From positions 248,001 through 312,000 of the forward strand of contig JACZZP010000004.1 in NCBI GenBank assembly GCA_015183035.1: a stretch of 64,000 nucleotides of DNA, given 5' to 3'. The position numbers and the translations under genes are program-made. Below the pieces are notes generated by a model, which searched no databases, was not told the origin of the DNA, and saw nothing but the letters and a program-made list of their open reading frames with translations. This document shows, piece after piece, positions 1-64,000 of the stretch (within the stretch, counting starts at the first letter, position 1; the number at the start of each line of letters is the position of its first letter). Source of the stretch: Meloidogyne chitwoodi. Taxonomy: Eukaryota > Nematoda > Chromadorea > Rhabditida > Meloidogynidae.

Positions 1-66
1 TTGAGAAAAATATTATTACTCGCGGACAAAAACTTGCGGACATTTATCAACATAATTAAAAAGTAC
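1..66. mobile_element. Partial end of a Merlin-like element
   Basis: The stretch reads as the inverted-repeat end of the same family seen complete at 17175-17400 and 58438-58943. It has two copies of a TTGCGGACA-like word, then AAAAAGTACC at its outer edge near 66. The rest of the element lies left of the window. It sits only a few bases downstream of the stop codon of the SWI/SNF gene. Confidence 0.6.
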
Positions 67-74
67 CGTAACTC

Positions 75-3000
75 TTACAAACCTTGATGCATTGGAGGTG
101 TAGCGCTCGTAGGATCAGCCACTGCTTGTGTTTGTTGTGGCACCAAATCAGTTAAAGGTTGTTGTGGTTGCTGAGTACTTGTCTGAGCTTGTGACTGCTG
201 TGGATAATACTGTATAGGAATTATTTAAAAAATTAAAAAAAAAAATTTTAAAACTTGTTGTTGTCCAGCAGATGGCGGAAAAGAAGGATGTGGTTGTTGT
301 TGCTGCTGTTGTCCATATGGTGGATATTGTTGCTGCGGTGGTGGAAGTTGTTGACGTTGAGGGGCATTTTGAGATTGGTAGTAATCATACTGTAATATTT
401 AAATAAAAAAATGAAAAAATATAATCAAAATACCTGGCCAGAGTAACCAGACATTGGAGGACGTTGTTGTTGTTGCATTTGTTGTGAATAATACGACTGA
501 GAAGGAGGAACACCTCGTGGCGGCCCATAATATGGAGGTTGTTGTCCAGGTTGAGGATAACCTTGTGGTGGATATTGTGGGGGTATAAATTGTTGTTGTG
601 AAGGTGGTTGTTGTTGTTGTTGCTGGTTGTATGGAATTGGTGGTGTTGCTGTTAATTGCTGCTGCTGTGTTTGATAATATTCAGAAGGTATTTGATGACC
701 TTGGGCGGCTAAACAATTTTTAGAAAAATTTTTTTTTATTTTTTTTAGTTTTTGTAAGACTCAAAAGTACGAATCTAAAGGTGCAATTAATGTAAAATTT
801 ACCCAGGGTAAATAAAAAAATTTAATCATAGCAAGATTTAGTACAAGCAATTAATACTCGACTCAAGATAAAATAAAAAACGAACAATATTGTGTCTGTG
901 AAATATTCGATTGAGGAGGATTTACTATCGGAGCTTGCTGTTGTGTTGCATTTTTAACATTTTTTGAAGAATCCGAAGAAGACAGTGAATGTTGTTGTTG
1001 CTGCTGTGATGCAGAAAATGCCTGTCTAGGTGAAGGCGTTGGAACAGCAGGAGATCTTAAAGGCTGTGAAGCATTTTGTGTGGAACCTCCTTGAGAATAT
1101 TTTGATTGAAAAGAGGGTGCATTCTCTCCTTAAAAAATTATATTTTCTTAATTTTTTATGATTTAAAAATTTAACCTTCATTATTTTGTTCTTCCGCAAT
1201 TGGTGGAACATAGGCCTGTTGTCGTTGTTGAGTAATAAGAGGATTAATATTTTGAGGTGGCAAGATTGGTTGTGGCTGTGAAGGAACACCACCAACCTAA
1301 TTTAAAAAATTAAAAAAATAAAAATAAAAAACCTCAAATCCTGGTGGTAAAGTAACAGGAATTTTCCCTTCAGAAGCTAATTGCTGGTGCTTATCTGCTT
1401 TAGCTTTTTGTTCAAGATAGCGAAGTTGGTCAAGGTGAAAAGCTTGACGTTCATTAATTAATTGTTGTCTCTGTGCTTCCAACTGTGAAAATTAAAAAAT
1501 ATTTATAAAAAATTTTATTTTTTGATTACAGTTTCACGTTCTTTATCCATTATTTGCTCCAATTCTTCAAAATGCTTCAGTTTTAATTCAAGCTAAAAAA
1601 TATAGGAATTAAATAATATATAGGAATTATGATTCTAAGTATACTGGTTTTTAATAGAAATTCTGATTTTAAAGAAATTCTGATTTTTAACAAAAATTAT
1701 TGTTTTTAATAGAAATTCTGATTTTAAGAAATTCTGGTTTTTAACAGAAATTCTGATGTTTAAAAATTCTGATTTTAAAGAAATTCTGATTTTTAACAAA
1801 AATTATTGTTTTTAATAGAAATTCTGATTTTTCCAAAAGAAATTCTGATTTTTCCAAAAATTCTGGTTTTTATTATAACAAATATTTTAACTTTTCTAGT
1901 CTATTGTTAAGAAAAAATTCAAAATATTAAAAAAAACCTTTTTCATCTGTGTTTCAACTAATTGTGCTACCAAACCCTTCATTCGCCTTTCTTCTACACC
2001 TGCCAAGTATTTTGCTTTAGCTGCAGCAGCTCCCAACGCTGTGGCTGCAGCAACATGGATATTTTCAGACATAACAGATTCTTTATTTTTTGGTTCTGAA
2101 GAAGTAGCGTTTTCTTGTTCTTCAGATTGTTTTGGTTCATCATTTTGGTCAATTTTTGTTAAATTGGTTTCATTAGATTCATCAATTGGTTCGTCATTAT
2201 TTTTCGTTTCTTTAGGTACCGAATCGTCATTATTCTAAATTAAAATTAAAGCAGAAAATGAAAAATTTAATAAGAGAAATTGACTGATTTCTAGGAAAAA
2301 TCAGTCAATTTCCTGATTAACTAAAAAATAAATTACATTCACAGCTTGCTTAGAAGAACCATCTAAAGTAGATAAAGCAATTGCATGATCAATTTCACCA
2401 TTATTTTGCTTAGCATGAGCCTCAACATTTTTAAAATGTGCTTGATTTAAAAGTGGGGGAACATCTTCCTTCATTTTGCAATATTCTTCTGAACAAAAAA
2501 ATCAGAATTTTTAAAATTAAATTTTATAAAATTTCAAAATTAAAAAAACCTAGTGCAGCCTTTGCAGCAGCAGAAGCGACTCTAGGATCAACAACGCTTG
2601 CCAGAAAAGAAACAGTTGACATTACTGGATTTCCTGATTGACTGAATGGAATTGGCTGATATGCTAAAGGACCTAATACATTTGACTTTTCTCCAGTTTT
2701 TCCTCCCTTAGTTTCTTCTTCCAAAAATGAATCTTGTATTGGTAATTGCAAAAAGTGTAAAATACATTCATCTTGTGAACGAGTTCCTATATGATCGGAA
2801 ACCTAAAGAGAATTTATTTGAACAAATTTGGAGGAAATAAACATAAATAGAATTTCTTAATGATAAAAACCTGATTCCAATCGTCCTTGAACATTTCTAA
2901 ACCTTCCAACAAAAGTAGCGTCTCTTGTGGAGTCCATGCCTTAACAGCAAGTTTCCCCTTAAATTTCACAAAAATTAAATTTAAAAAAAAGATTAAATAC

Positions 3001-4113
3001 TCTTTGATGCTTTTGATATTGATCAAGTTTTAGTCCTGGTTCAGTTAACAATTTTGTTTCCAACTTTTTAGGAACATCTTTTAATTTTTCTTCTTCTTTA
3101 GGACAAATTTTTGACTCTTCCCCTTCTACAACCTCTTTAGTTGAATTTTCTTCATCAATTTCTTTTTTTTCAGAAACTACAGGCAAAGGTTGAACTCGTT
3201 GACTTGGTTTGGTTTCAGCGTTTATAGTTGATAATGGTTGCAATCCAAACGGAGTATCAGCCAAAATCATAAAATGAGAAGTTGGTGGAACACTTATAGG
3301 AGCTGGACGGCTTTCAGAATCGACTTGATAATTTATTAAACCCCATTTTTGTAGAAATTCGTGAATCCTAAAAATAAAAATGAGGAATTAAATTGCTTTC
3401 TAAAGATTTCAAAAAGTTTAATTTTTGGCCTAAAACAATCCCGATAATAAACCTGATTATCGAAGAAATATCTCCACTCAAATTTCGACGACATCCAGTT
3501 GCAGACAAATATTCAAATGGATTTAGACGGTAAGTATCGATCATAAAATTGCGATAAGCGATATACCTAAACAAAAAAATAATATAAAAAGAAAATATTA
3601 AAAACGTTTCGGGAGTTTTGCTCTTATTTCGACCATTAAAAAAATCTGGATGAGCATGTTTCTCAATTTGATGAACACCATTATAGTCAAACCAAGAAGC
3701 ATAAGAGGGAACAACTATATAATGTGTTTGTTCAATGACATTTCCATTAGCATCAGATTGTTGAACTGGAGCTTCCTCATCAAGATCAGTTATTTTTTGC
3801 GATTTAGGAAAACCAAACTCTGCATCTTTGTCCCTACCTAAAATAATTTTAAAGAGTAAAAATTAAATTTTATTGGCACTACAAAATGTATTTTTTAAGA
3901 TTTTTTAATTTTTGTAAAAAATTACAATTTTATATAAATTAAACTTTTTTTACTTCTAATTGTCGTAGAAGGCGTGAGTCGACTATTTTCATCATCATCA
4001 AAACGTTCCATGTCTCCTTCAGTATCACCTTCCTCTCGTCTACGCTTAAATCCTCTATAAAGTTTAAAAGGAAATAAATTAAATAATTAAAAGAAAATTT
4101 ACTTTGGTGGCAT
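75..4113 (-). CDS. swsn-1: SWI/SNF chromatin-remodelling core subunit, SMARCC/BAF155 family
   Basis: Nuclear scaffold subunit of the SWI/SNF (BAF/PBAF) remodelling complex. The rebuilt protein starts [14 protein letters not shown] (ATG at 4111-4113). It continues with a SWIRM domain (about 3840-3290; [51 protein letters not shown]) and an acidic linker. Next is a Myb/SANT domain (about 2965-2760; [42 protein letters not shown]). Then comes an alanine-rich helix and a coiled coil ([40 protein letters not shown]). The tail is Q/P/Y-rich and ends PPMHQGL at stop 75-77. Domain order matches SMARCC1/2 and C. elegans SWSN-1 throughout. About 16 exons with short introns; phases of the 5' exons (MPPK to SWIRM) were checked and agree. 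Orthology is very likely; boundaries of the Q-rich exons are approximate. Confidence 0.95.
1615..1880. repeat. Intronic AT-rich minisatellite
   Basis: Diverged tandem copies of AAATTCTGATTTT alternate with AACAAAAATTATTG-like units inside one intron of the SWI/SNF gene. Nothing suggests a coding role. Confidence 0.8.
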
Positions 4114-4181
4114 TCGAAATTGATAAATTTTTAAACAAGCAAAGCAACTAAAATAAATAAAATATTAAAAAACGAAAAAAA

Positions 4182-4330
4182 TTCCGTGTCCAGACATTTC
4201 GTAGAACAAAATTTCACGACATTTCGTCCCAACGGCAAAAAATCGTGGGCTCGGGTAAACGAAATGTAGTTTTTTGCCGTAGAGGCGAAATGTCGTGCAA
4301 TTTTGTTCGACGAAATGTACAGGTCCCAAA
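4182..4330. repeat. Palindromic MITE-like repeat just 5' of the SWI/SNF gene
   Basis: Two facing arms carry CGACATTTCGTC-type words and GGCAAAAAATCG / TTTTTTGCCG blocks around a centre near 4255. A fragment of the same family occurs at about 62880-62965. It lies about 70 bp upstream of the SWI/SNF start codon, so it may fall in the promoter. Open frames of 61-69 codons across it look accidental. Confidence 0.6.
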
Positions 4331-4385
4331 AATTCAACAAAAATTTGCAAAATAATAGAAAATTAGAGATGAAGAGAAATAAACG

Positions 4386-4407
4386 TATAACAACTTTTAG
4401 TTAACAT
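4386..4407 (+). promoter_or_regulatory. Conserved element upstream of SL RNA gene 1
   Basis: The stretch TATAACAACTTTTAG followed by TTAACAT ends 4 nt before the SL RNA 5' end. A close counterpart (ATACAACACTTTTA, TTAACAT) ends at 5295, also 4 nt before SL RNA gene 2. The rest of the upstream sequence is not conserved, so this is a candidate promoter element. The assignment is by comparison of these two genes only. Confidence 0.5.
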
Positions 4408-4411
4408 ATTT

Positions 4412-4499
4412 GGTTTAAATACCCAATTTGAGGTATGTAGAAGATACTAGAAATAGTATCTAAGATAAATTTTGGAATTGTGTTGCTTTTAGCAATACT
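4412..4499 (+). ncRNA. Spliced-leader (SL1-like) RNA gene 1
   Basis: Donates a 5' leader in trans-splicing to mRNAs in the nucleus. The 21-nt leader (4412-4432) begins GGTTTAAATACCC and ends TTTGAG, close to nematode SL1. It is followed at once by the splice donor GTATG. Then come a perfect hairpin (AGATACTA, GAAA loop, TAGTATCT; about 4443-4462), an Sm-protein site AAATTTTGG (4467-4475), and a 3' hairpin (GTGTTGC, TTTTA, GCAATAC). Order, spacing and the roughly 88-nt length match nematode SL RNAs. The leader can pair GGT with ACC as in SL1 stem I. The exact 3' end is inferred from the last hairpin. Confidence 0.93.
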
Positions 4500-4674
4500 T
4501 AAAATTATTAGTTTTTGAGTTTAGTACGGAAAAGAAAACAATCTTTTAAGAATTGCTCTAACATTGCAAAAATTAAATAAACTAATTTTACCTAATAATA
4601 TATAATATTTCAATATATCTTATTCTTATGGCTTAAATAAATGTCGTTAAATGTTGTTTATGTTGTTGTTTAAG

Positions 4675-4909
4675 TATTTTTGAAAACCATTATTACTAGT
4701 GGTTAGTTAGTGTAAACCTTTTTTATTATTACTTGAAAAAGTACTACTACATGATAGTTAAAATACCATTTTTGGTTTGTATTGTTGCTTAAATATCAGG
4801 CTTATTTTTAATTTAAGCGCTATTTACTGAGATATGAAATATACATGCCTCAATTAATTCATGGTTAAAAAGTTAAAATTAGCCAACAAAATGTTGGCTT
4901 ACAAAAATA
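4675..4909. other. Two hairpin cassettes downstream of SL RNA gene 1
   Basis: One variant on the + strand (about 4675-4711) has TATTTTTGAAAACCA, a loop, then TGGTTAG. One typical copy on the - strand (4879-4909) reads ATTAGCCAACA, loop, TGTTGGCTTACAAAAATA on the + strand. Each has a nearby AT-rich block resembling those in the main cluster at 22430-31700. Function unknown. Confidence 0.6.
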
Positions 4910-5272
4910 AAATCAACACTATATGAAGAAGGTCATGTTATGCAATTAATAATGTTACATATAAAATTTAATATTTAAAAAATTTAATATTTTACAAAAA
5001 AATATAAAATATCTAAATACAACTCTTAATCAAACCATTTCAATTTTAACAAAATTAAAACTAAAAAATGTTAAAAAAGGTTAAGGTTGTCTTAGGATTA
5101 GCTTTAATAATGTGTTAAAATTAAAAATTTTAGAACGGATTAATCGACTAAAAAAAGAAAAAAGGTTTTTAAGAATCGTATTTGTTCAGATTTGCCTCAT
5201 AAAATTAAATCATCTAAATCATGACAATTTTTGAGAACATAATTTTACTTAAATTTATTTAATATTTTGCTT

Positions 5273-5295
5273 ATATACAACACTTTTATTAACAT
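5273..5295 (+). promoter_or_regulatory. Conserved element upstream of SL RNA gene 2
   Basis: ATATACAACACTTTTATTAA followed by CAT matches the element before SL RNA gene 1, at the same distance from the RNA start. It is a candidate SL RNA promoter element. Confidence 0.5.
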
Positions 5296-5299
5296 CATC

Positions 5300-5387
5300 G
5301 GTCTTTACGAACCGTTTGAGGTATGTAATAGTTGCTAGAAATAGTATCTTAAATAAATTTTGGAATTGTATTGCTTTTAGCAATACT
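5300..5387 (+). ncRNA. Spliced-leader RNA gene 2, divergent leader
   Basis: Same layout as gene 1. A 21-nt leader (5300-5320) runs from GGTCTTTACG to TTTGAG and is followed by donor GTATG. Next are a hairpin with a GAAA loop (GCTA / TAGT core), the Sm site AAATTTTGG (5355-5363) and a perfect 3' hairpin (GTATTGC, TTTTA, GCAATAC). The intron part is nearly identical to gene 1, but the leader differs at about half its positions. It can still fold: CGGT at 5299-5302 pairs with ACCG. Either a functional SL variant or a decaying copy; the kept Sm site, donor and 3' hairpin favour function. Confidence 0.85.
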
Positions 5388-5569
5388 CAAATAAATTAAT
5401 TTGGGGAATTCTGGTAGCGTAAATGCAAGGAATAAATTCATAAATATTTCTACAAATTGCGAAATTATTTCAAAAATTAAAAGCTCAATTACATTTGAAA
5501 ATAAACTACATTTACTTAATATCTAATATTTAAATTTATATTTATTTATGCTAAAATAAAAAGGTGAAA

Positions 5570-5650
5570 ATGTTCCACCGTTTTGAGATGATAGATTATT
5601 TTTGTAAACCATTATTATTAATGGTTATTTGTCTTACTTTTTTTGAAATA
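5570..5650 (+). other. Hairpin cassette downstream of SL RNA gene 2
   Basis: TATTTTTGTAAACCATT, a short loop, then AATGGTTAT form a hairpin of the family described at 22430-31700. An AT-rich block lies at about 5515-5545. Its position after SL RNA gene 2 mirrors the copy after gene 1, so SL gene plus hairpin may have duplicated together. Confidence 0.55.
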
Positions 5651-5857
5651 CATATGTATTAGAAAAAATAGTCTACTATTTTCTTGTAAAAATTAATTTC
5701 TTCGATTTGTATTCTTGCTTAAGTAATCCTTCGATATTATCAAGCCTAAAATTCATTTTATAGGCTATTTACAGATCATAAATTTAAAAAAGTTCAAGCT
5801 TCAATTAAATACATTTTATCCCTCTCGAGTACTAATAATCTAAAAAGAAGTTTTTTT

Positions 5858-6478
5858 AAAGTTTTACTTTAAAATAAAAAAAAATAAAAAAATACAATAT
5901 TTAAGTGAAAAATAAAATCATTTCGAGGAATTAGTTTTCAAAAATATATGATTATGGTAATTAAAAAAAAATTATAAAGGATATTTTAATCAAATTGACA
6001 CTTTAATATAATTTCTCTTTTTAACTAATACCTTTGCTAAATTAAAAATTTCTTTGTTTTCTAGCACAAAAAATAGTATGGAAAAAAGAGAGATTTTTCT
6101 CTAACTGTACTTTTCTTCCTCTAAATGTTCCTTACATTTTTGTTTCAAATCTAATAAATAATTTAAATTAGCCAAGACATAAATTTTATTTTTTAAGACT
6201 GTTTAGCTTTAAAAAAAATAATTTTAAATATAAAAAGTTGTGATAATTAAACATTCTCTTATCACCCATTAAAATATCCTCTATAAAATCAAAAAAGTTC
6301 TCTCATGTAGGAGAATTTAAAAAAATTAAATAAATAAAACTACAAATATATAATTGGGTAATAATATTGCAATTTGTTGGAATGTTTGATTAAAATTACA
6401 AACGCAACATAAGCTTAAGATTGGGTTGAAAAGGACAGTTGAGCGCAGAATATATCAAATATTTGTTTAAAAATATTT
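5858..6478. repeat. Direct duplication, copy 1
   Basis: About 620 bp that recur in the same orientation at 9674-10281 with only scattered differences and small indels. The two copies bracket the saposin-like gene. I see no convincing coding frame. A hairpin of the common family (TTTTTCTAAGCC, TGGCTAAAT) follows at about 6515-6548. Confidence 0.9.
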
Positions 6479-6633
6479 TAATTAATTAGGTATATTTTAA
6501 TTTAATTGCGGTTTTGTTTGTTTTTCTAAGCCTTTTGTAATGGCTAAATAATTGTTTTAACAATAAAATATTCTAACCTCACGCTCAAAAGGCCTTTAAA
6601 TAAAATTAAAATTTTTGTAATAATAAAAGTTGT

Positions 6634-8523
6634 TTAGTCGTTGAAATTATTAGTAATTTCAACGCAACCAAATAAAGTTTTGCAACCATCAAGCACTCCC
6701 ATCCATAATTCTAGATGGCCTACTAATCCTTGTATAGCCGATATTAGTGATTTAATTTGGTGAGAACATATAATCTTGTTTACGGTGCAAGCCTCTTGAA
6801 AAACATGGATTGCTTCTACCCAACCATTACCAATCTTAAAATGTAATTAATGAACATAGAAAATGCACATTTTTCAGTACTTTAGTTTAAAGTACTAATA
6901 CCTGCCCTGTTAAGGTCTATTTAAAATAGTTTAACCTGTATTCCTTTATTCATAATTAGACGACACAAGTCACATGGTATTTTTTGGTCCAAAAGAATGG
7001 AATTATATTGTTGCGAACTGAAATTAGAAATTTGTATAATAATCTATTATGTATATCTTACGTATTTTTTATCTACCTAATTAAAATGGGTTTAAAAATT
7101 ATTTTGGGTCCCCGACATTCTCAGGCTTAAAAAATAAATATTTTTGAACTTTAATTATGCTAATGTATAGTTTCTTAAAATATGTATGCTTCATTAATAC
7201 TATTAACTTACTCTACACGACATGCTGAACTTGTGTACTTACATAATACTTCATGGTCTGTTAATACTTTAAAAGTAGCTAAAATATTCATGAGAATTTT
7301 ATCAACATATAGTTCACACATATGTACATTAATTCCACTTTTTTTACAAAATAATTTGTAAAAATTAGCATCTGATGCCATCATTTTTATACCCTAAAAT
7401 AATTATTTTTTGCCAATTTAGACAATATAGTAGCAACATTTTGTATTTTGAATCTTAAACCTTCTTATCTGTTAATTTTTATTTGCAATTTATGTTAATA
7501 ATCTTAATTGTTTTATATAAAAATATGCATTCGATAAAATATTTTTCACATTTATGTTATTTTAAATTAAATTTTAAAAAGATTTACGCGATCTGTCGCG
7601 TTAACGATCAGTTGACAATCTTCACAACGTTCAAGAGGTGTTTCTTTTTCTGTATTTTCCTTAATATCACCATCTTGTCTAAATTTACCCGCATTGTAAT
7701 TTTTATGTAAAGTATGATTTCGAGAAGTCTTGTAATAATACGATTTTTTATCGCTTTTACGGCTAAATAGAACATCATTATTTTAAAATTAGAAAAAATT
7801 ATTTATAATCTAATTTCTCCTAAATTTAGAGCTTATAATTATTTAAAATATTTATATATTATTAGCTATTATATTAAATGACCGTTGATTTTTCATGGAG
7901 AAAATAAAAAGGAAATCCATCATTTTATTACTACATTCATGTATATTTGTTAGTTCATCTATTAATAATTTATCATAATCCAAAGTATTAACTCCATTTT
8001 GATTTGTTGGTGCTTAAAAATTATAAAATTTTTATATCGATTAAAGTGTATAGCAAGATATATTATTAAGGAGGGATCACCCCTATAGGCCGAAACCCTA
8101 TTGATCGAATTTGCCAATTGGTCAAATCCCTTAAATGGTAAAGAAATAAAACACTCCCAATAGGTCCAAGGTTGAATGGGACAAATTGTTTTAAGAGATT
8201 TGACCGAATTGGCGATTGGACAAATTGGTTCATTCGATCTATAGGGGTGGACTCATTATGGAATTCCAAATATACTAAAAATTAAAGATTTATAATAAAC
8301 ATTTATATAAAAAATATATATATATAGATAGTTCGAAAGAAACTTTCAAAATGATCGATTGGCAACAAATTTATAATTATAAAAAATATAAATATACACA
8401 TTATAATCAAGAATTAAAAAAAAAATTATTTTATTGATACCTACCTTTACAGCCAACAAAATTTTGTCCATTAATAGCATATATTTTGAATAAAAGAACT
8501 AATAATATATTGAAAAAATTCAT
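6634..8523 (-). CDS. Secreted protein with two saposin-like (SapB) domains
   Basis: Six exons: 8445-8523, 7883-8012, 7588-7762, 7212-7393, 6936-7017, 6634-6834. Phases agree at every junction and sum to 849 nt (282 residues). The start MNFFNILLVLLFKIYAING is a signal peptide. After a basic, low-complexity linker come two six-cysteine modules. The first runs CEDCQLIVN, FYKLFCKK, HMCELYVDKI, VLCKYTSSAC. The second runs CDLCRLIMN, FQEACTV, IICSHQIKSL, DGCKTLFGC. This C-x2-C, C, C, C, C spacing is that of saposin-like lipid- or membrane-interacting domains. No enzymatic motif is seen. Such proteins are usually secreted or lysosomal; here a secreted digestive, antimicrobial or host-facing role is only inference. 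One donor (GTCATT at 7882) is weak. A palindromic MITE sits in intron 1. Confidence 0.85.
8074..8254. mobile_element. Short palindromic MITE in intron 1 of the saposin-like gene
   Basis: Ends are inverted copies of CCACCCCTATAG. The body holds CCAATTGGTCAAAT-type words and AACACTCCCAATAGGTCC. That second motif recurs inside the fold-backs at 18741-19483 and 27888-28559, so these share internal sequence. A 67-codon open frame here is accidental. Confidence 0.65.
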
Positions 8524-8529
8524 TCTTTT

Positions 8530-9670
8530 TCTCTTGAATTTATAATTAATTACGAAAAAAGCCGATATAAACCTTTAAGACTAGGGACGAGTGGGATCAG
8601 GAACCGACCAAAAATTTGTATTGAGAATTGCAATCTCGATCCCAATCGTGGGTTGGGATTGACTAAAGTCGGAATCAGAAAAAATCGGAATAATCCCGTT
8701 TCTAATCCCGACGCGAGATTGGAATCGGCAAAAATCAGGATTGGGATTCAAAAAAATCGGGATAATCTCGCCGACCCCGCTGAACCGATTAAGCGTATTC
8801 TAAATATAATAACTAAGTATTATTTGGAAGCTAAAAGAGAGAGATATTATTTTAATTGGAAAACTTTATTAATTTATAGGTACTAAAAAAGTTTATAAAA
8901 AAACTGACAACATTGTTTAAAAATATTTAAAAATAATATAGTGCATTTGTTTTCAAATGAATAACATTTCTGTAAATAAACGTAGCCGTTTAAATAAGAA
9001 GCAAGAAATTTATGAATAATGGTGTTACTCATCAAATCATTTGGCCGTGTGGAGATATTTTTTTTTATTTTTTATTCTAAAATAAAATTCCTTTTTAAAC
9101 AAGATTTAATCAGTTTTTATTTAAAAAATAGAACATAATTTAACCTTTATATTTTTATACATAATATGACCTTTAATACCTCTATAAATAAGATAAATAA
9201 TTTATGAAATGCCGATCTATCAAACTACTTTATATATAATAGTTAAACCTATAATTTATTTTTGCCTAAATAAATCAACGTTCCTCAGTGTTGTGATAAT
9301 TGTTTATTATTAAAAGCCGTTATTATTAATGATTAAAAATTATTTTAAACTTTTTTTATATATTATTTAACTCTTGCTAGTAAAAAATTAGGACTCTAAT
9401 TCACTTTATGAGTCCTATCGAACAATAGGAATCCAAATGAAAGTTTATGCCAAAGGATTTTGTTAAAGAATTAGATCTCATTTAGTGATCACAGGAATTG
9501 GTCCCGGCCACGTTTCCGGAGCCATTTTCAGGTTTTTTTAATCGAGATGAAACTTGAACGAAATTCCCTATTTTATTACTTGACCGAATTGGCAATTTGA
9601 CCAATTCGCTATGTTGATACTCAGTGTTGAACCGCTCGCTAATGACAAACAATAAGAACAAGTATTTTTA
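8530..9670. other. Intergenic region upstream of the saposin-like gene
   Basis: No gene is supported. 8580-8780 contains diverged AATCGGGAT / ATCCCGAT-type words, a small degenerate repeat. About 9580-9605 carries a fragment of the GACCGAATTGGCAATT repeat shared with 8074-8254. A weak hairpin lies at about 9310-9345. The rest is AT-rich without visible structure. Confidence 0.5.
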
Positions 9671-9673
9671 AAA

Positions 9674-10281
9674 GTTTTATTTCAAAATAAAAAAATACAA
9701 TATTTAAGTGAAAAATAAAATAATTTCGAGGAATTAGTTTTCAAAAATATATGATTATGGTAATTAAAAATAAATTATAAAGGATATTTTAATCAAATTG
9801 ACACTTTTAAATAATTTTCTTTTTAACTAATACCTTTGCTAAATTAAAAATTTCTTTGTTTTCTAGCACAAAAAATAGTATGGAAAAAAGAGAGATTTTT
9901 CTCTAACTGTACTTTTCTTCCTCTAAATGTTCCTTACATTTTTTTACAAAGCTAATAAATAATTTAAATTATCCAAGACATAAATTTTATTTTTTAAGAC
10001 TGTTTAGCTTTAAAAAAAATAATTTTAAATATAAAAAGTTGTGATAATTAAACATTCTCTTATCACCCATTAAAATATCCTCTATAAAATTAAAAAAGTT
10101 CTCTCATGTAGGAGAATTTAAAAAAAAATTAAATAAATAAAACTACAAATATATAATTGGGTAATAATATTGCAATTTGTTGGAATGTTTGATTAAAATT
10201 ACAAACGCAACATAAGCTTAAGATTGGGTTAAAAAGGACAGTTGAGCGCAGAATATATCAAATATTTGTTTAAAAATATTT
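9674..10281. repeat. Direct duplication, copy 2
   Basis: Same-orientation copy of 5858-6478, including the distinctive blocks TTTCGAGGAATTAG and GGAAAAAAGAGAGA and the final AGTTGAGCGCAG. It breaks at both ends into unrelated sequence. It lies upstream of the saposin-like gene while copy 1 lies downstream. Confidence 0.9.
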
Positions 10282-10284
10282 AGG

Positions 10285-10532
10285 GTATGTCATAAGTTTT
10301 GATACCCAATATGTTTTCATTTGAAATTCTCTTTTGATTTTCAATCATATATCATACCTAATCCAATTTATCCGCGGATATCTCAGTCAATTTTGATTTT
10401 TGTAAAAAATGCTGAAACATATCAAATGAGATAGAGTTTGAGCTTTCAAATGATATATAGATTAAGAAAATCAAACGAGAATTTCAAATGAATGAAATGT
10501 TATCTGTTATCAAAACATGAATCACTCAAGTA
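10285..10532. repeat. Imperfect inverted repeat
   Basis: The left arm contains ATTTGAAATTCTC and TTTTGATTTTC; the right arm contains GAGAATTTCAAAT and GAAAATCAAA. This gives an imperfect palindrome of about 90 bp per arm. It is probably a small decayed transposon. Confidence 0.5.
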
Positions 10533-10539
10533 TTTGAAT

Positions 10540-10842
10540 CATATATAATATTTCAAATAAATTTTTAGTTAACATTTTATATTTTATAGCATTACTAATG
10601 AATGCAGCAGGAATCATCTTCGTATTTTTGTAAGCCTTAATATTATTTAATGGCTAAAAGCTAGCTTCAACATCATTTATTTTGTCAAAAATATTTGTGC
10701 AGTGAATATTAAAAAAAAATATTTGAATAATATATAATATTTCAAATAAATATTTTAATTAGTGCTTTTTATTTTTACATTTTGTCTTAATATTATAGAT
10801 GATTTATTATTTTTGTAAGCCATTATTATTAATGGCTAAAAA
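10540..10842 (+). other. Two tandem hairpin cassettes
   Basis: Each has an AT block containing TATATAATATTTCAAATAAA, then copy-specific sequence, then the hairpin. Copy one (about 10622-10659) is TATTTTTGTAAGCC...GGCTAAAA. Copy two (10808-10840) is TATTTTTGTAAGCCATTA...AATGGCTAAA. The block and hairpin are shared; the segment between differs. Confidence 0.65.
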
Positions 10843-11608
10843 ATTTTTTTATCTCCGCGCTCAAAAGGCCTTAACAGAAAAAATACTAAAATAAAAAAAA
10901 TATATATTTTTTTAAATATGATGCAAAAAATTGTGTTAAAATTGTATTATTGATGGAAGTGTAAAAAAAGTGAATTGGGCGCTTAATGAAAGAATTAATT
11001 TTTTAAATCGTTAGAATATGATTAAAAAAAACCATGAAAAAAATAAAAAATTTAAAAAATTAAGGAAAATTAAGGAAAATATAAAAGAAATAAAAAAATT
11101 TTTTATGTGATTAATGAGATTACCGCTTTTTAGGAAAGAAAAAATTAAAAATAGGAACGCGAACATTTTTAAAAATAATAAAATTGACCGTTATGAAAAT
11201 GGCAATTTTGTCAATAAAAAGGAAAAATCTGAGCAGTATAAAGTCAGAAAAATCATAAAAAGATATTTTAGTTAGCCTTATAGCTAAATTTAGTAAAAAA
11301 AACTAATCAAAAAATGTTCGCTAAAAATTCAAATAATTGTTATAGGGAAGGCAAAATAAAGTATTATAAAAAAATATTTAAGAGTAATTAAAAAATAAAA
11401 TTAGAGACAAAGTTCCCTGAAAAAAGTTTAATGAAAGCAAAAGATTTAGCGCTTTTATATTCTGCGCAACACTGATTTAAAAAAATAAAAAATTGGAAGT
11501 GAAAATTTAAATTTAAAATAAATTAAAAAATAAAATTAGAAAATATATAAATGTTAAAAAAATTAAAGAGAATTATCTTAAATTAAAAATTAAAAAAAAC
11601 TTTTTATT

Positions 11609-14600
11609 TTAAACTTCCTTTATCGCTGCTCTTCCATTATAATAATTTCCAACAGGTCCAGTTGGATTTGTAAAAGGAGTAGCTAATATTGGTAATCTTT
11701 GATTTTTATAGTAATTATCTCCATTATTTCCTCCAAATCCAAAAAGATAACGAAAGATACGTGAAAAAACGTTATTCCCTCTTCTTCTGTTATTATGATT
11801 TTCATTTGTGTTATTATTATCTTTTCTTATACTGCGTCGATGGCCTTAAAAAAATTTAAAAAATTTAGGGAAATTTAAATGTTTTTAAAATTAAAAAATG
11901 TAAATTTAGCTGATTAAATCAACTTGCAAAAATAAAACTAAGGATAATGGAATGGCATATGTGTATGCGCTAAATAATAACAGTCAAAAAGCAATTTAAT
12001 TGTAAAAATATTTATTAAGCAAATCCTACTTATAAAAAATGAATATATTAAGCGAAATAGCGGAAAAAGTTAGTAGAATTTGTTTAATAAATATTTTTAT
12101 ATTTATTTTACCCTTTTTAATTCTAAGAATTTTACTCAATAACTAAGTCGTCGAAACATTCTTATATTTTTGGAAGCTGATTTGGATCAGCTAATTTTTA
12201 ATTCCATTTTTTTTATTTTAAGTTTTTGTAATAATTCGCAGTCTTTTTGACTATTTCCTAAAATGCTTATGTTTTAACATTATCATATTTTAAATTTTTT
12301 TCATTCCAATATACACAAATATTTTTAAATTAATTAATCAAAACAAACCATTATTATAAAAAGGAGTACGACGTTCATCAGCGACATTTCCATACCTTCC
12401 TCTGACTGAACTTTGTCCTTTTCTTCTAGGTGTAGATGAATATAAATGTGAAGTTTCTGTTGTTGTGTTTGTGTCTACACCTTCTCCAATTGGTAATAAT
12501 TCTCTTTCTTGTGATGATGATGAAAGGCTTGTTGCCTCTCCTAAAGGTAATTTTGGTGGTGCTGTTGGAGAGGGAATACCTATAAAATTTAAAAAATAAG
12601 GAAAGATATTCTTAAAATAAAAATTAGTTATTTTTTACAAAGTCCGCAAATTTTGTCTGCATTAAATATTTGCGGACAAAACTTGCAGACATAGGATGCA
12701 CGATTACAATTTAAGAGTTTTCTTTAAAAATTTTGGTTATTTGGAAATTTTAATAAAATGAAGAACCCTAAAGGCCTTAGGCTATTAAAAAAATTAAAAT
12801 TTTTGAGATTTTTAAAATTTTTTTGAAATTTCCAAACCTCCATTATTACCAAATCTGTGTGTTAAACCACCCTTTCCTCCACCAAAGTATTCTTCATCGT
12901 CCTCTCCCTCTTCTACATAATCATCCTCCATTGAACCTGTGCTTTGTGAAGAAAATGAACTTTTGCCTGATTTTTTTAAAATATCATCATCTCCTTCATC
13001 ATCAGATTTTGCCTATAAAATAGGAATTAAACAATTAAATAATTTTTTGTTAAATTAAAAAAAATATGAAGAGGACATGAAATTTTTAATTAAGCAAAAC
13101 TTTTGAAATTGGGTATTTTAATTGCGCATAAAAATTCTGGAAATTGCTTACAGAAATAGTTATAGTCAAAAAATTTTTTTATTAGTGACAAAGTTTAGTA
13201 ACTAAAGATAAATATGAAAATTTTTTAAATATTAGCTGATGCTCGATCAGCGTCCAAAAATATTAATGCAACTCCGAATGAAGATTTTAAGGTATAATTA
13301 AATATAAACATATTTAATAAAAAGAAAATAAAAAAATTATATATTAACTAAAATTTTAGTAAAAATAAAATTTAAAAATTACCATTTTTCCTTTGTAATA
13401 ATCAAAAATTTCGCCAACTATTTCTCTTGCAATTAATGGTCCTGCATGGCTCTCAATAAACCAAAAAAGTAAAATCTATATTTAAAAAAGTTCAAATTTA
13501 AAAATTTTCAAACAAAAAATTCACCCCATCTTTGTTTAAAGCATCTTCAGCAAACGATTTTATTAATTTACGGTCTTTTTTCTTTGGTGAATAAACAATG
13601 TCTTGGTGACGATCCTAAAAAAATAAAATTAAAATAAATTATCAAAAAAAAATAATTATTGTTGTACTGGATTTACACTACTATAAAAGCACTATTGTTA
13701 TTACTATAAAAGGTTCACTCCTGTCTCAACTTTTTCATTATTAAATATTGTCCCATTGCTTATTTCCCAATATTCCTATTGCTATTTCCCAACTGGGGAA
13801 ACCCCGATTTACCGCAAGGCCGGTTTACCGCAGGGCTATAACTCCGTTTATAATTGTCATAAAATAGAGATCTTAGTGTCATTCGATTCAGCTCGTCGAG
13901 CTGAATCGAACCATGCTTGAGTCGACAATTTTTGATAAATATAAAATAAGTTATAGCTCTGCGGTAAACTGGCCTGCTCCCTTCTCAACTTCATTTTAAT
14001 TGTATTTCCTTCGGATAAATATTATTTATATCTGCTTATATTCTTTGTTAAGATACAACAATTATGTTAAAATGTCACTAGTCTAATCTCTGTAAAATTC
14101 TCGGAGGCAACAATTATTACGAAAATCAGAGATCCCAAAGAAATGTTACAAAATTCTTTATTTTTATATTTAAGGCCTTCATTCCCCAAATAGAAAAATT
14201 AAATTAGGTAATAAAATTACTTGTTTGAGCAAATGCCTAACAGAATTCTCTTTTGTACAAGGCAGACAAATTAGCACAATGAGGTAATAACAAAAATTGA
14301 AGAAAGTAAGAATTGAAACAAGTAGAAAGCCCCACCTTAAATATTTAAAAATTAATTAATTTTTTTGCTGATAAAATCAGCTTCCAAAAATAGACAAGTG
14401 GAAAAAATCAATAAGGAAGCAAAACAAAAAAATAAAAGTAAATAGTATGATAAATTTATTTTAAATAATACATATTAAGTAAAAGTTGAAAATGAATCTC
14501 ATTGATAAATATTAAATTTTTGCTGACAAAATCAGCTTCCAAAAATAGAAATGAACCGAAATAAATTAGATATAAAGACACGGGTATTTAGGCTTTTTAA

Positions 14601-17600
14601 GCTACTTTATAATTCAACTTTTTAATATTTTTCAAATTTTTTAAAAATAATTAAAAAAAATCTGCACATACCAAATAAAGAGGTATATCTTTTCGTTGTA
14701 TGTATTAATTCTCAAGTGACATTGTAATGTATATCTTGGTGTATCACCCAATCTTCTGATTGGAACATCACAAAGTGTAAGTCTTGGAAATATTGGAGAA
14801 TCCTAAAAAAATTAAAAATGAGTCAAAATACATTTTTGTTAAATTGAAAAAATTAAAAAAGATTTTTAAACTTGCCTGCCAATTCTCTCCAGCAAGTAAA
14901 GCATTTAACACATCTAATCCCCACCAACGATAACTACTGCCAATGAAAGAGTTGAGTATAAAAAATTGACCCGAAACATTTAGCAAATAAAGAGCTTTAA
15001 TGAAAACATATAACCACTAAAAAAATTTTAATTTGAGTTAAAATAATTTTAATAATTAAAAAGGCCTACCGAGACATAAGATCCCATACTTTGCCCAAAT
15101 CGGCAACCAGCCATTCGCCTACGGAAATAAGCTTGACGATTGAGAATAGCCTAAAGAAAGAAGAGTTTAGAGAAAATTAAAGAAAAAAGGAAATAAAAAT
15201 ACAACAGAGATGTAAAAAATTAAGAAAAAATGTCAGGCGAATTTTAAAGGTCAAAAAAAGTTGTTATTTGGTAAACAAATATAAATGTATTTAAAACAAA
15301 AAATAAATAAATAAATCAGCCAAAATACTCGAAAAAATCGTTCACTTTTTTAAATTAAAAAATGAAGAATATAAATTTTTAAACCTCAGAAATTTTTTCC
15401 TGCAATTCATGAATCAAGGTTGGCCTTTCAGGGTTTGAAAGCTCAAGAGTTTTTAGTCGAGAAGATTCTTCAATAAATTTGATAAATTCAATACCTTTAA
15501 AATAAATAAAATGGAAATTTTTTTCAAATTTTGCAACATTAAAATTATTTCAAAATAAAAACAATTTAAGCTATAATTAAAAGAGAAGAGGGAATAGTAG
15601 CTTCCATGTGACAACGTAATTTATTTTTGCAAGCCTAATTATAGGCTAATTATGGTGTAGGTTTGGTAATATTCAAGTTTGTGGTCATCCTTTTTAACTT
15701 GGCTTTATTTTCTCTATTTTTTTTGTTTTGGCAAAGTAAGTTTGTTGTATATGAGTGGTGGTCTTTTATAGACAACCTTTAATGGTCTAGTCAACAGACT
15801 ATATAAGCACCATTAAATAACCAGTCCGGATCCAACCAGAGTTAATCCTCAACCAACCTCTACACTTCTACCTATCTTCAACCTTCATTGTCTTTCTCTA
15901 CGTGATAAACTGTTTGCTTGTTGCTCGACTACTCTTCAGTATCTCGGACATCCTTGTTGTACTTAAGTAGGAAACTTAAGATACAACAAAGTTAATCTCA
16001 AAAAGGAGGCAATTTAAAATAAGGGAAAATAGGGAGAGTAGTTAAAAAGGAGGGCTACAAACTGAAAGTTATTTTAATACTCTCCTCTATACTTTTGTCT
16101 TTAATAAAAGTCTTTAATTTTTCTAATTACGTAAAAATACTTAAATTGTTCAAAATAAATTTTATATACACAATTTTTCCCTCTCTTTTGATAAATTTTT
16201 CAGTAAAAAAACTACTAAAAAAATTAAAATAATTTACCACTCTGCTGATTTAATGCATTCCATAGCCAATTTGGCAACATAAAAAGCATTGATTGTAAAA
16301 ACATCATAATAGGCACCCACTAAAAATAATTAAAATGAAAAATATAATTAAATTAAATTTTTTATAAATTTAAATATAAAGAAAAAATAAGTCTGAGGCA
16401 TGGTTACGAAACATTCTGTTATTGTAGTATTTTTGTAAGCAATGTTTTTACCATTGCTAATTTTATATTTATTTTTCAAAGCCAAGAAAAAATTAGCTTT
16501 TTCACAAAAATAATTAATAAATTAAATATAACAAACAACTTTTTGACTTAGAAAACAAATAAAAATTAAAAATAATTTTTATTAATTTTCTTAGCTTGAG
16601 ATAACTATAAAATTAGCAATGTTAAAAACATTGCTTCCAAAAATACTAAGCGGCGTTCATTGGTGAGTATTACCACCTTTATTTTCTTTTTGCTTATGTT
16701 CATAAAAAGTTCAATTTAATTTTATTAAGTACAACTTCTTTTAAAATTTATAAAATACAAGTCTAAAAATTTTTAAAAAAGTTTAAAAATTAAAATAAAC
16801 TTTTTATAAACTTAAGCATAACGAAAAAATAGGTTTAAAGCGTCGTCGTTATTGTAATTCTTCTAGTATTTTTGTAAGCTATTTCATTGCTAAGTTAATA
16901 ATTAATTTTTTAAAAGCCAAAATAAATATTAAAACTCTTTTTTTTATTAATTTTCTTTTAGCTTAAAAAAGTACAAAATTAGCAATTAAAAATTGCTTAC
17001 AAAAATACACGACACACATATCACGTCCACAGGCATTTTAAGTTTTTTTCTATCTGCTTATGTTCATACAAACTTTAATTTTATTTTATTAAGTAAAATA
17101 AATACTCTTTATTTATTTTACAAATTAAAAAAAGAAAATTTAAAATATGAAAAATAAATTTAAATGAACATGAAGGTACTTTTCCTTTATGAGCACAAAT
17201 GTTCGCAAGTTTTATCCGCAAGTAATATTTTTCTCAAAGGTATTATTAAAAAAAATATATGTATGAGCATATTTTCCACAACGATTATAATACATTTTTT
17301 GAATGTATAAGGCAATGGCATTTTAAACTAAATTAAATACTAAAATATAAGAGTTGCGGATAAAACTTGCGGACATTTGTGCTCATAAAGGGAAAGTACC
17401 AACATGAACATAAGAAAAAATAACAGTCTAGGTGTAACTTTTTAAGCCGTTATTTTTGTAAGCAATGTATAATTTTAATTTTATATTTATTTTAAAATCT
17501 TTGAGAAAATAAGCTTTTTCACAAAAATAATTAATAAATTTAATTCAATATCTTTTTGAATTAGAAAATAATAATAAAATTCTATTTTTTATTAATTTAC

Positions 17601-20451
17601 TCATAGCTTGAAAAATAAAATAAAAATTAGCAATTATACATTGCTTGCAAAAATAAACAAAAGCCGCTGAAAAAATATCATTGGCCCATTATTTTCTTTT
17701 TTCTTAAGTTCAAAAAGTTTAATTTTATTTTATTAAGTAAATACTCATTTTTAAAATTTATAAAATATTAGGGTAAAAATATTAAAAAAAAATTTTTTGA
17801 TTTTTAATAATTCTAAAAATTAAAAAAAACAAACATGATAATATCCAAGTTGTCTTTCACGCCTTTCCTTATTTGACCAAGGTATTCCCTCTTCAGGGGC
17901 AACATAATAAGTATTTTTTGACATACAATAATCTAAGGCATATTCACGTTCTTCATCATTAAGCTCTGGACTACGCTAATTTTTATTAAAATTATTAAAA
18001 TATCATAAAATAAATAATTTTTTAAGGATTTAGTGAACAAAAAATATTAAAAAAAATACCAGACAACGCATAGGCTCCATTCCGAAGGCACCAAAGCTAA
18101 AAAAAAAATAAAATAATAAAATTAATTTTTGAATTCGCGTTAAAAAATAATAATTAGGGTCAGGCATATAAGTGTTGTAGTGGATTTACACTACTATAAA
18201 AGAACTATTGTTCTTACTATAAAAGGTTCACTTTGGTCTCCACCTTGTTCATTATTAAATATTGTCCCATTGCCTATTTCCCAAATATTCTTATTACTAT
18301 TTCCCAACTTCATCTTCATTGTTATTTCCTTCAGATAAATATTATTTATAATTGTTTGTATATTCTTCAATATACAACAATAAGATTTATTAGAAGTTAA
18401 ACTATTTTGGTTGAAATTAAGACCAACCTAAGTATTTAGACATTCTTAAACTTTTTTATAATTTATTTAACAGTTTAAATGTCTAAAATAAAACCACCAA
18501 TTTCTTTATTTTTAATTGCTAATTTTCGGAATCTAAAATTAAATAAAACTCTTAATAAATAATATTTCAATTAAATTATTTAATTAATGCTCAATATTGC
18601 TTACAATTTAACTTTGCATCCCCAGAATAAAATTTATTATTTTTGTAAGCCATTATTTTATGGCTAAAATTGGATAAAACTTTTCTATAGCAAATTTTTT
18701 TTTGGAAAACAATTATTAAATATTGCAAAAATATTTATATGATTACCGGAAAATTCCTCCTCGGAAAACTCCTCCCCAAAGATTTTCGGAAAATTCCTCC
18801 CCAGATTTTCGGAAAATTCCTCCTCATCGGAAAATTCCTCCCCAAACAGAATTACCGGAAAATTCCTCACTAAAAATTCCTCTTTTAGCGGAAAATTCCT
18901 CCCCAAATAAAAAATTATTTTAAAAATATTTGAATAAAATAATTTCATTTTACCAAAGTTTATTCGATTAATTTATTTTTTATGAAATAATAAAGATCGA
19001 TCAACCAATTGGTCCAATTGCCAATTCGGTCAAATCTCTTACAACATTGGTCCCTGCAAACTTGGACCTATTGGTGGTGTTCTATTACTTCTCCATTTTA
19101 GAGCCCATGGCCAGCTGGTTTTCGTGCAAACTTGGACCTATTGGGAGTGTTTTATTACTTTTTCATTTAAGTGATTGGACCAATTGGTTGATTGATCTTT
19201 CGGGTTCGATCTTTTGGGTTGACCCAATCTTTATTATTTCATAAAAAATAAATTAATCGAATAAACTTTGGTAAAATGAAATTATTTTATTCAAATATTT
19301 TTAAAATAATTTTTTATTTGGGGAGGAATTTTCCGCTAAAAGAGGAATTTTTAGTGAGGAATTTTCCGGTAATTCTGGTTGGGGAGCAATTTTCCGATGA
19401 GGAGGAATTTTCCGAAAATCTGGGGAGGAGTTTTCCGAAAATCTTCGGGGAGGAGTTTTCCGAGGAGGAATTTTCCGGTCACCATTTATATTGCCCTAAT
19501 TAAGTATTATAGGAACACACAAAACTAACATATTTGCTGAGATCATCATAACAAAAAACATTAAAAACATGGGTACAATATGGCAGTTTAACCGGTCAAT
19601 GATATCAGAAAAATGTGCTTTTGACCTTTTGAACCAATCCCAAAGAGTTTTTCCTAAAAATTAAAAAAAAATAAAATTTTAAATAATTAAAAAACGAAAG
19701 AGAAAATAAGACAAATTTTTTAAGGAAGAATAATATAAAAAATATATAAAGGTTAAAATCAACCTCCAAAAATAGAGTATTTTTAATCTAAAATTTGCAA
19801 CATATATATAATATTATTTAAAATATTACATTTAACACACTTGAGTTTGAGCAAAAATTGTCTATATTTTTTACTATTTCGTATATTTTTGGGAGTCGAT
19901 TAGTATCGACTAAAAATTAAAAAAGTCAAATCCTAAACCAGATAGTGACTAATTTCCGACTAAAAATTTACTTTTAATAAATCGAGAAAAAACAAAAGTA
20001 AGCACAAATTTTTTTTTAAATTTGCAAAATAAATATTATTTCAAATTTTAAAACATTTCAGTTTCCAAAAAAAGAGTTCAGTGACTTTTTCTTGCCAAAT
20101 TAATTATATTTTTGTAAGTCAATTACGATTGACTAAAAAATCGAATTTTCAGTTCAATATTTAATTATTAATGGGTAAAAAAAATAAAAAATTATAAATC
20201 ATAATAAAATTAAATAAAATTAAAAAAATTGTTTACCCATAAACGCCTGGGTCTGTCCAAAAAACGGCAAGTTGTGTACACCAATCATCTTGTTCCTAAA
20301 AATAAAATAAAAATTATTATATTTTAAGAAAAAAATAATTTTTCTTAAAAAATGTTTGTCGTGTTTTAAAAAATTTAAAAAATATTCAAAAAATAATTTT
20401 AAAATTTTTTCTAAAATTTTGATAGACTTACTCCTCAAAATAATTATCCAT
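11609..20451 (-). CDS. Innexin (gap-junction channel protein), common exons
   Basis: Four-transmembrane innexin forming invertebrate gap junctions or hemichannels. Exons in order: 20432-20451 (MDNYFEE, possible start), 20237-20295 (NKMIGVHNLPFFGQTQAFM), 19530-19653 (KTLWDWFKRSKAHF, then TM1). Then about 18060-18098 (FGAFGMEPMRCL), 17832-17976 (YCMSKNTYYV) and 16240-16313 (WVPIMMFLQ, TM2), which with the previous exon gives the YYHW form of the YYQW signature. Then 15388-15497, 15070-15150, 14875-15016 (TM3), 14672-14803 (RLTLCD, YTLQCHLRIN), 14236-14333 (TM4). Then 13525-13616, 13381-13475 (DGILLFWFIESHAGPLIARE) and three hydrophilic tail exons ending NGRAAIKEV at stop 11609-11611. Both extracellular cysteine pairs are present. 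Introns carry solo LTRs and MITEs. Which innexin paralog it is cannot be told here. Confidence 0.92.
11850..12340. other. Innexin intron with one hairpin
   Basis: AT-rich intron. One hairpin of the common family lies at about 12155-12192 (TATTTTTGGAAGCTGATT, loop, ATCAGCTAATTTT). Nothing else is recognised. Confidence 0.5.
12645..12700. mobile_element. Merlin-like TIR remnant in innexin intron
   Basis: Facing AGTCCGCAAATTTTG and TTGCGGACAAAACTTGC words match the ends of the Merlin-like elements at 17175-17400 and 58438-58943. The body is almost gone. Confidence 0.5.
13660..14060. mobile_element. Solo LTR with a nested MITE
   Basis: Starts TGTTGTACTGG and ends AAGATACAACA, flanked by the 5-bp duplication ATTAT (13655-13659 and 14061-14065). 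It matches the LTRs at 18173-18379 and 27151-27355, with TATAAAAGGTTCAC as a likely TATA region. It is longer because a 187-bp MITE sits inside (13795-13981). It lies in the intron between the TM4 exon and the next innexin exon. Confidence 0.9.
13795..13981. mobile_element. MITE nested in the solo LTR
   Basis: Inverted arms share GGTTTACCGCAGGGCTATAA-type sequence. It is flanked by TTCCCAACT (13786-13794) and TTCTCAACT (13982-13990), a 9-bp duplication with one change. A relative lies at 20580-20780. Confidence 0.85.
14345..14560 (-). other. Two hairpins in innexin intron
   Basis: Two copies read TTGCTGATAAAATCAGCTTC and TTGCTGACAAAATCAGCTTC on the + strand, each followed by CAAAAATAGA. They share a GCTGAT/ATCAGC stem but have different flanks. 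This is the GGAAG variant of the hairpin family. Confidence 0.6.
15743..15988. mobile_element. Solo LTR of a second family
   Basis: 246 bp beginning TGTTGTATATGAGTGG and ending AAGATACAACA, with a perfect 5-bp duplication AAGTT on both sides (15738-15742, 15989-15993). Internal sequence differs from the other three LTRs, but the terminal inverted TGTTGTAT / ATACAACA is the same. It lies in an innexin intron. Confidence 0.9.
16340..17790. repeat. Three related palindromic units, each with two facing hairpins
   Basis: Units at about 16370-16720, 16800-17085 and 17400-17725 each open with a GAAAAAATAA-like word and close with TTATTTTCTTTTT or CTTATGTTCATA-like sequence. Inside each, a + strand hairpin (TATTTTTGTAAGCAAT) faces a - strand one (ATTGCTT(A/C)CAAAAATA): 16429/16612, 16866/16978, 17454/17625. 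A Merlin-like MITE separates units two and three. All lie in one innexin intron. Confidence 0.7.
17175..17400. mobile_element. Merlin-like MITE
   Basis: 226 bp with long inverted ends starting GGTACTTTTCCTTTATG and ending CATAAAGGGAAAGTACC, flanked by a perfect 8-bp duplication AACATGAA (17167-17174, 17401-17408). Its ends match the element at 58438-58943 that carries a Merlin-type transposase fragment. Confidence 0.92.
18173..18379. mobile_element. Solo LTR
   Basis: 207 bp from TGTTGTAGTGG to CAATATACAACA with a perfect 5-bp duplication ATAAG (18168-18172, 18380-18384). Nearly identical to 27151-27355 and to 13660-14060 without its nested MITE. In an innexin intron. Confidence 0.93.
18560..18672 (+). 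other. Hairpin cassette in innexin intron
   Basis: An AT block (ATTATTTAATTAATG near 18575) is followed by copy-specific sequence with CTTTGCATCCCCAG. The hairpin TATTTTTGTAAGCCATTA / TATGGCTAAAA follows at 18638-18668. Confidence 0.6.
18741..19483. mobile_element. Large fold-back element
   Basis: 743 bp with arms of about 250 bp, flanked by an 8-bp duplication ATTTATAT (18733-18740, 19484-19491). The arms are built of repeated GGAAAATTCCTCC words. The loop holds two copies of a CAAACTTGGACCTATTGG repeat shared with other elements here. Mirror-image open frames beginning MKLFYSNIFKI on both strands follow from the palindrome and are not genes. Confidence 0.9.
19880..20140 (+). other. Two hairpins in innexin intron
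   Basis: 19883-19914 is TATTTTTGGGAGTCGAT, loop, ATCGACTAAAAA; 20107-20136 is TATTTTTGTAAGTCAATT, loop, GATTGACTAAAAA. Stems differ, but both keep the flanking strings of the hairpin family. Confidence 0.6.
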
Positions 20452-20579
20452 TTGCTACAACATAATAAATTAAATTTGTTTAAAAATTCTACTAAAAAAC
20501 TTGTTAAAAATATTTATATTTTTAATTTATTATGATTCATAATTAAAGTTTTGCTTAAATTTTTTTCTAAAATATGGCG

Positions 20580-20780
20580 GGAGCAGGCCAGTTGACCGCA
20601 AGGCCGGTTTACCGCAGGGCAATAACTTATTTTACATTTACCAAAAATGTTCGACCCAAAGAAGGTTCGACTCAGCTCGACGAGCTGAGTGAATGACACT
20701 AAGATCTCTATTATATGACAATTATAAACAGAGTTATAGCCCTGCGGTAAACCGGCCTTGCGGTCAACTGGGGTGTACCC
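20580..20780. mobile_element. MITE with 9-bp target duplication
   Basis: Inverted arms include CCAGTTGACCGCAAGGCCGG and GGTTTACCGCAGGG. The flanks are AATATGGCG at 20571-20579 and 20781-20789. The right end reads GGGTACACCCC inward, like the start of the GC-rich element at 38317-39008. Related to the nested MITE at 13795-13981. Mutator-like origin is suggested by the 9-bp duplication but not proven. Confidence 0.88.
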
Positions 20781-21029
20781 AATATGGCGCTATTTTAAAA
20801 AACAAATTTTTATTTTTTTGAAACAATATTTGCTATCAAAAGATGAATTAAAACGCGCAAATCAGGGAAATAACAGGAATATTAAATTTTAAAAATTAAA
20901 TTATTTCGTCCTTTTCTACAAAGCCCTCAATATCCGTTTTTTCTCAAAATGGTCAAATCCCTTAAATTTCTCAAATCGCCAGTAATACTAGTGTCCAAGT
21001 ATTATTTGTGTAATATTCATAGGTTTAAA

Positions 21030-21400
21030 ACTAAAATTAGCCAACAATGTTGACTTGCAAAAATACTTTATCATGAAAAAGCACGAAAAACCCAATTTTA
21101 AACTATTAATCATGTAATAAATAAAAGATAATATTTGAAAAATTTAATATTTTTCAAAAATATTAAATTAAAAATGCTTAAATCCCCTTATAAAAATATA
21201 TGGGCATTATCCGTGTACATGTTCGTGGTTTAAGTAAAATTTGGCCAAAAAACGTTGGCGCTTACAAAAATAAATGTATGAAAAAAATAAGACATTTAAA
21301 AAAAAAATCATTACATATATAAAACTTAATATTCGAAAATTTAATATTTTGCAAGAATCTAACCTTCTAACCAACTTTTAAATTTTAACAAAAATGAACA
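21030..21400 (-). other. Two hairpin cassettes
   Basis: Hairpins at 21036-21065 (TTAGCCAACA, TGTTGACTTGC) and about 21242-21271 (GGCCAAAAAACGTTGG, CGCTTACAAAAATA). Each is followed on the + strand by copy-specific sequence and then an AT block with ATTTAATATTTT. They lie 5' of the innexin MDNYFEE exon. Confidence 0.55.
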
Positions 21401-22192
21401 TTAAAAAGGGTAAAATAAAGGTCAAGGTTTTCTTAAAGATGAGACTTAAAAATGCGCTAAAATTAAATAAATAAAATAAAAATAAATCGACTAAAAAATT
21501 AAAAAATAAGCGTTTTAGTAAAATAAGTAATCTCAGAAATTATTGGAAAAATTAAATTTAAAATTATTAAAAGGAAAAATACAAAGAAATAAAAATATTA
21601 ATAAATAAATTATAAAAATAGAAAAAGTTTAAAAAATATGTTTAAATAATTCTTTATATAAAAGAAGAAAAAAAAGATTCATCAATTTTTACAGAAAAAA
21701 TAAAATGAAAAAAAAAGAAAATCATAACAATGCCTAAAGAGAAAAACAAATGTATCATCAACATTAGTTTAAAATATATTAAAAACATAAAAAAGGTTTG
21801 GCGTCCTTTTTTCCCCCCAGATTTTTTCTTTTACTCTCCCACACTCCTTAGACTCTCTTTTCTTTTTTTTCTCTCATCTCCCCTTTCCCATCCTTTTTTA
21901 CATTAGCCCCCCCGCCTGTCGTTCATCTCATAAATAAACCTTTATAATCAATGAATATTTTTTTTAATTCAAAGAAAAAGAAATTGGAAAAAAGGGTTTT
22001 GAGCCAATAAACATTTTTTAAAGTATTAATCTTCCCTGACCTTCCTCTGTTGGTCTTTTATTTTTTCAAAGGAACAAAAAAAAGATTGACAGAAAAATAT
22101 TTTTTTTTTGTAAAATATAAAATTACAGAAAAAAATATTTTTCCTATCAACAAAAAGAAAATGTTTAAAAATTTTTAATTCACAAAACTTAC

Positions 22193-22278
22193 AAATTTCT
22201 TGACCAATCTCCACTAGAAGAATGTTCATAATTTGTTTGACTACTCAACATTGCGTGTTGTTGCTTTCGATTAAACAT
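22193..22278 (-). CDS. Alternative first coding exon of the innexin (MFNRKQQ...)
   Basis: ATG at 22276-22278 opens MFNRKQQHAMLSSQ, runs 28 codons plus two bases, and ends at a strong GTAAGT donor. The two leftover bases fit exactly with the single leading base of the exon at 20295, giving ...SRNL then NKMIGV. No splice acceptor is visible just upstream, so it looks like a first exon with its own promoter. Confidence 0.7.
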
Positions 22279-23871
22279 TATTGTGGTCAAAAATATTAAA
22301 AAAAAAGGACTAGAGGAGAATAGAAATTATCAAATTTAAAAAATGTATTTAAATTTTAAGCTAAAATTTAAAAAAAAATTGAAAAATTAAAAATTTAATT
22401 AAAAATTTTTTCAATTTATTCAAAGCAAAGCTTTGAATTGCAAAAATATTTACACGTCCGTGGAATAACTATAATACAATTTCGTGAATTAAGTAATAAT
22501 TTAATAAAAAACAATTGAAATAATTTATATTAAACAAATTAAATAATAAAAATAAAATAAAAAATAAATTTGCAATTTTGAATATCTCCTTTAATTGAGC
22601 CAGGCTTATCTAAGTTTTTTTGGAAAATAAAATAAATTTTAATTTTTAAAAAGATAAAATTAAAATTTATAAAAAGCTATACAAGAGGTTAAGCTTGTAA
22701 TAATTTTTAGTCATAGCATTAGCTTGACTTACAAAAATACAATAACTCGATTGGATCAAATTCAATGTAGCTTTAAAAAAATTAAAATATATGCAACTTA
22801 GTGAAATAAATAACAAATACGTTGCAACTTAGATCGTAATAATTCGAAAGAAAAACCTCGAAATTTCGGTTTTAGAAATCGAAATTTCGTCTCAGCCCTG
22901 TAATGTCTCAAGACAACAACCTGCGTTTTGATAAAGGTATATGATGAGGGAAAGAAAAAAGAAAGAAAAAAAATCAAAATTTAACAATAGAAATAACTCA
23001 CTTAAAAAATAAATTTCGAAATGCGCAATAAAAAATGAGGTAAAGATTTATGAATTTTACCAAAAATAGGTATAAAAAAAGGGAAAAAATCATTTTTTCC
23101 CTTCTTTTATTAAAAGACGCAAACAAATAAGGGAATAGAAAAGAAGAAATGTGTTGAAATAACTCTGACATAATAAATATATTAATTTTAATTGTTTATT
23201 TACTTTTTATCTAATATTATTGTAAATATTTTTATGGATAACAAAAGTAAATAAATAAAATAAAAATGAAAGAAAAAATAAAAAATAACCCCAAAATTAT
23301 TAAAAATTTTAAACATTTTGTTTGAAAAAAAACTTTTTTAGCCAGCATTGCTGGCTTACAAAAATATTCGTCATCAACTGAAGAGAAATAACACACGTTT
23401 TAAAATTAATTAAATAATAAATGCAATTAAATTTTAAAAATTAAATATTTTGAAAATCACAAATTATCAAATTTGAACAAATTAAATATTTTTAATTTAA
23501 CAGAAAAATAAAAAATAAATAAATTTTATAAAAATTTTAATTAAATACATTACTCCTCTAAAATATTTAGCAAAAAATTTTTTATTAAATTTTTAAAAAT
23601 AAAAAAACTTTTTTAACCAGCCTTGCTGGCCTACAAAAATATAATTGAATCTATAGGAGTTATAAGAACCAAAGTTTTTCAAATTAATCTAATAATATAT
23701 ATACAATTTAATTTAAAAATTAAATATTTTACAAATCAGGAAGTATTAAGAGAGTGAAAAAATTAAAAAAAAATTTTTTTTAATTTTATTAACTGATAAA
23801 TAGAATTTTTTAAACGCAGGATGATGAGAATTACTCAACTAATATAAAACAAATAAAATATAACCAGCAAA

Positions 23872-25359
23872 GGTATAGCGAAACTTGCGGACCGAACTTT
23901 GCGGACGCCCGCTAACGTTTACAAAAAAATTAGTTTATCAGCCTTTTCATAAGGCCAAAGGGTAAAATAATTTATTTAACAAGTTTGTAGCATTGTATTA
24001 ATTCTATATTTAAGTTTTGGATCAGAAATTTGAGTCCAGAAGCTTTGGTCCGGAAGTTTCGGCCTACCACAACGAACTCGATTTATAGATAAAACAAAAA
24101 ATAACAAAAAAGAAATAAAAATTTTAAAATTTTATTTTTCCGTAAAAAACACTGTATGGTTTATTTGTCGAGCAAAAAAATTAAATTATAAAATTAGTCA
24201 ATATAAGTTGACTTACAAAAATACAAGCCTTCGAAACAAAAAACAAGTTTTAAATAAATAAACAGTTAATAACATATAATTTAAAATTTCAAAAATTAAA
24301 TATTTTGCAAAAAAAAACAAAAGAACTCAACATTAAACAGAAAATTAATACAAAAATTTTACTTAATATAAAGTAATTTATTTTTCTTAAAGGTTTAAGC
24401 ATAATTAGCCAAGCATTTAGCCGGCTTACAAAAATAATTTGTGTCTATTGTCTTATGGAAGAATTTGAATAAATTTAATAATTAATTAAATGATATATAT
24501 ACTTTATATTTGAAATATTATATATGTTGCAATTCAAAAAATAAATTAGTTGAATAAAAATTAAAAAAAATAAATATAAATTTGAAAAAAATAGTCAAAA
24601 ATAAAATCGAAGTTCAGCTGACAAAAATTTTAAATAAAATCGAAGAGAACAAAAATACACAGCGCACGTGTGTTACGCTCACAAAATAAATATGTATATG
24701 GAAATAAGTGCTGTTATTATGAATGAATGAAACATTTAAACAACCAAAAATCCTCTCTACATTTTTGTTTTGCAACGAAAAAACTGGTTAAAATGGATTA
24801 AAAACCGCAAAAAATAAAAATCAATAATTCTTCAAAGTATTTGAAAAAATCAAAATACAAAAAAAAAACATTTTAAAAAATTGGGTTAAATTCCATAGAC
24901 ACAAAAATGAATAAAATAATTTCTTGCGAATAAATATTTTACCCTCCCATCTTAACGAGTACCAATAAAGTTAATATTTTTCAATTTTTAATAAAAATTT
25001 TGCTAGAAAATTTTTATTAAATTAAAAAAAAAACTTATAGCCAGCAATGCTGGCTTACAAAAATATACATAAGCTGCCTTGAATACAACACATAATTTGA
25101 AAAATTAATTAAATAATATATACAATTTAATTTGAAAAATTAAATATTTTGAAAATCACTAATTAAAAAGGCAGGCCAAACTTTTTGGACCGAATCTTTT
25201 GGACGCAAACTTCTGATCCAAAACTTGAATATATATATTATTTAATATTATGCCATAAAATAATTAAATAAATTATTTTACCAGTGAATACTTCGAAAAG
25301 GCAGATAAACTTTTTTTTGTTTGTAAACTTTTGTGGGCGTCCGCAAGTTTCGCTCTACC
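23872..25359. repeat. Pair of long inverted arms 1.1 kb apart
   Basis: The left arm begins GGTATAGCGAAACTTGCGGA; the right arm ends CCGCAAGTTTCGCTCTACC. Both contain GGACGC, AAACTTTTTGGACCG / GGTCCGGAAG-like and TTTTGGATCAG / CTGATCCAAAA blocks. The arms are about 190 bp each. No target duplication is visible. Three or more hairpin cassettes lie between the arms. It may be a large transposon that lost its coding region, or two separate ends. Confidence 0.6.
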
Positions 25360-27150
25360 ATTAAAAAGGGTGAGAAAGTTAATTTTTTTTAATTTAAGAA
25401 GATAATACAAAGAATTGAAAAAATATTGCAAAAAAAATTTTTTTTTTAATCGTTCGAGATTAAAAGATTTAAGCAGCAATAACTTTTTTTGACATGTAAA
25501 TTAATTGACAAAATGTCTGTTTTTTTTTAATTTTTAGCTTAGAATTAAGCTTACAAAAATATAATTTTGGAGCAAGAAAACACAAGCCGTAAAAATAAAT
25601 ACATTTAAAATTAATTATAATTAAAATATTTTATATTTATTAACAAATTTAATTTTATCATGAACATTGGTCATAGGGTTCAGCCTCGTCCCCGACATTT
25701 TTAGAGGTTTTCCCCGACCCGATCCCCGACATAATGCCCTCAACGATCCCCGTCCCATGACATTTCCACCCCAATAGGTGCACTCTAATTGGTCACATTA
25801 TTTATCTAAAGAGTTGTAAAAAATTAGCCAAACAAACAGTTGGCTTACAAAAATAGAGACAATTAAAGAAATACATACAGGACATGAAATTTGACAAATA
25901 ATTAAATTATATAAAAAATAAATTTTAAAAAATATTTATTTTGCAAAAAAAAATAAAAAATTTTTTTATAATTTTTCAAATTTAAAAATTATGCAAAAGT
26001 GTTGTTAAAAATAAAAAAATTTATTTAAATAATTTTTAAATTTTATTCTTTGCCTTTACCATTTAACAGTGAAAAACATTAAATTAGTCAACACATTGTG
26101 TTGGCTTTCAAAAATAAAAGAAACAAGAGAAGAAAAAATATGTTTTTCCAAACTTAATTAAATAATATAAATAATTTAATATTTCAAAAATTATATATTT
26201 TGCACAATCAAAAAAGTGAAAAATTAAAAAAAATTTATGCAAAAAAATGCAAAATTTTCTCAATTTGTCTATTAAATTTAACTCAAATAGGGGAGACAGA
26301 GAACTAAAATAATAACAACTTTTTCCTTTATTTAAATACACAAAAAATAATTGAAAAAAACAGGTTTTTTGATCAAAAAAAAATTATTTTTCTAGACACA
26401 CTTAAATAATTTTTATTTTTTAAAAATTATTTTTTCCTTAAAAATCTTTTTATTTTCTTTGAAAACATCCCCCAACAAATATTCTTTCTCTAAAAAATTT
26501 TAAAAATTATAATTGAAAAATATGCGCTCACGCGACCCTTTTTCCCAACAAAAAAATTAAATAAATACACAAAAAAAAAAAGGCAACAAAACAAGACCAT
26601 CCAGAAAAAAAATAAAAGACAAAATTAAAAAGACAAAATTGTTAAAAAATTGTGTAATTAAAAAATAAAATTATTAAAAAATTTCGATAATAATTATTAT
26701 TATTGAAATTTTTGACAAGTACATAATAATTAAATATTTTCTTCAAAAGTGAAACTATCAAAAAAATTTAAAAATAAAATAATTTAAAATATTTTAATAA
26801 ATATTTGGGAAAAAAAAATTAAAAAATTTTTTTTAATTAAAAATATTAGCCAGAGTGGCTTACAAAAATAATTTAAGAAAGAAAAGCAGGCACTCACACA
26901 ACAGTCTTAAAATTAATAAAATAATAATACAATTTAAATTAAAAAATTAAATATTTTGTATTTAAAGAAAAATAAAAAAATATCAAAAAAAGTGTAATTT
27001 AAAAAAAAAGTTTTTTTTAATTTAATTCAATTATTTAAAAAAAATCTCGGGATAACAAAAAATAATTTAAATATTTTAAATTAATTAAAAATATATATTA
27101 TTTAAATAAAATTGGGAAAAAAAATTTTTCAAGTCAAACCTAAAGAATAT

Positions 27151-27355
27151 TGTTGTAGTGGATTTACACTACTATAAAAGAACTATTGTTCTTACTATAA
27201 AAGGTTCACTTTGGTCTCCACTTTGTTCATTATTTATTGTCCTTAATTAAATATTGTCCCATTGCTATTCCCAAATATTCCCACTTCATCTTCATTGTTA
27301 TTTCCTTCGGATAAATATTATTTATAATTGTTTGTATATTTGTCAATATACAACA
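27151..27355. mobile_element. Solo LTR
   Basis: 205 bp from TGTTGTAGTGG to CAATATACAACA with a perfect 5-bp duplication AATAT (27146-27150, 27356-27360). Very close to the copy at 18173-18379. It is inside the hairpin array, immediately next to the cassette at 27364. Confidence 0.93.
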
Positions 27356-27887
27356 AATATATATTAGCCAAGCATTCGCTGGCTTACAAAAATACACGAC
27401 AGATTCAATAGAATACCGAGAAGCAAAATTTAAAATTATTTAAAATAATATATCCATTTTAATTTCAAAAATTAAATATTTTTGAAAATATTTGGAAAAA
27501 TTTTTTTTCAAATTAAAAGGCTTAGTTTTTTTAAAATTTTCTAATAAAAAAAATTATTTCAGATGTCAAAAAAAAATCAAAGAATCTATGTGAATAAAAA
27601 AATAATTTTAAATTTTAACACTTAATAATTAGCATTATTTACAAAAGTGTAAAATTAGCCAATCTATTGGCCTACAAAAATAGAATACGTCAAAATATAA
27701 GAAGTTAAGAAGCAATTTTTACATTTGATCAAATAATATATTATACAATTTAAATAGAAAAAAATAATATTTTGCAAATTAAAATAATTTTTAATTTTTC
27801 AAGTAAATAGGTGTAGTCCAATAAAATGTTAAAAAATATAATTAAGAGCCATTTTTCTATTTTTAATAATTATATGAGAAAAAATTT

Positions 27888-28559
27888 GGCACTATATGAA
27901 AGGAAGGCCACCATCCAATTTTTTCTATATTCTTAAAAAATGGGTAATTTTTATATGTCATTCGAAAGAGCTCGTCGAGCTGAGTCAAATGACATAAAAA
28001 CTAGTCCTCAGAAACAAATTTGGGCCGAGTTACAGGTCGCCGAAAATTGAAAAACCATAGGGTAGACCAAGCTCTTCTAAGTGATTACCGCGGCTGCTCC
28101 TAAATTATTTTCACTGAATTAATTATTTTGTTGTAATTATAGCTGTAGATTAACGCATGTACCAAAAAGCCAACGAGAGATGGGCGCCCAAACGAAGAAG
28201 TCATAAAACACTCCCAATAGGTCCAAGTTTGGCGTGCTTCAAGCAACTTCGATCTTTCATAACTTTGTTCATAATCGTTCAATCAAACTGATTTTGGTTT
28301 CATTCGATAGGTCTTGAAGAGCTCTTTCGGATGAGCTATCATACTCATTTTCGAATTTTTCAGCCCAAAAATGAGCTTACTCCACCCTATGGTTTTTCAA
28401 TTTTCGGGGACCTGTGACTCGGCCCAAAGTTGTTTCCGAGGACTAGTTTTTATGTCATTTGACTCAGCTCGACGAGCTCTTTCGAATGACATATAAAAAT
28501 TACCCATTTTTTAAGAATATAGAAAAAATTGGATGGTGGCCTTCCTTTCATATAGAGTC
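27888..28559. mobile_element. Fold-back element with 8-bp target duplication
   Basis: 672 bp with arms of about 175 bp (CTATATGAAAGGAAGGCCAC... inverted at the right end), flanked by AAAAATTT (27880-27887, 28560-28567). The centre has the ACACTCCCAATAGGTCC repeat and, at about 28085-28100, ATTACCGCGGCTGCT, a string also found in small-subunit rRNA. Confidence 0.9.
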
Positions 28560-30758
28560 AAAAATTTAAAATTGTATAGCTAAGCATTTTGCTAGCTTAC
28601 AAAAATATATTCTAGAACCTGGGGAATTCGAAACATAGGTACATTTTAAAAATTTAGTTAAATTATACAGTTTAATTTTAAAAAATAAATATTTTTCAAA
28701 AATTAAGGAACACAAAAAGTGAACAAACACTGATAAAATTTACTTAAAAAAATGCTACAAAATTAAAAAAAAAAATATTTAAAGTTTAAGCAAAATTAGC
28801 CAAGCATTTGCTGGCTTACAAAAATACAACTAGGGATAAATTACAATTATTAACATTTTAATTTTAATAAAATTTATATCTATTTTATGTTTAGAAATTA
28901 TATATTTTTTAATTCAAGAATAAATTTATTTGTATAAATATATTAAAAAAAAATAAAAATTTAATAAAAATATGACAGAAATACACAAAGTCGTTAAAAT
29001 AATGTCCAAATTACTGACAAAAATTTAAAATAAAAATTTAAAAAAGAAATAAATTAAAATTCACACATTTTTAAAAATTATGCAAAAATTAAAAATAATT
29101 AGCCAATAAATTCAAAAATTAATAAAAATCAATAAAATTAAAAAAAATAAAATTTTAAAAATTTACTCTGAAACAAAATTTAACGCATTTAAAGCTTTTA
29201 AAAAATAAAAATGTGAACAAATAAATTTATTAACAAACAAATAAAACTCTAAATTAAAAAATTTTTTTTTAATTTTCTGTAAATTCGAATGAATTTTTTA
29301 GAATTCGAACTAATTGATAACAAGATTATATATCAAAAAAAAAAATATCGGCCAGATATTAATTATTAATTATTGTCTCAAATGCTTTTTTCCAGTAACG
29401 AATAAATGCTGAAAAAACAAATTTTTTCAAAAATTAATCGGTACTGTAATAAAAGACTACAGTAATTAAATAATTTGACCAACTTAGAGATTAGATTGAT
29501 TCTAGTAGCTCTTTTTAATTTTCAGTGAACAATAATTATACATAACTTTATAGAGAGGATGGCATATCTATTATTCTTAGTAGGATAAATTAAAAAATAC
29601 GATACTCTGCCAAAATACGATAAAATAAAATATAGGTAAGTAATATTTTTACAAATATGAATTAATTTAAATTTAATAATATTCATTTTTTTGTTATTTT
29701 ATTAAAATTTTAGCCAACAAAGCATGTGTTGGCTTACAAAAATAATTACACGGATACTAATGAACAATTCAGAAATGATACAAATTTAAAAATTAATTAA
29801 ATTTTAAATTTCAAAAATTAAATATTTTGTAAATAAAAGTGGACAAAAATTAAATTTAAAAAAAAATTTTTTTTTAATTATAACAGACAGAAAAATAAAA
29901 AAAAAATTTTTTACTATAAAAATCAAATTTTTCAGTCAATAAATTAAATAATTGATTGAGTTTTTAATTAAGAGTAAAAAAGGAATATTAAAAATTATGA
30001 ATATATTATCTCAAAAAATTAAATAAAATACCCAAATATTTAATTAATAAATAAATAATTAAAAAAAAATTTTTTAAACTCAATTGCCTTTCTCAAATTT
30101 ATCAAAAATAGAAAATAAAAAAATCTTAAATAAAATTTAAAGTTTCGGACGAATGTCATATCATTCGAAAGAGCTTGAAAAGCTGAATCGAACAAGCTAA
30201 GAAAGAGTAACATTTTTCGAGTAAAATTCGAAATAAAATTTTTTGAATATTTTAAAATTTAGTGGAAAAAGTATCACAGTGTTTTGTTTTTTCTGTAGCT
30301 TTACAAACGAGAATAATAAATTTTAACCTTTTTTAGAGAAAGTATAATCTCTTTAGAAAAAAGGTTAAAAAACACAAAAAAGTCTAAAATTAGCCAAGCA
30401 TTGCTGGCTTACAAAAATATGACCGAGTACCCTTAAAAAAATTAAATTAGAAAGATTAATTTAATAATAATATCTCACAAATATTTCAAAAATTAAATAT
30501 TATGCAAAATAAAATAAAAATTTGTTATTTATGTAGAAAAGTTGAAACCTTTAGGTATTCCCTGTTAATACCACAAATATAAAAATTTTAAAACACGACA
30601 CACAAGTATATCGGAATAAAAAATATAAAATTGATTTTTTAAAATTTTAACCGAAATTTCTCAAATAAAAATTAGAATTTTATTTAAAAATTAAGAAATT
30701 AGTTTTCACGTTATTAACAACTAAACACCAATAATTTACCCTTACCCATTAAATTTAC

Positions 30759-30999
30759 TAATTAAATTATAATAAAAAACCCACAAATTGCCAACAGGTT
30801 CCCAATCCTTGATTTTCGGCTTCCAACCGACCCCACCACTACTTGCGATATGCAGATTTGTTGAAAATCCTCCCCCACCACTTGGGCGAGAATTAGAGTT
30901 GTTACCAGAAGAAGAACTTCCTTTGTTGTTATTTCCGCTAAAACTAACGTTTTTGGTTGAAAAACCGCCGCCTCCACTATTTTCTGAAATTTAAAAAAT
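30759..30999 (-). CDS. Glycine/serine-rich alternative 5' exon, probably of the innexin
   Basis: After a TTTCAG acceptor the exon reads NSGGGGFSTKNVSFSG, a Ser/Asn/Gly run, then SSGGVGWKPKIKDWEPVGNL, and stops at a GTGGGT donor with two bases over. That phase fits the innexin exon at 20295, giving ...VGNL then NKMIGV, as with the MFNRKQQ exon. Its own first base pair fits the exon at about 33330-33446. It could instead belong to a separate gene. Confidence 0.55.
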
Positions 31000-31919
31000 T
31001 TGTAAAAATTAAAAAAAAATAAAAAATTTTTTTTTAATTTAAAGAGAACCGTTTAAGCGAAGTATTCGTGAAATATCTTTAAATTTGTTCAAAAATAAAT
31101 GTTAATAAAAAATAAATCTGTGAAAGCATTTTATGACTAAAAAAAGTAAAAAATGGAAAAAATATTTTTGAAAATAATTGAAATTTATTTTTTGTAAATT
31201 GGGGGACAATAATAAATTATTCTTTTAAAGAGATTTTAAAAGTTTAAAAAATTAGCCAACAGAAAATGGTGGCTTACAAAAATAAAATCAATCAAGGAAA
31301 AAATAACCATTTAAACAGATTAATCAAATAAAATATAAAATAATATTTCAAAAATTAACTATTTTGCAACAAAAGAGCACAAAAAAAGATAAATTTTATT
31401 AAAAAAAAAAAAAATTTTATAAAATCTTTAAGAAATTTATACTTTTAAAAAGTTTCAGAAAAATTAGCCTAGCATTTTTGCTGGCCTACAAAAATAAAAG
31501 ATGAAAGAAACAGCAATTACTGAGAAAATTAATTAAAAAATATGTACATCTTATATTTGAAATATTATATACTGTTGTAATTCAAAAATTGGTAATTTAA
31601 AAATTTGTGAAATAAAATTTATTTTATACAAAAGATGCTTAAAATTAGCCAAATATGTGTCTTACAAAAATAATTAACAAAAGACAAGAAAATTGTTTTT
31701 AAAAAGTTGCAAAAATTCTGCATTTTAAGAGAAAAATAATATAATATAGGAATTTTATTAGGCAAAATAGTTGACCTTTTGTGAAGCAAATATAAATAAA
31801 ATAATTTTAGTATTCAAAAAAAATTAAAAAAAAAAATTTTTTTAATTAAAAAATGTGGACTTAAAGAATTTTTGAAAAAAAAAAGAAAAGTAGCCACGGC
31901 GACCCAAAATAATAAAATA

Positions 31920-32130
31920 AAGTCAAATGTTTGCAAAATTTGTGGCTTTTATAGGATCGATGCGAGGAAGAAAACAATGTGAAAAAGAGAGAGAAAAAAG
32001 CTTTCTGAGAAATGGCCACACTTCAAAGAGAGTATATGCGCAGAATTATTCTTCTTTTTCTCTCTCTTTTCTCTGCACTCACTCACCCCTTTACACTCTG
32101 CCGGCCACTGGCTATTGTGAGTTATTTATT
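31920..32130. promoter_or_regulatory. GA/CT-rich region in innexin 5' intron
   Basis: GAAAAAGAGAGAGAAAAAAG and, 50 bp on, CTTTTTCTCTCTCTTTTC form an inverted pair, followed by CTGCACTCACTCACCCC. A similar CT-rich tract occurs at 33780-33990. It may be regulatory, but no known motif is asserted. The 101-codon open frame over it has no protein-like composition. Confidence 0.35.
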
Positions 32131-32865
32131 GTCGTGAAAAAAGAAAAAAAGAAGAGAAAAAAAATAAATTTAAGGCTTCACGAAAACAAAAAATACATTT
32201 TTTGGACACTAAAAGGAATTAAATATGACTAAAATTGAATAGAATTATAAAGGCAAAAAAGTATATATACAAAAAATGATGAAATCACGTGTTTCAAAAA
32301 TCTTTTTTCGTATAAAAAACAAATTTTTGACAAAATATACCTAAATATCTAAAGAAAATTATATGGAAATTTTAAATTTAGGGGGGAGTGGAGAAAATAA
32401 ATTAGCGGATTGATATAAATATTTTTAACAAAACTTTAATTTTTTAGGACATTTTACTAATTTGCATATTTCTAATGTGTTTTTAACTTTAATTTTTTTT
32501 TAAAAAGTTGATTTATTTTTCTAATTTATTCTTTCTAATTCTTAATGCTTTTTGTCTGTTTTTTTACTTTCTTATCCCAAAATAGAACACTGACCTTAAA
32601 AAATAATCAAATAATTTTGTTTTTACTATTTTTAAAGTGTGTGGGCTGTATATAATTTATTTTCTTCTTTTATAAACTTTGGTCTTTAATAAAGCCATTT
32701 GAATTCTCAAGGAAAGAAAAAAGATGTGCCAGATTTTAGTTAAAAATTGTATTAAAAGTTAGAGACATTTAAAAGCATAGGCTTAGAGATTTGGCTTTCT
32801 GGGCTCTAATTTTCGAATTTATTTTTTAATGAAATTATTAAAAATTATTTTATTAGTTAAAGCAA

Positions 32866-33196
32866 AAAGCTTAACTTCCAAAAAATAATTCAAGCAACAA
32901 CAATAATATAAAATAGAATAAAATATAAAACATGTACTAAAATATAAATAAAAAATTATATATTAATCAGTCCAATTTTTTAGGAAAACTTAAAAAATTT
33001 TAATGACCTTTTTAAACAAAATTAGCAGAAAAATGTATAAAAGACCCTACATGAAAATTTTCTAATTCTAAAATAATATAATTAAGCAAAATGCTTAACT
33101 TCCAAAAATAATGCAACACGCAACGAAGAAACCAAAATAGTACAAAATATAATAACATATTAAAAAACATAAATAAAAAATTATATATTAGTCAGC
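32866..33196 (-). other. Two tandem hairpin cassettes (GGAAG variant)
   Basis: About 32868-32890 and 33083-33106 read AAGCAAAAAGCTTAACTTCC and AAGCAAAATGCTTAACTTCC on the + strand, then AAAAATA. Each is followed by a different 45-50 nt segment, then the shared block AATAAAAAATTATATATTA and GTCAG or ATCAG. Confidence 0.65.
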
Positions 33197-33329
33197 TCAA
33201 AAATTAAAAAAAAATAATTTTAATATTTAATTTTAACCAAATTAAATCTAGGTAAAACCCTAAACTAAATATTCACAAAATTTAAAGACTATTACTTAAA
33301 TCAAATTTAATTAAAAAAGACCAACTTGT

Positions 33330-33446
33330 ATAAGTTTTTCCTTTGCTTCCTCCACCAGTATTTCCACTACTAAATCCGCCTGTTCCAAAAGCGTTGTTAG
33401 CAAAACTATCAAAACTGTCGACTGTATCGTCGCCCCATCCTCCCAT
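33330..33446 (-). CDS. Glycine-rich first exon, probable distal start of the innexin
   Basis: ATG at about 33444-33446 opens MGGWGDDTVDSFDSFANN, then FGTGGFSSGNTGGGSKGKTY. If it splices after ACA A (donor GTTGGT, weak), the phase fits the glycine-rich exon at 30999. The resulting N-terminus would be long, disordered and Gly/Ser-rich. Association with the innexin rests only on phase, strand and lack of any other host gene. Confidence 0.5.
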
Positions 33447-33764
33447 GTTGCATTTGCAATAAAATAATTAAAATATTAAAAGATACTGAAAAAGTTAAAT
33501 TTTAAATTAAAAGAAAAAAGATTTTTAGGCACGGATGAAATAAAAACGCGATAAAAAATAAAGTTTATTTTAAGAAAAAAATTTTTTTAATAGGAAAAAA
33601 TTAAAAATAGAAAAATTAAGAAGAATTAAAAAGAAATCTTCAATATTTCTAGAGATCGATGCAAATAAACACAAATTAAAATACTCTCTTCGGTCGCTAA
33701 GAGAACGAATATATTTATTTAAAAAAGAAAAAATTGTGGAAATAGGCTTGCGCCCTCTGTCCAT

Positions 33765-34000
33765 TTCACAATAGCCACAGAGTTGACCACACTTTTCTCT
33801 TCTCTAAGGAGTAGAAATGTCGCGGAAAAATAAATAGTTGGGAAGAAAAGAAGCTTTTATACAATGCGCATATAAACAACTCCAAGCAATGAAGAAATGG
33901 GGAAGAGAGAATATAAAATTCTAGCTTGCCCTTTTCTTCTCTTTTTCTCTGTCGTTTGTTCACTCTTTTTTCCCTCTTTCTTTTAATTTAAATTTTCTGA
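33765..34000 (-). promoter_or_regulatory. CT-rich stretch upstream of the glycine-rich first exon
   Basis: Runs such as CTTTTCTTCTCTTTTTCTCT sit about 500 bp upstream of the ATG near 33446. This resembles the pyrimidine-rich regions upstream of some nematode genes. Promoter role is inferred. Confidence 0.3.
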
Positions 34001-34139
34001 ATAATATGTGGCAGAAAAGAAGATAGAATTTCTAGGCCAGATCTACTCAAAATATATTTTTTAATATGTAGAGTTTTTAGGATATTTTAGTTTTATCTCA
34101 TTCAATGTTCCGCAATGGAAAAAAAAAACGTTCGCGGAG

Positions 34140-34640
34140 AAAAGTTTTTTAAATTTAGTCAAAATCAATGATTTGACTTACAAAAATACTTAACAAAAAA
34201 CAACAGGACGAAATTGTATTTAAACAAGTGTACACATATAACAAAATAATAAAAAATAGTATATGATGTTATTTACTTTATGATTTTTGATTCTCAGGGC
34301 CTCTGACCAGAATTGTGCGCGTTTGAAGATTTTTTATAAAATCATTTCAAATCGAAAGGATCGATCTTTCCAATGTATTATATTGCCAATATGAAATGTG
34401 GTCCGTATTAGAACGGGGAAATCTGAATAAAAAAAAAGGGTTGGAGACTAAAGAAATTAAAAAAGAGGTAGCGAGGCTGTTTATTATTTTAGTGGTAAAA
34501 TTAAATTACAACGTATTCATTTATTATTATTATTTTGGTTTTATACTTTAATGTTTTCTAATAATCGATTGATTAATCTCATGTATTTCTTAATATTTTT
34601 GTAAGTCAAAGCATCGCTTTTGACTAACTTTTATGATTAA
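34140..34640. other. Two facing hairpins
   Basis: About 34158-34188 on the - strand (GTCAAAATCAATGATTTGAC then TTACAAAAATA) and about 34590-34622 on the + strand (TATTTTTGTAAGTCAAAGC, loop, GCTTTTGACTAA). Same family, different stems. The rest of 34000-35180 is AT-rich with an A-tract at about 34725-34740. Confidence 0.55.
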
Positions 34641-35179
34641 TTCAAAAATTTTGTAAAAATAAAAGAAATTTTAAAATTTTATTATTAAAAAGACCAATTT
34701 TAGAGCAAATACGTATTCGCAGAAAAAAAAAAAAAAAAATAATAATGATCGATTTTTACATTTAAAAAATAACAAAATAATATGGCAGTTGATGTGCTAT
34801 AAATGGCCTTGGACTGATAGATTTTTATATTATATTCGTTTCCCTTTATATAGTTAAAAATGATTTATAGGAAAACGAACACATTTTTGTGTAAAAAGAT
34901 GTAGAGTGAGAAGGCCATTTAATCGCGAATTAATTAAAAGAAACGTTAAATAATTAATTAGATTTTAATAAATTTTTAAATAAATTAGAGCGATTTTTAT
35001 GATAACAAATTTTGTTGCGAAAATAAAAAGTTGTACAAAATTAGGAAAATTAGTTATCTAAAACAAGTTTTTTTTACTTTTAATTTTAAAATCTCAAAGT
35101 TCAAAGAAAACAAGTGTATTTATATACTTATCTATGTGAAAAATTAATTAGAAACAAGAAAATATTTGAAAGGATTTAA

Positions 35180-35680
35180 TGTTCAGAATTTTAAAATCTT
35201 TATAAAATATATTAAAAATAAAATTATTAAAAATAAAAATATATAAAATAAATGGGGTTTATGATGTATTTTGTTCCAGTTCTGTTATTTTTTGGAAGCA
35301 ATGTTTATCATTGCTATAATTTAAAATATTTTAAAACGTTTTTATGTTTAGATTTTAATTTTTTTTATAAAATATATTAAAAAGTAAAAAAAAAATTATT
35401 AAAAATAAAGAAAAAGGATTAAGATAGGTTCTTATGTATAACATTGGTTATTTTTGGAAGCAATGGCATCATTGCTAAAAAATTTTATCCTGGCGTTTTT
35501 CTAATTTTTTTAAAAAAAAAAGTTATTTATATTTTAGATTTTAAAATTTCTCTATAAAATATATTAAAAATCAGAAAAAAATATTAAAAAATAAAGAAAA
35601 ATAAATCAGTTAAATTTTCTTGAAATCTTTATGTTATTTTTTGGAAGCAATATTTCATTGCTAAAATTTATTTTTACATT
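35180..35680 (+). other. Three tandem hairpin cassettes with different inserts
   Basis: Hairpins at about 35287, 35449 and 35629 all have TATTTTTGGAAGCAAT-like starts (one extra T in two copies) and ATTGCTA closes. Each is preceded by a near-identical block (TATAAAATATATTAAAAA, then AATAAAG in two of them). Between block and hairpin lie about 33 nt that differ completely: segments with GTTTATGATG, AAGATAGGTTC and CAGTTAAATTTTC. Period is about 165-180 bp. This is the clearest case of conserved frame with replaced insert. Confidence 0.75.
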
Positions 35681-36849
35681 TTTTAATTTTTAAAAAGAAA
35701 AGTTATTTAATTTTGTGTGTTAAAAGAGTCAAATAATAAAATTAAAGAATATAATAAATTTAATATTATTGAATTTTTGACATCAAAAGTAATAAAATTT
35801 TTAACAAAAATAATAAAAACCGCAAAAGAAAGAATAAAATCAACATACAAAAATAATAAATAAATTTTATTTGAATGACTAGATTGTAAAAAAAGAAAAA
35901 AGAAGAAAATGCATGATTGAGGGGGAAGATGAATAAAAGAAAAAAAATTTTTTTTGATGGAAAACGTGTAGTAAGGAAAATTGTTTACAAAAAGGGCAGC
36001 TGCAAAAACATGGAAAAATTTAATTGATTTGTGTGGTTGTTCCAAATATTCGCGAAAACAAATTATTTGAAATTAATGTTAAAAAGGGGTAATTAACAGA
36101 TAAAATTATTAAAAATAAAAAATAATATTTTAAGAAAATTTTCGGACTTTGCAAAAATCCGGTCAGTTCGGCGCGAAAACTAAATAAAAATTAATTGTGC
36201 TTAGAATGTTCTTTTTAATTAATTTGATTGACATAATTTTGTAAAAATAATTTTTTAAGATTTTTATTGTTCAATAGCTTATCTAATTACTAATTTTATG
36301 CATTCAATTTTAATTTAACACTCAAAAAAATTCTAAAATAAAAAATAAATAATTAGTTTGTAGCAATAATTAACGAAAAATATAACTAAAAAAATTGCGC
36401 GTATAAATGGGTTGTTATAATAAAATGAGATGAGAAAATTCATTGAATTGGAATTGCGACTGTCTCAATAAAAACCGGAAAAATGCAAAGAAGAATAAAT
36501 AATTAGTATATTATTGTGGTTAGTGCAATTAAAATAAGAGGGAGAGAAATAAGTAAAAAAGATTGAAAAATCAACAATTGAATTTATATATAATTGGAAA
36601 ATAAAATACGAATTCCGAAACAAAATGTAAAAAAATAAAAACCGAAATACGAAATAAAATGGTTTAAAAATCCTAAAATTTCAAAAAAAAAAATTAAAAA
36701 AATTTTAAAAATTTCGGATTTCGTTCAAAAAAAAAAAAATTTGGGAAAAAATAAAAATTTTTTAGAAAGATTGCAACATATATAAAATTTAATTATTTTT
36801 CTTTAAATATATATATATAAGTTAAATTAGAAAGTTTGGCATTTAGAAT

Positions 36850-36905
36850 TTTTTTGATTTCTAAGTATTTTTGCAAGTCAAAGCTTTTGCTTTAGACTAA
36901 TTTAT
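36850..36905 (+). other. Hairpin of the common family
   Basis: TATTTTTGCAAGTCAAAGC, loop, GCTTTAGACTAA. Another copy with a longer loop lies at about 37702-37742 (TATTTTTGTAAGTCATTC ... GAATTGACTATT). Confidence 0.5.
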
Positions 36906-37030
36906 TGGTGATTTTTTAAGCTTGCTTTAAAAAAATAAATTTTTCTTTAATTTTCTGGTGTGGAATTTTTAGAGATTTTAAACGTTATTTAATATTAGAA
37001 AGGGCAAAAGTGATGTATGCAAAATAATTA

Positions 37031-37606
37031 GTTAAATGTCCAGTTGATGTCCCTACCTGTCCGCAAAGAGAATTCGCTCTTTTCTTTCCTTCTCTTGCAT
37101 TTTTGGCGTTAGGATAAGTGCACTCTTATTTTTCCTCTTACTGTAATATGACTTTTGGCACTTTGAAAGTAATGGATAAAATAATTAAAATTAATTAATA
37201 ATAAAGTGAAAATATATTTATTTTAAAAGTGAACAAAGATTAATCATCAAAGAACATAAATTTGTGAAAACATTCTCAAATATACTATTTATAGAAGATT
37301 GGGGGGGATAGCAACCTTTTATGGGAATGAAGGGATAAAAACCAGTAAAAGGACAAATATTTAGGTAATTCATTTTCTGTAATATGTCTCATCTGACGGA
37401 CAATTCTGAATCTTAATTTAAATATATTTTCACTTTATTATTAATTAATTTTAATTATTTTATCCATTACTTTCAAAGTGCCAAAAGGCATATTATAGTG
37501 GAGAGGAAAAATAAGCGTGCACTTCTCCCAACGCCAAAAATGCAAGAGAAGAAAAGAAAGAGCGAATTCTCTTTGCGGACAGGTGGGGAGTCACTGGACA
37601 TTTACC
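37031..37606. mobile_element. Fold-back element with 9-bp target duplication
   Basis: 576 bp; arms of about 200 bp carry TAAATGTCCAGT, CCTGTCCGCAAAGAGAATTC and TGCATTTTTGGCGTTAGG. Flanked by a perfect AAATAATTA (37022-37030, 37607-37615). Same family as 61792-62433, which shares the TTTTTGGCGTTAGGA block and TTTGGCAC. Mutator-like origin is possible. Confidence 0.92.
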
Positions 37607-38316
37607 AAATAATTACTTAATATTAATTTTATTAAATTATTTAAATTATATGTATAATTTAAAGTTTGTTCCTAATTGTAGAATATTTGTTATAATTTGA
37701 TTTATTTTTGTAAGTCATTCTTATTGTTGGGAATTGACTATTAAATTAAATAAATGTGTTGAAATCTATTATAAATTAAGAAATTCAAGCCAGAGGAACT
37801 TTAGAAATTTTGCTTTTATATTTTTTCAATTTTTTAATTTGGAAAAAAATTATTTTTGTTTGATAAAATTCACTCGAGAAAACTAAATAAAAGTAAGGAA
37901 AATAATAAATTAAAAAATATGTAAAGTTTTATAACATTTCATATTTACATAACACATATAACTAGCATTCATGATAAAAATGAAATAAAATATTTGTAAG
38001 GTAATTAAATGTTGAAATAATAAAAATAAACATAAAATAACTTGCAGGAGAAAATTAATATATCAAAAGTCGGAAGGATAAAAAGAAGAAAAATTCCTAA
38101 TTACTCCAGAGTTGACGTGTTATCAAATTTATTTAGATATTTTTATTATAGATCCACAAAAAGATGGGAAAAAACATTAAAAAAATAATTTGATAAAACT
38201 GGACCTGTGGTTTGTCCAAGTTAAAAATAGAAGAAAATTTTGTTTGGAAATATACAAAAATTTGTATATTAATTAAAGAAAAGAAGATTTGTTTTTGTAA
38301 AATACATAAAACATTG

Positions 38317-39008
38317 GGGTACAGCCCGACTAGTCGCCGGCCGACTTGTCGCGACCGACTTGTCGCGACTCATTAGTCGCCGGCCGATTAGTCGCGAGGC
38401 CGATTAGTCGCCGGCCAACTCGCCGCGACTGCCTATTTTTAAATTTTTTTTAATTTTTTCTCATTCCATTATAGAAACTACTAAATGTAAATATTCTTAA
38501 ATTTTTTTATCTTTGTAATTCATTCTATATTTTTACAACATGTATATAAATCCTTGTTTAGTTTTGAAAAGTGACTGACTACTAGTTTACGAACAGGACT
38601 GGATCCTGACCAAGATTTTACAGAATCTTGTGCTAAAATCCTGTTATTTTTATGATTTACAGGATTAGCCCTGTTGAATCCTGTCCAATAAAATTTCAAA
38701 ACCTAATCCATTAACAGGATCCTGCAAGGTGATTTTTCCGGTCTCTACTGACTACCACACTTAGAGTTTTAAAAAATTTTTAACTATAGCAAGTGTTTAG
38801 TTTCAACAAAGTGGCCCACCCTATTGAATAAAAGTTTTTATTTAAAAATATATAATGTTTTTGTTGGTAGAATTAAGTTTGCATAAATATAGGCAGTCGC
38901 GGCGAGTCGGTCGGCGACTAATCGGCCTCGCGACTAATCGGCCGGCGACTAATGAGTCGCGACAAGTCGGTCGCGACAAGTCGGCCGGCGACTAATCGGG
39001 CGTGTCCC
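38317..39008. mobile_element. GC-rich-ended transposon with 9-bp duplication
   Basis: 692 bp with ends of about 120 bp made of TAGTCGCCGGCCGA / TTGTCGCGACCGA sub-repeats, very GC-rich against the background. Flanked by AAAACATTG (38308-38316, 39009-39017). The middle (38430-38880) is AT-rich with GGATCCTG / CAGGATTT words and no open frame. The GGGTACA terminus resembles the MITE at 20580-20780. Confidence 0.9.
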
Positions 39009-39492
39009 AAAACATTGGACTGTTAATTATAAATGGAAAAACCTTCAATTTTTGAGTCTATGAAGCTTTTTTAACAACTTGTTTTGCACTTTTCTTTCTG
39101 AATTAATAAACAACAAAGGAATATATCACTAGCAGCCGCGGTAATTTAAGCTTTTCAATGCAACAAATAATATAGAATTATTCAAAAACCGATTGTAAAA
39201 ATAAAAAAGAAAAGCGCTTGCCTCAGAACACAACCCACCCTACCTAAATACCAAAAATAAATCCAATCATCTAAATATTTATTTTAAATTTTTTGAAAAT
39301 TTTTAAAATAAATTTAATTAACAACTTTTAGTTTTACAGAATTATTTTATAACAATAGTATATAAATAAATTAAATTTTCTATATAAATCCATTTAATTA
39401 TAAATTGTTGGTTATTTTGTAAGGAACTTATGAAAGCAACAAACTAAAATTTATTACATTATTTTTAAAAATTAAAAAAAAATTATATATAA

Positions 39493-39636
39493 TTACTTGT
39501 CAAATTCATGCCATAGTCCAGTACACGGACACAAACCTGGGCCGCAATTACAAATACTACAGCAAGGTTGTTGATTAGACAGTGAACATAGCATTGTCAA
39601 AACCAATAATAAATTTACAAAAATTTCTCTAATCAT
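39493..39636 (-). CDS. Small cysteine-rich secreted peptide (47 residues)
   Basis: A single-exon open frame starts MIREIFVNLLLVLTMLCSLS, a clear signal peptide. The mature part is about 28 residues and holds six cysteines: QQPCCSICNCGPGLCPCTG, then LWHEFDK and stop. The CC-x2-C-x-C-x4-C-x-C spacing is too regular to be chance and suggests three disulfides or metal binding. A TATA-like AT-rich stretch lies upstream. I do not recognise the family. Size, secretion signal and cysteine content fit a secreted effector-like or defence peptide in a parasitic nematode, but that is inference. An additional downstream exon cannot be excluded. Confidence 0.65.
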   Translation of the reverse strand: MIREIFVNLLLVLTMLCSLSNQQPCCSICNCGPGLCPCTGLWHEFDK

Positions 39637-40335
39637 TTATAAGATTAAATGTTTTAATTTTAGAATATTTAAGAATATATATAAATACTAGTATAATTTC
39701 TTTCGAATTTATAAGGAATAAAAAGGCCATTTATTAAAAATTTTTTGCCTAAAATAAAAATTTATTAACATGGAAATATTATAAGAGATACGACTAAACA
39801 TAGGTATATTAAAGTTAAAGCAACAATTAATTTTTTTTGTATTGGTGAAACAAAATTTTAATACTATTTATTTATTAAAAATTTATTTTATTCCTCAATT
39901 TAATGTGGCAAAATATTAAAAAATTTTAAAAACAAGTAAACAATGTTTTAATAAAAATAAAGCAATAAAAACGTTGCATAATTCGTCAGTTAAGAAAAGA
40001 CTAAATACATTAAAAATTATTTTATTTCCTGTTATTTTTATTTATTAGCTAAAATTTTATTAAAACTATTTTTGCTGAAAATATTCATTCAAGATATGCC
40101 TTTACTTATTCCAAATTTAAAAAATATTTTTCTCAAATCATTCAAGCTAATGATAAAGAAATACAGGTACTTTTACATTATCCATACACAGATTTTACAA
40201 TTATTAGATATGTAGTAGAGATCAGCCGAATATTCGACGAATTTTTTCGAATATTCAATCGATTTTTTTTTTCGAATTATTCGATTCGAATTCGATTTTA
40301 GCAAAATCCCGATCTCTAATATTATACATATGTAG

Positions 40336-40556
40336 CAGGGATGGGCAAAATCTGAAAATAAAAAACGAAAGACGAAATAAAAATGGCTCAAAAACACGAA
40401 ATAATACGAAATTACGAAAGTAAAGAAATTACGAAATACGAAATTACCCCAAAAAAATTTTTTTTTATTACAAAATTTTAAAAAATTCTTAATTTCAAAA
40501 ATTTCGTATTTCGTCCAAAAATACGAAAGACGAAATACGAAAGCTGCCCATCCCTG
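40336..40556. mobile_element. hAT-like MITE
   Basis: 221 bp with terminal CAGGGATGGGCA / TGCCCATCCCTG and a perfect 8-bp duplication ATATGTAG (40328-40335, 40557-40564). The body repeats ACGAAATACGAAA words. CAGGG ends and an 8-bp duplication are typical of hAT elements. A degenerate relative may lie at 36590-36730. Confidence 0.92.
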
Positions 40557-40676
40557 ATATGTAGTATTATTTTATTACTGAATAGTATTTTTAAAGTATA
40601 AAAGCATACTTTTGTAGATATTGACATTCCTCCCATTTTTATTAAAAATACTTACATTTATTTTTAGATATTTAAA

Positions 40677-41093
40677 GGCAATCCTTCGGAATTGTGGTCC
40701 CATCGAAAAAATTAAATAATTCTGAAAACATGTTTCTAAGGGTAATTTGGGGCGCTGATCACGAATCTGAGGTCATATTTTGTCTATGATTTTTAATCAA
40801 GTACTTGATTTTTTGAAAAAATAATTTTTCAGCGAAAAATGACAGACTATTCGATTCATCTCATTGAGCTGAATCGATAGTACCACTCCTGTTTTATAGA
40901 AAAGAATATGGACCGAATTACAAGCGATTAAAAATCGTAAATCATCCACATGATTAACTAAAAATCATTGATAAAATCAAGTGATAGACAAAATATGACC
41001 TCAGAATCGTGATCAGCGCCCCAAATTAGCCCTAGAAACATGTTTTCAGAATTATTTAATTTTTTGATGGGACCACAATTCCGAAGGATTGCC
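40677..41093. mobile_element. MITE with 8-bp target duplication
   Basis: 417 bp with arms of about 125 bp starting GGCAATCCTTCGGAATTG, flanked by TATTTAAA (40669-40676, 41094-41101). The centre holds TCGATTCATCTCATTGAGCT. Superfamily uncertain (hAT-like by duplication length). Confidence 0.92.
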
Positions 41094-41931
41094 TATTTAA
41101 ACATAATTTTGTGATATTTTGTAATGTTCCACGGACGCAGACGCATTTTCTGCGAGCCGTTTAGCTCTTCTATATTTTTTTGATTTTCAAGAGCCAGCGT
41201 TTTAGTTTCCACAAAAAATATATTCATACTCAACAGAATGAGAGTAATTAATTGGTATGTGTTTTAAATATTAAAATAATGGGCGTTGTAACAGAAAAAT
41301 TCACTAAATAATTGACCAATTTTAAAATCATCTTTTAAATTATTTTTAGCAATTTATTTAATTAGTTAAATTTAAATTAATTTTATTATTAATTTATATT
41401 TTTTATTATTTAAAAAATTAAAATGTTATATACCTAAGTATATATCTAAATTAATGGTAACTTTATTGCACTCAATCAGTACAATTTATTATTTATTTTA
41501 AAATATTGAATTTTCGAAATAATATTTTAATAAAAAAATTAAATCAATTTTTTTAATGGTCAAATTTAAAAAAAAATTTTTTGAGAGTAAGCTCTTGCAT
41601 TGGTAGGTTATATTTAATATTATCCAATCAAGCTTACTATTATAATTATTTGTTTTTAAATAATTTCGTCTATTATTTTTTTACTTTTCTGTTAAAATTA
41701 ATTAAAATTATTTTTAAAAAAAATTTTAAATTAACCTGGGTGGTATTAAAAATATAAATTTACAGTGTGGTTTATTTGCGTGCTAAATAAATGTCAAGAT
41801 TTATTTTTAATTGGCAAAAACTAACTTAAAATACAATTTTTATATAAAAGTATTTAAAGACAAAAACGACTGTTAAATTAATATTTGTTAATTTACTTTA
41901 TTTTAAAGCATAGTCGACCACACATTTTCAA

Positions 41932-43598
41932 ATGACTTTCAAATTAGAAAATTTTTGGTTAATTAACAGAATCGGTTCAATTATTACTTCTATTATATGT
42001 ACTATTTTTTTGTTAATATTAATACGTCCACTATATAAATTTTCAAAAGAAAGAATTCCACTCTTCATTTTGTTTAGTAAGGTAATTGTTTGTGAACATT
42101 TCAGCCGGTAAAATATGACTATTACAACGGGCGATTAAACGGCCGTTGTCAAATGATACAGAACCTTTTTTGCAAATTTTTACAATAATTAAATATTTAA
42201 TTTTAGTCATGTTTTAACATTATATCTCAACTCATAATGATTTTACAACTTGTAGTGTATCTATTACCTTTACCAAACTCAATAATTGATTACATCAATA
42301 ATTATTTTACAATTCCTGCTTATCAATTCGGATTAAATGCATCATATTTCCATATGGCTGTTTTGGCATTAAATCGATTTCATGCAGTTTTCTTTATATT
42401 TAGTTATCAAAATGTATGGAAAAAAAGGTTTAATTTTTTATTAAAATTTATATTTATTTTTAACAGTAATATTAAATATATTATTTTTGCTACATGTCTT
42501 TTTACATTTGTTTATACAACCGTACAATTTACATTAATCTATACAGGAGTAACCATTGGAATTTTAAGGTAAAAAAAAGGACTAATAAATTTTTCAGTAT
42601 TTTCAAATTGCGCAAGATTTAATATTTTTCCCATAAAAGATTATTTTTTAAATAAGAGAAACGATCTGAAAATAACTACAATTGTTTTTTTGTAAAGAAT
42701 ATTATAACTTGCGGACAAAAATTGCAGACTTTTTGGTCATAAAAGTTTAAAATACACATATAATTTTCCAGCATTATTGTAAATGGAATATTTATGGGTG
42801 GAGATTTATTTCTTCTAATTTCGTTTTGTATATCTGTATTAATTTATTCTGCTGTTCTGACAAAATTTTGCTACGATTACAGTATGTTATTTTTTATTCA
42901 TTACATTAGTCAAAAAATGGTATAAAATGTTATTTTTAAAAGAATTTTAAAAATAAACTCACCTCGGAAGTTTCAACGCTAAAAGCTCTTCAAAATAAGC
43001 TTTCATTACTTTACAATTTTTACCAAAAATGAGCTTGGTCCCCTCTATGCCTTTTTTACTTTCGAGTCTGTATCTCGATTCTATTTATTTCTGTAAACCG
43101 AGAGTGTACTAGAGATAGTAATTTTGAAAAATCCTTGATCTGGATCTTGATTTATTTTATTGACCTGGACAGTACTGTTAACTTTAATTTATTTAAGAAT
43201 TCAAAAATACTCAATCATCTGGAAACGAAAATACGTCAAAAGGTCGTATTTTAATTTTTATAATATGTTTGGTTAGCATTTCTCCTTGCCCTATATTAAT
43301 TGGATTATATTATTTAAATAATTCTTATGCAATCTACGCATTTAATTCAAAAGATGACCAAACAACTTTATTCACAATTGAATTTATCATTTATAATTCT
43401 GATTTTACTTTAATTCAATGCATTGAAGAATTTAGTTTATTTATAATTTCAAAAGATTTTCGTAAATTAGTTAAAAATCAATTTAAAAGAAATGTTCAAA
43501 TTAATAATGCATCTCCAACTGTTTTTATTTCGAATAATTCACAAAATGTTAGAATTCGTCAAATTAATGTTCAACGAAATAATTTGATAAATAATTGA
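41932..43598 (+). CDS. Serpentine (7TM) chemoreceptor
   Basis: Nematode G-protein-coupled receptor, expected in the plasma membrane of sensory or other cells. Exons 41932-42081, 42207-42568, 42772-42881 and 43198-43598 join in phase. A further 39-nt in-frame intron (42428-42466) is likely, giving about 327 residues. TM1 is in SIITSIICTIFLLILI. TM2 is in IISQLIMILQLVVYLLPL. TM3 ends ALNRFHAVFF, in the place of the DRY-like motif. TM4-5 follow (CLFTFVYTTVQFTLIY, GDLFLLISFCISVLIYS). TM6-7 are ILIFIICLVSISPCPI and the region before FSLFIISKDFRKLVKNQFKR, a typical serpentine tail. Subfamily (srv/srx/srg-like) not settled. The last intron holds Merlin-like TIR remnant sequence near 42710 in the preceding intron. 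Confidence 0.88.
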
Positions 43599-43794
43599 AT
43601 TTTTAGATTTTTAATAAAATTATTTTCCCATAAAAGGTTAAGTAAGGATACTCACCACATTGAAATTTTTAAGATTATTTTTAAGTTAATTTTATTTAAA
43701 TATTTTTTTTGCTTAAATTTAAAAAATATGATATACTTAAATTGTTTTGTGAATAAAAAATTAATTTTTAAAATTGTAAAAATTTTTAATTTGT

Positions 43795-46700
43795 CTATAT
43801 ACCACTAATAATGTTATTACAAGGTTTTACAGCAATTGTATTATTTTGATTTTTTCCTAAAATTTTCTTCAAAAATGATTTAATTAGATTGAATTCCTTC
43901 TTATATGCTTTATTGTAATCAGTACTGAAAAATTAAAAAAAATTTAATTTAAATATTTTTTATCAATGCGTCGCAAGAAAGGACGATTCAGAGAAGCTCA
44001 TATAACTTTTTTCATTTTAAACCTTTTCAAATAATTTTTATGTCATTCGAAAAAGCTCTAAAAGGCAAGTCTTTTCACTAATTAGACCGATCAGATCAGT
44101 TTATTTTAAAAAACGTTATGCCCGAAAAACGCGAAAATCACGATTTTCCACGTTTATGGAGCTATAACTTTTTGTTGAGTGATCTGATTGGATCGGTCCA
44201 ATTAGTTAAATTAATCCGCTTATCGGCTGCTTTCGATTAATAAAAGAATCATTCAGATCAGTTAAGATATAAAAAAGTTATGGCCAAAAATAACAGGCTA
44301 CTCTGAAACGACCGACTTTGAAACGTCCCCTACCCAATTAAATGTATTTTTTGCTGTACTAACAATTAATACACATTTTTAAAAAAACGTCAAAGGTTGG
44401 TATCAATCTTTTCTGTTACTTAGTTTTACCAATTAACACACATATTTACTTTTATGAGCCACCTTTCCTAAACTTTAACCAAAAAAGATCTCTTCCTTAA
44501 ATTAATTAAATTAAAAAATAAACCTGTTAATAAAAAGAATTGGTGTCGTAGACATACCAGATAAATTAATTAACAATCCAGGAAATATTATAAGATTTAA
44601 AAAACGAATAGGATTGCTACATTTAATTGGAGTTAGAACAAAAAGCATAAATGAAAAATTGATCAAATAACAGCCAATATTGACAAATACAATTATAAAT
44701 AATGATCGCCAAAGTTTGGATTTTTTGTCGGTATTGGGTGAGACTTGAAAAGAAAAAATTTAGTTAAATTATTTAAATGAAAAAGAAACAGAAAGAAAAA
44801 AGAAGTTTAAAATTTCAGTTTTCCCTTCTTGGCTTTAGTACTTGTGTAGTTTACGTTCACCAAAAAATATAATTTATCATTAAAAAGAAATTGGACTTTT
44901 TGCCAGTAACAAATTGTCAGTTGTTCATATTTGTTTAACAAAAATCACAACGATTGACGTTTTGTTACTGGCAAAATGTCCATTTTCTTATTAATGATAA
45001 ATTATATTTTTTTGAGAACGTAAACTACTCAAAGTAACTTGGCTTTAATAAAATAAAGAAAATAAATAAATAAAAAATATATTACCTTTAACAACTTTAA
45101 CAATAATTCCAATAATAAAATAAGGAATCACCGCTGGAGCAAAAAATAAAGGAGAAAGAACAAATGACCAAAGTTTGCTATCCATCGCCAGCATACCCAT
45201 TGTATCACCTATACTTCCATTAACTGGCCATTCCGGAAATTGTAAAACAATTGTTACAGTTCTGTATAAGAGGAATAAATTACATATTAAAATAACTGTT
45301 AGATGTGCACAAATGTATGAATTTCGTTTTAATGCTTTATAACTGAAAAAAAAAATAAAAATTAATTTTTTTAACTTTTTAAATTCGTTAAAATGGTCAA
45401 AAACTAATTTTTATGTCTTCAAAAATGAAAAAAAAATGGAAAATTTAACTGATATAAATCAGTTTCCAAAAAATTAAGAGGAACCAAACAAATTATACCT
45501 ACCTACACAATTTTTAGCAGTATAAAAGGCAAAATAATTGAAAAAATATTTATTTAATATTATGTTAAAAAAATTTTTTTTTAATGCATAACTCAACGAC
45601 CCATTTATTCGCAAAAAAATATTTTATTTTTCAATACATTTTTATCATATTTTAATTTAAATTTTTTTATAATTTTTGAATTGGGGTATTTATCTAAAAT
45701 ATATACAATTTCCAACATTTTAAAAATATGAGAAAACAAAATATATTTCGTTTCAAATTTAAGCTAAAATTAGCCAAGCATTGCTGACTTACAAAAATAC
45801 ACTCTCTCTAAAAATAGGATTTATAATTTTTCTAAAAATTAATAAAATAATATCACTTAATTTTTAAAAATTAACTATTTTGTAATTAAAAAAGAGAAGA
45901 ATATAAATTAAAAAAACATACAAAAAAGGAAAAAGAACAGCCAAAAGTCTATCAAAACTAAGAGAATACATAATAAACAAAGCTGAATTAAATCCAATAA
46001 TTACTTGTAAATGAAATATTAAAATTATTTTAAAAGGAATTAAATTAATTCCATTTACAGTAATATATAAAAAGACAAAATGTGCTGTTTCTGAACAAAT
46101 TTCAAACAAAACATTAATTATAATTAAAATAGCTGTTTTACTTCCAAGTGTTAAATATTGTTTTCTAAAAAATTTAAATTAAAAAGTTGAAATTTAATTT
46201 TTTATTTTTTTGTTATTATTTACTAAAGGCTTTTAGCAATTTAATAAAATTAAAAAATAAATTTTAGTCTAAAGGAGAAAGGCTTTGACTTACAAAAATA
46301 TTACTACGAGACATACTGACGGAATGATTTTTTGTATTTTGTTTATAGTACTTATCGATAAAATAAACAAATTAAAAATATGGTGTAATTTTAAATTAGA
46401 AATATTATAAATAAAAACAATTAAAGTGAAAATGTTACTTCAGTCGAAATTGAAACTTTTAAATAATTTATTTAAACAGCCCATTTATTCGCAAAAAAAA
46501 ATATTTTATTTTTTTAATTAATTTTTAGCATTTTTTAATATTTTAATTATATTTTTATTTTTTAATTTTTTTTAAAAAATGTAAATATTTATTAAAATAA
46601 AATATAAAAATTAGCCTGTATTTAAAAGTTATGTAGCAAACACTTAAATTAAGCGGAATTCCAATTAAAGAAGTCAAAGAAAATTCAATTGCTGGTATAA

Positions 46701-46822
46701 TTAAATCTAATTTTACTCCATCATTTTTGTTTGATAAATAAGTTGGCTGAATTAAATTAATTAAAAAAAATTTTTATTTAAAGAAATTATTTTCTTACGT
46801 CCAAAGATGGTCCACAGTTCAT
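43795..46822 (-). CDS. Serpentine (7TM) chemoreceptor, possibly srsx-like
   Basis: Exons (approximate): 46815-46822 plus 46618-46748 (MNCGPSLDPTYLSNKNDG, IIPAIEFSLTSLIGIPLNL), 45910-46166 (TM2-3, ending LSFDRLLAVLFPF), 45085-45345 (ICAHLTVILICNLFLLY ... FAPAVIPYFIIGIIVKV), 44525-44748 (SLFIIVFVNIGCYLINFSFM ... LSGMSTTPILFINR) and 43795-43925. The tail is TDYNKAYKKEFNLIKSF with the stop at 43795-43797. Seven hydrophobic segments can be counted. The DRLLAVLFP motif after TM3 is typical of Srsx-type receptors. It converges on the + strand receptor 197 bp away. A palindromic element (44838-45037) and hairpins lie in introns. Not all splice sites were phase-checked. Confidence 0.82.
44838..45037. 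mobile_element. Palindromic MITE in a receptor intron
   Basis: About 200 bp. The arms share TAGTTTACGTTC and AAATTGGACTTTTTGCCAGT (right arm with small changes). The direct repeat CTTGGCTTTA at 44828-44837 and 45038-45047 is a 9-10 bp target duplication. Confidence 0.85.
45757..45895 (-). other. Hairpin cassette in a receptor intron
   Basis: AATTAGCCAAGCATTGCTGA then CTTACAAAAATA on the + strand, then about 40 nt copy-specific, then an AT block with AATAAAATAATATC. Same arrangement and same orientation as the receptor gene. Another hairpin with a weaker stem is near 46275-46305. Confidence 0.6.
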
Positions 46823-47120
46823 TTTTTGTTAAATTTTTAAAATAATATTTTATTTTTTTTTAAATTCTGTCAATTTCAGTAATATTCAAATTTTAATAAT
46901 CTTTAATAATTTTTTAAAATATTTTTTTAACAAATAAAATGTTAACTTTGACAGAATTGTAGCGCCTTTTTAAAGTAAAATTAATTTAATTCGTCTTTAT
47001 TTAATTTATATTTACCAATATTATTTAATATTTTGAATATAAACATTATTTAATGCCAACAAACAATTTTAACATAATAATTAAAAAAAAATTTTTTCTC
47101 TTTTAAAATGATAATTATAT
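46823..47120. other. Upstream region of the - strand receptor
   Basis: AT-rich. TGTCAATTTCAGTAATATTC and a partly matching inverted stretch near 46940 (TTAACTTTGACAGAATT) make a loose palindrome. No gene is supported. Confidence 0.4.
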
Positions 47121-47457
47121 GGTACATTGCGGACAAACTTTTGCGGACAAATTTATTTATATAAAACGACTACAATAAAAAGTTACTCCAATGGCCAATA
47201 TTTTCCCCAAGCAATCATAATTTCTTCAAAAACGTCTCTACATCTTTTTCAGTTGCTGGCAAATCCCAAATTTTCATTATAAAGGTAAAATAGAATATTA
47301 AAAATCAAATATAAAATGATAGAATGACTAAATAAAATAGTAAATTAAAAATAAATAAAATTTAATGAATATAAAATAATAGACTGCATTTTTTTATTAT
47401 TAAAATTGTCTATTTATATATAAATTTGTCCGCAAAAGTTTGTCCGCAATGTCGGGG
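47121..47457. mobile_element. Decayed Merlin-like element
   Basis: Inverted ends of about 38 bp (ATTGCGGACAAACTTTTGCG, then GACAAATTTAT) face each other. On the - strand, about 47210-47285 can be read as MKIWDLPATEKDVETFLKKL before a stop, resembling the N-terminus of Merlin-type transposases. The left end is GGTACATTGCGG. No clear target duplication was found, so boundaries are approximate. Confidence 0.6.
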
Positions 47458-47939
47458 GATAACACACAAGTACCAATTATATATTCAAAAGTAAATGTTT
47501 CACATTTTAAAATTGAATAAATTACTGTACTCTTTAGCGTCAAGAAAAATTTATTTGTCATTATTAGACATTTTGCCAACTAACAAAAATCATCTTTCTT
47601 TGTAGAAAAATGTTTCTGTCACTTAGGGGATGTTGGGCAAGTCTGCGTCATTAACTATTGTCTTTTTAACGAATTTTAATTTTCTCAACAGTTTTTTTTG
47701 GTGTAATGATCATCAGACAAATCGCCAACAACATTTTCGGTATAGAAAAAAATCAGAAATTAATAAAAAATTATTTAAAAAATATATCAATTGCGTCAGT
47801 ATTATAACCAGCAAAGATTTTTTATATCACAATCTGAAATTTGATATATTTTAATTTCTGTAATTCTTAAGAATAAACAAAATATATGCTAAATAAATTT
47901 AATCTACAATTTTTAAAAATAAAGAAGCGATAATAATAA

Positions 47940-48069
47940 CAATAGGGTTTTAAAGGAGCTATTTTTACAAATTGAAATGAATCAAACAGGTATTGAATGG
48001 TTATATATCAGTTTTGCAGGGAATGATTTAAATATAATTACTGAGGTTATTTTGAAAAATTTGGGAAAT
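47940..48069 (+). pseudogene. Short coding-like fragment
   Basis: An open frame of 35 codons starting MNQTGIEWLYISFAGND and ending ILKNLGNKFKF has balanced, protein-like composition but no visible continuation. It may be an exon or a gene relic. I do not recognise the family. The flanking 47460-47940 and 48070-48303 show nothing else except a GTTCCGGAACTGGAAC palindrome at about 48128-48170. Confidence 0.25.
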
Positions 48070-48303
48070 AAATTTAAATTTTAGTAAGTTCACCATCAAT
48101 GGGAAAGTTCAAAAATTTAAGTGGAACTAGTTCCAGTTCCGGAACTGCATAGTTCCGGAACTGGAACTTTCCCATCACTGTTCACCATTTTGAAAATTTT
48201 AGGGAAGTTGACCATTTTGAGAAAAACGAGCGTACGCTAAAAGAAGAATTTTATGAAAATCTATCTAACGGAATTTTCAGTTAACTAAAAAAAATATAGT
48301 AAA

Positions 48304-51300
48304 TCAATTCTCATAAAAAATAGTATCTTTTCCTTTCTTGTTCAAATGTATAGTAATACCAGAGTAGATCATACGAAGGTTTTTAATTTTTGACTCATTT
48401 CCAGCTGAGTCATTATCAAAATCTTTATCAATTTCAACAATTTTAGTTATTGAAACCTTAAATTTAATTAAAAAATTAAATTTAATTTTTATTTTATAAG
48501 CCTGAGGAGGAGCTGTATATCGTCCCATAAGCATTTGTTCAAGAGAAATAACTACCATTTGATGTGTAACAATTACTATATGTTCTGAATAATAAATTTG
48601 ACATTTTTAATAATTTATGCTTTTTAGTCTAGATATACATCCCATTTATTCGCAAGAAAATATTTTATATTAAATGTTCATTGACTCCCGGAAAAAGAGT
48701 TGGAATGCGTCAGTAAAGGAAAAGTAAATATGTTCATAAAAACACAAGAAAAACATAAAATATTTTTTTTAAAGTGTGTATTTTTCATGTTTTTTGTGTT
48801 ATAATTTGTTTTTATATGTGTATTTTGGAAAAACAAAAGTGTATTTTTGAGTAAAATACACAAAAATGCAAGAAAAATACAAATATTTTTTATGTATTTT
48901 TGTGTTTTAAATATTTTTATGTATTTTTGTGTTTTAAATATTTTTATGTGTTTTTGTGTATTTTTGTGTTGTAATTTTATGTACTGTTCCTTTAAAAGTA
49001 ATTTTAATGTAAAATATTTTCTTGCGAATAAATGGGATGTGTACCTTAACTAAAAATTCTGAATAATAATTAATTATTAAATTATTAGCAAACCAGCATT
49101 TTCTTCACCAGGCGACAACCATTCACTCTTAACTTGTCCATTCTTTAATTTTTCTACTAATTTGTCTTGATTAAATTTAGATGGAATATTTTGCTTTAAA
49201 AGCTGAGTAAACACATTTTCTATTCTTGGAATACAAGCAATATCCCAGCGTCTATTTTCTTGCTAAAAATAAAAATAAGAAAATATTAATTTAAAGAAGA
49301 ATGTTGATTTTTTTACAATTTTGTCCAATAAGCAGATACTCAGGTATAGGAAAGTTCCAGTTTCGGAATTTAAATCACAGAATTATCAAATTTTTGGAAC
49401 AGGTTCCGGAACTAGTTCCTAAGGTATATTATTTCTAATATTAACATCTTGTTAATTTTAAGCAAAATTTTTAGGTATGTTCGTCCCCGTTCCCTCTACG
49501 AGCACAAAAGAGTCCCCCTTTGGATTTTCCCCGGTAATTTTGCCTCAGGCATAAGTTGTCCCCGTAATTGATAATCTCACCCAATACCCTGCATCTCCCT
49601 GTTAACATTCTCGTCAAATTAAACCCCTCCCGAACTCGGGGACGAAACCTAATTTTTAAGGGCCTAAACTTTAAATTTAGCATAACGGAAAAATGCCCAA
49701 TAAAATACCTTTTCATATTTTTCAGCATCTTTTCTATTTAAAATTGATTTGTATTGACAATCTAATCGTTTATGGTGTTTTTCCAATTCTTCACATTCCT
49801 CATACCCTGTTGCTGTATTTCCACTCATTGCCAATTTTTCGATAAATCCGGGTTCTAATTTAATTTTTAATTGATCAATAATCTCCTTTCTTGTTTTATT
49901 TATTTTTGTTTTTACAAATTGAGTCTTTTTATGATTATTTTTTAAAAGTTGAAGAGATGTTTCTATTGTCCTTTCATAGGGAGAGGCAAAAAGGTGATTA
50001 ATTGGAATATTGGCAAAACTTTAAAAAAATATTTTTTCTTGAAAAATTTTAAAGAAAAAATCCCTCAACTTTTTTCCTAAATTTTCAACTAAAATATTGG
50101 AATACCTGTACAAGTTAATTAACTTGGGAAAGACCAATTCCCGTTTTTCTTAAAAAAAGTTAAATAGCCTACGACCTTTACCCGTTTCCGTAATCAATTA
50201 AATGAGACTTTAATTGCTTAACAAAACTTGTTTGGACTCATAAAAGCTAATTTAGACTCAAAACTGAAATAGAGCCAAAATTTGTCCTCAAAAAAATTAA
50301 TCTGCAAAAAAAGTCCGCAAAAATAATACTCTTTATTAGACCAAATATTGATAAATTTCGAAATTTACCATTAAATTCTTCAAAATAACAGAAAAACTTG
50401 ACAACTTACACTTTTTGCAATCTAGCAGCCCTTTCCATACCAACATCGCTTAAAGGACTATTATCAAATTCAAAAATCCTATTTTTATGGTAATAACATT
50501 TATCTCCATTTTTTGCATTTTCTTTTATTTTTTCATCATTATCAAGTCTTTGGGAATGTCGAATTACCCAAATAACACGTTTTACTTTTGGAAATTTGAT
50601 AAAACTTTCTTTTTTGTCAAAACCTATAAATTTATTTAAAATATTTTAGCTGTTTATATTCAATTAATTTTATGTTCAAGATGCGGAAAAATGTGTGGAT
50701 GGCTGATGGAATTGAACTATTATGTATGAAAAAGCCTAGACTAGAGCACAACCGACTACACCACCGAACCCTATTATCTTCCATTTTTATTCGCTCATAT
50801 ATTTATTTGAATATGCGTAAAAGTCATTTTCTGCAAGTTTTATCCGCAAGTCACAGAATTTAAAATATTTTTTATAGACAAAGCTAAAAAAGTTTAGCCT
50901 AATCTTTGAATTTGCTTTTTTTTTCAAACCCTCCGACCTTTTAAAATTATTTAATGACTAAAAAAATTAAAAATAACCATTATTTATTTTGATTTTAATC
51001 TTTTCAATAATCTTTCTCATTTTTTCAAATGCTTTAAAAAATGGACTAAGTTCCTTTTTTTCTTTTTTCTCATTAATTTTAGTTTTTTCTTCTTCTTTTA
51101 CCTCAAAAAAATATTTTATAATAGACATTCCACTTTCAATTTCAATACCCATACGTTGCGAAATTGCAAGTAAATTGTTGTTTATTTTATTTTCATTTAC
51201 TTTTAGTCCTTTCGCTTTTCGACCTTTTCCTTTTCTTGACCCAAAATATTGCTAAAATATATTTTAAATAAATGTTTTATAAAATAGGGAGAAAGCATTA

Positions 51301-53074
51301 AAAATAAAAAATAAAGTTTGCGAGAATTGGGAATTTCCTTATTTTTTTATTATGATGTTTGTGAATCAGAAATTTTCGAAAAATCGAGTTTCAGTCTATA
51401 AGCTTAGGTTCGGATGTTTCAGTGTAATTTTAAATAAATTTAAATATGGTAAAGGTCATTTCAGAGTAGCAGATTCAGAATCGCCGTTTCAAAGTCAATT
51501 CTATTCTGAAACGTCCTCTACTTTGAAACAACGACCATAAGACCTATCTGAACTTATTACTTTGAAAGACCCATACTCCTATATATAAGAATTAGAGCGG
51601 AATTTTGAAAAAACCGGGTTCCTTGTATTGTAATATGAAATGACCGGCCTGGACCCGGACCGTGAAAAGGGGAATTTCCCGTTTCCGTCTCGGGTCCACT
51701 CCTGAGATTCAACTTAACAATCAAATAGCCAATTCGGCAGAGGATTGACCTGCTTGTCTCTATTAAGGTTTATTTAAAATAATTTAAGTATATTTACTTT
51801 CAATTTGTCAATTAACATTTTGCCAAAATTAAGATATACAATTTTCAAGTAAATCCCTAATGGTGTAGTTTTTCTTCGCCACATATTAAAAGATTGTTCA
51901 ACACGAGTAACATATTTCTTTCCTAATCTACTTCGAGGAGAAAATGAATTTTCTTGATTATCATCATCATGCTCCTTATATCCAGAACTTTTTAATTTAT
52001 CATCATTTTCTTTAAATTCTTCAAGATGTTCAGAATCTTTTTTCCATAATTCAAAATTTTTTCTAATTTCTTCAATTTCTAATTCTCCTTTAAGCCATTT
52101 TTGCATATCATATTTTGGATATTTTTTAATTTCGTTATTATATGAAGTTTTCAAATCGGTAGTAAATTCTTGCAAAAATTTTTCAATGCCACTACTTTTT
52201 AGGACTGTATTTAACAATTCTTTAGTATTTAACAATTTTTCCTAAATTTAAAAATTATTTTAATAATTATTTGAGGAGGATCTTTTATTGTTAAAAGAGG
52301 AACTTTTTAGGGAAAATAATTTTTAACTGAGGAATTTTCTCAAAATCATCCGAGAAGAATATTTATTAGAAGAATGTTCCGTTATACAACGCAATCTTTT
52401 TATATAATTGAGAAATGGTGTGTTTGTCCGAGTTTTTATAGTAAAGGATTTTTGTGAAGAGAAAATGGGAGTTTTTATAGTAAAGTTTGCAACTTAAAAA
52501 TAAACTTGAATTTGAAATAAAGCTTAAGTTTAAACTTAAAACTTGGATTAATACTAAATTATATAAAATATTACTGTATCTATGCAGCTTTTTATGTGAT
52601 TGGCAAATGTTTCATGAGGTTTTAGTATTTCGTTCATTTCGGCTATTCTATCAGCTTAAAATTTAACAAAATATTTATTTTTTTAAATGTTTTAGTTTTA
52701 CGTGGAATAAACCCAGCAGGTTCATAATCCGCATCCACAAAACATTGTGCCAATTTTAAAACATCATTTTCTGGTATGAATTCAGCTTCAACATTTGAAG
52801 AAAAATCTTTAAAAAAAATAATATTTTTAATTTAAACAAAATAATTTCAGAAAATTGAGGAATTAATCTTTAGGACTCAAACTCTTCAAGTCCAACACTT
52901 TAATATAAAAATAAAAAAATTTTTTTAATAAATTATTCAATAAATTGGTTCTTTTGAACCATCAAGTGTCAGTCCGGAAGTTCCAATAAAAAAATAAATA
53001 AATTTACCTCCACCAACATTGACTAAAATAATCAAAATAATAAATAAAACAAAATGTTTGTAAAAAATTAACAT
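48304..53074 (-). CDS. Secreted histidine phosphatase-fold protein, paralog A
   Basis: Starts MLIFYKHFVLFIILIILVN, a signal peptide (ATG 53072-53074). Then exons at about 52700-52798 (SSNVEAEFIPENDVLKLAQC), 52565-52655 and 51786-52235 (charged helical region, MWRRKTTPLGIYLKIVYL). Then 50967-51252, about 50410-50615, 49690-50020, 49085-49262, 48480-48590 and 48304-48450. The catalytic core shows the phosphate-loop RHSQRLDND, DNSPLSDVGMERAARLQK, INHLFASPYERTIETSLQLL and a late histidine in IVIVTHQM. These mark the phosphoglycerate-mutase/histidine-phosphatase superfamily, which uses a phosphohistidine intermediate. The RHS start (not RHG) and THQ (not THG) are unusual. The long helical N-terminal half is not part of the usual fold. 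Paralog B follows in tandem. Substrate unknown. Confidence 0.83.
48651..49036. mobile_element. Inverted-repeat element inside paralog A locus
   Basis: 386 bp bounded by CCCATTTATTCGCAAGAAAA and its inverse. Isolated copies of the same end occur at about 45600 and 46483. The interior has three tandem copies of TTTTTGTGTTTTAAATA and matching CACAAAAA words on the other side. It lies in an intron between phosphatase exons. Open frames across it are palindrome artefacts. Confidence 0.75.
49470..49690. repeat. GC-richer block in paralog A intron
   Basis: Contains GTCCCCGTTCCC, GTCCCCGTAATTG and CTCGGGGACGAA. Similar GTCCCCG-bearing stretches occur at 25690-25765 and 56870-57020. Probably a decayed dispersed repeat; the 85-codon open frame over it is not protein-like. 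Confidence 0.4.
50672..50790 (-). other. tRNA-like relic with pol III boxes
   Basis: On the - strand TGGTGTAGTCGG fits the A-box consensus, and AGTTCAATTCC about 45 nt later fits the B-box. The acceptor and anticodon stems do not form well, so I do not call a tRNA gene. It may be a tRNA pseudogene or a tRNA-derived SINE in the phosphatase A intron. Confidence 0.35.
52380..52560. repeat. Repeat shared with the region after the minisatellite
   Basis: TTATATAATTGAGAA, GAGTTTTTATAGTAAAG and a run of AACTTGAA/AACTTAAA words match, in reverse complement, the sequence at 61130-61360. It lies in a paralog A intron. Confidence 0.6.
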
Positions 53075-53099
53075 CTATAAAAATTAAATTATTCGAGAA

Positions 53100-54970
53100 A
53101 AAACTTTTAAATTTAAAACAAAAAAAATTAAAAAGAATTAATAAAATATAAATTAGAGGTATTATTTAAATGGTAATTTCAATGGGGAGGAGAGTCAATG
53201 AAACTAGCATGACCTATCAAATGACTCTATAGACAATGGAAAAATTAAATAAAATGTGACTTTACCTAAATGACTCCCATAGACAATGAAAAAAAATTAA
53301 AAATCGACTAAAAAATTAAATTAAAGAATCGAACATTAAAAAATTAAAATTTCTCTCTAGAATTTAGTTTTTAATTTCTTATAAGTCTCAGAAGATAAAG
53401 GTCCCATTGTCTGAATTTATGAAACAGTCTAGACTAGAGTTATTCATATGCGTTTTTCCGGTAACGGTAATTTCGGTAATTTTACCTCGGTAATACCGAA
53501 AATTACCGAGGTATTACCTTATTGTGAATAACTCTAGTCTAGACTATCATGTCTAAGGCAGGGGTGTCCACGGACACGAATTTTAGTAACCGTAACCGAA
53601 TTATCCGTGGGTTTATATCCGTATCCGTTTTATCCGAGTTCAAATTTGCTGCATCCATCCGCAGATATATCCGCTTTTTCTCAAAATGGTCAACACGCAT
53701 TAAATTTTCAAAATGATCAAAACGAAAAGATGTTTTAGAGGAGGATATTTTTCGCGTGACCGGAAAATGCGTCAGTGGAAAATACGTCAGTAGTCGGAAA
53801 ATCGGTCAGTGAAGAAACATTACATAAAATCACTAAAATACATGTAAAACAAATAAAACACGAAAACACAAAAATTTTTAATGTATTTTTGCGTTTTACA
53901 TGTATTTTAGTGATTTTATGTAATGTTTCTTCACTGACCAATTTTCCACTGACCGATTTTCCGCGAGCCATTTTTCGTGTATGTAAGGATTAAAATTTAG
54001 GGTCGCTTTAATATAGGGGGTCTGAAATAGAAACATGTAATACATGCCATTCGATTCCTCTCATAGAGATTAGTTCGAATATATAAGAATTTCTTGCCTG
54101 AGACAAATACTTGCCGAGATACAGGTCACTGTAATTCACAAAACCATAGGGTAGAATAATCTTATTAAAATGTCAAAAATTATTTTTAATTTAATTATTT
54201 TAAATATGATCGGAGAGAAATTCGCTGTAAACTCAAACAATATTTAAAAATAATTAAAAAATACTATTTTCATATATCATCTTCAAAAAAAATAATTTAA
54301 ATTTACTCTAAAAAATTTATTCTAAAATAAAGAAAATGATAAAAAAAAATATTTAATTTAATAATAAATCTGTATTTTAAACAAATTAATTAATTGGACC
54401 AATTTTTAAAATAAAAACAAAATTTAAAAAATATTTGTGTTTAGTCCAACTATTAAATTGTTATTTACTAAAAATACTACAAAATTATCTTTTGTGAACA
54501 GAACTGCATTGAAAAAAAAAAATAAATATATCAAATATTTTTCAAAAAAATCAATGCAGCTCTGGTTGAGTACAGAAGTTGGTAAAAATATTTTAGATTT
54601 CCATTTTATGATTATACAAAGTTTAAAATATTTTTTAAACGCGAAAAACACTTTTTACTAAGTTCTGTCTTTGTTTAACTACAATGAGTATTTTAAATAA
54701 TTTTAGGGTTTTGGATATAAAAAATTGCAAAAATTAGGTTACTTTTTAAAAATACAGTTGAGAGGGATAGTTATTCCAGTCAGAATTTCTAAACATCAAT
54801 TTTCTAAAAGGCTCTCGAATATCTTAATGATCTGTTTTAAATACCCAAATTCCGTTCCTCTCAACTCTAATTTCTAATACTAAAAATGTTTTGTTGCATT
54901 TAAATCCCAAAAAGGTTCCAAAAAATTTAGATAAGAAAATATAATAAATTTGGTTTGATTTAAAGAATTT
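53100..54970. other. Intergenic region between the phosphatase paralogs
   Basis: Two palindromes lie here. 53425-53548 has GTCTAGACTAGAGTTATTCA inverted at its right end around GGTAATACCGAAAATTACC words. 53752-53975 has a perfect arm of about 50 bp (GTCAGTGAAGAAACATTACA...) plus GGAAAATGCGTCAGT words. 54005-54160 carries a fragment resembling the arms of 27888-28559 (CATAGGGTAGA). The rest is plain AT-rich; opposing open frames at 54424-54661 look accidental. Confidence 0.6.
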
Positions 54971-54976
54971 TAGCAA

Positions 54977-57900
54977 TTAATAACAATAATAACTTTCATC
55001 AACTTCTTCGGCCAAATGCTCAGTAACTCCAATATAAGTCAAACGAAGATTTTCCAAATTTCCATTTTTAACATTTGGACTTAAAAAAGATTAATAAAAA
55101 TTAATTTAAAAAAATTAAAAAATAATAAAATTAGTACATAGGTTCATCAGGTTCTTCAAGTTCAACAGCTTTGGTAATTGAAGTCTTAAATTAATTATTT
55201 AAAAATTTATTTTACAATTTTCCAACCTGTGGAACATAGAAACATCTACCTCCAATCGTATTCAGCATTCCGCAAATTGCTATTCCGTGAAAAACAATTA
55301 CAATTTGTTCTAAATATTTTTAGTTTTTAAGGAAAAAATAAGTAAAAATGTTTTAAACTTTATTATATTTAGGTATATTACCTGCATTTTTCTCTTCAGG
55401 TTGTAGCCATTCATTTGTGTATTCGCTGTTTTTAATTTCAACAGCCAAATCATCATCATTAAATGGATTTTTTAAATAATCTTTTTCTTTATCAAGAAGT
55501 TGATTTAAAACATCAGTCATACGATTTGTACAGGAGAGATCCGATTCTTTGTTTTTTGACTCCACCTATAAAAAAACAAAAGATGTTTAAATAATTTTAA
55601 TAGATTCAAACAAACAACTATAAGTGTTTTTCATAACGTTATTTAAAAACACAAAAAACATCACAAAACAAATAAAACATTAACAAAAACAAATAAAACA
55701 TTAACAAAAACAAATAAAAGATTAACAAAAACAAATAAAAGATTAAAACAACCATCAACAAACATAAAATAAACAAAAACATCAAAAGAATAACATATTG
55801 ACAAACACTAACAAAAACATACCAAAATATAACTAACAAAAAATCATCAAAATAAAAACTCAACAAAACAAAAAAAAACATTCAAAAACAACAAAATAAA
55901 ACAACAACAAAACAAAAACATCAACCAAATAAACTACAATAAAACAAAAACATTAACAAACCTTTTTCCATTCTTCAAGCTTTTCTAAGTTGTAAATTGG
56001 TTTATATTTTTTATCTAATTGGTTATGATGTTTTGCTAAAGTTTCATAGTCCTGTATTCCAACTTCGTGTTCTCCAACATCTGACAATCTCTCAACAAAT
56101 CCTGGTTCCAATTTTATTTTTAAACCAACATCAATTTGTTTTGCTTTTCTATTTTTTCCTTTTGATTCAGGAATATTTGTATGACTACCTCCCAACAAAA
56201 AACGTGCAGTTTCTATCGTTCTTTCGTATATAGAAGCAAAAAGATGATTAACATTAATTTTGGAAAAACTTGAAATTTAAAAAATTAATGAATACTTTCA
56301 AAACTTACACGTTATTCAAAAGTTTTGCTCTAGCTATTCCTTTAAGATTGAGAGGTGTATTGTCAAATCCTAATCTTCTTTTTTTGCCATAGTAGCCAAC
56401 TTTTTCAGCTTTTTTTTTATTTGTTGAAATATTATCATAACGTTCTGCATGACGAACAATCCAAATAACACGTTTAACTTTTGGAAATTCAGGTATATCG
56501 TCTTTATTTGGAACTAAATTAATTATTTAATTATTAAATTTAAAAATTCTTTTGTAGAAGGTTATGATTTTCGTAGTTTCGCTACCGAATGGCCGTAGCG
56601 AAGCGACATGACTTACCAAAATCGACTACATCAACAACTTCAATTTTATCCAATTCTTTTTCAAATGAATTAAAAGGTTGCTCAAAATCGTTAAACTTAA
56701 CTAAATAATTTAAAAACGATAATTTAACTGTATTAATATTAGCCTTAATTTCTTTTTTAATGCGTATTAACATTCCAGACAAATTAGTTTTTAATTCTGA
56801 TTCATCTTTAACCTAAATTTTTTCATTTTATTAAATGTTAAAATAAAGGCATTTATAATCAATGTCGGGTTGGCTCCGTAAGGTGGGGACGGCTTTGACG
56901 TTAAAAGGGACTAAAAATATTCCCCTGACGCGCCGAGGATGTGGGAGTTATAATGACGGGACAACCCAAAGGTGGAACCTTTTTGTGATTTTTTGAGTCA
57001 AAAGCCCGGCAGGAATGGGGACGACACTAAATAAAATTAAAAGATAATTAATTTAAAGATGACCTCTAAATTAAATTTTTCAATAAGAATTTGAGCGAAT
57101 TTTAAATAGGCAGAATTTAATAATAAAGATAATGGCCCAAGTCTCCTACGCCATTTATTAAATCTTTTTTTCAAATTATTATAGTGAAGATTTTTAATTT
57201 TTTCTTTATTACCCGACCAAATAATAAATAAATTTTTATTTTCCTTAATATATTCTTCTATCATTTTTTCATCTACAATATTTTTTATTTGTTTGAAATC
57301 TATTTTTAACTTTTGTTCTTTCAATTTTTCAACTTCTTCTGCTTTAAATTCTTTTTTTAATTTTGAAGAGTTTTTAAGCCATAAATTATAATTTTCAATA
57401 TTTTCATTAACAAATATTTCATTAGTTTGTTTCTCTGTAGGTTTATCATTATTAACAACTTCATTATATTCTTCTCTTAATTTTTTAATCAAATTTAGAA
57501 GCCATTTATCCAAACCAGCACTTTTAAACAAATTTTTTAGAGAAACATTCTGTATTAAAATTATATATTTTATTTATTTTCTGCAATTTTTAAAAGAATT
57601 TTGCAATCCTCAATTAAAACCCCAACCCCTTAAATATTTTCAACTAAGTACTAGGCCATTGAGCGCCAAAAAATATAACAAATGAACTATTAAGAAATTT
57701 AAGTGTTTATGATACCATTTGATAGTGCAGAAAATGTTCTACAAAATATCATAAAATCAGAATTTTTGGAAAAATAAAAAAAAAGTTATGGTCGAAAAAC
57801 ATCCAAAAATCGAATAAAAAAATGGTCAGGCAACTTTTAATACAAACACATTTTTAAATATAAATTTTTATCGAAAATATTTGCTTATTAAAATTAAAAA

Positions 57901-58320
57901 AGTGGCTCACAATTTCAGGAGATTTAATTTCAAAACATGCATCGAGTTCATTAGAAAATGCAAAATAAGGAATAATTGCTTCATCATAACTAATAAATCT
58001 CTTTTTCCCTTCCTCTGACACTATTTCATTGTCATCTAAATTAAAAAATATTGAGATATTCTGAAAATTATTTAACTTATTTTTCCACCCAAAATTATTA
58101 TCAAAATCCAATTTTTACCTGGTGTTCTAACTTTCATATAAAATACATCCATATAACACTTGGCTATTTTCACAACATTTTGCCCTGTTACAGCATCATT
58201 TGCTACTATAAAAGTTTTTTAAATTTTTACTGTTTTTTGATAAAATAACTAAAACAAAAACAAACTTTGAGTGAAGCAACACTGTTGAAAAAATAAAAGA
58301 AGAAAAAAGAGAATAATCAT
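54977..58320 (-). CDS. Secreted histidine phosphatase-fold protein, paralog B
   Basis: The start MIILFFLLLFFQQCCFTQ is a signal peptide (ATG 58318-58320). A second exon follows (NDAVTGQNVVKIAKCYMD). Then come charged helical exons (57854-58111; 57060-57545, ending FNKWRRRLGPLSLLLNSAYL; 56620-56815). The catalytic exons have WIVRHAERYDN, DNTPLNLKGIARAKLL, VNHLFASIYERTIETARFLL and FHGIAICGML. The end is HLAEEVDESYYCY with stop 54977-54979. RHAER, ERT and FHG are the expected phosphohistidine, arginine and second histidine of the superfamily. Closely parallel to paralog A in exon order, including the unusual N-terminal helical half. Tandem position indicates local duplication. Expected outside the cell or in the secretory path; substrate unknown. 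Confidence 0.85.
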
Positions 58321-58437
58321 TTTTCTTAAAATAAATTAAAAAATTTATTTTAAAAATAAATTTAATTTACAGCAAAAATTAAAAAATTTATAAATAAATT
58401 TATTTTTTTTTAATTTTTAAAATTGAGGGTACTTTTC

Positions 58438-58943
58438 CTTTATGGTTACAAAGTCCGCAAGTTTTTGTCTGCAAAAATTTAATATTTTTCTCAAAAAGGA
58501 TTATTTTAAAAAAATATTTATGTCCATGAGCTAGTTTCCACAACTATTATAAAGATTATTTATAAATTTTTTGGTAGGTATCAAGTTTTTTGAATCTATA
58601 AAATTCTAATTTTACAAAATGAGTTACAATTATAAAAAATTGCTTTCTATAATACCTGATGAAACCCATGCAGCAAAATATCTTCAAAATTGTGGAATTC
58701 TACATAAGGAACGAGTTTGTTGTGGTAATAGAATGGTTCCGTTTGAGATGAAAAAACGTGAAAAACTTATCCCTATGTGGCGTTGTAGTTCGTGCCGTGG
58801 CATAAAAAGTGTTCGTCCTGATAATAGTTGTGGAAACTAGCTCATGGACATAAATATTTTTTTTAAATAATTCTTTTTGAGAAAAATATTAGATTTTTGC
58901 AGACAAAAACTTGCGGACTTTGTAACCATAAAGGAAAAGTACC
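58438..58943. mobile_element. Merlin-type DNA transposon, internally deleted
   Basis: 506 bp with long inverted ends (GGTACTTTTCCTTTATGG) and a perfect 8-bp duplication AAATTGAG (58430-58437, 58944-58951). It carries the start of a transposase (next entry), so the family can be named. The catalytic part is missing, so it is non-autonomous. Confidence 0.93.
58619..58840 (+). pseudogene. Truncated Merlin-type transposase, N-terminal zinc domain
   Basis: 73 residues starting MSYNYKKLLSIIPDETHAAK. They include YLQNCGILHKERVCC, CGNRMVPFE and MWRCSSCRGIKSVRPDNS. The CC/C-x2-C zinc-binding pattern followed by SVR is what precedes the DDE catalytic domain in IS1016/Merlin transposases. The frame then runs straight into the right inverted end and stops, so the DDE domain was deleted. 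Confidence 0.75.
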
Positions 58944-59241
58944 AAATTGAGAGTTAAATAATAAAATTAAATATTTTTTAAATTATTATTTGCTAATGTT
59001 GACTTAATCAATGCGTGCGATTAAAGTGAGTGTTTTCATATGCCTATTGCGAAAATAAACTTTTCCCTCTTTCCTCGGAATGCCTTTTATAGTATATTTA
59101 TTCCCTTTTTTAAATAACTAGCGGAGATGGACGCACTTCGGGCGTCCTTCTCCGCTAGCAAAAAACATAAACTTAAAATATTCTGACAATAAAACTTTAC
59201 ACTTACAAACTTTTTAAAAGAACAAAACACATAAATACTGA

Positions 59242-60926
59242 GACTCAAGTGTCTCTGACTCAAGTGTCTCTGACTCAAGTGTCTCTGACTCAAGTGTCTC
59301 TGACTCAAGTGTCTCTGACTCAAGTGTCTCTGACTCAAGTGTCTCTGACTCAAGTGTCTCTGACTCAAGTGTCTCTGACTCAAGTGTCTCTGACTCAAGT
59401 GTCTCTGACTCAAGTGTCTCTGACTCAAGTGTCTCTGACTCAAGTGTCTCTGACTCAAGTGTCTCTGACTCAAGTGTCTCTGACTCAAGTGTCTCTGACT
59501 CAAGTGTCTCTGACTCAAGTGTCTCTGACTCAAGTGTCTCTGACTCAAGTGTCTCTGACTCAAGTGTCTCTGACTCAAGTGTCTCTGACTCAAGTGTCTC
59601 TGACTCAAGTGTCTCTGACTCAAGTGTCTCTGACTCAAGTGTCTCTGACTCAAGTGTCTCTGACTCAAGTGTCTCTGACTCAAGTGTCTCTGACTCAAGT
59701 GTCTCTGACTCAAGTGTCTCTGACTCAAGTGTCTCTGACTCAAGTGTCTCTGACTCAAGTGTCTCTGACTCAAGTGTCTCTGACTCAAGTGTCTCTGACT
59801 CAAGTGTCTCTGACTCAAGTGTCTCTGACTCAAGTGTCTCTGACTCAAGTGTCTCTGACTCAAGTGTCTCTGACTCAAGTGTCTCTGACTCAAGTGTCTC
59901 TGACTCAAGTGTCTCTGACTCAAGTGTCTCTGACTCAAGTGTCTCTGACTCAAGTGTCTCTGACTCAAGTGTCTCTGACTCAAGTGTCTCTGACTCAAGT
60001 GTCTCTGACTCAAGTGTCTCTGACTCAAGTGTCTCTGACTCAAGTGTCTCTGACTCAAGTGTCTCTGACTCAAGTGTCTCTGACTCAAGTGTCTCTGACT
60101 CAAGTGTCTCTGACTCAAGTGTCTCTGACTCAAGTGTCTCTGACTCAAGTGTCTCTGACTCAAGTGTCTCTGACTCAAGTGTCTCTGACTCAAGTGTCTC
60201 TGACTCAAGTGTCTCTGACTCAAGTGTCTCTGACTCAAGTGTCTCTGACTCAAGTGTCTCTGACTCAAGTGTCTCTGACTCAAGTGTCTCTGACTCAAGT
60301 GTCTCTGACTCAAGTGTCTCTGACTCAAGTGTCTCTGACTCAAGTGTCTCTGACTCAAGTGTCTCTGACTCAAGTGTCTCTGACTCAAGTGTCTCTGACT
60401 CAAGTGTCTCTGACTCAAGTGTCTCTGACTCAAGTGTCTCTGACTCAAGTGTCTCTGACTCAAGTGTCTCTGACTCAAGTGTCTCTGACTCAAGTGTCTC
60501 TGACTCAAGTGTCTCTGACTCAAGTGTCTCTGACTCAAGTGTCTCTGACTCAAGTGTCTCTGACTCAAGTGTCTCTGACTCAAGTGTCTCTGACTCAAGT
60601 GTCTCTGACTCAAGTGTCTCTGACTCAAGTGTCTCTGACTCAAGTGTCTCTGACTCAAGTGTCTCTGACTCAAGTGTCTCTGACTCAAGTGTCTCTGACT
60701 CAAGTGTCTCTGACTCAAGTGTCTCTGACTCAAGTGTCTCTGACTCAAGTGTCTCTGAACTCAAGTGTCTCTGACTCAAGTGTCTCTGACTCAAGTGTCT
60801 CTGACTCAAGTGTCTCTGACTCAAGTGTCTCTGACTCAAGTGTCTCTGACTCAAGTGTCTCTGACTCAAGTGTCTCTGACTCAAGTGTCTCTGACTCAAG
60901 TGTCTCTGACTCAAGTGTCTCTGACT
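59242..60926. repeat. 15-bp minisatellite, about 112 copies
   Basis: Unit TCTCTGACTCAAGTG is repeated almost without variation for 1685 bp. One extra A near 60758 (CTGAACTCAAG) shifts the phase by one base. Because 15 is divisible by three and the unit lacks stops in several frames, long open frames arise on both strands (SLTQV, SETLE, SQRHL repeats). Each unit contains TGACTCA, the palindromic bZIP (AP-1/GCN4) site. Confidence 0.98.
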
Positions 60927-60929
60927 AAG

Positions 60930-61157
60930 ACTCCTCAGCACGACTCCTCCTTTTTCGTCTGGCATCACTCGAGCATCAGGGTTCGTCGGCGTCATTGGAG
61001 CAGCATGGTTCTTCGGCGTCACTGGAGCAGCAAGGTTCGTCGGCGTCCATATTTTAAGCAAAAAGTCAGGAGGCAGCGTTGTTTTTGTTGTAGTGTTGTT
61101 ATGTAGTAGCGTTAAAGACTGATCAAAATACAGAGTTTTTATAGTATCCAAGTTCAA
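60930..61157 (-). other. Possible 5' part of a repeat-containing gene
   Basis: On the - strand ATG at 61157 opens MNLDTIKTLYFDQSLTLLHN, then KIWTPTNLAAPVTP with a threefold PVTPKN/PMTPTN/PDARVMP motif, and runs on into the minisatellite. A TATAAAAAC box overlaps the start region near 61138. The 1-bp slip at 60758 changes the repeat peptide from SQRHL to SETLE. Coding status is doubtful. Confidence 0.25.
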
Positions 61158-61360
61158 ATTTCTTTTTCAAGTTTTAAATTCAAGTTTATTTTCAAGTTTT
61201 AAGTTCAAGTTTGTTTTTAAGTTTTAAACTTAAGTCTTAATCAAGTTTATTTTCAAGTTGCAAACCTTACTATAAAAACCCCCCATTTTCACTTCCCCCA
61301 ATCACTTGTCTATAAAAACCGGACAAACAGACAGACAAACATTCTCAATTATATAAATAG
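61130..61360. repeat. Dispersed repeat next to the minisatellite
   Basis: Contains many TTCAAGTTTT words, TACTATAAAAACCCCCC and CTATAAAAACCGGACAAAC. The inverse of this sequence is found at 52380-52560. It may be the end of a transposon that carries the minisatellite. Confidence 0.5.
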
Positions 61361-61791
61361 ATAAAGAATGGATTTAACGGCCATTTAATTAACCTTATTT
61401 TTCGCTTCACGTATTGTTTATGATTTAAATAAAAAAATATAAATATTTTTTTATAAAAAGAGAAAATTTTGAAAATAAATTTAAAAATGGTAGAGATGCC
61501 TTGTTTTACCTAACTTAAAATGCCTTGTAAATTAACGCCCGCAATGGAGGGTATTTATTAAAAGTTGCGTCAATTAATTTGGCAATTTGACAATTTTTTA
61601 AATTTATTGGCTAATTTTTATCTCTAATTTAATACTCTTTACATATAAGTCACAACTTACATCAGCTAATTCGACCGCATCCATTCAATTTAAAAAAAAA
61701 ATTGTCAATAAATGTGATTGAAATTGATTTCCCTCTCTTCTTATTTTATGCCCTTTTAGGGAAGGCAAAAAGATGTATGAATGCTTGATAG

Positions 61792-62433
61792 GGTAAATGT
61801 GTAGTTGGCTATCTACCTGTACGCAAAAGGCGTTTGCAGTTTGCAAGCGCTCTTTGCATTTTTGGCGTTAGGAAAATTGCACACTTATTTTTCCTTTTCA
61901 ATTATGGTATGCCCTTTGGCACATAGAGGGAAAAAAGAAAAGAAAATTATTAAATTACCGCCAATAATAACTATTGAGCCACTTTATGTTCATATCGCTA
62001 CCACAGTTGAGACAGATCATTTTAGTCTTCTATAGTCGGAAACCTTGTAGATATTCAATAATTAAAATTTGGGATTTTTCCTTGATTCAATATCGATTTG
62101 ATCGTCGAAAAATGGAATCCAGAATTTTCTTCCGAGGATTTATTAGTTGAGTAAGTAAAGGACATATTTGAAGTTTAATGAAAATGTTTAAAAAATCCTA
62201 CTGTCATATTTAACTTATAAAACGAAGCCATGTCCCAAATTTATAATCTGATCATTTATAAAATAAAAATATTTTCACTTAATAATTTTCTTTTCTTTTT
62301 TCCCTCTATGTGCCAAAGGGCATACCATAATTGAAAAGGAAAAATAAGCGTGCAATTTTCCTAACGCCAAAAATGCAAAGAGCGCTTGCAAACACCTTTT
62401 GCGTACAGGTAGATAGCCAACTACACATTTACC
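61792..62433. mobile_element. Fold-back element with 9-bp target duplication
   Basis: 642 bp with long arms starting GGTAAATGTGTAGTTGGC and containing TTTGCATTTTTGGCGTTAGG. Perfect 9-bp duplication GCTTGATAG (61783-61791, 62434-62442). Related to 37031-37606. The 76-codon open frame in its left arm is not a gene. Confidence 0.92.
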
Positions 62434-62639
62434 GCTTGATAGAGTAAATGATTTGATTAAGAATATTACCCCTTTAACGTTAATTTGTATATTAATGTAT
62501 GGTCAATTAGCGGTTTTTCGCAACGAGGCACATGAAAGTTACTTTAAGTGCCGTCGTTTAGACGCGGATATTCTCTGACGTTTAATCGTTCTACAACGTT
62601 TAATTTTAAAGTTCAAAATATAAAATAACGATAAAAAAT

Positions 62640-63470
62640 CTATTTTTTAAATAATATTAAATATTTTAATTAATTTAAATGTTTTTATATTTTGTTAAAT
62701 TATTGGCTTCTAACTAATGGTGCATTGAAGATTATTTTTGGAAGCTTAGTTTTTCTAAGCTATATTGAAAAAAGGAATCATGAAATTCTATCAAAAACAG
62801 ATGAATTAAGAATATAAAAACAGACTTGAGCTAGAGAATAATAGCTTAGAAAAATATTTAAAACACTTCTTTGACAGAAATTGCATTAAATTTCGTCTCA
62901 TCGGCAAAAAAACTACATTTCGTTACCCGAGGCTACAATTTTTTGCCGTTGGGATGTGAAAAGCGCTCCAAATAAGCACTAAACATTTTTCATATCAAAC
63001 TAACTTTTCAAACAAACATCAGAATGAGTTTATTTATTTATTAAACTTTGTTTTTTAATTTAATTAAAAGGACATTTAATTAAATTCACATGCATCCTTT
63101 AAATTCACGTGTAATCAATGCATCGCTTTCTTTTATTTTTCTCTTCACCAATACTCTCTTATTTTTATTTCTTCAATTTTTATTTTTTTCATTTAACCTG
63201 TCTGACTTTTTTTCTATATATACATATTTAAATTAAAAGGCATTGCCGTCTCCTTTTTTTTCATTAAAAGCTTTGCCTAATACTTTGATTTTATTGCTAC
63301 ATTAATTTTTAAAAAAATCTAGTCTGTGTTTTTATATCTTTCCCTTTAATTTTATTCGTCTGATTAGTGTAATTTATTAAATTTAATAATTTATTTTTCT
63401 TTTAATTAATCTAATATTGTCTTAGAAATTGTTTAATTTATTTATTTTTGCTCGGATTTTTTGTTATTTT
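62640..63470. other. Region upstream of the right-edge gene
   Basis: A hairpin of the common family lies at about 62734-62765 (TATTTTTGGAAGCTTAG, loop, CTAAGCTATA). A fragment of the 4182-4330 repeat lies at 62880-62965. 63110-63470 is T/C-rich and AT-rich and probably contains the promoter of the next gene. No other gene is seen. Confidence 0.5.
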
Positions 63471-63476
63471 ATTAAA

Positions 63477-63957
63477 ATGAATTTTTTTTTGTTTTTATTA
63501 ATACTTCAAGTTGTTATTATTAATTTTATTATTGTTCATGGTGGGAACAAAAGGGTAATTTAATTATTTTCATTAACTGCTACAGTATCCATTTTAAAAT
63601 TAAGCTTATGCTCAAAAGCAAATTTTTATTAGTAATTTAACTCCACTAACGTTGTAAAACATTAAAATAAGGTTTTGATTAATTGTTTCAAAGTAATAGA
63701 GTCTTAATACTAGATAATATTTGTTTTTACTTATTTTCTAATTCAATTTTTAGAAACGTAATAGTGATGAAAGTGTTGGTTCGTCAAAATCAATTGGAGA
63801 GAAAAATGATGAACAACAAATTGGCTCAATAGATACCTTAATTAAGAATTTAAAGATAACTGAACAAAAACCTCGAGTACAAAGAAAAAATAAAAAATTT
63901 TCTTCGCAACAATTTCCCGAGAAAAATGCTTCAAATTCTGATAGAAAGGCTAATTAT
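63477..63957 (+). CDS. Secreted protein, first two exons (cut by window edge)
   Basis: Exon 1 (63477-63554) starts MNFFLFLLILQVVIINFIIV, a signal peptide, then HGGNKR and donor GTAATT. Exon 2 (63754-63957) follows a TTTTTAG acceptor in phase and reads KRNSDESVGSSKSIGEKND, then DTLIKNLKITEQKPR. It ends SNSDRKANY at donor GTAAAT. The visible mature part is hydrophilic, basic and Ser/Lys-rich, likely disordered. The rest of the gene lies beyond the window. Not recognised. Confidence 0.6.
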
Positions 63958-64000
63958 GTAAATATATTTAAAATTAAATTTAATTATAAAATTTAAAAAA

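Follow-up and report, generated by a model that had tools for sequence, protein, structure and literature searches.

Tiny gene-like units with a covarying hairpin and a hypervariable segment in the genome of Meloidogyne chitwoodi

The genome of the root-knot nematode Meloidogyne chitwoodi, a species identification given by a published probe, contains hundreds of tiny gene-like units of a single anatomy. Each unit comprises, in order, a conserved upstream element, an A/T-rich spacer, a unique and GC-richer segment of ~24 nt, AUUUUUG, a hairpin and CTAA, the hairpin being the tail of the unit. This anatomy, the covariation of the hairpins, the clustering of the units, the U5-like layout of their 3′ ends and the divergence of their segments between duplicates are established at the sequence level. 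The new observation is that recent duplicates which keep the promoter, one outside flank and the hairpin have 24-nt segments no more alike than random ones. The explanation favoured here, and held to be probable by a modest degree, is that the units are several hundred snRNA-type genes whose predicted products, Sm-bound RNAs of ~60 nt, would carry the 24-nt front end as an exchangeable guide.

Copies in the window and across the genome

R1, a covariance model trained on 44 copies of the window (the whole 64-kb stretch of DNA analysed), yields 55 matches in this window at E ≤ 0.024 with filters off, including all 44 copies, the next match having an E value of 0.14. This count falls within the ~45–60 copies estimated by the first-pass annotation. 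Exact instances of the tag TATTTTTG[TG]AAG number 37 over the window, of which 12 are on the plus strand and 25 on the minus strand.

The spans of the model matches, each including the Sm-like site and the hairpin, are located on the plus strand at 4673–4716, 5595–5638, 10621–10667, 10806–10849, 12163–12203, 15620–15659, 16426–16470, 16865–16915 (weak stem), 18636–18677, 19882–19923, 20105–20146, 34592–34637, 35285–35327, 35447–35488, 35634–35674, 36864–36910, 37701–37751 and 62731–62773. A degenerate copy devoid of the TTTTG anchor (6517–6557, plus strand) was left out of later counts. On the minus strand, matches are found at 4869–4911, 11896–11936, 13222–13264, 14354–14394, 14509–14549, 16603–16647, 16969–17009, 17617–17657, 21027–21067, 21231–21274 (weak), 32843–32888, 33068–33112, 34145–34190, 45435–45476, 45760–45801 (exemplar 2 below) and 46254–46302. 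For the stretch from 22430 to 31700, 22 copies were previously described; the copies in or touching it number 20, all on the minus strand: 22406–22450, 22698–22741, 23328–23368 (exemplar 1 below), 23603–23643, 24184–24225, 24395–24438, 25027–25067, 25524–25563, 25814–25857, 26074–26118, 26836–26872, 27354–27396, 27645–27684, 28566–28609, 28786–28828, 29700–29746, 30380–30421, 31243–31286, 31454–31498 and 31635–31674 (weak stem). An exon at 16227–16319 (minus strand) matches the innexin family (Pfam PF00876, 28.3 bits for a cut-off of 25), and the region from 16.4 to 31.7 kb therefore lies upstream of that exon.

Genome-wide, the pattern TATTTTTGNAAGN{12,30}GCTAA has 276 matches (none for the reversed control) and the pattern TATTTTTGNAAGTN{10,30}ACTAA has 111 (6 for the reversed control). 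Among the matches listed, 95 of 100 places are on C25 and C26, as are 91 of 100 for the TATTTTTGNAAGTN pattern, and most places lie within C25:0.12–0.87 Mb and C26:1.7–2.6 Mb.

Covariation of the hairpin stems

The stems differ in sequence between copies while maintaining their pairing. In an alignment of 44 copies with 8 pairs (A1), 87.7% of the cells are paired, compared with 68.6% after shuffling, and the covariation score reaches 0.577 instead of 0.223; neither the observed pairing nor the observed covariation score is attained by any of 500 shuffles. Sliding the partner column lowers pairing to 13–41%. Two coarser measures do not settle the matter: 7 of the 8 pairs are changed on both sides, a count that 94 of 500 shuffles attain, and 22 further pair types are present, a number attained by 24 of 500 shuffles. 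The test was extended to 122 copies outside the window, none of which contributed to building the model. All 7 pairs are formed with the copy's own partner arm in 81 of them, whereas 500 swaps of arms among these copies give a mean of 15.2 fully paired copies and a maximum of at most 26. Altogether, 47 distinct fully paired arm combinations are found among 141 copies.

The shuffles, the arm swaps and the number of arm combinations support the initial proposal that selection acts on the fold, rather than a single stem decaying in each copy. The few MITE subfamilies with fixed stems that would have contradicted the proposal are not seen, given the 47 combinations. Several of the stems named at the outset can be assigned to individual copies, namely GCCAGC/GCTGGC (copy starting at 23328, minus strand), GTCGAT/ATCGAC (19882, plus strand) and GCTTA/TAAGC (25524, minus strand). 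The most plausible interpretation of the so-called invariant tag is that it combines the Sm-like site with the foot of the 3′ hairpin.

Promoter-like element, Sm-like site and likeness to snRNA genes

Of the 56 copies examined in the window, 50 carry an upstream motif, identified by an EM search, at −82 to −96. A scan of the region from −108 to −72 in 141 copies places the start of the element at a median of 87 bp ahead of the Sm-like site. From the start of the element, GC content climbs from ~14% to 33% between +50 and +62, close to the start at +64 that U2 implies. Most of the interest of the family lies in the upstream element and the hypervariable segment, neither of which appeared in the first-pass annotation.

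In exemplar 1 (minus strand), the promoter-like (PSE-like) element found by the EM motif occupies 23432–23455 and starts 89 bp before the Sm-like site. It is followed by the hypervariable ~24-nt 5′ segment, a predicted guide, at 23367–23390, with a predicted RNA start at ~23390. The Sm-like site TATTTTTG is at 23359–23366, and TA, the covarying 3′ hairpin AGCCAGC-AAT-GCTGGCT and AA cover 23338–23358.

The Sm-like site reads TATTTTTG in 165 of 176 copies, i.e. UAUUUUUG in the RNA, and the AUUUUUG core is present in nearly all of them. It departs from the Sm consensus, given as purine-AU4-6G-purine (PMC6362198), because U precedes the A in 165 of the 176 copies and follows the G in 123 of 176. 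A terminal 3′ hairpin follows this site in a U5-like layout. Indeed, the four U5 genes of M. chitwoodi all end with AATTTTTGGAAGC-stem-loop-stem-GTAAA, and the G form of the hairpin family reads ATTTTTGGAAGC...GCTAAATTT; U5 and the units have in common a layout made of AUUUUUGGAAGC, hairpin and UAAA, whereas the ~24-nt segment does not contain the U5 body. The match of model R1 to U5 is weak (18.4 bits, E 0.52). The U1, U4 and SL1 genes of M. chitwoodi likewise end with an Sm site and a hairpin.

The matrix of the upstream element was scanned across the 150 bp upstream of 25 snRNA and SL1 genes. The maximum of the class mean is at −64 for U2, −63 for U5 and −65 for SL1. The U1 genes peak at −42 with −62 second, the U4 genes peak at −48 with −64 third, and the mean of the five classes has its top at −56 with −64 second. 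This likeness is positional only, most single genes giving non-significant scores (p 0.01 to 0.98). Of the two possibilities originally offered for the fold, RNA or extruded DNA, the evidence favours RNA, because the fold follows an Sm-like site in the layout of the U5 3′ end and because of the conserved upstream element, whose best match is at about −64 in U2, U5 and SL1 genes.

The hypervariable segment and the nature of the units

The ~24-nt segment, which directly adjoins the Sm-like site, has a GC content of 34%, compared with 19–21% in its flanks, and is depleted in TA (z −5.3). It differs in every copy examined, near-identical duplicates included, and no pair among the 176 segments compared reaches at least 0.85 identity. 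In exemplar 2 (minus strand), the Sm-like site is at 45792–45799 and the segment, at 45800–45823, bears no relation to the one found in L021 (C25:336.0 kb), a recent duplicate of this copy. Over 12 pairs of recent duplicates, identity is 0.872 in the promoter, 0.934 in the Sm-like site and hairpin and 0.873 in the best outside flank, although this flank looks neutral in only 3 of the 12 pairs and corresponds, in the L065 pairs, to the promoter of the partner unit. By contrast, segment identity is 0.530 (highest 0.636), compared with 0.556 for random segments. Diversifying selection would account for so rapid a loss of identity, as would a process dedicated to replacing the segment.

When two of the segments were searched for across the genome, allowing up to 3 mismatches, each recovered itself alone, the reversed control giving 1 match in one of the searches. 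Within 0.33 Mb, antisense matches of at least 13 nt were found for 22 of the 91 evaluable segments, compared with 15% for shuffled segments and 23% for the reversed control; the other 85 segments matched at full length, and these matches were taken as their own loci. The antisense-to-coding lean of the segments is mostly a matter of base composition.

Under the favoured explanation, the units would be transcribed by RNA polymerase II through SNAPc, in the manner of snRNA genes. The RNA would start ~24 nt before the Sm-like site, leading to a product of ~60 nt on which an Sm ring would assemble at this site, forming an RNP. By analogy with U7 snRNA, which can be retargeted by swapping its 5′ end (PMC7026596), and with nematode piRNAs, the 24-nt front end would then guide the particle by base-pairing to other RNAs. 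If so, a piRNA-like system, convergent with both piRNAs and U7, would exist in a worm lineage reported to lack piRNAs.

The units could instead be piRNA-like precursor loci, in which TATTTTTG and the hairpin would be an RNA polymerase II pausing or termination signal and a worm-specific Argonaute would receive the ~24-nt RNA. The upstream element lies approximately at the position of an snRNA promoter, and the unique short segments and their clustering fit the organisation described for nematode piRNAs, whose promoters derive from snRNA promoters and whose loci are clustered or intronic (PMC6436959). However, the identity of layout with the Sm site and hairpin of U5 and the selection on the hairpin point to a retained RNA structure. 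Furthermore, PRG-1 is reported as not found in clade IV (PMC4323106), nor in either M. incognita or M. hapla (PMC5934874), and this reading is considered unlikely. Another candidate is a MITE- or Helitron-like element, mobile but non-autonomous, that ends in hairpins; its promoter-like similarity and Sm-like site would be coincidental and the segments would be passengers. It draws support from the fact that homology ends near the hairpin in most duplicates. Three L065 blocks of ~300 bp resemble one another from one terminal hairpin to the other but not beyond, the L021 and L066 pairs lose homology ~18–35 bp past the hairpin, and identity drops to 0.50–0.73 beyond Sm+40 in five pairs. This origin nevertheless seems quite unlikely: no end sequence is fixed, as the variety of paired arms attests; L073 homology continues past the hairpin (downstream flank 0.84), homology in the first L066 unit extends over ~250 bp, as far as the next unit, and a passenger flanked by conserved parts would be expected to show much the same conservation, which the segment does not.

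It is less probable that the units are snRNA-type genes whose RNP acts through its Sm site and hairpin, for example as an Sm sink, while an unconstrained 5′ segment drifts. The differences between all segments and the lack of targets in the two genome-wide segment searches and the 0.33-Mb antisense search would be expected, but drift should not outpace a neutral-looking flank, and the three pairs having one show flank identities of 0.93, 0.89 and 0.84 for segment identities of 0.50, 0.55 and 0.50; the GC content and TA depletion of the segment are also unlike local DNA. Hypervariable spliced-leader RNAs appear very improbable, even though related plant parasites, the cyst nematodes Heterodera and Globodera, carry hypervariable 5′ ends of ~22 nt with an Sm site and hairpins (PMC6362198). 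The predicted RNAs of the units would likewise be of Sm type with a variable 5′ end, but a spliced-leader exon has to end at a GU donor and be separated from the Sm site by an intron-like part, whereas the segment abuts the Sm-like site. In 176 copies, GT has no fixed place (5–23 copies per position from −36 to −2, and 45 at −1), and the SL1 genes of M. chitwoodi keep their usual long form.

Beyond these readings, an Rfam search of 10–32 kb gave no match at E ≤ 1. The family differs from SmY RNAs, whose first stem-loop, ahead of the Sm site, is conserved (PMC11229312), the units holding a unique segment in that place; like the predicted unit RNAs, SmY RNAs are nematode Sm RNAs outside the spliceosome. 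The units are also distinct from U7 itself: they carry a spliceosomal-type AUUUUUG in place of the U7-type Sm site AAUUUGUCU (PMC7026596), and U7 has a single conserved 5′ sequence complementary to histone pre-mRNA, whereas the 5′ ends of the units are unrelated and spread over hundreds of loci. The general plan predicted for the unit RNAs is shared with U7, with a length of ~60 nt, a 5′ region that is single-stranded and placed as a guide would be, an Sm-type site and a 3′ hairpin. With nematode piRNA (21U-RNA) genes, whose mature RNA is bound by PRG-1, the units share a conserved upstream element, probably of snRNA type, at a near-fixed distance and one unique short segment per clustered locus; unlike in these genes, the variable segment of the units leads into an Sm-like site and then a covarying 3′ hairpin.

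Anatomy of the units and covarying hairpins

The exact tag that the first-pass annotation had described as invariant occurs 37 times in the window, and R1, a covariance model built from 44 window copies, gives 55 copies there at E <= 0.024 (next match at E 0.14), in line with the about 45-60 that had been proposed. The claim that the stems covary was checked with a covariance model and a covariation test; it is strongly supported by pairing and by the covariation score in the alignment, and more weakly by two coarser covariation counts. An arm-swap test that needs no alignment finds all 7 pairs in 77 of 141 copies (swaps: mean 15.5, maximum 28), with 47 distinct arm combinations among the 77. 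Among 122 copies located outside the window and unseen by the model, 81 are fully paired (swaps: mean 15.2, maximum 26).

The hairpin belongs to a longer unit. An unsupervised motif search found TT[GA]C[AT][AT]AATAT..AAT[AT]TTT at -82 to -96 upstream of the hairpins in 50 of 56 copies, and this upstream element starts at a median of 87 bp before an Sm-like site (range 77-103; 141 copies, searched from -108 to -72). From the element start, GC content is 4-19% over +5 to +52, 23-24% over +53 to +61 and 33-36% over +62 to +85; the ~24 nt immediately preceding the Sm-like site (hereafter the segment) have 34%, compared with 13% for the spacer and 19-21% for the flanks. The Sm-like site, TATTTTTG in 165 of 176 copies, is followed in most copies by N-A-A-G, then by the hairpin and CTAA. 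We discarded a splice-donor reading of the tag, because the base after the G is T in 123 copies, G in 30, C in 20 and A in 3. With a start at +64 from the element start, as in U2, the predicted RNA would be ~60 nt long (~24 for the segment, 8 for the site and ~26 for the hairpin). One unit on the minus strand, L066:5358, carries a GTGGGACGAATTGAGG tandem repeat in place of the promoter but an intact Sm-like site and hairpin, and is probably a dead copy.

Genomic distribution and possible relation to snRNA genes

The family is clustered in the genome searched (47,477,280 bp, 30 contigs), in which the window is C25:248001-312000. This genome contains one exact match (control: 0) to a 22-nt HSP90 sequence that serves as a M. 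chitwoodi-specific probe in PMC9994647. The sequence TATTTTTGTAAGCC has 101 matches (control: 2), and 95 of the 100 listed fall on C25:0.137-0.865 Mb, on the contig of the window, or on C26:2.03-2.58 Mb. A second hairpin pattern has 111 matches (control: 6), with 91 of the 100 listed on C25 or C26 and the remainder on C1, C7 and C12; the first hairpin pattern has 276 (control: 0), and its first 100 places, which reach only into C25, include 26 from C1, C12 and the near-identical contigs C16 and C17. As both patterns together catch 28 of the 55 window copies, the family probably totals about 700-800 copies genome-wide. Five 10-kb pieces, picked for density, carry 7 to 20 copies each. Two of 143 model matches, devoid of the TTTTG anchor (window:6517, plus strand; L062:8962, minus strand), were left out of the counts, as were four matches from L005 because C16 and C17 are near-identical. 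Gaps are the sole difference between these two 153-kb contigs over the 3 kb compared, their segments agree, and they probably represent either two haplotypes or one sequence assembled twice.

Rfam gave no match in the window at gathering scores and none at E <= 1 within 10-32 kb, the ARAGORN scan found no tRNA, and no such family was found in the accessible portions of the open-licence PMC literature. Copies had also been described as dense in innexin 5' introns (22430-31700). The innexin itself is supported by an exon at 16227-16319 (minus strand) matching PF00876 with 28.3 bits, and the stretch lies upstream of that exon, where the copies may be intronic; by eye, further innexin exons are likely at about 15.0 and 13.4 kb.

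The U1, U2, U4, U5 and SL1 genes were located in the genome. U5 ends with AATTTTTGGAAGCGTTTC...GAAACGCGTAAAATC, and the 3' ends of U4, U1 and SL1 consist of AATTTTTGGAC, AATTTTTGAG and AATTTTGGAA, respectively, each with a hairpin. The matrix of the family upstream element has its maximum at -64 in U2 (6 genes), -63 in U5 (4 genes) and -65 in SL1 (6 genes); on U1 it ranks -42 first and -62 second, on U4 -48 first and -64 third, and, averaged over the five classes, the matrix scores highest at -56 and next highest at -64. This comparison is without 4 of 10 U2 matches (L037-L040) and 2 of 9 U1 matches (L052, L053), which appear to be incomplete or divergent; a previous scan had placed the best sites of L037-L039 at -83, -90 and -36. 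Since scores for single genes are mostly not significant and R1 recognises snRNA tails poorly, the argument for a relationship with snRNA genes is based on a common layout and position rather than on sequence identity. Membership of the SL, SmY or U7 families was rejected on the features tested. An SL1 leader, one of six exact matches, lies inside the cluster at G000:C25:405098-405121 (L060), ~1 kb from a family copy.

A hypervariable segment between conserved parts

The segments have a non-random composition, with TA depleted (z -5.3) and TCC in 60 of 176 (33 expected). No two of the 176 are at least 0.85 identical, and no segment shared or recombined between copies was found. Two segments searched against the genome with up to 3 mismatches matched only themselves, two being too few to exclude targets. 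A single DNA query joining 60 of 141 segments returned 4 matches, all to their own source copies, and failed to recover the 56 remaining sources, which makes it uninformative. Although 107 of 176 segments favour antisense orientation to coding sequences, this signal was rejected because shuffled segments reproduce most of it.

The segment differs between copies that are otherwise closely related. In 33 pairs with promoter identity of at least 0.85, segment identity equals that of random pairs (0.549 vs 0.561), for 0.723 vs 0.601 in the upstream flank and 0.817 vs 0.650 in the hairpin. The full set contains 260 pairs with promoter identity of at least 0.78, of which 12 show 0.80 or more in an outside flank as well. 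In these recent duplicates, identity is 0.873 for the best flank, 0.872 for the promoter (81-93% across pairs) and 0.934 for the Sm-like site plus hairpin, and the 24-nt block is unrecognisable between them (0.530, highest 0.636). The 12 pairs form five groups; since the head-to-head blocks of L065 contribute two of these, one for each half, four sets are independent.

In three of these sets the outside flank belongs to no unit: window:45760 (minus)/L021:1499 (plus), with upstream flank 0.93, segment 0.50 and opposite flank 0.67; L066:4930 (plus)/5082 (minus), with upstream flank 0.89, segment 0.55 and opposite flank 0.64; and L073:829/220 (both plus), with downstream flank 0.84, segment 0.50 and opposite flank 0.69. 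The first homology takes in the end of an ORF (45864-46178, minus strand) and ~35 bp past the hairpin, its unrelated bases being limited to the interval from the predicted start to the Sm-like site; by eye, this ORF, whose end is thus part of a recent segmental duplication with L021 (C25:336 kb), looks like a receptor-like exon. Along five pairs from the groups other than L073, identity starts at 0.87-1.00 (60 bp above the element to +41), drops to 0.77-0.87 as far as about +65 and to 0.55 over the final 20 nt, returns to 0.88-1.00 for Sm+0 to +39, and falls to 0.50-0.73 thereafter.

Candidate guide RNAs and neighbouring features

On balance, we lean towards reading the units as snRNA-type genes for predicted Sm-bound guide RNAs with exchangeable guides. 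The sequence itself shows their anatomy, the covariation, the clustering and a hypervariable stretch confined between conserved parts; beyond this, the units would be transcribed, their RNA would be bound by Sm, the segment would guide and some process would renew it. The guide role is suggested by the architecture of the units, through its likeness to U7 snRNA and nematode piRNA loci. According to passages of the U7 work, the target is set by a sequence in the same 5' place as the segment, and exchange of 19 nt retargets the RNA (PMC7026596); nematode piRNA loci have, in extracts of PMC6436959, snRNA-derived promoters and a location in clusters or introns.

The units might instead originate from a Helitron- or MITE-type mobile element, which we consider improbable. 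The duplicated blocks of L065 end at hairpins, as a mobile unit might: three ~300-bp head-to-head pairs (3592-3887, 4388-4680 and 7171-7466) resemble one another in the interval between their two hairpins but not beyond it, and the homology of two other pairs tapers off 18-35 bp past the hairpin. However, homology continues further in L073 and in the first L066 unit. An apparent homology of 437-440 bp past the L066 hairpin was discarded as a palindrome aligned to itself, the alignment giving ~18 bp. The outside flank in L065 pairs is the promoter of the partner unit and may be under selection. The short L066 homology, the five-class peak at -56 and these possibly non-neutral flanks lower our confidence somewhat in the guide-gene reading and in a more far-reaching one, and add a little to that in a mobile element.

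This last reading, which we regard as speculative, extends that of snRNA-type guide genes: root-knot nematodes, having lost Piwi, would have evolved a second, independent small-RNA guide system based on snRNPs. Dedicated domains of the genome would house several hundred genes for U7-like RNAs, each with a 24-nt guide cassette flanked by a promoter and an Sm-hairpin tail that stay constant. Wholesale swapping of this cassette would give a heritable, ever-renewed guide repertoire. PRG-1 is reported to be lacking in clade IV nematodes (passages of PMC4323106) and in M. incognita and M. hapla (passages of PMC5934874), and the question bears on how nematodes without Piwi police their genomes. If expressed, the units would mark the second time that snRNA machinery has been converted to serve many guides, here with RNAs of another design, and would be nature's own equivalent of engineered U7 guide RNAs. 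Given the constant-variable-constant pattern, what replaces or drives the 24-nt block so fast is testable by sequencing alone.

Other features of the window include, among family copies at ~27870-28560, a palindromic element whose inverted arms are long (GAAAGAGCTCGTCGAGCTGAGTCAAATGACAT) and, at 59087-60928, a short unit repeated over ~1.7 kb, with several open frames and SQRHL/TQVSL repeats. Two ORFs (50406-50645 and 56305-56526, minus strand) share a VIW(V/I)(I/V)RH(S/A)(Q/E)R stretch, which we presume to recall histidine phosphatases.
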